DNA from: Rhododendron vialii
Taxonomy: Eukaryota > Streptophyta > Magnoliopsida > Ericales > Ericaceae
Assembly: GCF_030253575.1 (NCBI RefSeq)
Contig: NC_080567.1
Span: forward strand, 30,330,501 to 30,394,500
Length of the DNA: 64,000 nucleotides
Direction: 5' to 3'
Shown: positions 1 to 64,000 of the stretch, one piece after another
Layout: every line of letters begins with the position of its first letter
Numbering within the stretch: position 1 is the first letter of the stretch
Made by a program: the position numbers and the translations under genes
Notes under the pieces: generated by a model
What the model was told of the DNA's origin: nothing
Seen by the model: the letters and a program-made list of their open reading frames with translations, nothing else
Databases searched by the model: none

Positions 1-135
1 CACCACTCCCCCCTTCCACGAATCCACCGTCCTTCTCACTCACAGACGTCACTTATCCCACTTGCTCCCCTCTCCTTCCCCCCACCCCCACTTTTATCCT
101 CCATCCATCCCCCCATCTCTCTCCAGTCTCCACTG

Positions 136-148
136 TATATAATATAAA
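136..148 (+). promoter_or_regulatory. Probable TATA box of the MAP2K gene
   Basis: An AT-only run, TATATAATATAAA, lies about 105 bp upstream of the MAP2K start codon. It is followed by a CT-rich leader (about 170-200) typical of plant 5' UTRs. This position would allow a 5' UTR of roughly 80 bp. It is assigned from composition and position only. Confidence 0.55.
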
Positions 149-252
149 GCTACTCATATAACCAAATACTCTACCCTCCTCTCTCTCTCTCTATCCTCCG
201 ACAGTTCTTATAACTGTCCGAGCTATTCGGGTCAGTTTACGCACAATCTCAA

Positions 253-1209
253 ATGGCCTTAGTACGAGACCGTCGCCATCTGAGTCTCCAACTCCCCTCA
301 CAGGATATCCTCCCGCGCTTCCCTCTACCCCTCCCTCCCACCACCACCTCCCACTCCTCCGCTACCGCCTCTGCGGCGGACTTCGAGAAGCTTCAAGTCC
401 TCGGCCACGGCAACGGTGGCACGGTCTACAAAGTCCGCCACAAGCACACCTCCAAAACCTACGCCCTCAAGCTAGTCCGCACCAACCTCGACCCCGCCCT
501 CCACCGCCAGGTCCTCCTCGAGCTGGAAATCCTCCGCCGCGCCACGGACTCCCTGCACGTGGTCCAGTCCCACGGCACGTTCGAGAAGCCGAACGGCGAC
601 GTGGCTATCCTGCTGGAGTACATGGACGCCGGGACTCTAGACTGCCTCCTGAAAACCGCCGGGACCTTCTCCGAGGACGCCATCGCCGCCGCGGCGAGGC
701 AGATCCTCGGCGGCCTCGACTACCTCCACTCGCGCAAGATCGTGCACCGGGACATCAAGCCGGCGAATCTCCTGGTAAACAAGAAGATGGAGGTGAAGAT
801 AGCGGATTTCGGCGTGAGCAAGATTATGCGCCGCACGCTTGACCCGTGCAAGTCGTACGTCGGCACGTGCGCGTACATGAGCCCGGAGCGGTTCGACCCG
901 GAAGCTTACGGGGGGAACTACGACGGGTACGCCGGGGACATATGGAGCTTCGGGTTGACGTTGATGGAGCTCTACATGGGTCGCTTCCCGTTCCTGGAGT
1001 CGGGCCAGAGACCCGACTGGGCAACGCTGATGTGCGCGATATGTTTCGGGGAGCCGCCGGGGCTGCCGGAGAGCGCGTCGGCGGAGTTCCGGAGCTTCAT
1101 CGGGTGTTGTCTTGAGAAGGAGTCGGGGAAGAGGTGGACGGCGGCTCAGCTCCTGACCCACCCGTTTGTATCGGGTTTGCCCGAAAATCAAGGGGCAAAG
1201 AAATATTGA
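253..1209 (+). CDS. MAP kinase kinase, group D (MKK7/MKK9-like)
   Basis: Intronless 318-codon frame encoding a dual-specificity MAP2K, which phosphorylates the TxY loop of MAP kinases in stress and hormone cascades. A basic-plus-hydrophobic MAPK docking site lies at residues 5-14 (RDRRHLSLQL). The glycine-rich loop is GHGNGGTV (about 51-58), the VAIK-type lysine lies in YALKLV, the catalytic loop is HRDIKPANLL and the metal-binding motif is DFG. The activation loop carries T and S spaced as in the plant S/T-x5-S/T signature (TLDPCKS), followed by VGTCAYMSPERFD as in MKK7/9. Length and lack of introns fit group D (about 300-320 aa). The coding region is GC-rich compared with its flanks. Start: first ATG, followed directly by the docking motif. 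The 3' end of this gene recurs as a relic at 2,733-3,840. Confidence 0.95.
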   Translation: MALVRDRRHLSLQLPSQDILPRFPLPLPPTTTSHSSATASAADFEKLQVLGHGNGGTVYKVRHKHTSKTYALKLVRTNLDPALHRQVLLELEILRRATDSLHVVQSHGTFEKPNGDVAILLEYMDAGTLDCLLKTAGTFSEDAIAAAARQILGGLDYLHSRKIVHRDIKPANLLVNKKMEVKIADFGVSKIMRRTLDPCKSYVGTCAYMSPERFDPEAYGGNYDGYAGDIWSFGLTLMELYMGRFPFLESGQRPDWATLMCAICFGEPPGLPESASAEFRSFIGCCLEKESGKRWTAAQLLTHPFVSGLPENQGAKKY

Positions 1210-2477
1210 CCCGAAAAATAGATCCGTATCCACTATCAATTGGATCTTCTTGTTGAAATCAATTTGGAGGTTGTACATACATGAGGGATTTTTAGCCATT
1301 TGTTGATTAGATAAGAACTTTAGAGCGTTCTTTAGTTAAGGAACCGGATATGCAGCATCTCGGTGATATTCTTACAAACCAAATTAAATGTACATTGGGT
1401 AATATATGATATCATCGCGTTATGGTGTTCCTAATTATCCCATAAATCGATCAAATTTGTTTATCCATTCTTTTGTACCTCGGTTACTCTGAAATTAGAT
1501 GGATGTACCGATAAATAAAATGAAGAGAGACATGTGCCCGTCTAAAAAATAAATCGGGACTCATTCATCCAACAAAAAATACCGTAGGGTGATTTAAGCA
1601 TGTTTTTTTTTTTTTTTCTTCTTTTTCTTTTTGGATTGAGTCATAAGCAAAAGAAAGTTAAAAATGCTCGTATTCATAGAAACATGAAGACAAATAGTAA
1701 TTCGTTATTACTTGTACTAGTTGGGAAAAAAAGATGCCAGAGGAAAGTTCAAATTCTAGCCCAAATTATCAAATGGTATAAAAAGAGCAGTGATTTTCAT
1801 ACTCTCATTTCTGATTAATGCACTTCTTTTTTTTCTTTTTCTTTTTTGTCTTTTACACCAAAAGTTATACTCCCTTCATCACAAATTGGATGTCAATTCT
1901 TGTTATCTATGTCAATTTCAATTCCTTGTATCTTTCAATATGGATCTCAAAAAATATGCAATATGGATCTTATTTGATAGTTCTCGATTAATTCTATTAT
2001 ACGAAGTTTTCAAACTCATGAAAAATATTATAAATTGAAAGATATAAGCGATTAAAATGACACGAATTTCAAAAATTGTCGTTCTTTTTGGGACGGAGGG
2101 TGTACAAATATTTCACGAAAAGATGTAAATGGAGTGGGTTCGTAGAAAAAAGGAAAAAGGCAGAAATCATTTTTTAATAAAATAAAAAATAAAACTTCAT
2201 CTTCAAACTCCTTAAAATTTTATTAAATGAATTATTACATATTGGCAAGGGGATTTTCCAAGTTGGGTTTGCAGAGAGGCCTTTTTGAATGTTTTTATTT
2301 TGCAATAATCAATAAAATTGTTGCCGATTAACACAGGAAAAAAAAATTGAATTATTAAATGTTTGAGGAAATTATGAAATTGGGTGAATTATTTTGGCCT
2401 TCACAATAATGAGTTGGAGAAACTTCAAACTTGTAGAGTAATAAAACAAATAACAAAAGGAAATAGGATGGCTAGCC
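1210..2477. other. MAP2K 3' flank, first unit of a tandem duplication
   Basis: No gene is visible. The stretch begins with the MAP2K 3' UTR and runs to the first tRNA gene. Segments near 1,590-1,690 and 1,700-1,790 recur, diverged, near 4,652-4,760 and 4,965-5,090, in the same order relative to the MKK end and the tRNA. A Stowaway-like MITE sits at 1,870-2,102. The remainder is AT-rich with poly-T runs. Confidence 0.7.
1870..2102. mobile_element. Stowaway-like MITE (Tc1/mariner type)
   Basis: The left end CTCCCTTCATCACAAATTGG and the right end GGGACGGAGGGTG (read inward as CACCCTCCGTCCC) match the Stowaway-type CTCCCTCCGTYCC terminus. TA dinucleotides flank both sides (1,868-1,869 and 2,103-2,104). 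The element is 233 bp with an AT-rich interior and no coding capacity. Related copies lie at 22,659-22,902 and 23,686-23,923. Confidence 0.8.
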
Positions 2478-2550
2478 GACCACAGTGGGAGTCGAACCCA
2501 CGACCTTCTGATCCGAAGTCAGACGCGCTAATCCACTGCGCTATGCGGTC
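2478..2550 (-). tRNA. tRNA-Arg (anticodon TCG), copy 1
   Basis: 73-nt cloverleaf on the minus strand: acceptor stem GACCGCA/TGTGGTC, D-arm TAGCGCAGTGGATTAGCG (box A), anticodon stem TCTGA/TCAGA around loop CTTCGGA (anticodon TCG), and T-arm GTGGGTTCGACTCCCAC (box B). No intron. A short T run follows the 3' end on the minus strand, as Pol III termination requires. It is identical to copy 2 at 5,789-5,861. The 5' flank (plus-strand side above 2,550) is also conserved between copies. Confidence 0.97.
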
Positions 2551-2732
2551 TTCTTGGGCTATTATTTCGCGCTTAAATTACTTGACCTTTTCGTGCGAAG
2601 CTAATAGTTTTGCCAAGAAATTCAGCGGAGCTTCCAATTCTCCGAGAGTAGAAGGAAACTCTCAATCGAGTAGGAGTATTTTTTTTTTTTTTCTGTCTAT
2701 CATCTCTTTTAACTTTTCACGGGGACTATCGT

Positions 2733-3840
2733 CATGGAGTGTTGGGGAGTCTGGTAAAGGGCGGACGGCAGCTCATGTGTTGACCCATTCGTTAGTATTG
2801 AGTTCATTCGAAATTTGAACAGTGAAAGAATATTGATCCGAAAAGTAGATCCGTATCCGGCATCTAATGAATTTCTTGTTGAAGTCAATTGGGAATTGTA
2901 CATACGTAGGGATTTTAGTTTTTTTATTTTATTTTTATGGGTTATGTGCTATTATCAATTTGGGCTGTTTTGTTGACTATCTAGAGCTTCTGATTGTTTC
3001 TCTTTAAGTTAGGCTCCGTTCCGAAAACCTTCTTAAAAAATAAGTACTTATTTTGAAACTTCTCATTCAAAAAAATAAGAAGGACCATTTCACAAAACCC
3101 AAATAAAAAGTTTCTTTCACATTTTCAAACTCAAAAATAATGTAAATGGAAAAAAAAATTAAATTTTTTTGCACTGTATTAAAGATCTCAATGAGATCTA
3201 TCAAACAAGATCTATAGTGATAAGAAAATTATTTGCGTAAACACATGATTTTTTAGCTTGAAGTTGCCTTATACAAAAAATAAGACTGTTGCTATGAGAA
3301 TGGGCGCCGGCGGAAGGAAATCATACCGACGGCCTCGCTGGGCCATCTCCGGCCACCGGACGGCCGATCCGAGGCGTCCAAAAATTCTAAAATAAAAAAC
3401 CGAGGGGGCTCTCGTGGGAATTAACAGCATCCAAGGTGTGTAGGGTGCCTGATCCGAGCACCCTACACACCTCGGATGCCGTTAATTCCTGCGAAGGCCC
3501 CCTTGATTTTTTTTTTTAGAATTTTTGGACGGCACGGATCGGCCGTCCGGTGGCCGGAGACGGCCCGGCGCGGCCGTCGGTACGATTTCCCTCCTCGGCC
3601 AGTCGGTACCTATATAAATTCTTCCAAAATAAGTTCCAAACTTCTTATTTTCCTGAACAAGGCTTCTTATTAGACAAAAAATAAGTTCTTATTTCGGTTC
3701 CGGAACGGGCCCTTAAAGGAAAAATTTAAGACTGAGTATTTGGCGTATTGGTGAGATTCGTAGAAACCAAATTAAATGTATGTCGTCGAGTAATACCGTC
3801 GTGGTATGGTGTTATTAATTACTATCTCATTCTTAGTTGC
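2733..3840 (+). pseudogene. Relic of the MAP2K 3' end, interrupted by a MITE
   Basis: The segment at 2,733-3,011 aligns with the end of the MAP2K gene at 253-1,209 plus its 3' UTR. Translation gives ESGKGRTAAHVLTHS against ESGKRWTAAQLLTHP in the parent. The shared UTR words include GATCCGTATCC and TTCTTGTTGAA. Alignment resumes at 3,716 (AAACCAAATTAAATGTA, then TGGTATGGTGTT) after a 701-bp inserted element. Only about the last 40 codons are present, with no start and no kinase core, so no product is expected. Confidence 0.85.
3012..3712. mobile_element. Tourist/PIF-Harbinger-like foldback MITE
   Basis: The termini GGCTCCGTTCCG and CGGAACGGGCCC are inverted repeats (10 of 12 match) and are flanked by TTA on both sides (3,009-3,011 and 3,713-3,715), the Harbinger/Tourist target duplication. 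Within it, about 3,303-3,605 forms a long GC-rich inverted repeat of roughly 150 bp per arm, with the hairpin turn near 3,450. The outer parts are AT-rich. The intact MAP2K 3' UTR (GTTAAGGAACC near 1,335) is the unoccupied counterpart of the insertion site. No transposase is visible. Confidence 0.8.
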
Positions 3841-5095
3841 TAAAACTTACTTTCAGAGCTAACCCGTGAATCAATTTTAAAGCACAATAAAAATGCTTGA
3901 CGTTTTTTGAGTTCGAGAACTCGGTTTGAAAAGATTCTGGTCTTCCGAACTATGCAAAAAAAAAAAAGAAAAAGAATTAAGCTCGCGGATGATTAGTTTT
4001 GAACTAGTAAATTAAATTGAAGGACGATCAAAATTAACTTGAATGACAAACAAATTACACGTTGAGTGCACTTTGAAATTTGCTGATAATTAAGCGCATG
4101 GTGCATGTACGTGGAAGAGAAAACTGAAAAGATACGTGCACATAAATCCTTATCATCAATGAAGAGAAAAATATATGTTTTTGTTTGGCATACAAAGGAA
4201 ATGAGGAGGAATATATGTCAGTCTTTATCAATGAAGAGAAGGATATGTCCCAGTCTTCAACATAAGTTGGGACACCCCCATTCACAAAAGATACAGCGAG
4301 GTGATCTTTTATTTTTTATTTTTTTGCCGCACGATAACAGATGGTATTATAACTCTTCCAAAAATATTACTCCGTATTATATCAAGAATGAGACTCGTCC
4401 CTAAGTAAGGGACTAAAAGTAACCACGACGGCAGAGAATTAGTCCAAAGACTAGACCCACTAAAACTTCTACCTACTAACTCATGAGCTACTGTATTTCA
4501 AGACCTCCGAACAAGAGAAAAAAGAGCAAAACTGGAAAACACTTGCCCAAAGGCCTTGATATCATGAATATATAATGGTTCCCAGCTCCTGACTTGTTGA
4601 AATCTCCCCATCGATCGATCATATTGACCACAGTTTGAGCATCACAGGGAGGTGATTTAAGCATGCTTTTTTTGGTTGACTAATGGATGAATCATGGCAA
4701 AAGAAAAAGTTAAAATATGCTCCTATTCATACAAACATAACCGAACCAATCCGAACCAAGCATTGTATCTCAATCAATTGCGGTTGGCTACATGAATTCT
4801 GTTTTTTCATTGAACTCTGTCTAGAGCTACCTCTTCACTTAGAATTAATAACACAAGTCCTTCCGTATCATGGTATCCAAAATCAGTTTCGGTCTTCCTC
4901 TTCTCCTAGCTTGACTATCGACTACTACCATGTCGCTCTTCTTGACTACAACGTCAACGAGACAAAAAAATTCGTTTGTACTTGTATTAGTGGGGGAAAA
5001 TGCCTAAAACAAGACAAGAAAAAATTTAAATTCAAGCCCAAACTATCAATACAAAAAACGAAGAGCTTCATTGTACCCAAAGGAAATAGGAAAAT
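3841..5095. other. Second unit of tandem duplication, non-coding
   Basis: No credible gene. The stretch carries diverged counterparts of 1,590-1,790 from the first unit (for example GATTTAAGCATG near 4,652, then CCTATTCATACAAACAT, then TACTTGTATTAGT near 4,979). Short frames here lack any recognisable domain. Confidence 0.6.
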
Positions 5096-5610
5096 TGTAA
5101 CGACCCACCCCAGCTGCTTTGCTAACCATTCGCCCACGTGGTTCAAAAGGTTAATTTCAAGTTATATAGTAGCTGCTCGCAATCGTTTATATACCACATC
5201 ATCTTCTATTTATTAGTCGATGTGGGTTTGCCTAGTCTTGGGGTCTCACAATCTCCCCACCTTAATTGCAACGTCTCCGTTGCACCACACGGTCCATCAC
5301 TTCCACTCACCAAACGATGTAGGACAAATCCCCGCTTAAGCACGACAAACACTTCAAGCTTGTCTCATGTGAGACCCACCTAAGCACCTCAAGCTCCTCA
5401 CTTGTCTGGCCCACCCAAGCATGTCTTCTCGCGGGAACCGCCCTACACTTCCGGTTGGTGCAAACTCTGATACTAACTGAACCATTCGCCTAACCATGTG
5501 GCTCAAAAGATTAACCTCAAGTTATACAGTAACTGCTCGCAATCGTTTATATACCACATCATCTTCTATTTATTAGCCGATGTCGGATTGCCTAGTCTTG
5601 GGGTCTCACA
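5096..5610 (-). mobile_element. Complete TRIM retroelement with two short LTRs
   Basis: LTR-like direct repeats lie at 5,096-5,250 (155 bp) and 5,478-5,610 (133 bp, with a small internal deletion near its TG end). Both end GGGGTCTCACA. A perfect 5-bp target duplication AAAAT flanks the element (5,091-5,095 and 5,611-5,615). Read on the minus strand, the LTR at 5,610-5,478 is followed by TTAGTATCAGAGTT, close to the initiator-tRNA-Met binding site TGGTATCAGAGC. A purine-rich tract (AAGGTGGGGAGAT) precedes the other LTR. The 227-bp interior has no coding capacity, as expected of a terminal-repeat retrotransposon in miniature. Confidence 0.88.
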
Positions 5611-5649
5611 AAAATTGGGAGAAATTTTTTGGCTCACTTCACTATAATG

Positions 5650-5765
5650 ATACACTTTTTTTTTTGTTTTTTAGTATTGAAAAGTGTAATTTTTTTTTTT
5701 TGGATTAAAAGACAAAAAAGAGTGTGGATATAAAAAATAAAGAGTGTGAAAATCAATTCTATAGG
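5650..5765. repeat. Diverged copy of the 15,470 MULE-like MITE
   Basis: The right half (AAAAGACAAAAAAGAG, then GAGTGTGAAAATCAATT) matches the right arm of the element at 15,470-15,610. The left arm is degenerate and interrupted by poly-T, so the boundaries are approximate. Confidence 0.6.
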
Positions 5766-5788
5766 AATAAAAATGACAGAAGCCCATC

Positions 5789-5861
5789 GACCACAGTGGG
5801 AGTCGAACCCACGACCTTCTGATCCGAAGTCAGACGCGCTAATCCACTGCGCTATGCGGTC
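5789..5861 (-). tRNA. tRNA-Arg (anticodon TCG), copy 2
   Basis: Base-for-base identical to the tRNA at 2,478-2,550, with the same cloverleaf and anticodon TCG. A run of five T follows on the minus strand. Its 5' flank shares with copy 1 the words ACTTGAC and CAATAGTTTT at similar spacing (TAATAGTTTT in copy 1), showing that the gene was duplicated with its flank. Both copies look functional. Confidence 0.97.
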
Positions 5862-7022
5862 AACTTTTGAGGGATTTACGCCTTTAAAATAACTTGACGC
5901 ATGCGCCGAGCCAATAGTTTTCCGCCTTTACCCCCGGATCCCAGCACCTTTCCTGTTTCTTCTTCTTCTTCCTTCCTTATCTATTACTCGAAGAGCAATG
6001 CTGCTGTGACACCACATTCTATACTCTCAGGTAGAAGTGATCAATGGGTAAGAAGTAGAAATCCTCCATAGCAATCCATCTCCATGGGAGATAATATGAG
6101 CAAGAGACAGGAATCCGTAAATCCCGCAGAAACTAAATCCGGGGGGAGTGCGGGGGGCAAGGGGAACGGGTGAGCGGCCCCTTGCACGCTGATGGAAAAA
6201 CCTCAATTCGAAGCTCTAAGTGAAATGAGAACACCAGGAACTTCTCGTTTTCGACGCAAGCGTTTTTTAGAGCTAACCACAATTGTGTCTATAGAGGATA
6301 AAATGCGGTGTCACTGGACGTTTCCTTGCCCGAGAGTAAAGAAATATCGATTTGGTATCTTTTTCGGTCTATCATCCTTTGAACTTTTTTGTTGTTGGAT
6401 CTATCATCTTTTGGTGTGAATATTTTTTTGGTTCAGTATGGGACGAAATGGTCGCCTGCTTTGACACCATGTACAAGCTGGAGAATTCTTAATCGATCAC
6501 CCCTTCTATAACCCAAGTCCTAATTAACCTGAGACTTCTTTACCTAACTTTCATGACCCTGAACTGATATAACCAAAAATCTTAGTACTGCATTTGTCCA
6601 CTGCGGGTTCTGCCCGGTCGTTACCTTCTAAGCTCCAGAATCAATCGAGGTTCATGCAAGCTGGCCCGGACATCCAGTTATCAAAACAAAAATAATAATT
6701 GTCGTTGATAGAGATCAAAAGTGATTGGAGAAGTTATATTTGCTTCTAGTTCTTGGTGGGCTAACAAAAGTGAGAACAAATTATAGTTCACTTTTTGTTC
6801 GTTTAACCCATGGAAGTGAACATGTTTAAGTAAATTAGATCTTCCTTTTAATATTCATTTCTCAAGACAAATCCAAGATCCGAACATAGGAATATAGGAT
6901 TAGCTTCAGACATGGGACAAGTAGTTTTTTTGGCAGCAATTCCTCTTCTTTGGATGCTTCAACAATGAAATCTAATATTGCACTGTTTTTCATCACAAAA
7001 GCTGAAATTTACATATAGATAG
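5862..7022. other. Intergenic region without recognisable gene
   Basis: I see no coding signal. The stretch begins with conserved tRNA flank and becomes moderately GC-rich near 6,130-6,190. A plus-strand fragment of the Au-like SINE family lies at 6,603-6,690. The remainder is unassigned. Confidence 0.5.
6603..6690 (+). mobile_element. Au-like SINE, 5'-truncated fragment
   Basis: It contains the family words CCCGGTCGTTACCTT, AATCGAGG and GCAAGCTGGCCCGGACATCC, followed by an A-rich tail. It shares its 3' half with the minus-strand copies at 7,023, 24,690, 34,636 and 62,662. The head with the Pol III promoter is missing. Confidence 0.65.
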
Positions 7023-7215
7023 TTTTTTTTTTTAATAACCAGATGTCCAAGCCAGCTTGCACCCACTTCAATTTATTCCGAAGCTCTGAAATTAACGATC
7101 GGACAAACCCTTCAGTAGCCCCAAGGTTTGGAATGTTTTGCCCTCCGTGGATTCGATCATGCGATCTCAAGTAGGACAACTAGTTATTTGCTTTCTCATG
7201 CTCACTCTGCCAAAC
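7023..7215 (-). mobile_element. Au-like tRNA-derived SINE, near full length
   Basis: On the minus strand it starts with a tRNA-like head (TTTGGCAGAGTGAGC resembling box A and ATGATCGAATCC resembling box B). It continues through GATCGTTAATTTCAGAGC to the diagnostic GCAAGCTGGCTTGGACATC and ends in a T/A-rich tail. Family assignment to Au-type SINEs is from memory of the 3' consensus. Confidence 0.65.
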
Positions 7216-7489
7216 CCATTGGGTTTAATTTGCATATAGACAGTTTCATCCATCTGCTGACAACTATTGGTTTAATGTGCAAAAATATGATCTTCGTCTT
7301 ACATATGTGGTTTAATCAAATATACACAATTTACATCACTTGGTAGCACTCCCACATTAATGGAGGTACATTCTCAGTTCCTATGATTAATCAAACAGTA
7401 TACATGCTTCCTTTGCTCTTCTCTCTTTTATTTTCTCCATTTTTTCACTTCCAAAGCACTTTTGCTACAGAACTGCTTGAAGGTTGATG

Positions 7490-10400
7490 TTAGGTTGTGA
7501 GGGCATCAGGGAGATTGGTGGGGGATCCAAGAACCTTACCTCCAACATCAGGAAATGATTCATGACCAGGCAATGGACTCACTTTCCCACTCCTGCTTAC
7601 TTCGACAGGATAATGCATCAAATGTCCCAACATTTCTCTATCCTCATCCGCCACAAACGCCTTCCAGTTTTGCTTGGCAATCTTATTGACAAGCTTAACA
7701 CATTCAATGGTGTGTGGTTGGCGGAATGAGTCTTTGAGCTTGCCAAGGTGTTCAGCCCAGAGAGACATCCGATACCCATAAACCTGCATCAAACAATGTT
7801 GTTTCAGTAAATAACCATGAACTATGAAGTGACTTGGGTTCGATTGTAGCTTAGAAAATGTGTCCGACATCGACACTCTGTCAAGGACCAAATTCAGAAC
7901 TTCGAAGTTTGTATTGAAGTCAATTACTTGTTGCTGTAAGTCCCTGTTGAGGTCTATCCTGTGGAGGTACTCAAAGTAGGAGGCTGCATATTTAGAAAGA
8001 AGCGAAAACATACTTCCATTTTTACTTGTTTCTGTACTCGATCGATTTGTTGGAGTGATAGCGACAGTCCTAGTTACAGTTGTGAAGCAAAGTCCCACAT
8101 TGCATGGGCAAGGGCACCCCATTTCAACAGTTAACTTTTGGGGTTGAGTTCTATCTAAGGCGTGTAACAACAGTAATGTTGAAGATTTATTCGGCTCAAA
8201 TCCCCCCAACAATAGAAAACTCACTCTTCGTGGAAAAAATAAAAAAGCGACTGCCAGTTGATTATGGAGAAAGGACACAATTTTGAACCCATCTAAATAG
8301 AAAACACGCTCTTCCAAGCCGTTAAGGCCTCCGACCACCTCCTATACACTAACAAATACATTACCAAATTACCAATCTCATATTTATATTTGATGAAACC
8401 ATCTCAGTCAACTGCTTCAAGTTCTAGCAATATCATAACTCATTCAAGTATTCATTGGAGTTTAAGATTCAAACCTGTCCTCGTGGATGAGTTTTCTTGT
8501 TGGCCCATGAGTAATTTGGTTGATAAGCACCCATTGCTATTTCTGTATCCCTTGAACCATCCAAAGATCTCTGATTAATGTTTGCAGATCCTATTATCAC
8601 GTACTCGTCATCAACTATCATCCCTTTGGCATGGACGTAAATCATAAATCTCCTGAACTTTTGAGCTAATCCCTGTGTGAAGAAAGAGAGAAACATATTA
8701 CAAAACGTAGGCCAATTCATAGCTAATCCTTGGCGAAAATGGGGATCATCTTCCAGAAGACAACGAGAATGAACATGTAAACTAATATGTATTTTCCAAC
8801 CATTGAATAAGAAGTACGATGAAATGAATAGCAATGAAAAGTGAATTTAGAGTAAGTCTCACTCCTGGTTTATGAGAGAAAATGCAAAAAAAAAGCCATT
8901 GCTGTAGGTTTCAGTGTTGAACAGCAAAAGAGAAAAAAGGATTCAGTGTTGTATATTTCAGTACCCTTGCAACCTTACTCACAGTTTCTCGGATAAGAAA
9001 TACTATACCAATGCGCGGTTCTCAGGAGGCTGACTAGGTTGAGCCGAACTTTCTGGCGATGAAGCTTCACGCTTACCAAGGCAATAGAAATTCAAATAAT
9101 CTTGTGGGTGATAACAATCAGAAAGACCTGCTCTTTCAAGAGCCTCTGCAATAATCTTGTACATCATAGTCATTGTCTGCCCCTGTGGGCGTTTTAATTC
9201 AGGGTTAGTGGAAGAGAAAAAAGAGAAAGCAAACATGCTCAATCAACAGTATATTCTTAGGGAATTGATTTTGCCACTCCCCTTCTCTCACAAAACAAAT
9301 CATCTAATCAAGACACAAAGGGGAGTGGCATTAACAAAAAGGGGAGTGGTAAAATCACTCCACTATTCTTAACGAGAAATTTCTAGCTCGAAAAATGAGG
9401 TCATTTTTCTAGTTAGTGTTACTGCACAATTGATATAAGCATGGAAACTTACAGGGAAATGAAGAGATTTTAGTCTAACCTGCCAAAAAAGAATTTCCTG
9501 CATGGCAGCACTAGTGGGGACACCTTCTGGGTACATTGGAATAATGATATAGGCAGAGAAGCGTTCATTTGCATTGATTTTGCTGGCAATTTTCAATGCA
9601 AGTTCCATGGGAATTAGGTTATCTGCACCTGCTTCCAACAACAAATTGAAGCATTAAAAGCCGGCTCATTTCACATATGGTTCCTCAAGTTCTTCAAAAT
9701 GAAACGTGCATAACAAAAAACCTATTAAAGTGAGCAAAAGTTATACTCCTAACAGGCATTGATTTAGCATCTTCAAATTTGTGTGGGTGCAGACCTTTGG
9801 GTGTTCCAGGCTTTGCCCTAGAGATGTATCGTCCAACTCTTTGTTGGATCCCCTTCCCCTTTTCCCTGTTTTTTAATAAAAATTTATTTTTGCCGGTCAA
9901 AAAAAAAATTTGCGTGGTTGCAGACAAAGTTTGGGGACAACACAGGATATTGATAAAAGGAACACAAAAGAAAGAAAGAAAAAAAAGTGCTGCACTGTTG
10001 CAGTGGAATCCCTAGTAATTGCTATTATCCAGTATAGGCTAAAGAGTCAAGAGACATTACAACTGTTGATAGATGAAATTAAACGATAGCAGCGGCGGCA
10101 CCTATGCACTTTTATATGTGTAAACAACAGAACATGAGACATTAAGAACTAGTGGAAGACAACTGTTTGAAAATCTGTCAGAGATTGGGAGGACTCAACA
10201 CCATTCTTCTTAGTACTTGCTGTTGTCGGAACTATTAGCATTACTAAGAAAATCTGAAATCTAAGTTGCAAATGGGCTCTATAGATGAATAGAAAGATAT
10301 GCGTCGTGTCATCTCCTTCCTAAATCCACGACTGCTAGTTCTTAGAATTGAATGAAATAGATCCTCTAGTTCCATTTATACTGCATCCCCATTTCAGACC

Positions 10401-13071
10401 TGTTTTGATATCTATGTAAGGGAAAGATAATAATACTATAACTTCATGCATTAACTGACTAGAAAGACAACTTCTATATTGAAAAGCGTAACAAGTGATA
10501 CAACCACTAATTACTCACAACATTCAGGATAACTAAAACTAGTTGGCAGCTAAGTATTTTGCCCACCTGCATTTTTGTATGATGGCCAGCAATATGAAGA
10601 TCCAAGAAAATACTGGTTCTCTATATATATGAAATGTTGGGCTGATCTAATTGCGTTAACATATGCGGTATGTATGCTTCTGTCAACTTGTAAATTCTTC
10701 CCGCATACAAGGCTCTGCAATAAAAGTCAGGTTAGAGGACCATAGAACAGGACAAAAAAACCTGCTTGCAATGAATGTAACTGAACTCAACAAGTCCCCT
10801 GAGCTAGTTCTAACCTGTGACTCAGCTTCCTTAACATCTTTTGGAAATCCTTTAACTGATCCAGAATCAATTGATCGAAAAACCTGGCAAGGGGGATAGC
10901 TACTTAATCAGACCTTGTATTACCTTTTGCTCTCACCAAACATTTGAGAAGTATATGCTCCCCTACCTGAACATGCCAGGTCTCAGGATCTTCCTCATCA
11001 TTAACACGTAAAGCACTGTCACCATTAGGACCAGAAGAGGGGGTGAGTATCCATGACATCCGGTCCAGCTTTATCAAGGCGTCATCATGCCAATGTGTAA
11101 CCTTTTTGAGCTTGAAATTCCGCCATTTTGCGGCTTTTCTCCATCTTTGTTCAAAATTAGTCATTATATCGAAAGCAGCTGGACCTTCAATCTTACAGTG
11201 TAAATCATGCCACGGTTGCCTCGGTCCACGGGAGCGAGACTGTACATATTAACCAGAACACAATAGCGAAAAGAAGCACCATTGGAATACAACTTGTTAA
11301 AAGCAATCCCACAATCACTCTAACTCGAACAAGCATTGAAATAAACTCAGCCTTAGAAAATAATTCTAGACATATCCAATGACTCCTTACCGTAAATGTG
11401 GGATTACGAAAATCATTTTCAAAGACCGTGTCAAGATCACGAAACAGCCTATGCTCAGGAGTATCATACCGTCCATCACATAAATCCAAACCACCAATAA
11501 AGGCACTAACTTTCCGATTATTTCCAGTAGCTTGAGTGTCAAGAATCACACACTTCTGATGATGTGTAAAAAGAGTTCCCACCACCTGTTCAGAATGGAC
11601 GGATCACATCAATTAATGAACAGCTAAAATTCACGAATCCGCATTAGTTAGATATGTTGCTTACTTTTCTCAATCAATAACACTTCATGAGAATACAAAT
11701 TTGGAAGACTTACATAAATCATAACATTACCTTTTCTACTACCACCTGTCACTTGGAAAGTGCTCTCCCATAGCAAACAAATGAATAAGAAAAGAAGTAT
11801 TCCGAACCTGTTGTTTGAAAATACTAAGCTTATTGCTGGCATAACGAGGGCAAAGCACACATTGGACGCTTGAGCGTTTGAAAAACTTTCTTGTTTCCTC
11901 ATCATGAGTCTGCATCAAACCTTCCTGCTTTCAAGTCTATGATTAGATACAATGAGTACAAAAATGCAAGAGGAATATGAAGTCTTTGACTAGATGTGGT
12001 GCAATAATGCAATCATATAAGAGACATACTCAGTAAACATCTCAATTCTCCTCTCTTTTCTTCAAAAAGGTCCAGCGTCCAAAAAAAAAAAAACATGTTG
12101 TGATATGATAATACAAATAAAATCTCTGGAAAATATATGACCATTACCGTTTTCAAAAGAAATTTGTCATGTGAAGTTTTATCATCCCAAATAAGCAACA
12201 GCACGCGAACACCTTCTTGTGACTTGTACTTTAGCAATTCTCCAAGGGAAAGCTCTCCTCCAGAAGGCAATGGTCTCGTTGGCTCCCTCACAAGCTTCAC
12301 CCGGTGATATATAGACCATCCAACGATATAAATCATGTGGTGAGCTTCTAATATGGCATGACAAATATCCTCCCAGCATTTGTTTTGGTGGAAAACTTTT
12401 CCGCCATCCAGTAAAATCTCAGGAAGCATTCCATCGGGCATATGGGCATCCTGATAAAGGGTGACACTCCCTCCTTTCCGGAGGGGAAAATATGTATTTG
12501 CTACTCCAACGCCATCCTTATGCAAAGGGTTTTCACCAACTGGAATAAACTGAATAGAAAGATGCAATTCGGGATTCAAGTGATTCCCATAAGATCCTAC
12601 TATAGGGAACCACCCGTCAATTTTATTACCGGAGACTAATTTGTCTGCAGAGATCTCTACCACACCAATAAGTTGGGCACCAAGAATATCATTATCCTTG
12701 ACCTGAAATTCCACTTTTACCACAGGGTGAGCTACTGGAACATGAAAATGCTCATCCCACAAAGGGAACTCGGAGTTGGTTATTACTCTAGTTTGAGCTA
12801 CAGTAGCACCCGCTAGGCAAACAGACACATAAGGGTCGCTAGTAATGGCCGAGTGCCTGCCGGAGGATTTACTCGCTATGTCAAAGGGAGATCCACAAGT
12901 CCCAAACATGGTAAAACACTTTCTCATTCTTTCCGTAGCTAAGTCCATGTTTGGAAGTGCTTTTGCTTCTACAATCCTTATATCCAGTTCTCCATGCAAG
13001 AAGACCATTTTCTGAGAAACATCAGCCTCATTTCTTGTAGGATTCTCGGAAACAACAGTATCACCATCCAT
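7490..13071 (-). CDS. Phospholipase D, delta type (C2-PLD)
   Basis: Hydrolyses membrane phospholipids to phosphatidic acid. Ten exons: 13,071-12,148; 11,924-11,808; 11,585-11,391; 11,239-10,967; 10,883-10,815; 10,714-10,567; 9,628-9,480; 9,182-9,009; 8,672-8,475; 7,783-7,490. All have GT/AG borders and join in frame to 846 aa (AtPLD-delta is 868). A Ca2+/lipid-binding C2 domain occupies roughly residues 25-190 ([27 protein letters not shown]). HKD motif 1 is HHQKCVILD in exon 3 and HKD motif 2 is [10 protein letters not shown] in exon 9. IYIENQYF is in exon 6 and the usual acidic C-terminal half follows. [11 protein letters not shown] and [24 protein letters not shown] favour delta over beta/gamma. 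Start: first ATG upstream of the C2 domain. A 5' UTR intron is possible (see 14,324-14,495). Confidence 0.93.
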
Positions 13072-14257
13072 TAGGACTTGAAATCTATAATGCCGATAGA
13101 CACATCAAAATGAGTCCAAATCCAGCTAGTGTCCTTTACAGAAAAGGTGCTGTAACTGATGAAGATTTAGGCAGATGTTGAAAGTATGCTATGTCCAGAA
13201 ACCACTTCAAATCTAAACCATGCCAGATCCTCGTTAGAAAACACTGCCTCAGCACTATAGCAATTGTAAAGAGGAACAAATTGAAATAATTGAACTACCT
13301 GTTTAGTCATCTACAACAATGATACGTAGTTTTAGAAGTTCATGAAAACTTCATTCCTTGCAAAGAAACAGAAATTTAACCCAATAGAAATGACGCAGGC
13401 ACCTACTCTTTGTCCCCCTAAACAAGCAGCCCAAGTAAGGTTGAGTAATCCACTCCTAAAAGCCTCTTGCCAAGGTGGCCCTCTAAAGCTTCAATTCATG
13501 ATGGAACTGATCCACGAACGTCCTTCACTGAAAAAGCAGAAATAGAAACGAAGAGCCAATTATTTACAGAATTATTATGGACATAATTAAACAATCAGTT
13601 ATAGGCTATGTAGAAGAAGGAAAAGTACATGCACAATTGCACATGAACTGAATCTTGTTTATATTGTTTTTTTTTTCTTTTGGGTAAGTAAAATCTTGCT
13701 TATATGGTTAGATAGCTTGATATGCATTGTTGGGCTCATTTCCCAACAGCTTAAGTTTTTGAGACAATCGGTAACTTTAACAGATATAAGCAAATGCTTA
13801 CTCATTACTATTGCTACGGATAAAAATTTGACAGCCACAAGACAAAACATAAATGTTAATATTGTGTATAAGCAAATGATGACTCGTAACTATTGCTGCT
13901 GATGACAATTTGACACCCACAAGATAAACAGAAATGTTAACTATTGCTGCTCAAGGCGGTCCTGTAATCTGGGTTCGTACGTTTCCCCTCTTGGATTTCC
14001 CATTTAATCAATTCCTATCACTACACGAATTGCGGTATTGGCTCGTGCAAACGAAATTATGGAAACCCATGAACCAATTTAGCCACTGGCATGTCCAAAG
14101 GAATGCATTAACGTACTATTTGAAAGAGAGAACATCAAACCCACAAACCATCTCAATTAACCAATACTTAGAGCTCACAAACAAACACACGATCATTGTG
14201 ATTCACCCGCTGATTTAAAGAAACAAAACCCACATTTTAAATGCATTGACGATATTA

Positions 14258-14304
<47 letters not shown>

Positions 14305-14323
14305 GGGGGTGGTAATGTGTTAC
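13072..14323. other. PLD upstream region / possible 5' UTR intron
   Basis: No convincing coding sequence. A minus-strand candidate acceptor (CTTTTTCAG) near 13,530 could open a non-coding exon between the 14,324-14,495 exon and the PLD start codon. A near-duplicate of about 50 bp occurs at 13,790-13,925 (AATTTGACA-CCACAAGA words). A (GA)20 tract spans 14,262-14,301. Confidence 0.4.
14262..14301. repeat. (GA)n microsatellite
   Basis: Perfect GA dinucleotide tract of about 40 bp just downstream (minus-strand sense) of the candidate donor at 14,324. A short second GA/GT tract lies near 14,515-14,541. Confidence 0.95.
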
Positions 14324-14495
14324 CTTGAAAAGAGAAGGGACGAATCGGAAGACCAGAGGCATACGAAGAGATAGAGGGAGGGGGGAGGGCGGAAGAGGAG
14401 AAAAGATTGAGGTGTTTGCAATTTGGAACAAGAGAGGGATCACCACCACAAGCAAAACCGAAATAGGCGGGAATCTCTGGTATCCACGCAGCCAT
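14324..14495 (-). other. Candidate 5' exon with upstream ORF, probably of PLD
   Basis: A minus-strand ATG at 14,495 opens a frame of 57 codons ending at a good donor (TTTTCAAG|GTAACA) at 14,324. The peptide begins MAAWIPEIPAYFGFACGG and matches no family I know. If spliced to the acceptor near 13,530, the frame continues VKDVRGSVPS and stops. It would then be a leader uORF of the PLD mRNA rather than part of PLD. It could also be the first exon of an unrelated short gene. Confidence 0.3.
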
Positions 14496-15469
14496 TTTCT
14501 TGCTTTTATGTTAGAAGAGAGAGAGAGTGTGTGTGTGTGTGATTTTTTTTAATTTTTTTTGTACTTCGGAATATTTGAGAGAGAGTGATGGTTACTTTAA
14601 CGTTTTGACGACCGAAACCAACGAAGCAGTCACGAATTTTTTTCCATTTCTCGTGGAGCAAGATCACGTCGCGTGGCACTTCAACTTCTTCATGATTGGT
14701 GAATCAAGTGCAGGACCCACCACTAATATGAGTGTGGAATGTGTTACCCCGGACCAACGATTTTTATGTCGGTAAACAAATTGTAAGTGGCATGTTGTAA
14801 TAAGCGTGCTATATAACATGTTTTGATTAGTGTGTGTGGAGTATTACTCCAAAGGAACGCTCAATAACAAATCGGCAATCTCACCGGGAAATGATTGCTA
14901 CCCAATAGTAAAACCGAAAGTGAGTGATGCATTGTTATATGACTAGGAGTAGTTAGACTCGTGCTCGCTTTGTCAAAAGATAGTATGGGTTTCGCTCGAA
15001 TGAATAATAAGCAAGTAAAATTCAAACACAAGATTGAATTTTGTTAACTTTTCAAGCAAATCCTTTAAATTGCTAGAGCTTGAAAAAAGCAATATGAAAT
15101 ACTGCATTCGTCTCGTAAAGATTATCTCATCTAATAAAAAAAGATAATTTAAAATTAATGCAATTATGTCAAAAACTAATTCAGCCTTTTTTTTTGCAAG
15201 TTACGAGATATCGATTAATTATTTTACTTTACGGAGGGAAAATACGTTCTTTTTAAATTCTCATTTAAAAGCCAAACAATATTTTCAGAATAGAGGGAGA
15301 AATAAAATCAAATTACTCAACCTCGACAATAAGCTCAAGAAAAGCTCGTTCGGAAACAAAAAATACTAGCAAATAAACGTTCATTTTCTTCTTATTTGTT
15401 GAACCAACCAGACATGGAAAAAAAACATTTACCCTATTTACTTCATATTTATGTGGCTCTTTCCTTTAA

Positions 15470-15610
15470 GGAAATTGATTTTCACACTTTCCTTTTTTTA
15501 TATCCACACTTCAGTTTGTCTTTTAGCAAAAAAAAATCATATACTTTCAACACTAAAAGACAAAAAAAGAAGTGTAGATATCAAAAAAGAGGGTGTGAAA
15601 ATCAATTTCC
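15470..15610. mobile_element. Mutator-like (MULE) MITE with 9-bp TSD
   Basis: 141-bp, almost entirely palindromic element. It starts GGAAATTGATTTTCACAC and ends with the reverse complement GTGTGAAAATCAATTTCC. The inverted arms extend about 57 bp with an A/T-rich turn. A perfect 9-bp direct repeat TTCCTTTAA flanks it (15,461-15,469 and 15,611-15,619), the duplication length characteristic of Mutator-type transposition. Confidence 0.88.
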
Positions 15611-15619
15611 TTCCTTTAA

Positions 15620-17684
15620 TTTGAGATATTAGCAATTCTGAGCAGCGTGCTCTAAGACCTTTCTATAGAGCATTGGTGCAGAAGCACAATTTTTCCTTTG
15701 CCAATTTTCACATCTAAGATCCAAACATAGCACGGATCCGGGGGTGCTGTAGTGCACTCCATGTAATGCACGTATAGGGCGACACACAACTTTCGATCTC
15801 ATTAATCAACGGTCCACATTAAAAATCCATTATGACCAGTAATAAATGATTCTTACCGGTCATAATTAAAAATCATATCTCAACTATTCATTGTCAATAT
15901 CGATAGCCCGGGTGCCTCCTACATGGTATCTTGCAGGGCCTTACACTACAGGATTTCCCAATCCATTACCATATGGGAGGACCACGGAACAGAAAAAAAA
16001 CAGAGTACACACCAACAACAGAAGCAGAAACAACCTCTCCCAGATTTAGAGCAAAGCTCCAGCCCATTACCCTTCTCCAGCTAAGGGCGAGAAAGTAGCC
16101 GGAGTTGGGCGATGGGCTGGAGGTTTGCCCTTCTCCGGCTACTTATGTATAATGTTCTTGCAATGATCAAAATCAATACCAGACATTGATAAATCCCAGC
16201 TGCCACCGGAGAGGGAAGGAACCAACAATAGTCAGCAGGCTTTTCACAATACTATCAATAACTTTATTAAACTGAGAGAGCTTAAGTTTATCCTGTAACG
16301 TGCAGTTTCATAGCACGTCCTCTCGGGTCAAAAGTCTGACTTGAGAACTAGATACCATTTGACGATCTCGTTTCAAATGACTTTCCAGGTTCATAAGGCG
16401 ACATAGGCACATCAAAATCAACACGATCTAAATGAACAAAACAATTCACAAGACTACTAACATATATCGACTCCTGGAACAAAATCCATTATAGCTCATA
16501 ATCCCACTAGCTACAAAGAAAGACAAGTAACACGACTATTTACCAAAGCCGGCCTTTAGAAAGTCTTCTGGTCTGTTGTTTTGACACAAACACTCGCGCG
16601 CAGAGACACAAGTAGAATGTGGAGTTGTATTTCATCTCATCATCTCAAAGTTCTCAAATCTTGTCAACATCTCTCACCTGCAATGATTAACAAAACAACG
16701 CCAATATGGCCCAGGAAAGAGAGAGAGGGGAAAAAATTCCACTTAGACGGAGAAAAGGGGGAAAATCTTGCTTCGTCAGTTGAAACTAATACAACAGAAT
16801 TTGCCAAATGATTTAAACATCAGCCACGCCATCCACTTCTGAAAACACGACATATCATATTGGAAAATATCGGAAGGGATGGTGATAGCTAAAAATAGTA
16901 AAAATACTAAAACTGAAAAGGTATCTTGGATTGACGATTCCAATGTCCAACGAATACTTCGGAGCTCGGGAAATAAAATATACAATGCCCAGAGAAGTGT
17001 GAACCAGTAAGATCAGGAATTTAAAATAGGGACCAACAAGTATTACTATTGGCAAACAGAAATAATTTATTCACCGATCTGGTAGAAACAATCCACACAA
17101 GGTTATGCCCCCTGTGTCTTGTCGGAGAAAAGTTCACCAATATGGTGGCCACAGCAAGGGGGTTCAGCTTTGTCAATTGATACATGCAGGCTCTACAAAT
17201 AGATATTAGTCTACACTGATCTTACAAGACAACTGGCTGAGGGTTTTCCCAACAAATTTACAGATCCTACAAAAGACGATATCGACTTCAACAACGGCTA
17301 AACCAATTTTCATTGGTATTGACTAGTGAGGTTCTAGTAGTAGTTATGCCCTTAGGCTATGTTTGGCTGTCATAGTGGATAAGGAAGGACAATTGTCCCT
17401 AGAAGATTAGGATATGACAAACTGGGACAATTTTACAGTGCAAAGAGTCCCATCTGATGTTTGGTTTGTGAGGGTTAACATATAGAATTCGATGTGGGCC
17501 ATACCAAGTTTTGGGAATGCACTATCCATAACCAAAGACCTTATGGAGGACTCAGAACTACGTATGGAAATAGGCCCAATGGCCTGCAATTTACGGCCCT
17601 TTTATAGTGCTTATTATTGACCTACAGGCCCTCAAGGGCCCAACCGCCCAAGGCTAGCCTGGGATGAAGATTTCTAGCTCGGAT
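15620..17684. other. Intergenic region, no gene seen
   Basis: I find no domain-bearing frame. A weak inverted repeat at about 16,045-16,145 (AAGCTCCAGCCCAT facing ATGGGCTGGAGG, with AGTAGCCGG facing CCGGCTACTT) could be a small foldback element. Material near 17,350-17,600 has ATGTTTGG words typical of decayed DNA transposons, but I could not set ends. Confidence 0.45.
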
Positions 17685-17877
17685 CAGTATTCTAAAACAA
17701 GGAATTAATCGGTAATTATTCGCCGATTAATTGTTGGTGGAGCCTATCTGATTAGGTCCGACTAACGATTAATCACCGATTACTAATTAATATGCACGAT
17801 TAATTGCCGATAAATCCAATTAATCGCTCGAAGGTGGTTGACCGCCCGAGCGCCAAGTGACTTTTATTAGAACATTG
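17685..17877. mobile_element. hAT-type MITE
   Basis: 193 bp with ends CAGTATTCTAAAA and (inverted) CAATGTTCTAATAAAA. It is flanked by the 8-bp near-direct repeat GCTCGGAT / GCTGGGAT (17,677-17,684 and 17,878-17,885). The interior is built of repeated CGATTAAT words in both orientations. No coding capacity. Confidence 0.72.
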
Positions 17878-17987
17878 GCTGGGATCACTGGCAAACATGT
17901 ATTCAACTATTACATGATGCCTCTGAAATTTTGACACACAATAAGAGATAAAGGAACATTATGATTTCTTAATAACAAGGGGAGTTC

Positions 17988-20900
17988 TTACTTGGTTTGC
18001 CCAGTATGTGCCATCGGTGCATAGGTCCCTTGCTCTCCTTGAATGTGCTCGAACCTATGCTCTTCTCTATTCCCCCCGTAACCATGACCCGTTTCTTGCA
18101 TGTGATTTGCACCAACTCCCTGTCCATGATTCCCGCCTGCAGCTTGGCCATAATTCCCGCCTGCACCTTGTCCATAATTCCCGCCTGCACCTTGTCCATA
18201 ATTTCCCTGTGATGCTGGTCTATAATTTGTTCCTCCTCCTTGGCCGTTATCAAACCCTGCACCTTGTCCATAATTCCCGCCTGCACCTTGTCCATAATTT
18301 CCCTGTGCTGCCTGTCTATAATTTGTTCCTCCTGCTTGGCTGTAATCAAACCTTGCTCCTTGTCCATAATTTCCTCCACCCTGTCCATAATTACCATCAG
18401 CAATTTGACCATAACTCCCACCCGATCCATGCCCGTAGGGTGGACCTTGTGGAGGTGCATAATTTTTGTTCTCTACTCTGGAATCCCTTTGCTCTGGTTG
18501 AAATCTTCCACCTTGGGGGTTATAATATCCTTGCTCATTTTGGTTGTAAGTGGCCTGATTTGAAGGCATTGGATCTCGTCCCCTAGGAGCGTCATTCGAT
18601 GGCATAGGATCTCTTCTATCTCCTGCGCCAGGTGGTCCATATATAGGTTGCATTGGAGAATTTCGTGGTCGTTCGAAATTCCTTGCATCCCCATACATCG
18701 GTCGCTGGTCTCCAAAGGATGGACCATGTTGTTGGTTTGGCACCGGTTGCCTTGGCTGGTTTGGCATTGGTTGCCTCGGCTGGTTTGGATTAAATTCTCT
18801 AGGTCTATTGTCATATCTTGGTCTTGGCCTCCCATACTGAACCGGAGGCGGTCTAGGTGTGATGACTCCATTCTCATACTTGTCTCCTGACATTTATAGC
18901 AAAGGAAGTATTTTTTCCATTAGGGCTCACTTATCAGGAAACAGAGTTATTTGAACTAATTTAATAAAAACCTGATTAAAAGAATCCTAATAGCCACAAC
19001 CAGAAACAAACTTAACGTTGGATCAATAAGTTTCCTACCTAATTAGCAGTAATAATCAGCAGTAATAATAAGCAGTAATAAAATAAGTTTTTTTTTTTCT
19101 AACTCCAAACTTAACGTTGAACTAATCAGCAGTAATAAAATAAGTTTTCTACCTCCATACTCTTTGTTCACCGGATCAATATAAGAATCTGGTAAAATAA
19201 ACACGACTCCAGGCAAACCTGATTCCAGCAAGAAATTAGTACACAAGGATAGCATCAGCAACTAATATGAGGCTTCAGTGTGAATGATAGGCAGCTTACC
19301 TCTAAATTTCTCAGACATTTCCTCCGTCACCAGACACTGAAAGCCTTGATAAGTTGTCGTACTGAAGGCATACATCTTCTTCTTTGCCTCTTCGTAACTA
19401 CAACCATTAAAGAAACCCTAATTACTTAGAGCAACAAAGCTTGAAATAGTCATCAAAATGAAAAAGACCCTTATTGCAAACTACTGCTGCGCTCAACCCC
19501 TTATGATCACCGTTATGAACACAGTTCGAACTATCTAAACAAGCAACAAATGAAGCATCTTATAATCAGTAGCAACCAACTTTCTGTAAGTGATATTGCA
19601 AGAGATGCAAACAAATTATGAGGAAAACAATTCTCTCTTGTGCTTGAATAGCAAATGAGAGGAGAAATTGTAAGGGTGGGTGAGAAAGGAGATAGGCGGA
19701 CTCTTCATTACCTAGTTTTGTTTCACACAAAAATGGTTTGCATGGCATGGGTGGGTCCAATGTGGCCCTGCCATGGGGTGGTTCCTACGTCTTAAAAAAA
19801 TGGTTGGATTAGGTTGATTCGCTGTGTATTGGCCAGCATCACAATACAAACAGAGAGAAACTGTCACTTGTATCCTTATTCTCACACTTTCATTTCTTTT
19901 TCTCACCCATGGGACGGGAGAGACCAAAGTCATTTCTTTCTCACCTGTTACCCCAAATTGACCGTAAATTTTAAAAAAAATAATCTGACTGCTCATTTCA
20001 AGGGAATAAAACCACATTGTACTGACAGAATTCGACACTTCACTCAATATTAACATGGTTCTCCCCTTCAGTCATGGAACAGATCCACACACACAATGAC
20101 ACGCCCAGCAACCAAACTAAAAGGGGTCGAAACCACATGATATGAGACTTGATATCTTGACATAAATACCCCTTCCAATACATGAATGCGAAAATCAAAG
20201 ACTAAAAGCATCCCCCACCCATATTCTCCGATTCAAATCACATGAAATTTACTTGTTTCTTTACTCAAACGAGGGTGACTTTTTGAATCTCCACAGGACC
20301 ACAGATACAAGCAGCTTCCAAATTAACAAATCTGCTGTTGGTGAAGCTTTTGCTCAAATCTATACTAAAATATCTCTTGGCAGATTGAGCTCTTCATCTC
20401 AAATAAAACCTCCACTGGAATTTAAGTAAAGGGCTTTAGACAGCCTACCTTATATAAATCCTTAAATAAGTTTGCGGGCTTTGTAGAATTGGCTCTGTCT
20501 TTTGTGCAAGGCTACTATGGTGTTTTCTTGTTTTATATGGCTTGCTCTACCATCGTCATCTCTGTTTGCCCCTTGGGAGCTTGTATCAATAAGTTACCAG
20601 ATTTACGCATCCGCTAGTGACGAAGTTTTCGTTCGAATTCATACTAAAATCTTACTTTGCCTATTGGATATCTTTGAACCAAATAAAACTTCTAATCGAA
20701 TACAAGTTAAAAGGGGTGAGCAAAGGGCTTTACATAGCCAAACACATAAACATACATAATACTTGTCACGTGCTGAGGTAGGGCTGCAAAACATTTATGA
20801 TTCATTACCGAGATGTTCGCGAGCAGCTCGAGCCTGAGCTTGGCTAGTAAATAAACGAGTGTTAATTAAGCTCGATTAGTTTACAAAACGAGCTCAAGTT

Positions 20901-21486
20901 AATTAGAAAAGTTTGGCTTGATTGAAAAAACGTGTGTAGTAAACGAACCGAGCTCGAACTGCCATTGTTTGGTAAAGCTCGACTACTTTTGAAAGAGCCG
21001 AGCTCAAACACATCAAAGCTCGGCTCGGCTTGTTTACACCCCTAACAATTTATTATATAGTAATGAATGAGCAGCGGAGGGAAGAGAGGAAACTGACCTT
21101 CCGACGACTTTGGCTAGGGTTTGCAGATATGTTTCGATCATTTCTTCGCGAGTCGGCGCCGGATCCTTGGGGAAATCCATAGTGATGAGCCAGTGATTGT
21201 AATCGCACCCCTCGAACAGGACCGTGTCTGGCCCGATATCGTCGTCGTACTTGTTGTTGTTTGGTCTAAATCTGGATGACGAGAGCAGCGCCGTGGACGA
21301 TCGGAAGAGCCTGGACTGAAACGGAAGGTGATTGTTGAGGCTAGGGTTTTGTGGGGCGATGGTGGTGGCGGAGGAGAGAAGGGGCGGGGCGGAGATCGCT
21401 GGAAATGGAGCAGAGAGTGTGTAGGGTTTGGTGAGGTGAGAGGAGAGTGAGAGGGCTCGGCGGAGACGGAGCGAGGAGAGCGCCAT
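17988..21486 (-). CDS. MORF8/RIP1-like organellar RNA editing factor
   Basis: Four exons: 21,486-21,098; 19,397-19,300; 19,218-19,153; 18,886-17,988; joined in frame to 483 aa. MORF/RIP proteins bind PPR editing factors and are needed for C-to-U editing in mitochondria and plastids. Residues 1-85 form an S/R/L-rich, acid-poor targeting peptide. The conserved MORF box follows: [40 protein letters not shown], and [26 protein letters not shown] across exons 1-4. The C-terminal 300 residues are Pro/Arg-rich, then a Gly/Tyr/Gln-rich tail with about a dozen NYGQGAGG-type repeats, as in MORF8/RIP1 (AtMORF8 is 395 aa), so this tail is longer than usual. Start: ATG directly before the targeting region. 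Intron 1 is about 1.7 kb and carries repeats. Confidence 0.92.
18065..18420 (-). repeat. Tandem Gly-Tyr-Gln coding repeat
   Basis: The last exon of the MORF8-like gene contains about 12 imperfect units of 24-30 bp encoding [16 protein letters not shown] variants. In phase, the repeats give a low-complexity prion-like tail. Several adjacent units are nearly identical at DNA level, which suggests recent slippage. Confidence 0.85.
20779..21044. repeat. Decayed DNA transposon in MORF8 intron 1
   Basis: The ends TAGGGCTGCAAA and (inverted) TAGGGGTGTAAAC resemble short terminal inverted repeats. The interior is filled with AGCTCGA/GAGCTCG words in both orientations. No target duplication is recognisable, so family and exact ends are uncertain. 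Confidence 0.5.
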
Positions 21487-22658
21487 GGGCGGCGATGCTG
21501 TGACAGTGGTGGTGGTGGATGATTCTAGAGAGAGGGAGCGAGTAGGAGAGTCCTAGGGTTTTAGAGGGGGTTTAGATTATCAGCTAACAAATTACTTTAC
21601 TCAGCAGCGACCGCACTATAGGGAGGCCTGAAGTAGTGGAGTAATTCTATGGGGTTCACTCTCCCGTCCAAGTTTTAAATCGGAGGAAACACTTCTGATT
21701 TGGACCGCACATTGTGAAAATAAATCAATGATTTAGATCTGTCGCAAACTCTTCGCTAGAAGAATTTAATTCTTCACGCAAATAGTTTTTAAGCAGATCG
21801 GAACCAATTGATTGCAGTATTAGACAATCAATATTTCGACTGTTCATTCAAGTCCAAAACTTGTATCGGAGAGGATCCACTTCCGGTGTGACGTTTGGTT
21901 TTTCTTAATTTAGACATAATAATTCACTTGGCCCATTGAATTTGATTTTGAACTAGTATATTTTGTTGGCCAGCTTTAAGTAGAGGTAAAAAAAACTTCC
22001 TATATGGAGTAACAAAAGAGTATAAAAAAAACTAGTAGTGCAGGGTCTATATAATTTGAGGATAATTTTTTTAATATATTATTAAATAGATTTTTTTTTT
22101 AAAATCGTTATGATGGAGGCCGCTGTCACTTGCCTCTGGCTCCATCTATGTTTACATCAAATAAGATAGTATATATGGCTCTAAGTTAAATAATGTCTTA
22201 AATTGAAAATGTCATTAATTTATACAAGTATTTGGTTGGAAGCCCAAAAATTCATAAGAATTAATCACAAATTGTCCAAAATTTCCAATTTCAGGAAAAG
22301 CAATTTACTTTAAGTTCATCACTTCAGTATTTCAAATTAGAATTCCTCTAAATATAAATTACCATTAGAAGAGAGACAACGACTTCACTGCATAATGCAT
22401 TTCTCTGACTTGTAGTATTTTTTGGGTTCCTGAATGATTCACACTTTCTTTCGATGATTCACACTTTCTCTACCTCACTCTAAAAAAAGCTCACAATCGA
22501 CGAAATAAGTAAAGTAAGCTAATACAAATTAAATGTTGCAAGAAAAATAACTTTTGATACACGAATAACTAAATCATCCATTATCAGTATTTTTTCTCTG
22601 ATATTAGTAGGTTTTGAACAACAACAAAATGTTATTAAGGATATATTAGCTATTACTA
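21487..22658. other. MORF8 promoter side and intergenic DNA
   Basis: The first 100 bp hold the GA-rich (CT-rich in sense) leader of the MORF8 gene. Beyond this is AT-rich DNA with no coding signal and no clear repeat ends. Confidence 0.5.
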
Positions 22659-22902
22659 CCCTCCGTTCTAATTTAATTGTCTTTTTTAGGAGTTCGTGCT
22701 ATTTTCTGATTGATTGTATCTTACATATATAATTTATAATATTTTAGGTGATTTCGAAAACAGTGTATTATAGAACAAATCGAGATCTATCAAATAAGAC
22801 CCATATTGGATATAAAATTCATTACTAATTTAAAAATATAACTAATTTTTTTTATCCAGTTAGAATAGAACTGTGACAAGTAAATTAAGACAAAAGGAGT
22901 GC
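22659..22902. mobile_element. Stowaway-like MITE
   Basis: The left end CCCTCCGTTCTAATTTAATT and the inverted right end GCACTCCTTTTGTCTTAATT are imperfect terminal inverted repeats flanked by TA (22,657-22,658 and 22,903-22,904). The interior shares AAATCGAGATCTATCAAATA words with the oppositely oriented copy at 23,686. Confidence 0.75.
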
Positions 22903-23169
22903 TATAAGTTTTGGTATTGGTAATGAATTTATTACTTAACTTATTTAAAAAAAAAGAAAAAAAGTTATTAGTTAACTTGTGAGGGTCAACCAACCAAGGG
23001 GTCATTGAAATACTAATGCAAACCATAGGAAGAGTCATTTCTCATACACGAGTTGAGAATATATTACTCTGTATGTTTATAATGCCAACGTCATGGACTC
23101 ATGGGTTGTGGAGAATATATCAAACTTTTGACAAATAAGGACAACTGGTCAACCCGCCGGCGCATGTGG

Positions 23170-23172
<3 letters not shown>

Positions 23173-23217
<45 letters not shown>

Positions 23218-23262
23218 GCCGGTGTATGTGGTACAGAGAGAGAGAGAGAGAGAGAGAGAGCA
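23173..23262. repeat. Paired (GA)n tracts in a small tandem repeat
   Basis: Two (GA)n runs (23,173-23,214 and 23,235-23,260) are each preceded by a near-identical unit reading CCGCCGGYGYATGTGGTACA. The arrangement is a two-unit tandem repeat of about 65 bp whose GA parts differ in length. It lies about 800 bp upstream of the MLO start. Confidence 0.9.
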
Positions 23263-23685
23263 TGTGGGGAAGTAGTTATTTAATGGAAGCATGTGGGAAG
23301 GTCGTAGCTGGGGAAGCAGAAGAGATCTCGCAGCAATTCCAATTAAATGGCGCAGATGGGTTGTTTCTCTCTTCAGAATTTCCATACTTGTATCACAGAA
23401 CACAGCCATTCAAAAAAACATTAAATTAGCATTAACTGTTGGTCTAGTCGGTGGGTGAGTTTTATTCCCACACATATGGTCGGAATTTGATTAAAAAGAC
23501 AAATTTTTTTTTCTAAATTTCACAGTTGTAGCATGTACGGTTTGCCCTTCACCCAATTGACGATGAGATTAATTGACGTACGCATAAATTGACCCGAACA
23601 TAATAGAACGAAAAGAAAAAACACTATCCTACATCTACCCAAAACAAACAGTTGGTGCCATTCCGTATTCCACGATCCATTCATA

Positions 23686-23923
23686 TCCACTTTCCATCCT
23701 AATTTATTTGTCCCAATTATATTTCAACTGGATTAAAAAATTAGTTATATCTTTAAAATGGTAATAAATTTTATATCCAATATGGATCTTATTTGTTAGA
23801 TCTTGATTTGTTCTATAATTCAATATTTTCGAAATCACCTAAAATATTATAAATTACAAGATATAATTAATTAAAAAGTGGGGATGAACTCTAAAAAATG
23901 ACAAGTAAATTGGGACGGGGGAA
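23686..23923. mobile_element. Stowaway-like MITE, inverted relative to 22,659
   Basis: The right end reads inward TTCCCCCGTCCCAATTTACT and the left end TCCACTTTCCATCCTAATTT, with TA flanks (23,684-23,685 and 23,924-23,925). Its interior is the reverse complement of the 22,659 copy (for example AATATGGATCTTATTTGTTA). It lies about 150 bp upstream of the MLO start codon, so it may contribute to the promoter or 5' UTR. Confidence 0.75.
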
Positions 23924-24069
23924 TATTATTTTACTTCACATTGCTCATGCACAAACACAATCTACAGATAGAAACATGAAAAAACAAACTTCAGCTCTCA
24001 GAGTATTCTAGTCTCCTCCATCCGCCACTCTCTCCTCTGTTTTTTTTCTCTCTCTCTCTCTCTCTAGAA

Positions 24070-27000
24070 ATGGAGAATGTGGTGAGGCAAGGGAGGTCAC
24101 TGGAGGAGACGCCGACGTGGTCAGTCGCGTCTGTCACCACGGTCATGGTTTTCGTCTGTTTGCTCGTCGAACGATCCATCTACCGGTTCGGCAAGGTGAG
24201 TCGGACGAGTTCATTGAAACGAGCGAGTGGTTATTTATGCTCGGTCCGTCCTCATTTTGTTTGCTCGTTACGTAAAGTCGTGTCATTTTTATCTCTTCTT
24301 TAAAAACAAGCTGCTCCCACGAACATTTCTCGAACTTTTTGACACTGTTTTTATGTAGATTGAGCCATTTGAATGGTGAAAAAAAAAAACCGAAAAATAA
24401 TTTATTTATTTGTTTGAGGAATTAAAGATTTTTTTTCCCATGTTCTGATTTTTGGGTGTTGTGATTGTTGTTTGCATTTGGGTATGCAGTGGTTGAAGAA
24501 GACAAGGAGGAAGGCACTGTTTGCTTCTTTGGAGAAGATCAAGGAAGGTGATTAAGCTTTTCAAACTTGTAAATGTAAATCAATAATCCATTGGAATGGA
24601 GGTCAGAATCTATGGCCATAGCCCATTTCGCTGTTTGGTTCTTGGCTAACTTAAAATGAAAGAATGAAGGTACAATATAATTGGAATCATCATTTTTTTT
24701 TGTTAACCGTATGTCCCAGCCAGCTTGCGCGCACATCGACTAATTCCAGGACCTTAAAGTTAACGATCGGGCAAATCTCAAGTGGCCCCAAGGTTTAGAA
24801 TGTAATCATCTCCTATTATATATTGTGCTTTCATTTCCTAAACACTACCTAAGGGCTTTGACATGATCTTCCCGGTTGCTTGCACTCCCCCTCTCTGTTT
24901 GAAGCTGATATACATTAAGAATTGAGGCATTGAAGCAGTATGTATGTGTAGACATGTACTTTGCTGCTTCTTTTTTTACGAGTGTGTCCAGTGCTTTACC
25001 CCGATTACTCCGTGTACTGTAGACGTAGTCTTCCGCCACACATGTACTAGGTAATTATTGGGCGTAAAGCAGCAATCTCAAGAGTAAGTGAGAAACGAAA
25101 TTAACCATTTCATGACCCATTTTTTAGATGCGAACGGAGATCTCTCAAAGAGAAGTCCCACCGGTTCATGTATTTTGGCTGTATGTTCTGGTTATCTGAC
25201 ATATTTCCAGTAGTTTTCTGTTTTCTCATATTTTTAAATTTTTTTTGTTGACAGAGTTGATGCTACTTGGGCTTATATCTTTGTTGTTGGGGCAGTGGGC
25301 AAGTTGGATTTCTCAAATATGTGTGAATTCGTCTCTTTTCAGCAGTCGATTCTATCTTTGTTCTGAAGAGGATTACGATGAAAAATTCTTGTTCACAAAG
25401 TCCTTCTCATCTCTAAACAAGACTGATATTCCTCCAGGACTCAACTATCCTATATCTCACCAATGTGGAGAGGTATATGTCTTCACTTGTCATAACTTTA
25501 TGGGAGATTATGCTAGTTAAGTCTTCTATACTGATATGGAAAATGGAGTATACCACACTGTTTTCTTATTTTAATTTGAGCATTGCAATTTTCAATGTAA
25601 AAAACGCCCTTGCAAAATGTCTCACTTTTTGATTTGCCAACCTCTCTCAATTGCTTCAGTTAGTGAGTAGTTGTTAATTTACTTCTACTCTTAACCCTTC
25701 TTCACCCCTCTCAACTCCGTTTGGTTTCCTAATGTTTTCAGACCAACATAAAGTTGTGCACACCCTCTTGTTTTTTCTTGGTATCACTAATGGCAATGGC
25801 TAATTACAGGGACATGAACCTTTTGTTTCATATGAAGGTCTTGAACAGCTTCACCGCTTCTTGTTTGTTCTTGGTATCACTCACGTGCTGTATAGCTGTG
25901 CTGCAGTTGCTTTGGCCATGAGTAAGGTACACTACCCACTTCCGTCTACAGACTTACATCTTTCATTCATTCGTTCCAGATGGTAATGAAGGTGGCCCAA
26001 TTTCATTGTTTTCGAAAATGGTATGATGCATGTGATGAAAAGATTAGCTCAATATCCACTTTGGGCAAAATGAGAGATAATCTTATCACTGATATGTCTG
26101 ATGCCCCTCACCTGAATATATACATTGCTCCTCATGCATTATGTACTTGCAGATTTACAGCTGGAGGAAGTGGGAAAATCAAGCAAGCCTAGCTCTAGAC
26201 GCAAATTTGCAAGGTTTGTGACGAAATAACATTATTGTTGGCATAAAAACTATTTTACTTAGGATGCCATTCTTTGCTCGTTTTGGTTTAATCAGTATTT
26301 AACAGATAAGAGTGGTTTAGATAAACAGTCTGCACTCTACAGATTGTGGCATGCGGGCTTCCCCCTTTTCCATGTAGCGACCTATACTCGGCTTAGTTAT
26401 CCATGTGACATCCACCATTGTTGGTTACCATACGGGATCTTGATTGTTATCGAGAATACTTGAGCAATCAATTGAATCTTAATATGATTGCTTCAGACGT
26501 AAAATCTAGTAAACAGTCCAAAATGACTACGACTGTTGAGGCATACGAGCAATTGTGTATAGCACAAAGAACTGTGCTATTTTGGGGTTGTCAAACCCGT
26601 GGTGAGTCCTTCTGAGAGTTTTGGCATCATTAGCATGATTTTGAAGGTGGCCTCCACTTGTTGGTGTACTTGCATTGAAGACTAAAATTTTGCAGATGGC
26701 CAAAGGCAAATAGAGCCAGCATTTATGCTTTTCTCCAGTTTTGGAAATTGTTTAATTACTTAAAAGAGAAGATTTTCCATAGCCCTCGATTTCTTTGCAG
26801 CCCCTTTATTTTTAAAAAAAATTACTCAAGTCCATTTAAAACTTCGTATCTTGCAATTTATGCTCCGCTAGGTTGACTGATAGAGGAGCAAGCAATAAAT
26901 ACCATGTAATAACTAGAGGACCATGAACCTGTTTTCCATATGAAGTCGGACGGCGATATAGGGGAAGAATTAAGCAATGAGTGCCCTTGTGTTACCTCTC

Positions 27001-30000
27001 TAATATGTGGATTGATGTGGCACTTGAACTTACATCAAACCTTTCACCTGTTCATGAGGACGGCTTTACAATGGGTGAAGCGTGAAGCGGGGTGGCAGTG
27101 AGGTTATGGGCAGAGGCAGTGAGGTAGCACCAAACCATTGATTGAAGATGACAAATTTATTGTCCTGATAAAAACTGGAAAACATACTACATAGGTACTG
27201 GACACAGCGTTTTGTCTATGTATGAGAACCTAGTTACTGCCAAGCTTCAAATCTTTAGACATCGAAAGAAGGTTCTATAAATACATTACATGGTCTGAAT
27301 GATGTGCCTTGTGCAATCTTATCTGTGGTCAATGTCCTCGAAATGTAAAGGCTCAATTATATGTATAATGTAGTTATAGAACAGTGTGAATTGGAAATGG
27401 GAATTGCTCTACCTCCTAATAATCTGAGATTGTGCAGGCGATCATGTTTGTCTTCAAAATTTCTTTGACCTTTAATAAGTTCTCGGAAGATGTTTTGTTT
27501 TCTTTCTGGTTTGTTTTGTTATCAGTGTTTGATAAGTCAGTTTTATTTGACAGCAAGGGTGAACAAGGTAATGAAGCGTCAGTCCACCTTTGTTTTACAT
27601 CATGCATCACATCCTTGGAGCAGGAGCCGTGTTCTTATCTGGATGGTAAATAATCATGCTTCTTATAGATTCAGTCAATGTTTATTGTGAATGTGTTTAG
27701 GATGATTAGAGACCCTTATTATTTATTTCGTTTCAATGTGCTTGCTTCTTGGATTTGGCCATCCAGTACGAAAGCTTCATTTAGAGATTCTAAAAGATTG
27801 TACTTATGAGCTTCATTTCGTGTAAATCCAGATCTTAGGGACCCTTTTTTATGTTCTCATACGATTTTTTGGTTTAATGGTGCAGCTTTGCTTTCTACAA
27901 CAGTTCAAGAGTTCAATACAGAAGTCAGATTACTTGGCATTGCGACTTGGTTTCATCAGCGTGGGTATCTAAATTTATCCTTTTGCCGTCATTTTTACTT
28001 GCAACTTTGTTAGGTAGACAGCTTCCAATATCACCCGTTTTTGCTTATTTTTTGACATTCTTATGATTTCAACTTATTTCTCGCTGATAAGCTTCCTTGT
28101 AGATCAATCTTTCTGGTATCCTTCCGCGCATTTAGACTTATGCTGGCTGGAAAATCCTGTGTTATTTGGTGACTAAGTGGGTAAATTTCGCCCTTTATTG
28201 TGAATTAAAAGTTATGCTTGTTAGAAATTACCTGATTTTAGTGTCAGAAGAATAACCTCGAAAAGAGGAAATAAAAAGAACCACACTTGGTAGAGGCAAG
28301 GAGCTGTCACAAACTAACATGCATAATTGTAGCTCACAGAAACTGTAACAACAAATGAAACGTTGAAGTAGTTGTATGAGATTCTGAATAAGAATCCCAT
28401 TTAACAGCCTTAATTTTAGTGACTCCGTTTTTTACTTGATCGTGTTATAAGTGAGTGAAAGGAACCCGAAAAGGTTTTGTATCAGAGATTACACAATAAA
28501 ATGGAAGATATGTCAGCTTAGACTGCGTGGGATAAATCGACTAACCTACCTTTTCTATATGTAGAAACATGGTTACTAATGTTGGGATACCATGTTAAAG
28601 CATCCAACTCCAAACCAATTGGCTAAGAGTGGAAGGCCGCCCAGGCTCATATACTAGTTTAACCAATGTGGGACAAATCCCAACAACTAATACCCATTTG
28701 GCAAGGACTATGCATTCTTCAAATCTTCTTGGAGCCTTATCCTTCTATTGGCCACTTGTCTTTCTTCCATTTAGCAATTTTACCTTCAGCGCACAGATTT
28801 GATATTGGTGCTTAACTTCTCCACACAGTCACCATATGTTACTCATTTAGGTCACCATGGGATCGCTCACACCATTGTTTTATTGTGTTATCCATGGGTG
28901 TTTGAATTGCTATCCATATTGTTGGTTCGATGTCAATATGTATCACTGTCCTACTGTAATGAATTCTGAATGTGGTCTGTTCTCCGGTGCTGTAATTTGC
29001 AGAATCACCAACTTCCGCATACATATAATTTCCACAGATACGTGGTTAGGAGCATGGAAGATGAGTTCTATGGAATGGTGGGGATCAGGTGTGCATCCAT
29101 TGAATTGATCAACGTATTTAGTATAAATCTTTAATTCATGGAATCTACTGATGCAAAATGTTCTTCTGAATAAGCGCACATTGTCCTGTTTGACCATTGA
29201 GGGACTTCTCGGGATATGGAAAGGGAAGAAGAAAAAGAGAGCGGTAGTTAGTACACATCCTGATTTGAGTATTTTCAATCTGGAATAGGTCATCCTTTTG
29301 ATTTTTCTAGCCTAAAATCAACACCTGGGCCAAATTTGTTTCAAGTAGATGTTTGTGCTTGAATAGATATATGGAGGAAAAATGTGCTCCTGCCAGCATG
29401 TTTGACGATTATGAAAAGATAGGAAGAGGTAGAGAGTAGGATAAAAGGAAAACCATGAGCTTCTAAACCAGCTCCTACACATTACCAAACAGAAACTATA
29501 ACCAAGATCTATTTTACATGAACTTGGACTCTTCTTAGTGGGTGCAAGTAATTTCAGTTTACCAAAATTTTATGCACAAACTCTCATATTAACGTGAAAT
29601 ACATGTCAGCTTGTAAACACTGCTTACTTTTGAAAGGAGAAGAAATATATATAGTAATATGCTTAGAGTCTCCGTGTCTAAGAAGGGAAAATTATATGAA
29701 TCCAACCCTTTGGAATGTAACTGCACCTTATCCAAGCCAATATAACATAGACCAACACCAAACCTTTATATTTTTTAGGCTCCCTCGAACAAAGATCTAC
29801 ATTGAACTTGACATGGGATGTTGTGGTAAAAACGAGACGAATTTAGTGTGCTTAATTGGTTATATGAACCTTGGAAGAGCACGATGGAGTAAAAAGAGTC
29901 ATCCAGTGGAGCCCAATTGAGCTTAGTTTAGTTTGGTTTGGTTTACCCACCAATGCCCCATTAAGTCATGCTACTTAAATCTTAAGAGAGTTGACTAAAA

Positions 30001-33000
30001 CTTAATGTATTTTTTTCTGCGCTTTTCTTAGTTTATGATCATTAATCATCTCGATGGTAGGGCAGAAATGGGATGAAAAAAGGAAAATTAATATTGGGAT
30101 TGACGGTGGTATAATTTTTTGCAGCTGGCCACTCTGGGCTTATGCCATACTATGCATCTTTATCAATATTCATGGTAAATTGTGGGTTCCCAAATTCTGA
30201 GATTTTGTGCTTTTTGATAGAAGTTATGGTTACATCAGTTTGGCCTGATTAACCGAAGAGATTTATGGCACCATGTCACAGGTTTGAACATTTACTTCTG
30301 GCTTTCCTTCATCCCTGCCATTGTAAGTTTTCGCTAGTCTTGTAGTTATGTTCTTAAGATAAGTGTCTAGTCAATACTTCTAACGTCCAATATTTGGCAC
30401 ATGTAGCTTGTCATGTTGGTCGGAACAAAACTCCAGCATGTTGTGTCATTGTTAGCACTTGAGACTGTGGAGCCAAAGGGAAAATTTGTTGGAACTCAAG
30501 TAAAGCCACGTGATGATCTCTTTTGGTTTGGGAAACCAGAGATATTGTTAAGGTTAATACAATTCATATCATTTCAGGTATACTTTTGTAACGATATATT
30601 TTATCTGGTTTATCCACTGAATGGTTAGTTCCCTTCATATGGATACTTCCGTTTGTTTTAATCATCATTATTCTTGCATGTGCAGAATGCTTTTGAGATG
30701 GCAACATTTATATGGTCCTTGGTAAGAGGAGATCCTTTCCCTTTGTCTTTCTTCTCGGATACATAAGTTTGTCTGTAATGAATGCGGTGTCTCTGATCTT
30801 TTTACCATGTCGCAACAATTTACAAAGGTTACATACTCGGAGTAAATTCAAGACATATTGGCTTTTGGTGCCTATCATACTCCCATAGATTTTTATATCA
30901 GTGACAAATGTTGAGTTACATAATTTCAACCACCCATTTATCTCTAAATAGTTTTAATTCTGACCCAAAAAATGATAATACATTTGCGTACAATGCAGTG
31001 GCCTTTTATCAAGTAAAGGACTTGTAGAGAGTGGTTACAATGATAAGTGGATTCTAATCACAAAAGAACCCATTGATCGACTCTGCTGAAAACGTTTCCT
31101 GAACCGATAGAAGTCAATAAAGCTATTAGACTACCTAACAAACCCAAGTAAGATTTATTTCAAGTGGAGGGGCTTATTTTAGTCAAGTTTTATAATATTG
31201 CTGCAAAGATTTTTGGCAAAAAGTTCATTTACTTGAAGCAGCAGTCGTGAGCAATATTATTTCCAAATTGTATGACTGAAGTTTCTTCTTTTTCCATATT
31301 TAGTGGGGATTTAAGCAGCGATCATGTTTCATGAAGAACCATTCAATGATCATCATCCGGTTGATTTCAGGGTATGCTTCTCTTACCAATTTTATTAATA
31401 TGAGAGAAAGTGATAGAAAACAAAATTTAAAGTTTAATCTTGCAATACACAAAAAGAGACGACATTAGCTTCAAATGAAAACATCTAAATGAAACTATGA
31501 AGTAAGATTGGAATTTTCATGTCATAAGTCACTTCTGGTAAGTTGTTATTGAATCATCTACTTTATTCTCAATTTATTTAGATGCAATTTATATTTCTTG
31601 TAGGAAAGCAAGAAACGCTTCTATCCTGAATTCTTTCATCACTGATTTGATCTCGAAAGAGAGTCGTTACTTTTCTTTATTTCCTCCTCCAATCTTTTCA
31701 ACATAGATGTCTTTTTCATATTTCTGTATCTTTGCCTTTCTCTCCCTAATTTTCCAGAATCCCCCTATATTTATCTATGCAAAGAAGCTAAAATAGTAAA
31801 ATACTCTTTTTAAATGTAGTCTTAATGTCTTTTTAAATGTTACCCATCTGAACTCGACTACTGGAGCTTATTCCCCTATTGCAGGACTGCTTCTTGGCTC
31901 CTTACCGTGTGAAAGTTTTGATCCTCTGGATAACTAAACTTACTCTTACCATCTCTATCCGAGTTAGGACCTGTTTGTCATTCATCCTTCACTTTATTTT
32001 TTAGAATTATATCATTTGTCGTTAGTCCCATGTAAAGGCTATGTTGTCACCAATGTACCAAAAGCAATATGGTAGTTTCTGGGACTTGATATCCTTGGTT
32101 CCATGTAATTTCCAAAGCATGACGTGTCCTCCTTGGGTAATCTTTAAATTTGTTAAGAGTTAAGACACCAGACTATCCTACCTTGCATGTTTTTTGTTAC
32201 CCACAAAGGATAAAAATCAGAGGTGAAATTGCGCAATCAGCTGTACTTCTGCTAATAATCGCCTTGTTATTACATCAACTGGAATTTTTTTATAATTTTT
32301 TGCACACCCTCTAACCTCCCATGTTCGATTTGGTACATGCAGTGTTCTTGTTCAGTTCTGGTGTAGCTACAGCACTGTACCTCTGAATGTTCTCATCACA
32401 CAGGTTTGTTTCTAATTGAAAACACACTAATATCTTCTTTTTTTTGGTACTTCGGAAATTTCGGTAATATCATTTACCCGATTCAGTAGACTTACTTCAG
32501 TGTTTGACAATGCTGCAACATCATGTAAATGTGCATGTCATTTAGAGTAGTTTGTTAGGGTGAAGTGTGCGTCTCACCATCTTTCCATATACCTTTGTTT
32601 TGACCATTGTGATAAACTTCCCCAGGTTCTAGCTGAGTTTGGTTTCAGGAAACACTTAGTTTATTTAGAGCTTAAGTCACGGGAGCAAACCTTTGTTTTG
32701 ACCATTGTGATAAACTTCCCCAGGATCTTGACATTAATTCAGCAATTATTCAACAGCTGAGTTTGGTTTCTCAGGAAACACCTAGTTTATTTAGAGCTTA
32801 AGTCACGGGAACATCAACCATGAAAGTCGTAGTGTAGAGAACTAGTTCTAAAAATCTGCTTCAGCGTTTTAAATCGCGGTATCAGGAAACGTAACAATGT
32901 AGGTGATACGGCCATATATCAGCCGATACGTAAGTAAATAATGCTATTGGACGTCCGAAATCCCGTTACACAACGACTGATACGATACCTAACAGCCTTA

Positions 33001-33891
33001 CCCATCTCTTTATATCAAGTTTGTTGATGGGTGAATGGGTAGACTGTAGTCAAGTGAAATAGACGAAGCATGTGTACTGCTCACTTCATATACTCCAGTA
33101 CATACTGTGGGCTGTTGGATTGTGGTAGGCATCAGTATAATCACAATCTAGTTAGTAGTTACGAGTAACTATACTTTCTGCATATTCATAATCTCAAGTC
33201 TGGAAACTATTTTTGTTTATCTCTATTCAGACCTTATGAGAAGTCCTTACCCTAGGCTGAGGTGTTATATTCCCTGAAATTTAATTTGAGTGACTGAAAC
33301 TTTGACAACCTTTTGGACTAAGGGTAGATTTGATGGAACAGAAAAGTATAGTGGCCTCATGCAAGTGAATTACATAGCCACTACAGAAATATGAGAGAAT
33401 GGAAAATTAAAGGAATAGCATTTCAGTTTGATTATTTGTCTTTATATGTTCAGATGGGATCGAGGTGCAAGAAAACTGTGATTGCTGAGAGTGTCCGAGA
33501 ATCACTGCATAGTTGGTGCAAGAGAGTGAGGGAGAGGGCCAAACGCGACGCTTTTCGTTCAGTTACTACAAGGTCTATATGTTCCCTCGAGTCAATAATG
33601 GATGAGAGGGACGAAATCATCACTGTCGGATCTGGTACTTTATCAAGGTGTTCTTCCGCGGGCACACTAGACCACATTGAAGTAAATGTACCTTCGGATG
33701 AACTGGGAACCTATTTTGAGCCTTCAGATCCACACCAGCGTGAATTTTCCTTTCGGATAATACAAAATCCATCCGAGCCTTTTAGCAACAGTTCATCGGA
33801 AACGCTCGTTGATGGTGTAGAAGATAATGTGGATGATGGAGAAATCGGCAAAGCCATGACTCTTATGGAGCTATTTCAAAAAACAAATTAA
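24070..33891 (+). CDS. MLO family membrane protein, clade I (MLO4/MLO11-like)
   Basis: Fifteen exons: 24,070-24,195; 24,490-24,547; 25,255-25,472; 25,810-25,926; 26,153-26,213; 27,554-27,645; 27,886-27,960; 29,003-29,088; 30,125-30,174; 30,282-30,322; 30,407-30,577; 30,686-30,721; 31,304-31,371; 32,343-32,403; 33,454-33,891. All are in phase, giving 565 aa. It is a seven-TM plasma-membrane protein, a calmodulin-regulated calcium-channel family. The extracellular N-terminus is short, and TM1 is at about 17-34. Loop cysteines are present ([37 protein letters not shown]). [43 protein letters not shown] and [14 protein letters not shown] follow. The C-terminal calmodulin-binding helix is [19 protein letters not shown]. 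Overall identity to MLO4 as I recall it is high, including the MELFQKTN-type end. Clade I members act in root thigmotropism rather than mildew susceptibility, so a disease role should not be assumed. Confidence 0.95.
24690..24805 (-). mobile_element. Au-like SINE fragment in MLO intron 2
   Basis: Minus-strand reading contains GGGGCCACTTGAGATTTGCC, CGATCGTTAACTTTA, and GTCGATGTGCGCGCAAGCTG before an A-rich tail. It lacks a clear tRNA-like head. Confidence 0.65.
28580..28685 (+). mobile_element. Miniature solo-LTR-like element in MLO intron 7
   Basis: 106-bp element bounded by TGTTGGGAT and ATCCCAACA (TG...CA), with a perfect 5-bp target duplication ACTAA (28,575-28,579 and 28,686-28,690). It contains AAAGCATCCAACTC, GGCTCATATACTAG and CAATGTGGGAC, shared with the minus-strand copy at 47,794-47,901. 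Size and ends suggest a solo LTR of a very small TRIM/SMART-type retroelement. Confidence 0.82.
32591..32813 (+). repeat. Tandem duplication in the last MLO intron
   Basis: Unit 1 (32,591-32,688) and unit 2 (32,689-32,813) share TTTGTTTTGACCATTGTGAT, then AGCTGAGTTTGGTTTC, then TTTATTTAGAGCTTAAGTCA almost unchanged. Unit 2 carries about 30 extra bases after CCCCAGG. It is non-coding and intronic. Confidence 0.9.
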
Positions 33892-34635
33892 CTACCTCCG
33901 ATTTCAGAAGTGATGTATTTTCCAGATTTCCTGTAACATGGGATGAACTCAATATCGATTTATACCATGGAAGGTTTAGTTCAACCACCCGTTCTATTGT
34001 GGGATTTAAAATGATTGTGAAGATCAGCTGAAGCATATAATACTGAGCATATAAATTGCCTCTTTTCCTTTTTTGGTGTGTGGGATACTGCTTCATATAG
34101 ATTTACATAGGACTGTTGCATGCTTTGTTGTGTGATATACGCTCAAATAAAATTTCATATCAACTCTTAGGAGAAGACTTTGATTCTGCTTAAGTTGGTG
34201 AATGTTACCCTCGTCGGTATCAACTGTGAAGTAGGAGTAGGAATTTTCGACACGACACGAAGTTAGTGGGTTAGGATCGGCTATTTTTAACACAGAACAC
34301 GAATGTGACACGATAACAGGTCAGGTTAGGATTGAGAGAATTCTGACACGAATTTTGACAAGAATGCCCACCGTAGGTCTGGGAAATGGGTTTCATTTCG
34401 GGTCTCGTTTCCAACAAAAGACTACTATTCGAACCAATAGGAGATGAACATGATGTCAAGACAAAAATTGTTATCTAAAACATGCTGGTCCTTTCCCCCA
34501 CCTTCTTTCTGGGTTGGAGAAAAGGGCCCTTAACCAATCCATTTGATTGTGTGGAATAAAATAGTCCTGCTTTATCTTGTGCCCATATAATCAATTGAAA
34601 CAGGTTGTAGAAGTTAAACTCAATCACCAACTAGT

Positions 34636-34800
34636 TTTTTTTTTGGTAATTTAAGGTGTCTTGGGTCAGCTTGCGCGCACCTCGGACTAATTCCTACGGT
34701 CCCTCCCAAAGCCGTTTTACACGCGTAAGCTTACGCGTGAAGTGGCCCTAAGAATTGTTAGAAAAAAGAATCGAACCTAAGAACTCCTTGGGTTATCACC
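34636..34800 (-). mobile_element. Au-like SINE with box B retained
   Basis: Minus-strand reading shows TTCTTAGGTTCGATTCTT (box B consensus GGTTCGANNCY), TAGGGCCACTTCACG, GGAATTAGTCCGAGGTGCGC and GCAAGCTGACCCAAGACACC. A CACGCGTAAGCTTACGCGTG palindrome in the middle is peculiar to this copy. It is the best head-to-tail example of the family in the window. Confidence 0.7.
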
Positions 34801-35024
34801 AACTAGTTTATTTGCCCTCTAGTTATTGAAAACAAAACTACATATCCCCACTTTCATCATTCTCATGTATGATGGGCAAATCACCCCTTACCATATACCT
34901 GAGATATACAGAAGGAAAACCATATAGAAAACTAAAACCAGCTCTCTTGAGCAAAATCAAATTACTCCATAAAAGCATACCAATTATCAATAATGTCTCC
35001 AAAATACACTAAACCAACCAACAA

Positions 35025-35027
<3 letters not shown>

Positions 35028-35070
<43 letters not shown>
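35028..35070. repeat. (GA)n microsatellite
   Basis: Perfect GA tract of about 43 bp, 47 bp past the ferredoxin stop codon on its 3' side. It is probably within the 3' UTR. Confidence 0.95.
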
Positions 35071-35072
<2 letters not shown>

Positions 35073-35116
35073 GCATGCATGAAACATCAACCATTTTATA
35101 AGGCTACTACTAGTAA

Positions 35117-35581
35117 TTACGCAGTGAGCTCCTCTTCCTTGTGTGTCTCAATTGTAACATCACCCTGAGGATAAGCAACACAAGTGAGGACCCACCCTCC
35201 ATCTATCTGCTCATCATCAAGGAAACTCTGATCGGACTGGTCCACCTTCCCTTTCACCACTTTCCCTGCGCAAGAGGAGCATGAGCCGGCACGGCACGAG
35301 TACGGGAGATCGATCCCCACCTCCTCGGCGTGGTCGAGAATGTACACGTCGTCCGGGCACTCGAACTCCTGCGGCCCCTCCGGAGTGAGGAGCGTGACCT
35401 TGTGCACAGCCATGGTTGCTATCAGGCTACCTCTGGTGGAGTACTTGACTCCCAACAGAGGACCCATGTTCAGGTTGGGCAGAGACCGGAGGCTCGTCAC
35501 CGCCGGCTGCTGCTGCTGCTGCCGCCGCAGGAAGGCGGAGGTGCTGACCATGGTGCCGGAGAGTGCAGCCATTGTTGCCAT
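35117..35581 (-). CDS. Chloroplast ferredoxin [2Fe-2S], photosynthetic type
   Basis: Intronless, 154 aa. A transit peptide of about 57 residues ([20 protein letters not shown], poly-Q stretch, S/T-rich, ending near LIATMA) precedes a mature domain of about 97 residues beginning [12 protein letters not shown]. Cluster ligands are visible as CRAGSC-SSC and the distal Cys in VLTCVAYP. The end, [14 protein letters not shown], is typical of leaf FdA. It carries electrons from photosystem I to FNR, thioredoxin reductase, nitrite reductase and others in the stroma. The upstream in-frame ATG at 35,653 would add 24 hydrophobic residues before the transit peptide and is less likely. The chosen start matches the family's MA-x-MAAL opening. 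The neighbours are functionally unrelated. Confidence 0.95.
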
Positions 35582-36153
35582 TATTTTCAAGTGTGAGAAA
35601 GAGAGGAGAGAGAGAGAGAGAGGAAGCTCAAAGGTAGAGAGTTGGAGAGACAAATGTTTGGTTACGGAGAGGGGCTTGTGGAAATAGTGTGGCTTGGCCT
35701 TGGGGGAGAGGGGGAATGCTATCCTCCACGTGTCAGCTTGGCGTGGCTCACTCTATCATTTTATTATCACCACAGAGGGGTTCACCAGTTATACTTGTGA
35801 TTGTGGTTGGTGCAATCCTCTCTTCTTTGAATTTTAGCCTTTCATTCGAGGGGATGGGTTCTACTAACTTCTACGTATTTCTCCAAGGCATCACAGGATT
35901 AGAATAAACTGCTCTCCATTTGCAACCCCGTGACTAAAAAACCACAATGGGAATAGTGGAAAAAACAAACACCACGAAAAATGCTTCCACTGAGTTGCAA
36001 ACATGTCAGTTCCCTAAGAAACAAAAAAGAGATCCCTGTAGAGCATCAAAAATACGACGTTTTGACGCACACCCCGTCCTTCCTCAACCAGAAGCTCACA
36101 TAACACTTCTCATATATCCGTGGAATCGCGCAGCCGACAAATGTGCACGTGTA

Positions 36154-36190
<37 letters not shown>

Positions 36191-36653
36191 CTAAGGATTC
36201 CCAAACTGTAAAAATGCGACTCAGTAGCAGGAGCATTTTGTCATTGCACATGTTCACCGACACAAAATACATTTCCCAGGATCGTTCCCTAAAAGTTTCT
36301 TCTGCCAAAAGCTCACATATATATATATAGCAAAACTGAAACAAAAGAGAACATAGGAGAGAAGCCGCTACAAGGGGCATCATAGAGAAGAGGACAACAA
36401 TAAGTACATAAACCAACCGGGTCATGTTTCAAACAATCTGTGTAATCTAAGTTAATAAAAAATGGAAAGGCTTTCCACTAATATCCCGGGACAAAAGGGG
36501 TAAAATCTCGGGGCTGCTCCGTATCTAAGACTCACATGCCATCAAACTAGGTGATTTCCATGTGTAGACATCATTGGTTCCTGGCGCGCGTGTCCAAAGG
36601 CTTCCTCTCGCTCATTCTCAACAATCATGGTATTGAAAGCTCAGCCAAGTGCC
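35582..36653. other. Ferredoxin promoter and TMN 3' region; left edge of a duplication
   Basis: 35,582-35,690 is the CT-rich ferredoxin leader (minus sense). From about 36,040 the sequence is paralogous to 45,170 onward (shared words include TTGCACATGTTCAC, AGGAGAGAAGCCG and TACAAGGG), marking the 3' end of the duplicated TMN block. A (GA)n tract spans 36,158-36,188. No gene is seen. Confidence 0.6.
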
Positions 36654-39600
36654 CTAATCACACTTGATGTTACGGTAGATCCTTCTTACGAACAAATTGG
36701 AACCCAAATAACCAACAGCTCCTGAAATATTTAGAAAGGTCGGCCAGAAGTTATTTACATATGAAGAGCGATAAATACATTATGAAAATAAATCAAGCAA
36801 AGGTCCCTGCAAACCCTAGTAAGCCCCAGATACTACTGGACTTGTGGCAGTCAAACCCTCAATTTCGTTCAAAGTACAAAAAATAAAAATCCAAATTCAT
36901 TAAAGAATAGATTTCAAGAGGAAAACAGATGGCCTCTTTAAGTACAAATCGAGCCGATCAAAATTCTGACGTGATTCAACTGGTCCACTAATTCCACTAA
37001 ATACCAAGCAAAGTATACATATTGGAGTTCTCTTTCGAAAGGATTTCAAATCGAATATCACATTCCCTAATACGGTTACCATTGTTCCATAGAAACGTGC
37101 TTCAAAATGGTATAAAGCTTTGGGATGTAGAAAATATCCTTTACATGAATTAGAAGAAGCAACAATAACAAGGTGCAGTAAGGCAAAATTTGGAATGGAA
37201 GTAGTTCAACTCACCACAGAGAATTCCTAACCCAAGGCAAAACATGAGAGTGTATCCAAAATAGAAGCTGGTCTGGAAGAAGCCTGACATCTTAGTCTTC
37301 ACAGAGTAGTAATATATTGAATACAAGTACACATAGACAGCCGTGGAGGCAGCAGAGAAAAATGAAGTCCACTGCCAGTGATAGTTCTCAGCATTTAGCA
37401 AGAAATATGTCCCAACAATTGTAACGCAGACCGTTACAATCAAGAGAATCACAAAAACCAGCAGCATAAATCCATAGACATAGTACACCTGTCAAGTGTA
37501 AGATAAAAAAAGTGTCATTGAACTTTGACCAGGCATTTGATTAAGAAGGTTTTTTTTTTTTCCATTTATTTATCCCTTCAAAAGTGCAAATGAATACAAA
37601 TTGAAACTACATTTTACCATAAAACATCATGAAGCAGAATAAATGAAACTATCGACCATTCAAACAGAACTGAACTAGAGCAAATATAATCGACGAAAGG
37701 GTTGGAACTTGGAGCTGTCAAATTGTTCAGCCACCCCGTGCTTACATTGTCCTTGAAAGATTCATTTCATGCAATGATGTCATTTTGTTTCTATAAAACT
37801 GAGTACCATAAAGACACCTGATCTAAAGTCTTCAATCCAGATAATCTCGTATGACCCCTAAATAACTAGACTGAACACACAATTCCAAGAAATTACAGCA
37901 CTCAGAAATTTGAATCATGTAAATCATAGGACGACTTCCATGGGTACTGGCATTTTAACTATTTGTTTATGCAAGGCGAAGGACAACCAAGCATTTGTAT
38001 GAAAGCCTTTCAAACATGAAAATCAAGTTGTCACATTTACCTTGTAATTCCAGAAGGATGTGAAAACAAAATACATCTCAATGAATATGCTGCCAAACGG
38101 TAGTAGCCCTCCCATCAAAGAAACTACAGATGGTGTAAGGTACCATTTCTTCTCTGGGATTGGACGAGGAATGGTCTTCACACGGCATGGATTGTTTGGG
38201 GCACCACTACAGTTTCTTCCCACGACGGTACCAAGAAGTGCAAGGGGAAAAGAGATGAAAGCCCAAATAAGGAAAACAACCACGATCGTGCCAAAAGGAA
38301 TAGCGGCTAGCGATCCATAGAATATAGCAATTGTATTCAAAACGAAACCAATCCCAAAGCACATAAATGGGAAAAGTGATGCACTGAGGACCATTGATTT
38401 TATCCAGTTTTTACCTGATAAGAAGAGGACATAAATAATGTAGTAAAACTGTAAAACCATCAAAGAGAAGCTCTGCATTTCAATGGTGCTATACAGAAAA
38501 TCAAATGCGCATAACATCTAAGGCAAATACAGCACTAGCTGGATATTGAGCATACCTCCATTGCGTGAATACATTCCACCACTTACGTAACCCGATATAA
38601 ATGATGTCAAAGCATAGCATAGTATGAAGGTTGTCACTATGGCTCCTCTCCTAAAGAAGATAAGCAGAAGTATAAGTACCAATATGAAGCCACTGCTTGG
38701 AATAAATAACAAAAAAACTCTCAAGAACGAGAATAGAAAAGGGAATAGGTCTATCCTGACAAGCAACTCAAAATCAAATGACAAACAAATTATGAATGTA
38801 GAGAACAAACATCACCATTACCCTGGGACAAGGAACCAAATTTACACACAACGAGACGTGAATGGGGTGATCAATAAGGCAACCAACAGAAATGATCTAT
38901 GGCTTGATGACAAACACAATATTTCAAGGCTAGCAAATTCATTCTCAACATACCCTATGTACAAGGTTCCAACAATTGCAACCAAGATGACAAGGAGAAC
39001 AAGCAACGCCAACTGAGCACCCGTCCCAACAACAGCAGAAAGTAAAACTAGATTGCGAGGAGGCCGAAAAACATCCCCATGGACGAGCTTCCAACCAGAC
39101 TCCTCACTTACATCTCTTTCCTGAAAATGAGGTCATAAAATTTCAACCAATTATGGGTTGTCACAAGATATTAACATCTCTTATTCCAATTGAAATGTAG
39201 GCAATAGGCCCATTCTAAGGGGGAAAACAGCAGATCCAGGGGGGGAAACGGTCAGTAGGGAAAACAACAGAACATAAATAGACAGTAACATTCAATTGGG
39301 AACAAAGCAAATACATTTGTTTGAGAGCATTACCAAAGACTCCAAATCATCATCCTCCCGAGCATATTTCGCGTAGTCATTTCTAAGCGTTCGCATTAGT
39401 ATCATTGACACCAGACCAGTTAGAAAGATAACCATCATGAACGAATTAAAAATGGAGAACCAGTGTATCTGCATTGTACAAATGAATCACAGTTAAGTTC
39501 TCGCGACCGGTTCATAAGTACCATAAACCAACTAAAAGTTCAAATCCCCTAACAACTTGGCCTAAATTATAATCTCCATTTCGTATCAACAAGCACCACA

Positions 39601-42600
39601 GTTGGTGAATTGCCAATGAACATGCAAATGGAAGAACCAAGATTTAAAAGGCAAATAGCATCCACTATTTCACCTTCTTCCAACACGCCAGTAATAACCA
39701 CATTCCACTGTGGTAGGGCCGGGGAAACACAAGAAATTTACCTGATGCTCAAAGAAAGGGTAATCCAAGTAAACATTGAAACGGCGAGCAAAAGTGACAT
39801 TAGTTTCGATCCATTTGACAGAATATGTCATGTGTAGCGTTGTCCCCACTTCCAACGGTTTAGGGCTCTCTTGAGTGAGATTAACATGAATGATCTGCTT
39901 AAAAGAAAATAATCAAAATCGAACACGCGAAGAGGCCATAAAAAATTCCACATGGTTAAGAATCCAGAACCTGATTCTTGTTGTATTTAACAAGGATGTT
40001 CTTATGTGTGTAAAGCACGTGCTTCTTGTTATCACTATTCTTGTCAGGATGTAGCTCACCGACAAAACCTACAAGAATGGTAAGATGATGCATTAAAGCA
40101 ATAGGTATCATTTTACTGTCTAAAAAAGCTACAAATCAAAAGACACTGTTTCATTTTCCAACCTCAAAGTATTACACAATCCTCATTTTGGCCTTTAAAC
40201 TTCACTTCTTTTTTTGCGACCATCAAATTTGAGCTCAACTCTGCGATCTTAATTCTTAACTTCCAATTTTCAATGTGGTGTGGTTATTTCCGTTATAAGG
40301 AAAGACAATATGGTTAAAGGACAAAATGAAAAAATCTCAAGTTTAGCGACCAAAATGAGAAAAGGTTTAAGGTGCAAAGTGTAATTTTTCATAGTTACAA
40401 GAAAAAGGTTAAATACAAAACAAAAAGTAAAACAACACGTACCCCATAGAGGTAGATCATCTGAACTTGTAATCAGCAACCAGAGACCAAGAAAAACGAG
40501 ATCAGAAAAAAAAGGCAACAAAAATTAGGATAAAACTTAAAGAAACTATATAAAAAATTGCAACACAGAAAATAAACATCCACACCAAATAAAAAGGCTA
40601 TGTAATCATGTTCCCCCAAACCGTATTTCGTATGGAGCCACATAATTGGAATTATACAAGTGTCAGTGCCCATCGCAATATCAAGGATCCTTACTGGTGC
40701 TCAAGGCATCCAATGCAAAAGTCAAGAGGAAAGAGTAAAAATCAGAAAGTTGAAAAAGCGAAAAGAAAAGGGACATATTCTCGAGCCTGCTAGAACTCCA
40801 CGAAATACTCCTGTCCAGTACAACACTTGACAGGCTTCAATTTGTTTAAGTATTTCACTATTTCTTGTCTCTAATCATGTTTCTAAGCTAAATAGACAAA
40901 GCTACAGGTGGTTGATGAATAAAATGAATGTTCATTTATTACGCTGTTATGTTAAGAAACCAAACCAACAAAGAGGATATTACTACTTTTTAATGATGAC
41001 CATCACCGCAGTAGCATTTAATTACCACGATCACTATAATCATAAGTAGTAATTTATGCAGATGAAATTCTGATAAGCAAGGCGACATGTGCCGTATGGC
41101 CAAAGCATTGTTCAGGCAATATATGCTGGAACTGAGGTCATCACGGATCATGGTAGAAATTGCTTAATATTATTTCAATTTCCATTTTCCATATAATAAC
41201 TAACATTATTCTGCTCCGAACAACAAAGTAGCACATCAAGGATACAAGCACAACCCAGTTTCTACACTAGTGACGTAGGATTACAGTGAAAAGTTGCAAC
41301 TATCTAGTGTCTATGAATTCTCAGCAAAGATGATGCACTCTCTTCCCAAGCCAGGCAATTCAGAATCTTCCGAAACAAATTTGATTCCAATTTCCTTGAG
41401 AACCCCAAGGTCCAAATTTTTACTGCATTTTCAAATCCATTCATCCATCATCAGACCAGTAGCAAAAAGAAGATGATAGCAAATACATACCCATGAAAAA
41501 TTCGAACCAATAACTACTCTCAACAGCATCCTTAAATTGTTTCACATTTGCTTCATCAAGTTCGATATCGCAAATGGAGTTCTTATCCACATTTTCTGCC
41601 AAACAAAGCCAAAGTTTGCCACTATTTTCAGTTAAACACAATAAACTAACCACTCAAAAGATTATGGAAGACGCTTTGTTTTGTTAAGTGTGTAGCAGAA
41701 GATGCACGTACTTCGGAATTTTATGTCGATCTGACTATCAATGAGTTCATTGCCACCGAGAACCTCACCGAGACCACCCCACTTGTGAGCCGCATTGCTA
41801 GATTGATGACAAAATGGAAGGCTATAATAGTTGTATGTTTCTTGTGGATTATTGTAAGGACCAACCTTATTTACCCATAGGGTAACAGGGTCGTCCTGTT
41901 GATACTACAGAAAGGAACAAAATGGTGTCAGACAACTGCATCTTGCGACAAGAAATGTGAATAGCAAACAGAAAGGAACCAGTTTGACCTATTTCTGGAG
42001 AAAATAGATAGATTGCAACGAATGGCACTTAGCTTAGGGCCTTAGACCATCTCTAACCTTGAGCAATATTGGGCACAGGTGACAAGTGCGATGTGCCGTG
42101 GTAAAGCTTATGTTGGTATGTCTATTCGAACGTTCAACAAGCATAAGTGATATGGAAGTTAACTTGAGCAGCAATACAATCGAGTTGAGAAGGTTTATTT
42201 TCATCATATCACAGTCTTACCACTATTCGATCCCACTAAACCATGGCTGACGAGAGCAAGGTCTCATCAACGAATGATGTGGAGGAATAAACTGAATTTA
42301 TCAACTAGTATGCAAAATTGGCCGGCCACCAGCCTGGACTTCAATTACCTAGGCATGAACCTTTAACTGGGGTTTGGGTTATGCTTGGGTTCAGCTAGGA
42401 GTGGGCACAGGTCGACACAGTCTTGGCCTGGTTCACATGCTGTCGGAACATTTTTACAACCCTAACATATACAAATCGAACAAAAACTAAAATAAGAAAC
42501 AACGAAGTAAAGAGAGATCGTATTCAGACATAGTGCCGAGGAGCAAATTATGGAAGGGGTTGTGATGCAATTGCCACTGTTAGAAAATAAAATGAACAGA

Positions 42601-44523
42601 AGAAAGCAAAAATACAAAGCCAACGCTATGGTGCAATTGCCATGCATGGGAACCTTTTGTGCCAATTATTTTTATAATAACTAGAATTATTAAAACCATG
42701 CAGAGAAAAAGATGGCTACTATTCTCGCAGATTCGTTCTATAGATCTATTGGTTCGCTTGTTTTATAGCGCCCTTAGAACATTATGGGTTGACTAAGTTG
42801 TCAAGTATCATAATATGCTATCCTGAGCTCATACTTTTGTTCTGAACAAATTTTAATTAATGAGCAAATTATGGAAGGGGTGAAGCCTGATTTAAGAAGA
42901 AAACAAAGAGGTACTTCTCCCTTTCATCACTCCTTTCTTGTACCGAATGAGATTAATGTCCAAGGGGTTCATACCTTTGGGGACAACCAGAAAAGGAAAG
43001 CGTTACCAGGCTAAGAGTTTCAACGGAGACATAAGGATTGGATTGCCCAAATGTTATTGCTTCCTACGGAGGATTTAATATAGGCAGATAGCTTCCTTGC
43101 TTGCCACACGGCTTTCCAACCATATATGACGAGCAGTCCTGCTAGCAACTGCCGGGCTTACCGGGGTCTAGGAACCTGGAACCTGCTTCCCAAAAAGAAG
43201 GGATGCTTTCGCTGACCATGTCTAATGTATTCATAACAGAAAAGAACAGAGATTTAAGTCCCCTTTTCTAAGATGAAGTCAACTTTCCCCTCGTATTAAC
43301 TATTTAAACAGGCTCATGTATTCAGCGGCTCTTCTCCTTCTTTGACTACTGTCAATCCTATATCTTCCTTCTCCTCCTAAACTCCCAAAGTCAGAATCAA
43401 GGAGTTCCTTTCCAATATCAGCTGTGTTTTAAAAAGTGAGGGTCGGCACAGGCTAAAGCATTAGGGGAGGTGAAGCACCTCTGTAGCACCTCAAAATCCT
43501 TGAGCCGAAGTGCCTCTGTAGCATATCAGACATTGCTTCAACGGTGAAGTCATTGGGATTCGTATCTCATCAACGAATTTCTGATTAAATGATCAGTACT
43601 TATTACTTATTAGTATGTAAACATATCGTTTACTTGCTTGTTACATCAAAACATATGGTTGGCTGCGTGTAAGATCTTGGCCCCGCTAAACCCAAATCAA
43701 AGCGCCGCCCTCGCATATCATCAACACAAAAAAATTGAGCAAGCTCCACCACTCTAAAGGAAATAAACTACCACTCTACCCACCCCGCTGTCATGCATAT
43801 ACCATAGGCCCATAGATAACACTCACCAACCTATTAATTCAGTACTCTCTAATCTCGCTTGTACACAACCCTCCATACGACAAATTATTCCGTACCCTGG
43901 GGCAGGCCCCTTCAATACCACACATCGGAGTGGGGCCTACACCCATTATCTCCACAGTCCAGTGTTCTAAAAGTCGATAGGCGCTCTTTGGGTGGAAGAG
44001 GGGCGCCCAACTCCCTAGGTGGTGGCTGACTAGTCGGCGCCTAGGCTAATTTTTATCTAGGCGTTGGACCCCCGCCTAGCGCCTAGGCACCAACCAGTCC
44101 GACCGATTTTTAGAACAGAGCTCCACACCAATTTGTGGTTGAAAAGGGCCGCACCGAATAATTTCTCCCTCTGGAAAGGCCCAAGATCTAAACCCCAAAA
44201 ACGAAGTATTTCCATAACAAATAAACCGTTATGTACTACAAAATTAAAGCAGTTTACAGAGCGCAATTGCAAAGAAATGAACATCAACACACGTAGATCT
44301 GAATACATATTACATAACGCGAATACAATCAGCCGTGTTGGGATCTGAGAGCTTAAATGTTAAATTAGAACCATAAACGCAGCTGAAATTAGTGATTTTT
44401 CTCAAAACCTATTACGTATTACGCAACGCATACCTTGTGATCGTGCTCCGAAGCGAACGCCAAGGAGACGATGAGGAGGGCGGTGAAGGCGAAGGAGGGG
44501 ATGGATCCGACGGTGAGACGCAT
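36654..44523 (-). CDS. Transmembrane nine (TM9SF/nonaspanin) protein, TMN8/11/12 type
   Basis: Twelve exons: 44,523-44,434; 41,904-41,712; 41,595-41,491; 40,460-40,443 (18 bp); 40,068-39,971; 39,894-39,742; 39,468-39,334; 39,120-38,954; 38,650-38,556; 38,414-38,041; 37,488-37,215; 36,721-36,654. All are in phase, giving 589 aa, the family length. A signal peptide ([20 protein letters not shown]) precedes the luminal domain with [21 protein letters not shown] and [19 protein letters not shown]. The nine-TM region begins at [42 protein letters not shown] and [12 protein letters not shown] lie in loops. The C-terminus RIYRNIKCD carries the KxD/E-type Golgi retention signal. These proteins act in Golgi/endosomal membrane trafficking. 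Intron 1 (2.5 kb) holds a hAT MITE. Exon 4 begins with GAT after ATG-G, giving MDDLPLWG. The gene is the intact parent of the broken copy at 45,728-46,567 and 62,391-62,480. Confidence 0.94.
43965..44119. mobile_element. hAT-like foldback MITE in TMN intron 1
   Basis: The ends CAGTGTTCTAAAA and (inverted) CTCTGTTCTAAAAATCGG flank an interior of TAGGCGCCTAGGC palindromes. CTCCACA occurs on both sides. The paralogous site at 62,105-62,125 in the TMN copy has no such element. The boundary is uncertain by a few bases. Confidence 0.68.
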
Positions 44524-45169
44524 CGGGATCGCCGGCATTTCGGATCTAACTGTGAGGAAGAGTCGGAGAGAGAGAGAGAGAGATAGAAGTCAGAGGCTTG
44601 TGTGTTGTTGATTACCTTCGCTTCTGGCTTTTGTTTCTTCCTTCGGGAGCGTTCAAAGAGAGACAGACTGTACGAGCTCGTGCTTGCGAATTTTAGGTTA
44701 AAATAGACCGCTGGGTGTGTATATTGTAACGGAGAATAATGTCTTGTGTGTATTGGAACAGTTTTTTTTTTCCCTTTCAAAAAAAAAAACTGTCTCTCTT
44801 TATTAAAAACACAAACGACCCAAATGGTGTTCGACTTAGCTTACGCGCACCTCAATTAATTTATCATTCATCAACATCAATGGAGGCCCCATTCGAAATC
44901 GGAGCCGCTGGACTTTGGGGTTTATTTCCTTGCTCACCAACGGGTTTCGATCTTGAGAGCTTGGGATCTTGGGGTTGTGGTCCATTTCTCATTAGGAAAA
45001 GAAAATGCGATCTTGACGGATCAGGGAAGAAAGGAGTGGTAATTTGTTCACACAACCAAAAATTCAAAAAGTACGTAAAGGTTGCCCCCATGTGAGAGTT
45101 TTATTTTGATGATCTGACTCGTTCATTTTGTAAATGTGTATGCTATGATTGCACTGTACTGTGTTAAAA
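44524..45169. other. TMN promoter region, with SINE fragment and duplication junction
   Basis: 44,524-44,600 is a GA-rich leader. A short Au-SINE fragment (AGCTTACGCGCACCTCAATT) lies at 44,828-44,862. At 45,085-45,105, GAGTTTTATTTTGATGAT matches 62,908-62,925 upstream of the TMN copy. The duplicated block therefore includes the promoter and ends near 45,130-45,170. The plus-strand frame at 44,739-45,095 shows no known domain. Confidence 0.55.
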
Positions 45170-45727
45170 ATGACGACCTTTTGAAGCATCCCAAGCCCTT
45201 CCTTGACCAATACATCGCATAACGACCTTTCTCACACATGACATCCATGTAATCGCGTAAGAGAGAGCGAGAGATTTTCAAACCAAATGCAACTTGAAGG
45301 TAAAAGCATTTTCTTATTGCACATGTTCACTACCACAAATTACATTTCTCAATATCATTCCCTCAAGCTTCTTCTGTCACATACATATAACAAAACTAAA
45401 CAGAAGGTGAACACAGGAGAGAAGCCGTTACAAGGGACATGAATTGCCTAGGGAAGAGGATGACGATAAGTATCGAGTACCAACTTGGTCAAGTTTTAAA
45501 CAATCTCTGTAATCTAAATTATGTAATAAAAATAATAATAACGAAAAGGCCTTCCACTTATATCCCAAGACAAAAGGGGGTAAAAATCTCGGGGCTTCTC
45601 CGTGTCTAAAGATTTGCATGCCCTCCTCAAACCTCCATGCGTAGACATCAGTGGTTTCCCCGCAAGTGTTCAGAGGCTTTCTCTCGCTCATTCTCAACAA
45701 TCACGTTGTTGAGGTTAGGCAAGTACC

Positions 45728-46567
45728 CTAATCACACTTGATGTTTTGGTAGATCCTTCTTACGAACAAATTGGAACCCAAATAACCAATAGCTCCTAAA
45801 ACATAAAGAAAGGTTGACCAGAAGTTATAAACATAAGAAAGATTTGTACATAATATAAAAGACAGCCCAAGTACAGATGTGAACCAATCAAAATTTTGAG
45901 CCTAAATATCAAGATAAGAATTGATACTCATTTTCTTTTTTCGGAAAGATTTCAAATTGACAGCAAATCAAACATCACAACCCATGCTAGGATTATCAGT
46001 GTTCCATAGAAACTTGTAGTGAAATGGAAAAGCTTCGGGACTGTAGAAAATAATTCCATACAAGAAGTAGAAGTAGCAAAAATTACAAGGTGGCAAACTT
46101 TGGCATGGAAGCTGTTAAACTCACCGCAGAGAATTCCTAACCCAAGGCAAAACATGAGAGTGTATCCAAAATAGAAGCTGGTCTGGAAGAAGCCCGACAT
46201 CTTAGTCTTCACAGCGTAGTAATATATTGAATATAAGTACACATATACAGCCGTTGAGGCAGCTGAGAAAAATGAAGTCCACTGCCAGGGATAGTTCTCA
46301 GCATTAAGCAAGAAATACGCCCCAACAATTGGAAGACAAGTGGTTTGGAACGTGTGTAGCAGAAAAGCACATACTTCAAAATTTTATGTCAATCTGACTA
46401 TCAATGAGTTCATTCCCACCAAGAACTTCACCGAGACCACCCCATTTGTGAGCCGCATTGCTGGATTGATGACAAAATGGAAGGCTGTAATAATTGTACG
46501 TCTCTTGTGGGTTATTATAAGGACCAACCTTATTTACCCATAGGGTAACAGGGTAGTCTGATTGATA
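45728..46567 (-). pseudogene. Broken tandem copy of the TMN gene, 3' part
   Basis: It retains copies of exon 2 (46,567-46,375, same 193-bp length), the 3' part of exon 11 (about 46,330-46,125) and exon 12 (45,795-45,728, ending RIYQNIKCD and TAG). Exons 3-10 and the start of exon 11 are missing. Parental positions about 37,415 and 41,665 are joined at 46,331. Copy exon 2 ends AAA-TTT-TGA where the parent has AAA-TTC-CGA, a nonsense change. The flanks (45,170-45,727 and 46,570-47,508) are paralogous to 36,040-36,653 and 41,910-43,515. Exon 1 of this copy lies 16 kb away at 62,391-62,480. Confidence 0.92.
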
Positions 46568-47471
46568 CTACAGGAAGGAAAAATATGTTGTCAGACAAGT
46601 GCATCTTGTGACAAGACATGTGAATAACAAACAGAAAGGCCCAAACAGTAACCGTATTCAAAGAGAAACACCCTTTTGTCAAGATATACAAAACTAATCA
46701 CCTTGAACTTATTACCTAGCTGAAACAAAGGCCCAAACAAGTGGAATTTCTACCAACAATCCAACTCGTAAGTGAAATAAGACCCAGCAGCCTCGCCATC
46801 AAGACAACGTGGTCGGATATGTTGCATTTTTCAAATTAACGTTAGTTGTACTTCGCAGGCAGCAAAGAATTCACGCAGTCCCTCAAGCTCTCAGGAAGCT
46901 ATCACCCTCACTGGCATAGACGTGATTGTTTTAGGGCCGTGTTTCCTTTCAAATACCAGATCTCTCTTTTTCTATTTCAAACTCTATCCAACTCTTTCTC
47001 CCTATGTGAAAATTCTAGAACCAAATGGCGAGGACAAGCAACAAATACATATAAGCCAAGCCGGTGGATAGGTTTTCAAGTCCCTCTTACTTCAATTCTT
47101 TCATTTACTTATGAGTTTAGTTAAATCTACAAAATTGGTGTTTGGCTTGATAGTTGGTTGCAGTTCAATTCAACAAAACTGAGTCATACATTGTTAACCT
47201 ATTTTTTATTCTCTAGGTTTATGTGAACTTCGCATTCTACAGCATATATTCTACAGCATATAGAACTACGAGAGACCTGAACGTTAACGTTATGGTGCAA
47301 TTGCCATGTATGGGAACCTCATTGTGCTAATTATACTTCATATTTTCAAAATAACTAGAATTACTAAAACCATGCCAAGCAAAAGGTGGTTAGTATTCTT
47401 GCAGATGTTTTGCTGTTCTACATATCTATTGGTTCACTAGTTCTATAGCCCTTCGAATATTATGGGCAGAC

Positions 47472-50400
47472 TTAGGCGCTAGTTGAGGTGAAGTGCCTCT
47501 GTAGCAAACTAGCCATGTAACCTTGAAGAAGAGAAAGTTGAACTTCACTTGTCACTTGAGAGACCCCGTCATGCACCTGATGGTTACCAAAACGAAAACA
47601 ATGCATAAAAATATCAGAAAACAGATAAAACAAGTAACAAAGACTGACAACTGACAAGTCTAAATTGTTGACCACCACATCATCTCAAAGCTTCCACCAA
47701 CAATAGCACTTGTTACACGGACTTGGGTAGAACTCAACCAAACCCTAGTTCTGCTGATTTGATTTCTATGATTTCTTCTTCTAAAATCGATCATGTTAGA
47801 GCTTGTCCCACATTGATTAATTATAACCTCCAAAACTAGTATATGAGCTTGGGCAGCCTCTTCATTCATGGTGAATTAGTTTTGAGTTGGATGCTTTAAT
47901 AGATCAAATCAGTGAACTTAACAAAACTAAAAATTATGCGAAAAATGGAATAAAATTCTGCAATTTTCCAAAAAACGACCAACAATTAAAATAGTACGAT
48001 TAAATCTTGAACTATTTCTCCCAACAGGGGAAAAGAAAGGTCTTGAACTATATCAAATGCTCACACACCCAACTACATAGTACTACATATTAAAAATCAA
48101 AGAGAAGACATGGACGTAAATGTACATTGAATACATGGCATACTCGTTTGTACAAATACATCTACGCTCATAGTTACATCTTAAGGAGTTTCAATCAAGT
48201 AAAACATAAAGCTAATGCAGACCATCATCAATTAATCACAATTTTTAGTTGGTAAATGGTACGTAGGAAGAGATAAACTGATCATAGCTTTGATAAATAA
48301 AGCGTGGACGAAAGACATCTACGGCTAGCAAGATGGAATTACTCATAATAATATAACCTGAGTTAGAAAAGCAGTGCAAAAGTCAACCCCTACACTCAAC
48401 TAACACTCATGAATCAACACCAACAAACTTGAGGACCTCCAAAATCCAGTAAACAAAGGCATGAATGTCATTACAGATGCAATGAGGACCAACAAGATAA
48501 AGACGAGTTAAAGTTACAAGAAAGCACCTTCATCTCATCCTTTCGCACATGACCATTGTTGATTTCACCTTCATCTGCATAATTCAATAATGGTGTCATG
48601 CTAGATGAAGATATCCTCCTTTCTCGCCTCCGATGAAACAAAGCCCATCCAAAAAGTGCAGATACCAAAATAATGTAAAAGATTGCCAATGAAAACTCTA
48701 CGCATTTGACCTACAAGCATCAAATAAAAATCTTAGGCCATTTCATGAAATACAGTCGTGAATCATGACACAAGTCACACATGGAGCTCCTAATAGATAA
48801 CTACTTTTATAATACCATGAAGTCATCAAATCATGAATTACTAAAACAGCCAGTATGTTTCCGAAAATCTAAACCTTAAGAGACCCGATACTGATGGAGC
48901 ATGGATCCTTTTCGTGGGGGGAAGGGGGTTCTAAGTCTGAGCACACAGGAGACGCATGGCAATCCCCACAAGAGCATCCCAATGAAGTGTCACCACAAGA
49001 ATAAACAGATACGTTCATGAGCTCCATTCTGGATGATTCAGGAAACCTTGACCGAAAGGTAATGGCATAAGGTGACCCAGGTAAACCAAGATCTGCTTGC
49101 TGACCAATAAATGCAAACCATTCTGGCAAACGAAAATTAAAGACATAAAGTACTCAAAGAAAAGCACACACTAGCATCCAATCATGCAAGCAATTAAGGT
49201 ATTGATAACCACAAGGATACAAAGGCATTCAGACGCCAATAAAGCCACGATGCAACTTAATTCCGAACTGTGGAAAATTGAAAAAATTATCCAATTTCCT
49301 GTTCTAAGATTTATAACAGCAGTTCATCTCAATGTCTCCATGAGTTTAATACTATCCTCTTGAGTGGATATATGAGGGGCTTAAAGGGGGGGTGAGGGGA
49401 AGAAGAGAGAACCAGCTGCAAACTGAAAGCATAAGTTACCTCTAAAAGTTTGAGCGCCTGCACCAACAAATTCTAACGCCCTTGTATTCATGGTTCTAAA
49501 CTTTACATCTTTGCAGGAGTTGTATAACCCTTCTCCAAAACTATCAGTTACAAAAAAGTCAATGCCATCAACAGTCAGGTTGCCGCTCCCCTGAGAAACA
49601 GAACATTAAGTCACGAGTAGGTAAACTGTAAGCATGACACAAAAATATCGATATACTAGCTACATAAGGGGAAGGATGAAAACTTACTTGAAAAGCACAT
49701 TGGTAATTACATTTTCTGCACTACAAACAAAACACATCCTCAAATCGTAAGACTAGTATACCTTACTTTGGAACTGGAAGTCACATTGATGAATAAACTC
49801 TGATTTTGGGAACATGACATCTCACAGAAAAGATTTAGAAAGTTCCTCAAGCATGCTAGGCAGCCTACAAGGAAAGGAACTGCCTACAGAAATTGAACGG
49901 ATTAAGAAATATGTAAATCCTATAAAAGGGAGAAATACTAGTTAGTACTTGTAACATTCTCAGCTGAAGATGGTTCACATGGCAAACACTGCTCTAAAAT
50001 GTCGAACACATCCCATATCTAGCTCAACTGCCAAGTGTCTAACTCACAACTCTCATATAAATGTAGAGGAGTCCATGTATCTCCGTAAAAACAGGACAGT
50101 GCCACCATTCTCTAAGTAAACAACTAAACCCTAATAGGCTAATACAAATAAAATACAGGGGTGAATGTCTGCAGTTGACTTTAACTCCAAGAAAACACTT
50201 AAATAAAATAAAATAGAATGTTCACTTCTTACTTGTTGAACTTGTGCACGCAATGTCTCAAATTGAGCCTCTGTACAACAAACATTTCCGCTTATTGTTG
50301 GACACAAGCTTTGGACTCTCTCGGAAAACAACTTATCAGGCTGCAAAGGATACAAAACCATGATCAAGTACCATCACACATTGAAGGATGCAAAACTTTT

Positions 50401-51557
50401 GATTTACAAGTAGAATGAAAAGCAAAACACAACAAGCCATCAAATTTTAATTACGTGGGAAAAGAGAGAGTGAGAAAAAGATCAAGCTGCTGATATAAAT
50501 GGCAGAAAATTGGAACTGAGATAAATCCTACATACCCTCACAGATGGGGAACCATAAGGACAGTTCAAAACTTTGCCATCACTTCGTTCTCCACAAATAT
50601 CATACATTGCACAGTATTCTTCAGAATGCCTATCCCTGATCAGAAGATCAAGCACAATAATTCCTCAAAAACACCCCCCCAAAAAAATGATGAAATACGT
50701 AAAATTGGCTTAGCAACATTCAGCTATCAATTATCCTATAAGACCAGAGATCATCATTACATTCAATTAGCCAGCTATTGCAGCAAAGTAACCAGCTAAC
50801 AGCCAAGGGAACCCAACACATAAACAGTTCCATCATTTTCTGTTTATATCAACGAAAGATGCTAACCCCTGCCCATTAAGGATCAAAACTTGTGTACTAG
50901 AGGATGTGAAAAGTGTATTGAGATGTGTAAAATGTTGGGCATACGGTGTCGCAGCCCAATCAGCTATTGTTAGTAACACTGTATATCAGAAGCTCTCAAG
51001 AAATTTGTTTTCTTGGGGAACATGGTATTCACAAGCTTCACCATAGTCTTACTCATAAAGATAATCGGAAGTTGGAACCTTAATATGTTATACCCACTAG
51101 AATTGGAACCTGCTTGACGCATGAGCATGATGAAGTACGTTCACTCACAAGTTTGAATGGTTAAGGTAGAAATGAATGACAACATTAACTGCTATTAGAT
51201 GGGAAGCTAGTAGGATTGGGGAGTAGAGAAAAATAAAGACAAGGAGAGAAGGAAGTAAGAAGTTATTTAACTATAGCTTTCAATCAAATGTCCCATTAGG
51301 ATGTAAGAATCTAAAACAAAAGTGGTAAGGGGGAATGTAAGGTACAAAAATTATGAAATATATATGTACACATTAGTAACAGTATATAATACAAATACAT
51401 GTAGCAACTAAATTTTCAATTAAAGGCATCCAATCCACGCAAATCATGCGAGGGAAAGCGAGGATAGGACTGAGCCTAAGGAAAACAACAAACAAGCAAT
51501 GATGGAGATCAAAGTAATTTTATCTTACCCACTGGAAGTAGAAAAGAAATTGAGCAT
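47472..51557 (-). pseudogene. 5' fragment of an NPC1-type sterol transporter gene
   Basis: Exons: 51,557-51,529 (tentative); 50,635-50,536; 50,340-50,233; 49,883-49,767; 49,590-49,440; 49,122-48,875; 48,710-48,528; 47,576 to a stop at 47,472. Splice sites are good and phases agree, giving 346 aa. The sequence is the cysteine-rich sterol-binding N-terminal domain (HSEEYCAMYDICGERSDGKV, CPTISGNVCCTEAQF, FLVGC-ACLRNFLNLFCE, VYSCGDTSLGCSCGDC). TM1 follows (FSLAIFYIILVSALFGWALF), then QGYMA. Here NPC1 homology stops and TMN-intron sequence supplies about ten codons and a stop. Full-length NPC1 is about 1,270 aa; the sterol-sensing domain and all later exons are absent. No signal peptide is visible upstream of MLNFFSTSSG. 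It is likely a pseudogene, though the frame is undamaged and a truncated product is possible. Confidence 0.88.
47794..47901 (-). mobile_element. Miniature solo-LTR-like element, second copy
   Basis: The plus-strand end TGTTAGAGCTTGTCCCACAT and the interior (reverse) AAAGCATCCAACTC and AAGCTCATATACTAG match the 28,580 element in inverse orientation. A perfect 5-bp duplication GATCA flanks it (47,789-47,793 and 47,902-47,906). It sits in the last intron of the NPC1 fragment. Confidence 0.8.
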
Positions 51558-51771
51558 CACTATTCTCTGATGGTAATAAAGAAGCAAATGTGGAGATTTG
51601 GTCCTACATAAAGCCGACACGTGCTCCAATATATACCAATTTTCCAATTTCCATTGGGTTCGATTTTTTTTTTCTTTTTGGTCATATACTTGTTCCGATG
51701 GGGGCTAAAGTCGCTTATGACTGCGGAATTAGGCCGAATATTTATTACTCCGCTCTGGGGCGTAATATTAA

Positions 51772-51965
51772 GGCTCCGTTCTGGAAATAAAAATAAGTAC
51801 TTATTTTTTAAGAAGATAATTTCAAGTTCAAAAATTATGTGCTTATGCAAATTATTTTTTTGTCAATATGGATCTTGTTTGATAGATCTTTAATACGATG
51901 CAAAAAAAATTGAAAAATTATTTTTCATTTACATCATTTTTGAGTTTGAAAATTTGGACCTAAGT
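51772..51965 (-). mobile_element. Partial copy of the 3,012 Tourist-like family
   Basis: It starts GGCTCCGTTCTGG after TTA-A and shares AATAAGTACTTATTTT. Its interior (ATGGATCTTGTTTGATAGAT, then ATTTACATCATTTTTGAG) is the reverse complement of 3,120-3,215. It is truncated at its far end. It lies about 210 bp upstream of the NPC1 fragment's first tentative exon. Confidence 0.7.
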
Positions 51966-52440
51966 TGCATGGTTAACTTCAGTATTATACTAAATTTTTT
52001 TGAAAAGTTTTTCTTTTCTTGGGTGTGTATAAACCATGATAATAATTTATTCCTTTAATTCTGCATATTTAAATTTTCTTATTTCAGCTCTACCATAAAT
52101 TTTGTGCACTATTTTTTTTCTTCGAAATGAAAGTATTCATATGGTAATGTTCTTTTAATAATTCTTTTTATTATAGAACTGAAATATCATATCCTATACA
52201 AAATACCTCCCCTTGAGCTAATGCAATAGTTATGATTCTTATGAAGTTTGACTTTCTATTTCCTTGCGATATGCTTGGGTACTTGTATGACTTATTTTTT
52301 CATTTTTTTTCCCTCTCTAAATTTATGATTTGAAAACGATAAGCATCTTGATATAATAAAATAAAATAAAATAAGTTGGACCGAAAGAAAAAGAGGCGAT
52401 TCCCATGACTAGGCGAGGCGTATGAAAACACAGCCTCATG

Positions 52441-54675
52441 TCATATGTGAATGTGGGTGTCGTCAAACTTCATACACGAATGCAGCTGCTCACTTACAAG
52501 GCAGAGCTCACCGGAAAATGGATAATGCTTATTATTGTTATCCCCCGCAACAAACTTAAACGCCTTGTTATTACTGCTAACATGCACCAAACTATAGCCG
52601 GTCACCATCCTCACCCCTCTCTCCTTCACCAGCCACCTCATCCTTGCCGCGTCACTCCACCGCCCACCAGCCGCATACATGCTCAATGCAAGCAAATATC
52701 CCGCCGAGCTACACGGCTCCAACTCAACAACTCTAGAAACAGCATCTGAACCAAGCTCCCTATTCCCATGACTCCTACATCCACTCAACAACGCCCCCCA
52801 AGCACTTGCACCTGGGTTTGGACCACTAACAGCCATTTTCTTTATCAACTCCATCGCAATGTCAAGCTTCCCACCCCTAGCCAACAAGTCCACAACGCAT
52901 GAGTAATGTTCTAACCTCAGCTGACCCACGTCATCTTTAACCAACTCATCAAAAAATAAAAGTCCCTCCTCGATCAATCCCCCGTGGCTGCATGCGGATA
53001 ATACCGAGAGAGTTGTTACTGGGTTTGGCTTCAATCCGTGGGTTTTCAATTCGTGAAACAAAGCTAGGGCAGAATGCGGAAGGCCATTCATACCATATGC
53101 TGCAATCATGGCACCCCATGATATAATGTTTGACTGGGGTAGCTGTTCGAACACCCTTTCTGAGGATTCTATTGCCCCGCATTTAGAGTACATGTCCAGA
53201 ATTGCAGTTCCAACAGCTACATCTGGTGCCAAGCCTCTACGGATTGCAACGGCGTGAGCCGATTTTGATCTTTTCAGTTCAGCAGAAACGGAGCAAGCCT
53301 CAAGAAGATTTAGCACAGTAATGGCATTGGGCTTGTTTTGTGTTTCGTTCATCTCTTGGAATATGGCAATGGCTTCATCGGGCATGCCACAATGGGTGAA
53401 TCCTGCAATCATCGTGCTCCAAGTGACTGTATCTCTTCTCTTCGCCTGATGGAATACGTTCCATGCAAATGTAATGAGATTACCTTTTGCATAGGCATCA
53501 ATCAAAGAACTTAGGACTAAATCATTCACTTCATAACCCCGCCGGATTATTACAGAATGAATGCACTTGCAGTGAATTGGATCACAAAAATGTTTGCATG
53601 TTTGAAGAAGATTCACCAGAGTCACCTCATCAGCCTCAATTCCTTCCTTAGACATCGAATCAAACAGCGATAGAGCTTCTGAATACTTCTCATTACTGAT
53701 AAATCCGGCTAAGAGAGAGTTCCACGAAACATTATTCCTCATAGGCATCTCCCTGAATACTTTTGATGCAGATTCTATATCATCGCACTTTGCATACATA
53801 TCCACTAAAGAGCCTGCAACAAATACATCGTAACCCAAACCTCTACAGATCACAAACCCATGGACTAACCTTGCAATGCTAACTTTCCCCATGTGAATGC
53901 AGGCCTTGATTACATTTACCATTATTTGCCCATCCATTACAATTTCATTATTGCATACCATCTTACGGAACAACATGAAAGCAACCACAGCTTCCCCAGA
54001 TTGCACATAGCCCCCAATCATAACGCTCCAAGAAATCAAATCTCTTCCACACATTTCATCAAACAGCTTGTGCGCAATCTCTATTTCAATGTCAGAATAA
54101 AAACTCAAAAGAGAATTCTGAACTGAAACAATAGCCCAAAAACCTCTTATGATTACAAAACCATGCATTTTCAGTCCTTCATGAGTAGCCCTGAGACTCC
54201 GACACGCATGAATTACGAGCACCAAGGTAGCAGTGTTGGACTCAAATCCATCATTCCTGCCTTGCATAAACAACCACAAACCTTCCTCAAGAGCACCGCG
54301 ATGAAGTTGACCATGAATCATTATATTCCATGATACTGATTCTCTGCTCCTCATGCTATCAAAAACGTGCCGTGCAGAATGGAAGGCTCCAGATTTCACG
54401 TAAAAATCCATGATAGAATTCCCCATAGAAGGGAATGATTCTAACCCCTGCTTAATTAAACAAGCATGGACAGACTGTCCATGTTTGAAGGGGAGGAATG
54501 AGCATGCTTTAACAATAGGATGGAACAGGGAAGGGTCTGTCAATTGAACTCCAGCTTTCTTCATTTCCCGGTAATGGGCGAACACTTCTTGCCATTTCCC
54601 ATCAGATGATGATTCTTTGATCCTCGAAAACCAATTGGGAAGCTTCCAGCCTGAGGAAATAATTGGGAATCGCAT
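52441..54675 (-). CDS. PLS-class pentatricopeptide repeat protein (At2g17210-like)
   Basis: Intronless, 744 aa. Tandem PPR motifs of 31-36 residues run from about residue 35 to 640. Examples are SVSWNIMIHGQLHRGALEEG, DLISWSVMIGGYVQSGEAVV, NNVSWNSLLAGFISNEKYSE and NIISWGAMIAAYGMNGLPHS. An E-type C-terminal domain follows (GASAWGALLSGCRSHGNRELG, LEPCSSAGYLLALSMYAAGG, KERGVRMVTGYSLV), without a DYW deaminase. Order and wording match the Arabidopsis At2g17210 protein as I recall it. PPR-E proteins bind organellar RNA, usually at editing sites, with help from MORF partners. No strong targeting peptide is evident at MRFPIISSGWKLPNWFSRIK. Start: first ATG before the repeat array; no later ATG improves it. 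It lies inside the block that splits the TMN copy. Confidence 0.94.
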   Translation of the reverse strand: MRFPIISSGWKLPNWFSRIKESSSDGKWQEVFAHYREMKKAGVQLTDPSLFHPIVKACSFLPFKHGQSVHACLIKQGLESFPSMGNSIMDFYVKSGAFHSARHVFDSMRSRESVSWNIMIHGQLHRGALEEGLWLFMQGRNDGFESNTATLVLVIHACRSLRATHEGLKMHGFVIIRGFWAIVSVQNSLLSFYSDIEIEIAHKLFDEMCGRDLISWSVMIGGYVQSGEAVVAFMLFRKMVCNNEIVMDGQIMVNVIKACIHMGKVSIARLVHGFVICRGLGYDVFVAGSLVDMYAKCDDIESASKVFREMPMRNNVSWNSLLAGFISNEKYSEALSLFDSMSKEGIEADEVTLVNLLQTCKHFCDPIHCKCIHSVIIRRGYEVNDLVLSSLIDAYAKGNLITFAWNVFHQAKRRDTVTWSTMIAGFTHCGMPDEAIAIFQEMNETQNKPNAITVLNLLEACSVSAELKRSKSAHAVAIRRGLAPDVAVGTAILDMYSKCGAIESSERVFEQLPQSNIISWGAMIAAYGMNGLPHSALALFHELKTHGLKPNPVTTLSVLSACSHGGLIEEGLLFFDELVKDDVGQLRLEHYSCVVDLLARGGKLDIAMELIKKMAVSGPNPGASAWGALLSGCRSHGNRELGSDAVSRVVELEPCSSAGYLLALSMYAAGGRWSDAARMRWLVKERGVRMVTGYSLVHVSSNNKAFKFVAGDNNNKHYPFSGELCLVSEQLHSCMKFDDTHIHI

Positions 54676-55406
54676 TGCCGAGGAGCTAGTGCAATGTCTC
54701 GGTTCATGGTATTGTTACTTCTCTGTTATCGCATAGATTGAGTAGGTTTGTCCCAAGATCAATGCTGCAACAATGATAATATACTAAGAGTTTCCACTAA
54801 ACAAAACGACGGGACAGAGCATTCATTTACGCCATTCTCATTCCTTGAGAAGTTGAATATTTATGTCAATAAACTAAAACGGAGGCATCCCAATAAGGTC
54901 CAAAGGTGGATTGGAGGGGTTCTGTTAAAATCTTCTTGAAATAGAACAAACACGCACACAGAGACCTACCTAGATGGGCTTAAAATTAAGCTGTATAGCT
55001 CTTTTTGCCGATCAAAAAAGAAAAAATTGTATAGCTCAGAGAATCTCACTAAAACCAACATAGAAGCCAATCGTCTGATTAATGATTCTTCAATTCCCTT
55101 AACCAACCAGTAGACCATGGGAAAAAGCATCAAGAAGAAACTGGCTCGTGTTTTCAAACAAAGCAAATAATAGTAGACAAATATATATACATCTCCTAAA
55201 AGGACCAAGAAATGGCCATAGCCAAAACGCAGACTTCCCCTGATCCTGCACATATAGCATAAAAGAACATGAAAATTTTCTGAGAGCAATATTGTATCAA
55301 AATTTTTTTTTCTTTTCATTTTTATTTCCTGCGCAAAGAAATGGAATCACATATTCCATGAGAGAGAGAGAGAGAGAGGTAAACTTTACAGTTGATCATG
55401 AAACTA
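54676..55406. other. Intergenic gap between PPR and GAUT3-like gene
   Basis: Both genes are on the minus strand, so this holds the GAUT 3' UTR and the PPR promoter. There is a short GA run near 55,362-55,378. No further gene is seen. Confidence 0.5.
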
Positions 55407-58172
55407 TTATCCACTAATGTTGCAAAGTTGAAGATAAGAATTATCAAACATAACATATCTAGACCAGTATGACTTGTACTTAGTGATAGCTAGATCCAAC
55501 CACGGCTTGTAGTTTCCATTGTAATGCACCACAGCTGCATTCTCTATTGCTGTTTGATTAAGGGCAGGATCGTAGCCAAGACCCAACGCATGCCAGCTCC
55601 GCTCTAGTGGATAAGTCAGGTTATAGAAAGTTATCAGTCCAGGAGGCAATGTCCCAAGTTTCCAAAGAGTTCTATCCTCATTCTGCAAAACAACATGTCA
55701 TGAGTTTGAAACTAGCACTGAAGTCATAGATAGAAGTAATGCAAATGGACAGGTTATGCTGGGCAAGTGATGAGGACAATGAGATTAAAATGCTTTATTT
55801 CAGAAAATGTATGTAACACTACAAGTCTAGAACAAGGAAAAGTATCTTCCAAAAGGGACTTCTAGGAATACAGCAGGTTATACAGCATTTTACATAACAT
55901 GCCCATTTGGCATTATGTCATTCTTTATTGGGTTTAAGAAGAAAATTTGCACTCCACCCAATGAGTCGATGCCACATATGCATCTTGCGAAATTGTTTTG
56001 TTGTGTTACTACCTTTCCGTGATGAAAAGTGCAATAGACCAAGTCTAACTTGTTCAATTCTAGAGAAGGGGAAACATTAGAATCTATTTCTTTCTAGGTG
56101 AGAGGAAAGGAGTTCTAGGATTTAATTGGAAGCAGGAAAGTGTCATTGATATTCCACCCACACAATCCTTGACAAAAGGAAAAACCAATGATCCAGGATG
56201 TCGCGACAAAAACAGCAGATGCCCTATGAAACAAAAGCAATCGCGTAACTCCTACACCCTAATCATGACAAAAATAGTATCCATAGCTAACTAAACCCAA
56301 GGATCCATTGCAGTCATCTTAGGGGCGAAAACACAGTATCTACAAGTCGACAAAAGATGATATCCAAACTATTTGAACTGCTTGTGTCCACACACACACA
56401 CAGACAAGGGCACAAACATGCAATACAATTTCCACTCGTCCAACCGACACCAAGAACACATCAAACTGTAACAAATGAAATGAAATGCAGTTACTTGGGA
56501 AAGTGTGGATGTGTGCGGGGCACATGCCTATGTATCAAAACAAAATTTTGCATGATAACAATTGTTATTTGCCCAAGACAAAATGAGGTTGGACACTGAT
56601 GTTTCCTTACCAGGTCTTGCCAATGATGATATATTCCTGTAATGTCTTGCTTCCTCCACTCCTTCAAGTCAAAAACATTCATTCCAAACGCCCAGCCACA
56701 AGAATTTGGATGAAAATTCTCAGAGATCTTTGGATTGGTAAAGTTTAGATACTTGTCAAATCTGTGAAAACTCTCCTTACAGGTCTCAACTGCACCGTTC
56801 ACCATCCCTCTCAGATTTACAGACCAAAGAGGTGTCAGATCCTTCCGAACTACAATATCATCATCCAAAAACAGGATTTTATCCAGCTTTGGGTAAACTT
56901 CAGGAAGGTAAAATCTAAGGTGATTCAGCATGGACAAATATTTTGGATTCCTATATTTGAGATTGTCAGATCCAACAGACAGGGAAGATGCTTGATTTGC
57001 CTTAAAGTAATATTCTTTCATTCGAGCAGATTCCAGTTGCCGTAGCACAGGACAGTAAGAGGAATTTAGCCATGTGAAATCATCAACATTCTCAACTTGG
57101 ATGGCTGCTCCCACAGGAGGGTTGACTAGAAACCACATTTTCATGGCCGCAAAATTCAGTTTATCCGTTACAATATGGAATACATGCTTTTCGGGTTCCT
57201 TTGCATGTACCAAAGTAGAATTGACAACCACAGATGTAGCAAGAACATTATCAGAAAAAATAGCATAATGGAAGAGAGAAGTATCTTCTAGTTTATCTTT
57301 GTTGGGAAAGCCACTGTTTTGAAAACCCTGAAGGTAATAGTCTGTTGTAAGCTGTAGAGGAAGACAATGCAAGGGTTTAGGGACTATTTTTGCAGCTAGC
57401 TGGATTAAGAATGCACTCTTCTTCCTCAGCAAATTTACATTCGCTTCAGTAGATTGAAGCATGGCCCTTAACTTCCTTGCTACTATGAGACAGTCATATA
57501 GTTGGTCCTTGGCTATTGACAGGGTGTGGCCCATTGCTTTTGCACGATCAAGAGCACTAGATGAGGGGAGAAAGAGAAAACCCGCGTTAGAAACAAGAGC
57601 CAACATATACACCTGGTAAAGCATGTTAGAATATAGTAGTAGTAGTAGTCCCACATTGCTTAGTTTACTTATTCCTAACACATAACAATCTTATTTATAT
57701 AGACGACTCACATATTAAATAAGTAAACTAAGCAATGTGGGACTACTACTAATACTATATTCTAACAAAGCACAACAAAACAAAGTGGCAATACCTCGGC
57801 TGAAGCTCAGCATCAGAACGTGCATCTCCAATGGCATGTTGACTTTCCCTGGAACTTTGCATAAGAGAGTCATATAGACCAGTTTCATTATTAGCTTTCG
57901 CAATACTTGCATAAGCTTTCGCCATGATGATCTGATCGCGCATAAGTTTCAAGGTTGAATCAGAGTTAGGGTTCTGATATTCTATTCTCCATATACTGTA
58001 CCTACCCTTGACAGTGGTGTCAAGCTCTCTAGCTCGTTTAATAGCAGCTGCTTGCAACTGGTTATCAATCTCTTTATCTTGTCGAATTAGCTCCGCAGTA
58101 CGAAGATCCCTCCTCTGCTGCCGTAACAACTGAAGTGCGAGAAACAGTCATCGTGTGAAACCAACTCGGTGA

Positions 58173-58229
<57 letters not shown>

Positions 58230-61200
58230 CGCTATAGAAGCATATGACATTTTACCCGACGCTTAAGCTTCACTGGGTTCATGGTAGATGTTTGTGGCTG
58301 TGGCATTTCACGTCCCAAAAGATGACTGGCAGTGGAATGCTCAACATTATCTCCAAATCTCACATCAGTTTGAAATGACTCTTCTAGTGCCTGAGGGTGC
58401 AAAATAAGAGAAGGATACCTCCAGTTAGTAACCTCAGAATTATGTTTTCAGTGAGTTGATCATAAACACAATACTGCAGTCTGCACACATATTTCAGTTC
58501 CTCATATGATATGACTTATACAGCTCATATAATGTGAGGTTGATGCACCTAAATGTTCAGGGACTGAAAACAGTTGTTTTTCTGACTAATTTGAAACTCC
58601 AAAGGGATGTTACTACCTGGGAACTATTCTGATGGTCAGTGTTTTCATCTGTCGGACTTCTCCAGATCCAGGAAGCTGATAGATCCCTAGATTTCACAGT
58701 CCTAATTCGAACAGATCCAGAAGTGTCGGTATAAGTCACAATAATGTCAATATCCTGCACAAATATAGGAGAATAAGAATCCTTCAGAAATGACAGCCAA
58801 AAATGAAAATCTGTTGGGTACCTTTTCATCCGGAGGGCTGCTACCTGAAGCAGATTTCACATGACCTTGTTCCTGTCTAGCCTTCAGTTGGTCCACATGC
58901 AAATAAGAGTATAACATGGGCATGTGTAATTTGAGCAACCAATAAAACTAAATACACAACCAAACTTTTGTTCGTCTTTTTTTAAATATATGGCTATCGT
59001 GATTTCAAAATGTACTCTCAATTCAGGTATTGCCACCAGAAGGGACCAAGTAATAATACCAAAGTAGGCATATGATAGGCGGTCAGACATCACTGCCACC
59101 ACTCAAATCAATGAGGCATTTTTCTGGTACGCAAGATCATAATCCATGAGCATGAAGTATTACCTCGTCTTTGCAGTAGTTTCCACCGGAATTGTACAAT
59201 ATTCTCTTCGAAGTTTTCCAACGCCAACAATAAAACAAGAACGAACATCTATCACCTAGGAACTAAGAGAGGAATTCTATAACTCCCAGCAATTCCAAAG
59301 ACCATAAGAATGATGATCCAAGCAACACCAGTTTGGGCTTACTAAAGCTAAGCTCATCCTTTGGAAAGTTTGGCTACTTCATCATTGTACCTTAATCCGG
59401 AAAAAGGGAGCCACTTTCAAGAAGCTCTACTTCAATCCAAAGAAGCCTAAAAGGAACACCTTATGAATAATCAAAATCACCCATTCTATCCATTTGACAA
59501 ACAAAAAAGGCAAACGAACAGGATGACCACATTCGTCGTCCACAAACAATCTCATGAGGAATGGAGTCGATTACCAAAGAGATATCATAACCCATCAAGT
59601 TGAGAACATTATCTTTTTTTCATATTTCCCATTACTTACTGTTTTCCCCCCCAACAGAAGTAATTTAGGACCCAAGCATTTGGCACCCATAAATTGCAAC
59701 ATCCTTGTTCAGAACTTGAGGCTGCAAACCAACAGAGATTGAATTGACAGGGCACGCGACAAGAGAATTAATGAAAATCGCCAGGCTAAACTGCTAAAGC
59801 CAGATGCACACCCAAACGAAGAAGATAAAGGAACTAAGAATAGTCCACTTATGTATGTAAAATAAAAGAAGCTGTAAGAGTCTAGCACTAACTACTACAA
59901 GATGCAAGTTACTCCAATAGTGGGTATAACATAATGGCAGAGCCGCAGAGGTGAGTATGAAACCTTTTTGCCAACACATTGAGGACAGTCATACAATGAC
60001 CAGTATGATTTCTGATCTCTTTTCCTGTTGGAAAGCAACAAAGCAAAACAAGGAAGTGAAAGTAATCAAATATACACTCATTGACAAGAACATCGCCCTA
60101 ATTACGTCAACAATTCACAAAAAGTAGTAGATCTTTCTATTGCCAATAGATCCTTACGAAACATCTTACATGGTTCGAGTATCTGATAAATCTGCTCCAG
60201 CATGGGAAATTTGAGGCGTGGCCTGCATGGGTGCAACATATCAAAGACAAAGACGGAAAAGGTAAAGACACAAATTGTACAAGATGATGCTTGAACCCTA
60301 AAAGTGCAACTACAAGTATGGAACACGAAGGCTCTCTTTGTTTGGGCTGAAAATATTTCCCGAATTTCCGGTGTTTGGTTGCACATAACTTGGGGAAAAT
60401 GTTCTCCATGTAAAGGTAAGTCATTGACAATTATTTTCATCATAAGGCCCCTGGCAAATGGCTAGAGAACATTTTTACCAAATCAGAACTATTTAAAGCA
60501 TACCCCATGTTCCTCCACTGTTCGATAAGAGAGAAAAGTAGTTTAGAGAGAGAAGGTAAGGAACACGGAAAGGGACCTAAATAGGTGTCTTCAGAATGTT
60601 CACTGTAAATTGGGATTTTTTCGCTCCTGTAAATGCCATTGTTATTCTAATACGGAACCAAACATCGGAAATGATAGGGTAAAATATTTTCACGTATACA
60701 AGGATTAGAAATGAAACGGTTTGTGAGATGGTAGGTGTAGCACCCATAAAAGAGAAGTTGAGGGAAAATAGGCTAAGGTGGTTTGGACATGTCTACCGTA
60801 GACCAGGAGATACAGTAGTTAAGAGAACGGATAGGATAGCTTTGGGTAGCAATGCTACGGGCAGGGGTAGACCTAAATTGACATTAGATGCTGTGGTGCA
60901 CAACGATATGAGTATAGTAGGTTTATGTGAACAAGTGGCCATTGACAGAGCTTAACGGAGGAAAATGATTCATGTAGCCGACCCCAAGTGATTGGGACAT
61001 ATGGCTCGGTTTGGTTAGGTTTATACAAGGAAATTTTTTTTATAGTAAAATATTTTACGTTTGTTTCAAGGGAGCCGAAATGAGTAACTGAAAGCTAACT
61101 TAAAGAGAACTATTTGAAGAATTAGGCTCATGATGAACTAGAAACCTGTCCAGATGTTCCAAACATTCTGGCCCCAATCAGAATGACCAAAAGCATTGAC

Positions 61201-61460
61201 CTTCCTATATTACACAAGTTAAAGTGGCAATCAAAGATAGTAGTGACAGATGTATCGCTAACAGCGCAAGAGAAGCAAAAGAAAAGGTGGAATCTTCAAT
61301 GACATGGGGATCGATGTATCCAAATAGCACGCACACAGGATAGTGAATTTAGTGGGAAAGAAAAAAGAACACTGTAAATGAGATGAGGGATGTTAAGGCT
61401 TACCAGAAAGACGCAGAGAATTAGCAACTTAAAGAATCTTCTCCAACGAGTTGTCATCAT
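55407..61460 (-). CDS. GAUT3-like galacturonosyltransferase (GT8)
   Basis: Confident exons: 58,754-58,617; 58,390-58,256; 58,129-57,795; 57,556-56,611; 55,682-55,407. Probable exon: 58,881-58,822. Tentative 5' exons: 60,222-60,170 and 61,460-61,404 (MMTTRWRRFFKLLILCVFL, a type II anchor). The phases of the two tentative exons and 58,881 do not agree, so one exon is missing or misplaced. The product is a Golgi pectin (homogalacturonan) glycosyltransferase. The core shows HYAIFSDNVLATSVVVNSTL, HVFHIVTDKLNF, the DDD metal site in KILFLDDDIVV, NGAVETCKESFHRFDKYLNF, NSCGWAFGMNVFDLKEWRKQ, LWKLGTLPPGLITFYNLTYP and HALGLGYDP. HYNGNYKPW ends the domain. The upstream KGRYSIWRIEYQNPNSDSTL and RDQIIMAKAYASIAKANNET segments point to GAUT3 rather than GAUT4. 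The first exon lies close to a rearrangement junction (about 61,500), so promoter integrity is doubtful. Confidence 0.9.
57624..57767. mobile_element. Palindromic LTR-like element in a GAUT3 intron
   Basis: 144 bp. TGTTAGAATATAGTAGTAG at the left and its complement at the right form arms of about 48 bp, both containing TCCCACATTGCTTAGTTTAC or its complement. A perfect 5-bp duplication AAGCA flanks the element (57,619-57,623 and 57,768-57,772). It has TG...CA ends and shares the GTCCCACATTG word with the elements at 28,580 and 47,794. Confidence 0.82.
58176..58229. repeat. Compound (TA)n(GA)n microsatellite
   Basis: (TA) repeats at 58,176-58,210 run directly into (GA) repeats to about 58,229, inside a GAUT3-like intron. 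Confidence 0.95.
60697..61015 (+). mobile_element. LINE 3' end fragment (non-LTR retrotransposon)
   Basis: Plus-strand frame reads TRIRNETVCEMVGVAPIKEK, LRENRLRWFGHVYRRP, GRGRPKLTLDAVVHNDM, then (after a stop) RKMIHVADP. This is the familiar C-terminus of plant L1/RTE-like reverse transcriptase proteins. It is followed by GGGACATATGGCTCGGTTTG, the usual 3' UTR wording. It is severely 5'-truncated, with an in-frame stop near 60,955. It lies antisense inside the GAUT3-like 5' intron. Confidence 0.85.
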
Positions 61461-61686
61461 CACGGGTTGTTATAAAGAGACACAAATGCAGATGCAAAGA
61501 TGGTACTTCTTGAATCTGAAAAAGTCATTGGCATCTTTTTTAATCTTCGTATCCATCAAACAAAATTCAAACAATGATTATCAGTACTCCATATAAGACT
61601 TTGGCCCCATTTGAACCCAAATTCTGGTTTTTTTCTTGCATATATTATCAATACAAACAGCTCGTGCAAGCCACACTACTCTTAAC

Positions 61687-61961
61687 CAGGGTTTCGAATC
61701 CATACCATACCGGACAGTAAGTACGGATTCTGATCAAATCGGGTACCCTATAACTCTAATTCCGTTCCGGCTCAAATACCGGTCGGTACTAGACTATTGT
61801 TAATTTCAATTTTAATACATGTTTTATCCTAAATTTTCTAACATGGGAAAATGACATTAATAAATAGTGATAAATCCAAAATGGTAACCGGTATTTCACC
61901 GGTACATATGGGTACCCAGTAGGAAATCGGTCCCCTATCCAGTGCATTATTCAAAACCTTG
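61687..61961. mobile_element. hAT MITE with 8-bp TSD
   Basis: 275 bp with ends CAGGGTTTCGAAT and (inverted) CAAGGTTTTGAAT. A perfect 8-bp duplication CTCTTAAC flanks it (61,679-61,686 and 61,962-61,969). The interior is rich in TACCGG/CCGGTA words. The paralogous position in the parent (about 43,758) is empty. Confidence 0.88.
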
Positions 61962-62281
61962 CTCTTAACGCGATAAACTACCACATTACCCACCCCACTA
62001 TCATGCTTACATAATCGGGCCATAAACTAACACTCACAAGCCCACTAAAGCATTAAAAGAAGCCCCTGTTACTTCACTGGTGTACTCTAATTTAGCTTGT
62101 ATGCAACCGTAACACAGAAGGGCCAAGATCTAAACCCCAAGCCCTTAACACTAGCAAATTTAAAGCAGTTTTACAGCGCAATCACAACAATTGAATATCA
62201 ACATATACAGTCAGATCTGAATGTAGATTATATAATGCGAATACAAACTGAAATGTAGAGATATGAGAACCTAAACGTTGG

Positions 62282-62282
<1 letters not shown>

Positions 62283-62319
<37 letters not shown>
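62283..62319. repeat. Poly-C tract of 37 bases
   Basis: An uninterrupted run of 37 C follows AACGTTGGA and precedes TACAAAAAAAATAAAAAATG. It has no counterpart at the paralogous place in the parent TMN intron (about 44,362). It may be a real homopolymer or a sequencing/assembly artefact. Confidence 0.95.
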
Positions 62320-62390
62320 TACAAAAAAAATAAAAAATGCAGCTGAAATCAATTAGCTTTTTTAATAAACACGTATTGCGTTACGTATAC

Positions 62391-62480
62391 CTTGTGATCG
62401 TACTCGGAAGCAAACGCCGGCGAGACGATGAGAAATGCGATGACGGCGATGAAGGGGAGGGATCCGACGGTGCGCCGCAT
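62391..62480 (-). pseudogene. Exon 1 of the broken TMN copy
   Basis: Encodes MRRTVGSLPFIAVIAFLIVS plus ASEYDHK, the signal peptide exon. It has the same 90-bp length and donor position as parent exon 1 (44,523-44,434). The frame and donor (ACAAG|GTATAC) are intact, but exon 2 of this copy is 15.8 kb downstream beyond three foreign genes. The upstream leader (GA-rich, GTCAGAGG) also matches the parent. Confidence 0.9.
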
Positions 62481-62661
62481 CGGATCTAATTGTGGAGAAG
62501 AGAAGGAGAGAGAGAGAAGTCAGAGGTGTGTTAATTACCTCTGCTTTTGCCTTCGGTTTAGAGAGACTGAGAGAGAGAGAGTTCACTGGAGGATTTTGTG
62601 ATATTAATCACAAATTTGCCCCACGAGTCAAACATATGAACACTTAGGCCCATTTCTTTCA

Positions 62662-62795
62662 GTTTTTATGTTTATTTTTTTAAAACCGGATGTCTGAGTC
62701 AATTTACGAACACTTTGACTAATTTCAAAATGCTAAAGATAACGACAGGGCAAACCATCTAATGGTCTAAACGTTCGAGCGTGATCAATGATACA
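62662..62795 (-). mobile_element. Au-like SINE, diverged
   Basis: Minus-strand reading holds TTAGATGGTTTGCCCTGTCG, TTATCTTTAGCATTTTG, and TCGTAAATTGACTCAGACAT before an A-rich tail. It is a more diverged member than the 34,636 copy. Confidence 0.55.
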
Positions 62796-64000
62796 AGTCA
62801 CAAGATGCTAAATTCTATTTGATGAATTGGGAAAGAAATTAGTACTATTTCGTTCAATCACACCGAAAATATATGTAAAATGTTACTCACCTTAAGTGGG
62901 ACCCGTACGGGAGTTTTATTTTGATGATATGATTTGCTTCTTTTGTAAAACTTGTTTGTTTAACAACGAGAGTAATAATTAGCGCAATTGAATTTCGGTA
63001 AAATACTTGATGAATCATTCAAGTCTTGGTCCTAAATTTGGGACTAAAATTTAGAGTCAAGATCGGTATTATTTGATCAAATACTTATCCAATGCCAAAT
63101 TAAGTGGATTTTTTTTTTTGTACGACAACCACATGGCATGAATGACTTGGATCATCAAAGTGAGATCTAACTTAAACACCACACAAAGTAGGTGTCAATA
63201 TATCACTCAAAAGAAATGTTGGAGAGGTATGAAACGATATATCTTAGGTAAATCACTTAAGCACAAAACGTTACTTATTTATCACAAGCTGTACATGAAT
63301 ATTACCAAAAGTTGTTATTGTTATTTAAGTCAACAAGGTTAATTTAAGAAAAAAAACGAATAACTTTTTGTGACTTTCACGTTAATCAAAGATTAAAATT
63401 TTTCTAAACCTTTCTCCCTAAATTGCCGTCCCAATCAAAGTATATATATGCAATATAAAAGAATTGGCTTGGATTCCATGAACCAGATTAACTTGGACTA
63501 TAAGCATCAAAATCCTTCTTTGTACATATCTAGTTGGGCCTGGTCAGGCCTTTCCATTAACCCCACGGACCAGAATACAAATAGGCCCATAGAAATACAG
63601 GCCTCTTTCCTTCTGATTTCCCTGTTCCCTTTCCCAGCTTCGGTGAAATAATATATACTAAACTCATCTATCAATTAGGTGATTTGGATTGAAAATACAG
63701 AATATAGGGTTGGTTAAACGAACTCGGATTTGGTTCGACAAGGCTCAAGTTTCCGCAGCTTTTTTATCGGGACAAAACTACTCCTAACACTCAACATAGA
63801 TAACGAGGTGGAGTATTTGTTTCGGTCTCGACGCAAGTTCGGTAGGGTCTTTATATGTAATGAATGATGTGGTGTGAGAGACAGGCGGGACACTACTTTA
63901 TCGTGGAGGTGACAGGATACCATATCTGCACTTTTATATTTTATTTTTTTATTGCAATAAGAAACACTATAAACTCCTTTCCTCAATCTTCACTTATCCT
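62796..64000. other. Right-end region without gene
   Basis: At 62,905-62,950 there is residual similarity to 45,085-45,120 (upstream of the TMN parent). Beyond this I see only AT-rich non-coding DNA. The short frames have no recognisable domain. Confidence 0.5.

Follow-up and report, generated by a model that had tools for sequence, protein, structure and literature searches.

A 14.0-kb insertion carrying an NPC1 fragment, a PPR gene and a GAUT3-like gene splits a tandem TMN duplicate in Rhododendron vialii

The second of two tandem TMN (EMP70) genes on chromosome C11 of Rhododendron vialii is interrupted in its first intron by an insertion, and the NPC1 part of that insertion is a duplicate of sequence elsewhere on the same chromosome. 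The explanation that we favour, and regard as reasonably probable, is that a contiguous NPC1-PPR-GAUT3 block was copied into the TMN intron during the repair of a break, and that the source subsequently lost its PPR and GAUT3 genes. The analysis covered a window of 64,000 nucleotides, by which we mean the whole stretch of DNA analysed (C11:30,330,501-30,394,500, in an assembly of 532.6 Mb and 13 contigs), together with the regions of the same genome that match it.

A tandem TMN duplicate and its decay

Self-BLASTN and local alignment identified a head-to-tail repeat of a 9.1-kb TMN (EMP70) unit on the minus strand, whose ends were placed by local alignment at 36,031-45,142 for the parent (recognised by self-comparison and Pfam EMP70, with exon 1 at 44,434-44,538) and at 45,147-62,958 for the interrupted second copy. 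The 3' part of the copy, which comprises the last exons, exon 2 and the start of intron 1, occupies 45,147-47,505 (minus strand; self-alignment and Pfam), while its 5' part, with the rest of intron 1, exon 1 and the upstream region, occupies 61,522-62,958 (minus strand; alignment to the parent). Eight parent-copy matches, all of them same-strand and collinear, were recovered by self-BLASTN and sensitive realignment at E ≤5.8e-6. On the 3' side, parental 36,036-36,104, 36,182-36,788, 36,997-37,424, 41,665-42,003 and 42,622-42,797 correspond to 45,154-45,223, 45,260-45,859, 45,902-46,334, 46,330-46,668 and 47,286-47,475 in the copy; beyond the insert, parental 43,752-43,844, 44,235-44,636 and 45,003-45,134 correspond to 61,962-62,055, 62,150-62,559 and 62,810-62,949. 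Identity in the 5' part is lower (64-76%), yet above the control with reversed sequence, which produced six short matches with E-values from 0.001 to 0.066. A preliminary description of this DNA had proposed a TMN tandem duplicate split by about 14 kb and collinear with its parent; formal alignment upholds the collinearity, and the eight matches flank the insert as described.

The EMP70 domain was recognised by Pfam in parent exon 2 (27.1 bits, passing a cut-off of 27) and in the penultimate exons of parent and copy (92.6 and 63.7 bits respectively, both passing). Copy exon 2 scored 23.8 bits, under the cut-off, and the ORF covering copy exon 1 had no Pfam match. The copy lacks parental 37,425-41,664, a deletion of 4,240 bp that took out internal exons and that the preliminary description did not include; at its joint (46,330-46,345), sequence from immediately beyond exon 2 runs on in the middle of the penultimate exon. 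A retro-processed origin for this compact copy was considered and rejected, as the joint lies just past one exon and within another, and not at splice sites. Because exon 2 carries a TGA just 5' of its inferred donor and the internal exons are deleted, the second copy is a pseudogene as a TMN gene, and its exon 1 (62,391-62,480) has an open frame and a GT donor (at 62,390). Tandem gene duplication followed by pseudogenisation is a generally known course of events, and the head-to-tail TMN copy, its exon loss and its stop codon conform to it; what differs here is that the copy is broken by a foreign 14-kb block.

Insertion junctions and landing site

Intron 1 of the copy tracks the parent to parental 43,523 (window 47,505) and restarts at parental AAGTCATTGG, 43,547 (window ∼61,522), and the 14.0 kb between the two junctions have no counterpart in the TMN parent. 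The left junction (47,505/47,506) sets TMN-copy intron 1 against an NPC1 exon, which is truncated 6 nt short of its inferred splice donor, and one base at the joint is common to both sides. A short local repeat in the C11 parent makes parental ∼43,488 an equivalent placing of this edge. The right junction (61,521/61,522) was placed by eye, and similarity to the parent is secure by 61,597: the piece 61,500-61,686 scored 36 against the parent, the maximum among 300 random window pieces from outside TMN being 25.5. An automatic scan for this edge gave no localisation and favoured 61,440, where its range ended. By eye, ∼23 bp of parental intron 1 (43,524-43,546) are missing at the target, and neither a target-site duplication nor a terminal inverted repeat was seen at the two insert edges. 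The gap in similarity at 61,687-61,961 is due to a 275-bp MITE with inverted ends that sits in copy intron 1 between exact 8-bp target-site duplications (CTCTTAAC), the length of which leads us to assume that it is hAT-like.

These positions agree with those first proposed (47,508 and ∼61,515, around parental ∼43,520). Two readings had been offered for them, a gene block put into an intron and an inversion or translocation breakpoint, and the first is the one that holds: the two halves of the copy have the same orientation, little of the target is missing and the left edge falls inside an NPC1 exon. The comparison with the parent thus supports reading the split copy as a 14.0-kb insertion, not as an inversion or translocation breakpoint, and no reciprocal junction is needed. 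A breakpoint, or a native PPR-GAUT3 pair around which TMN pieces became arranged, could draw on the paralogous region on C9 described below, which is without part of the second TMN copy and so suggests a rearrangement-prone locus. Nevertheless, we consider both very improbable, for the halves are collinear on one strand with ∼23 bp missing, and an inversion would not leave both TMN halves in order around one insert.

Content of the insert

Between the junctions, Pfam recognised NPC1_N in three ORFs (two above the cut-off), PPR and E motif domains, GAUT_1 and Glyco_transf_8, all belonging to features on the minus strand. The first feature (47,506-52,265) is a 5' fragment of NPC1, with the upstream region and, by eye, about seven 5' exons. 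The second (52,441-54,675) is a single-exon PPR gene, open over 744 codons and with an E motif (ORF and Pfam). The third (55,407-61,460) is a GAUT3-like GT8 gene (Pfam GT8 and GAUT_1), the candidate first exon of which, at 61,404-61,460, would lie ∼60 nt inside the insert edge. NPC1, PPR and GAUT are therefore all present, as the term 'three-gene block' had implied, but NPC1 is represented by its 5' fragment, so that the block consists of two genes and a fragment. The name GAUT3 for the gene with the GAUT domain is carried over from the preliminary description and is presumptive.

Searches of the genome differed in reach among these features. For a GAUT fragment (33 of 33 candidates scored), the best other match was 78%, on C7, in a paralogue that we take to be GAUT1-like; by the same search, the GAUT3-like gene is the only such gene found in the genome. 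Intact PPR relatives were sought among the best 59 of 930 candidates, and none of the matches listed was close, the best by E-value being 33% identical. This search missed a known remnant on C10 and so was not exhaustive. The remnant, a partial PPR copy of ∼1.1 kb and 86-89% identity at C10:38.913 Mb, was rejected as a homeologous source of the PPR gene, since across the 30 kb read it stands alone and its neighbours are unrelated. A DNA search with the whole block returned the best 39 of 6,177 candidates without the window itself among them, and absence of the block elsewhere is not demonstrable from it.

Gene capture by a transposon of the Pack-MULE or Helitron kind bears on a block of this make-up. 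Helitrons are marked by a 5' TC, a 3' CTRR with a hairpin and insertion between A and T, and for either class of element 14 kb with two whole genes is large. The left edge here is plain NPC1 exon sequence, and by eye the edges have neither a terminal inverted repeat nor a 9-11-bp target duplication. Such elements do carry plant gene pieces, as passages of PMC3445842 describe, and repeats are abundant at this locus, but given the edges and the size we hold delivery of the block by a transposon to be improbable.

The proposed source of the NPC1 part

The NPC1 part (47,506-52,265) duplicates C11:39,126,854-39,133,633, which lies 8.75 Mb away in the same orientation and was absent from the preliminary description. 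With gaps excluded, identity is 98.2% in an alignment of 4,075 bases and 95.9% in a shorter one of 663 (97% and 94% by BLAST for the two alignments); the longer alignment contains seven indels, and the source has an extra 2-kb stretch relative to the window. The source, a longer NPC1 gene at C11:39.13 Mb, continues with additional exons in the right order, and residues 337-380, 367-409 and 450-487 of solved NPC1-type proteins are matched by three of its ORFs (best E-values of 0.008, 0.0007 and 0.06 respectively). Pfam named neither of two source ORFs at C11:39.13 Mb that we read as NPC1. The copying would have run from C11:39.13 Mb to the TMN intron.

This second locus also bears on whether the junctions arose by misassembly. 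A run of 37 G lies near the junction, within the same TMN-copy intron, and could have disturbed the assembly; against this, neither the window nor the 20 kb to its right contains any Ns, and the NPC1 piece is 2-4% and seven indels off its source, so the two are not one molecule placed twice. We therefore think an assembly error highly unlikely.

Similarity between window and source stops at 52,265, 176 bases from the PPR stop codon. The source past this point is a dispersed repeat: a search with the next 867 bases yielded 97 matches, one of them the query itself (best 40 of 329 candidates), and of the 96 non-self matches in that set 14 begin within the first 20 bases, nine of them at base 5 or 6. 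The similarity ends where it does because the source's dispersed repeat begins there, not because the window has an edge. Beyond the source break, the match to the window is limited to 31 bases reaching up to the break. Four pieces of PPR and GAUT searched by tblastn had no match in C11:39.12-39.16 Mb. The expectation that NPC1, PPR and GAUT3 would be found adjacent elsewhere was thus borne out in part: the NPC1 piece starts a longer NPC1 gene at C11:39.13 Mb, but neither PPR nor GAUT turned up at that site.

TANGO2-NPC1 linkage and gene order in Arabidopsis

A TANGO2 gene (PF05742, 3.7e-18) lies ∼9 kb past the matched source stretch, with a kinase-like piece between the two. A 129-aa TANGO2 piece has one further locus in the genome, at C6 0.736 Mb, and a 94-aa NPC1 piece has one besides the source and the window, at C6 0.838 Mb. 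Because both further loci lie near the start of C6, the linkage of TANGO2 and NPC1 looks older than the split of the C11 and C6 regions. The matches listed for GAUT included none in the first 1 Mb of C6, where TANGO2 and NPC1 lie (33 of 33 candidates scored).

In Arabidopsis, AT4G38260 is presumably the TANGO2 gene. The numbering of its neighbours is relevant to where GAUT3 may once have stood. In excerpts of the respective papers, AT4G38260 is termed Golgi-transport related (PMC6022867) or uncharacterised (PMC6471938), AT4G38270 is GAUT3 (PMC6566377) and AT4G38350 is an NPC1 homologue (PMC3756299). By the order of these gene numbers, GAUT3 would be expected between TANGO2 and NPC1, and C11:39.13 Mb would be the ancestral site of PPR and GAUT3. 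The GAUT3-like gene described here stands beside an NPC1 fragment at a new place and was not found at the expected TANGO2-NPC1 site.

One event or two

We infer from gene order, the Arabidopsis gene numbers and the name GAUT3 that the block had a single origin, PPR and GAUT3 arriving with the NPC1 part in one event. Counting against one block are the failure to find a PPR or GAUT3 remnant at the source, the lack of a listed GAUT match at the TANGO2-NPC1 region of C6, and the lone PPR piece on C10, which indicates that PPR pieces can move alone. These observations can be accommodated by two events, in which PPR-GAUT3 reached the TMN intron separately and the NPC1 fragment is a separate, adjoining 4.76-kb duplication: the NPC1 part has a source match of its own, ending at 52,265, a PPR fragment does occur by itself elsewhere, and the source shows no trace of the other two genes. 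However, the end of the similarity coincides with a repeat in the source itself, which removes the need for an edge in the window at that point, and the position of the NPC1 fragment beside GAUT3, its expected old neighbour, would have to be a coincidence. Two events are a serious alternative, though one that we judge rather unlikely.

The paralogous region on C9 and the order of events

The TMN parent is matched at C9:12.738-12.747 Mb with 91-96% identity (gaps excluded), and C9 12.719-12.767 Mb contains ferredoxin, the TMN parent and the 3' half of a second TMN copy. The C9 copy keeps the internal exons, which places their loss on C11 after the C9/C11 duplication. Exon 2, intron 1 and exon 1 of the second copy had no match on C9 (12.70-12.81 Mb examined). 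With the region containing intron 1 unmatched, C9 was set aside as a possible empty site and speaks neither for nor against one. A C2-domain gene at 12,016-13,104 of the window, which we assume to be a phospholipase D, has 14 genome matches, none of them on C9 (20 of 20 candidates scored); because the flanks are unmatched in this way, we treat the C9 region as a dispersed segmental duplication and not as part of a whole-chromosome pair.

K2P distances were 0.12-0.29 for the tandem TMN duplication, 0.046-0.092 for the C9/C11 TMN duplication and 0.018 for the NPC1 duplication, with 0.042 in the NPC1 upstream part, where a repeat lies and where 24 of 27 changes are transitions. By these distances, the most recent of the three is the NPC1 duplication, which went into an already old TMN copy.

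A model of gene movement by break repair

The copying and loss that we favour can be set out as a series of steps. The tandem duplication seen in the alignments gave rise to the second TMN gene. Next, a double-strand break in the first intron of this second gene would have been repaired with a contiguous stretch, comprising the 5' end of NPC1, PPR and GAUT3, that was copied from the TANGO2-NPC1 region ∼8.75 Mb off along the same chromosome. PPR and GAUT3 would subsequently have been lost at the source, beside the dispersed repeat that borders the upstream region of NPC1 there today. NPC1 at the new site would have been a fragment from the outset, and the genes would appear to have moved through gain at the new site and loss at the source. 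The junctions suit break repair with filler DNA, whether by synthesis-dependent strand annealing or by end joining, because there is no target-site duplication, ∼23 bp of the target are missing and the left joint shares one base.

A model of gene movement via double-strand-break repair with filler DNA is said to have been put forward by Wicker et al. in 2010, and we place this locus within that known kind of plant gene movement; its mechanism is not new. As described in passages of PMC3445842 and PMC3503983, movement with filler DNA consists of gain at the acceptor and then loss at the donor. The likenesses to the locus studied here, by the same passages, are gene-bearing DNA at a non-collinear place with edges free of target-site duplication, an apparent move completed by donor loss, and, as for imperfect insertions, a gene cut short at the edge (PMC3445842, PMC3503983). 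The differences are that three consecutive genes would here have moved at once, that they landed in the intron of a tandem duplicate and that the source retains one of the three. The Ghd7 ortholog of Brachypodium, as portrayed in part of PMC3503983, is likewise a genic fragment inserted by illegitimate recombination, but in that case the break is marked by a transposon with a 10-bp target duplication, whereas no such mark is present here. Most moved plant genes reveal broken synteny alone; in this single genome one can see where the block landed, what the target looked like before insertion (from the tandem parent), what was moved, part of the source and in which relative order the events took place, which makes the locus an unusually readable and datable candidate case of duplicate-then-lose gene movement.

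A possible borrowed promoter

The GAUT3-like gene is on the same strand as TMN exon 1 and its upstream region, ∼0.9 kb away, and its candidate ATG is ∼60 nt from the insert edge. The arrangement suggests, as a tentative and somewhat doubtful proposal, that the GAUT3-like gene lost its own promoter and is driven by TMN regulatory sequence. If true, the TMN pseudogene would persist as the promoter of a pectin-synthesis gene, and the locus lets the idea of a borrowed promoter for a relocated cell-wall gene be tested. An in-frame fusion of TMN exon 1 to GAUT was tried and rejected, as the frame that continues from a CAG ending at 61,516 runs for 28 codons before a stop, and a simple TMN-GAUT fusion protein is unlikely. 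Judging from the splice signals, TMN exon 1 (donor GT at 62,390) is perhaps spliced to the near-junction acceptor formed by that CAG, and may serve as a leader exon for GAUT3.

Coding potential of the NPC1 fragment

Aligned with its source, the matching part (C11:39,126,854-39,133,633) of the longer NPC1 gene on the same contig, the segment of the NPC1 fragment at window positions 47,506-50,664 contains no indels as far as 50,179, and for this reason its exon frames look unbroken. The fragment could conceivably encode a truncated protein carrying the NPC1 N-terminal domain.

Related copies on other contigs

A dispersed duplicate comprising the ferredoxin gene, the parental TMN gene and half of the tandem TMN copy lies at C9:12,719,310-12,767,044, where the TMN parent is 91-96% identical to that of the window, gaps excluded. 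Retrotransposon-like reading frames, as read by eye, surround this duplicate. The PPR gene of the insert has a lone remnant at C10:38,913,181-38,914,325 (86-89% identity, gapped), with unrelated neighbours.

Repeats and low-complexity sequence

Within the GAUT3-like gene, a repeat of ∼320 bp (60,701-61,023) matched at least 37 places at 84-94% identity among the matches listed in a genome DNA search; its plus-strand frame resembles the last part of a reverse transcriptase from an RTE-type LINE. In the first intron of the TMN copy, the minus strand carries 37 consecutive G residues (62,283-62,319), likely a weak spot for sequencing or assembly. Self-comparison of the window also revealed a palindrome at 3,312-3,594, matching its own reverse complement at 87% over 284 bp; this element is a foldback or MITE-like repeat.
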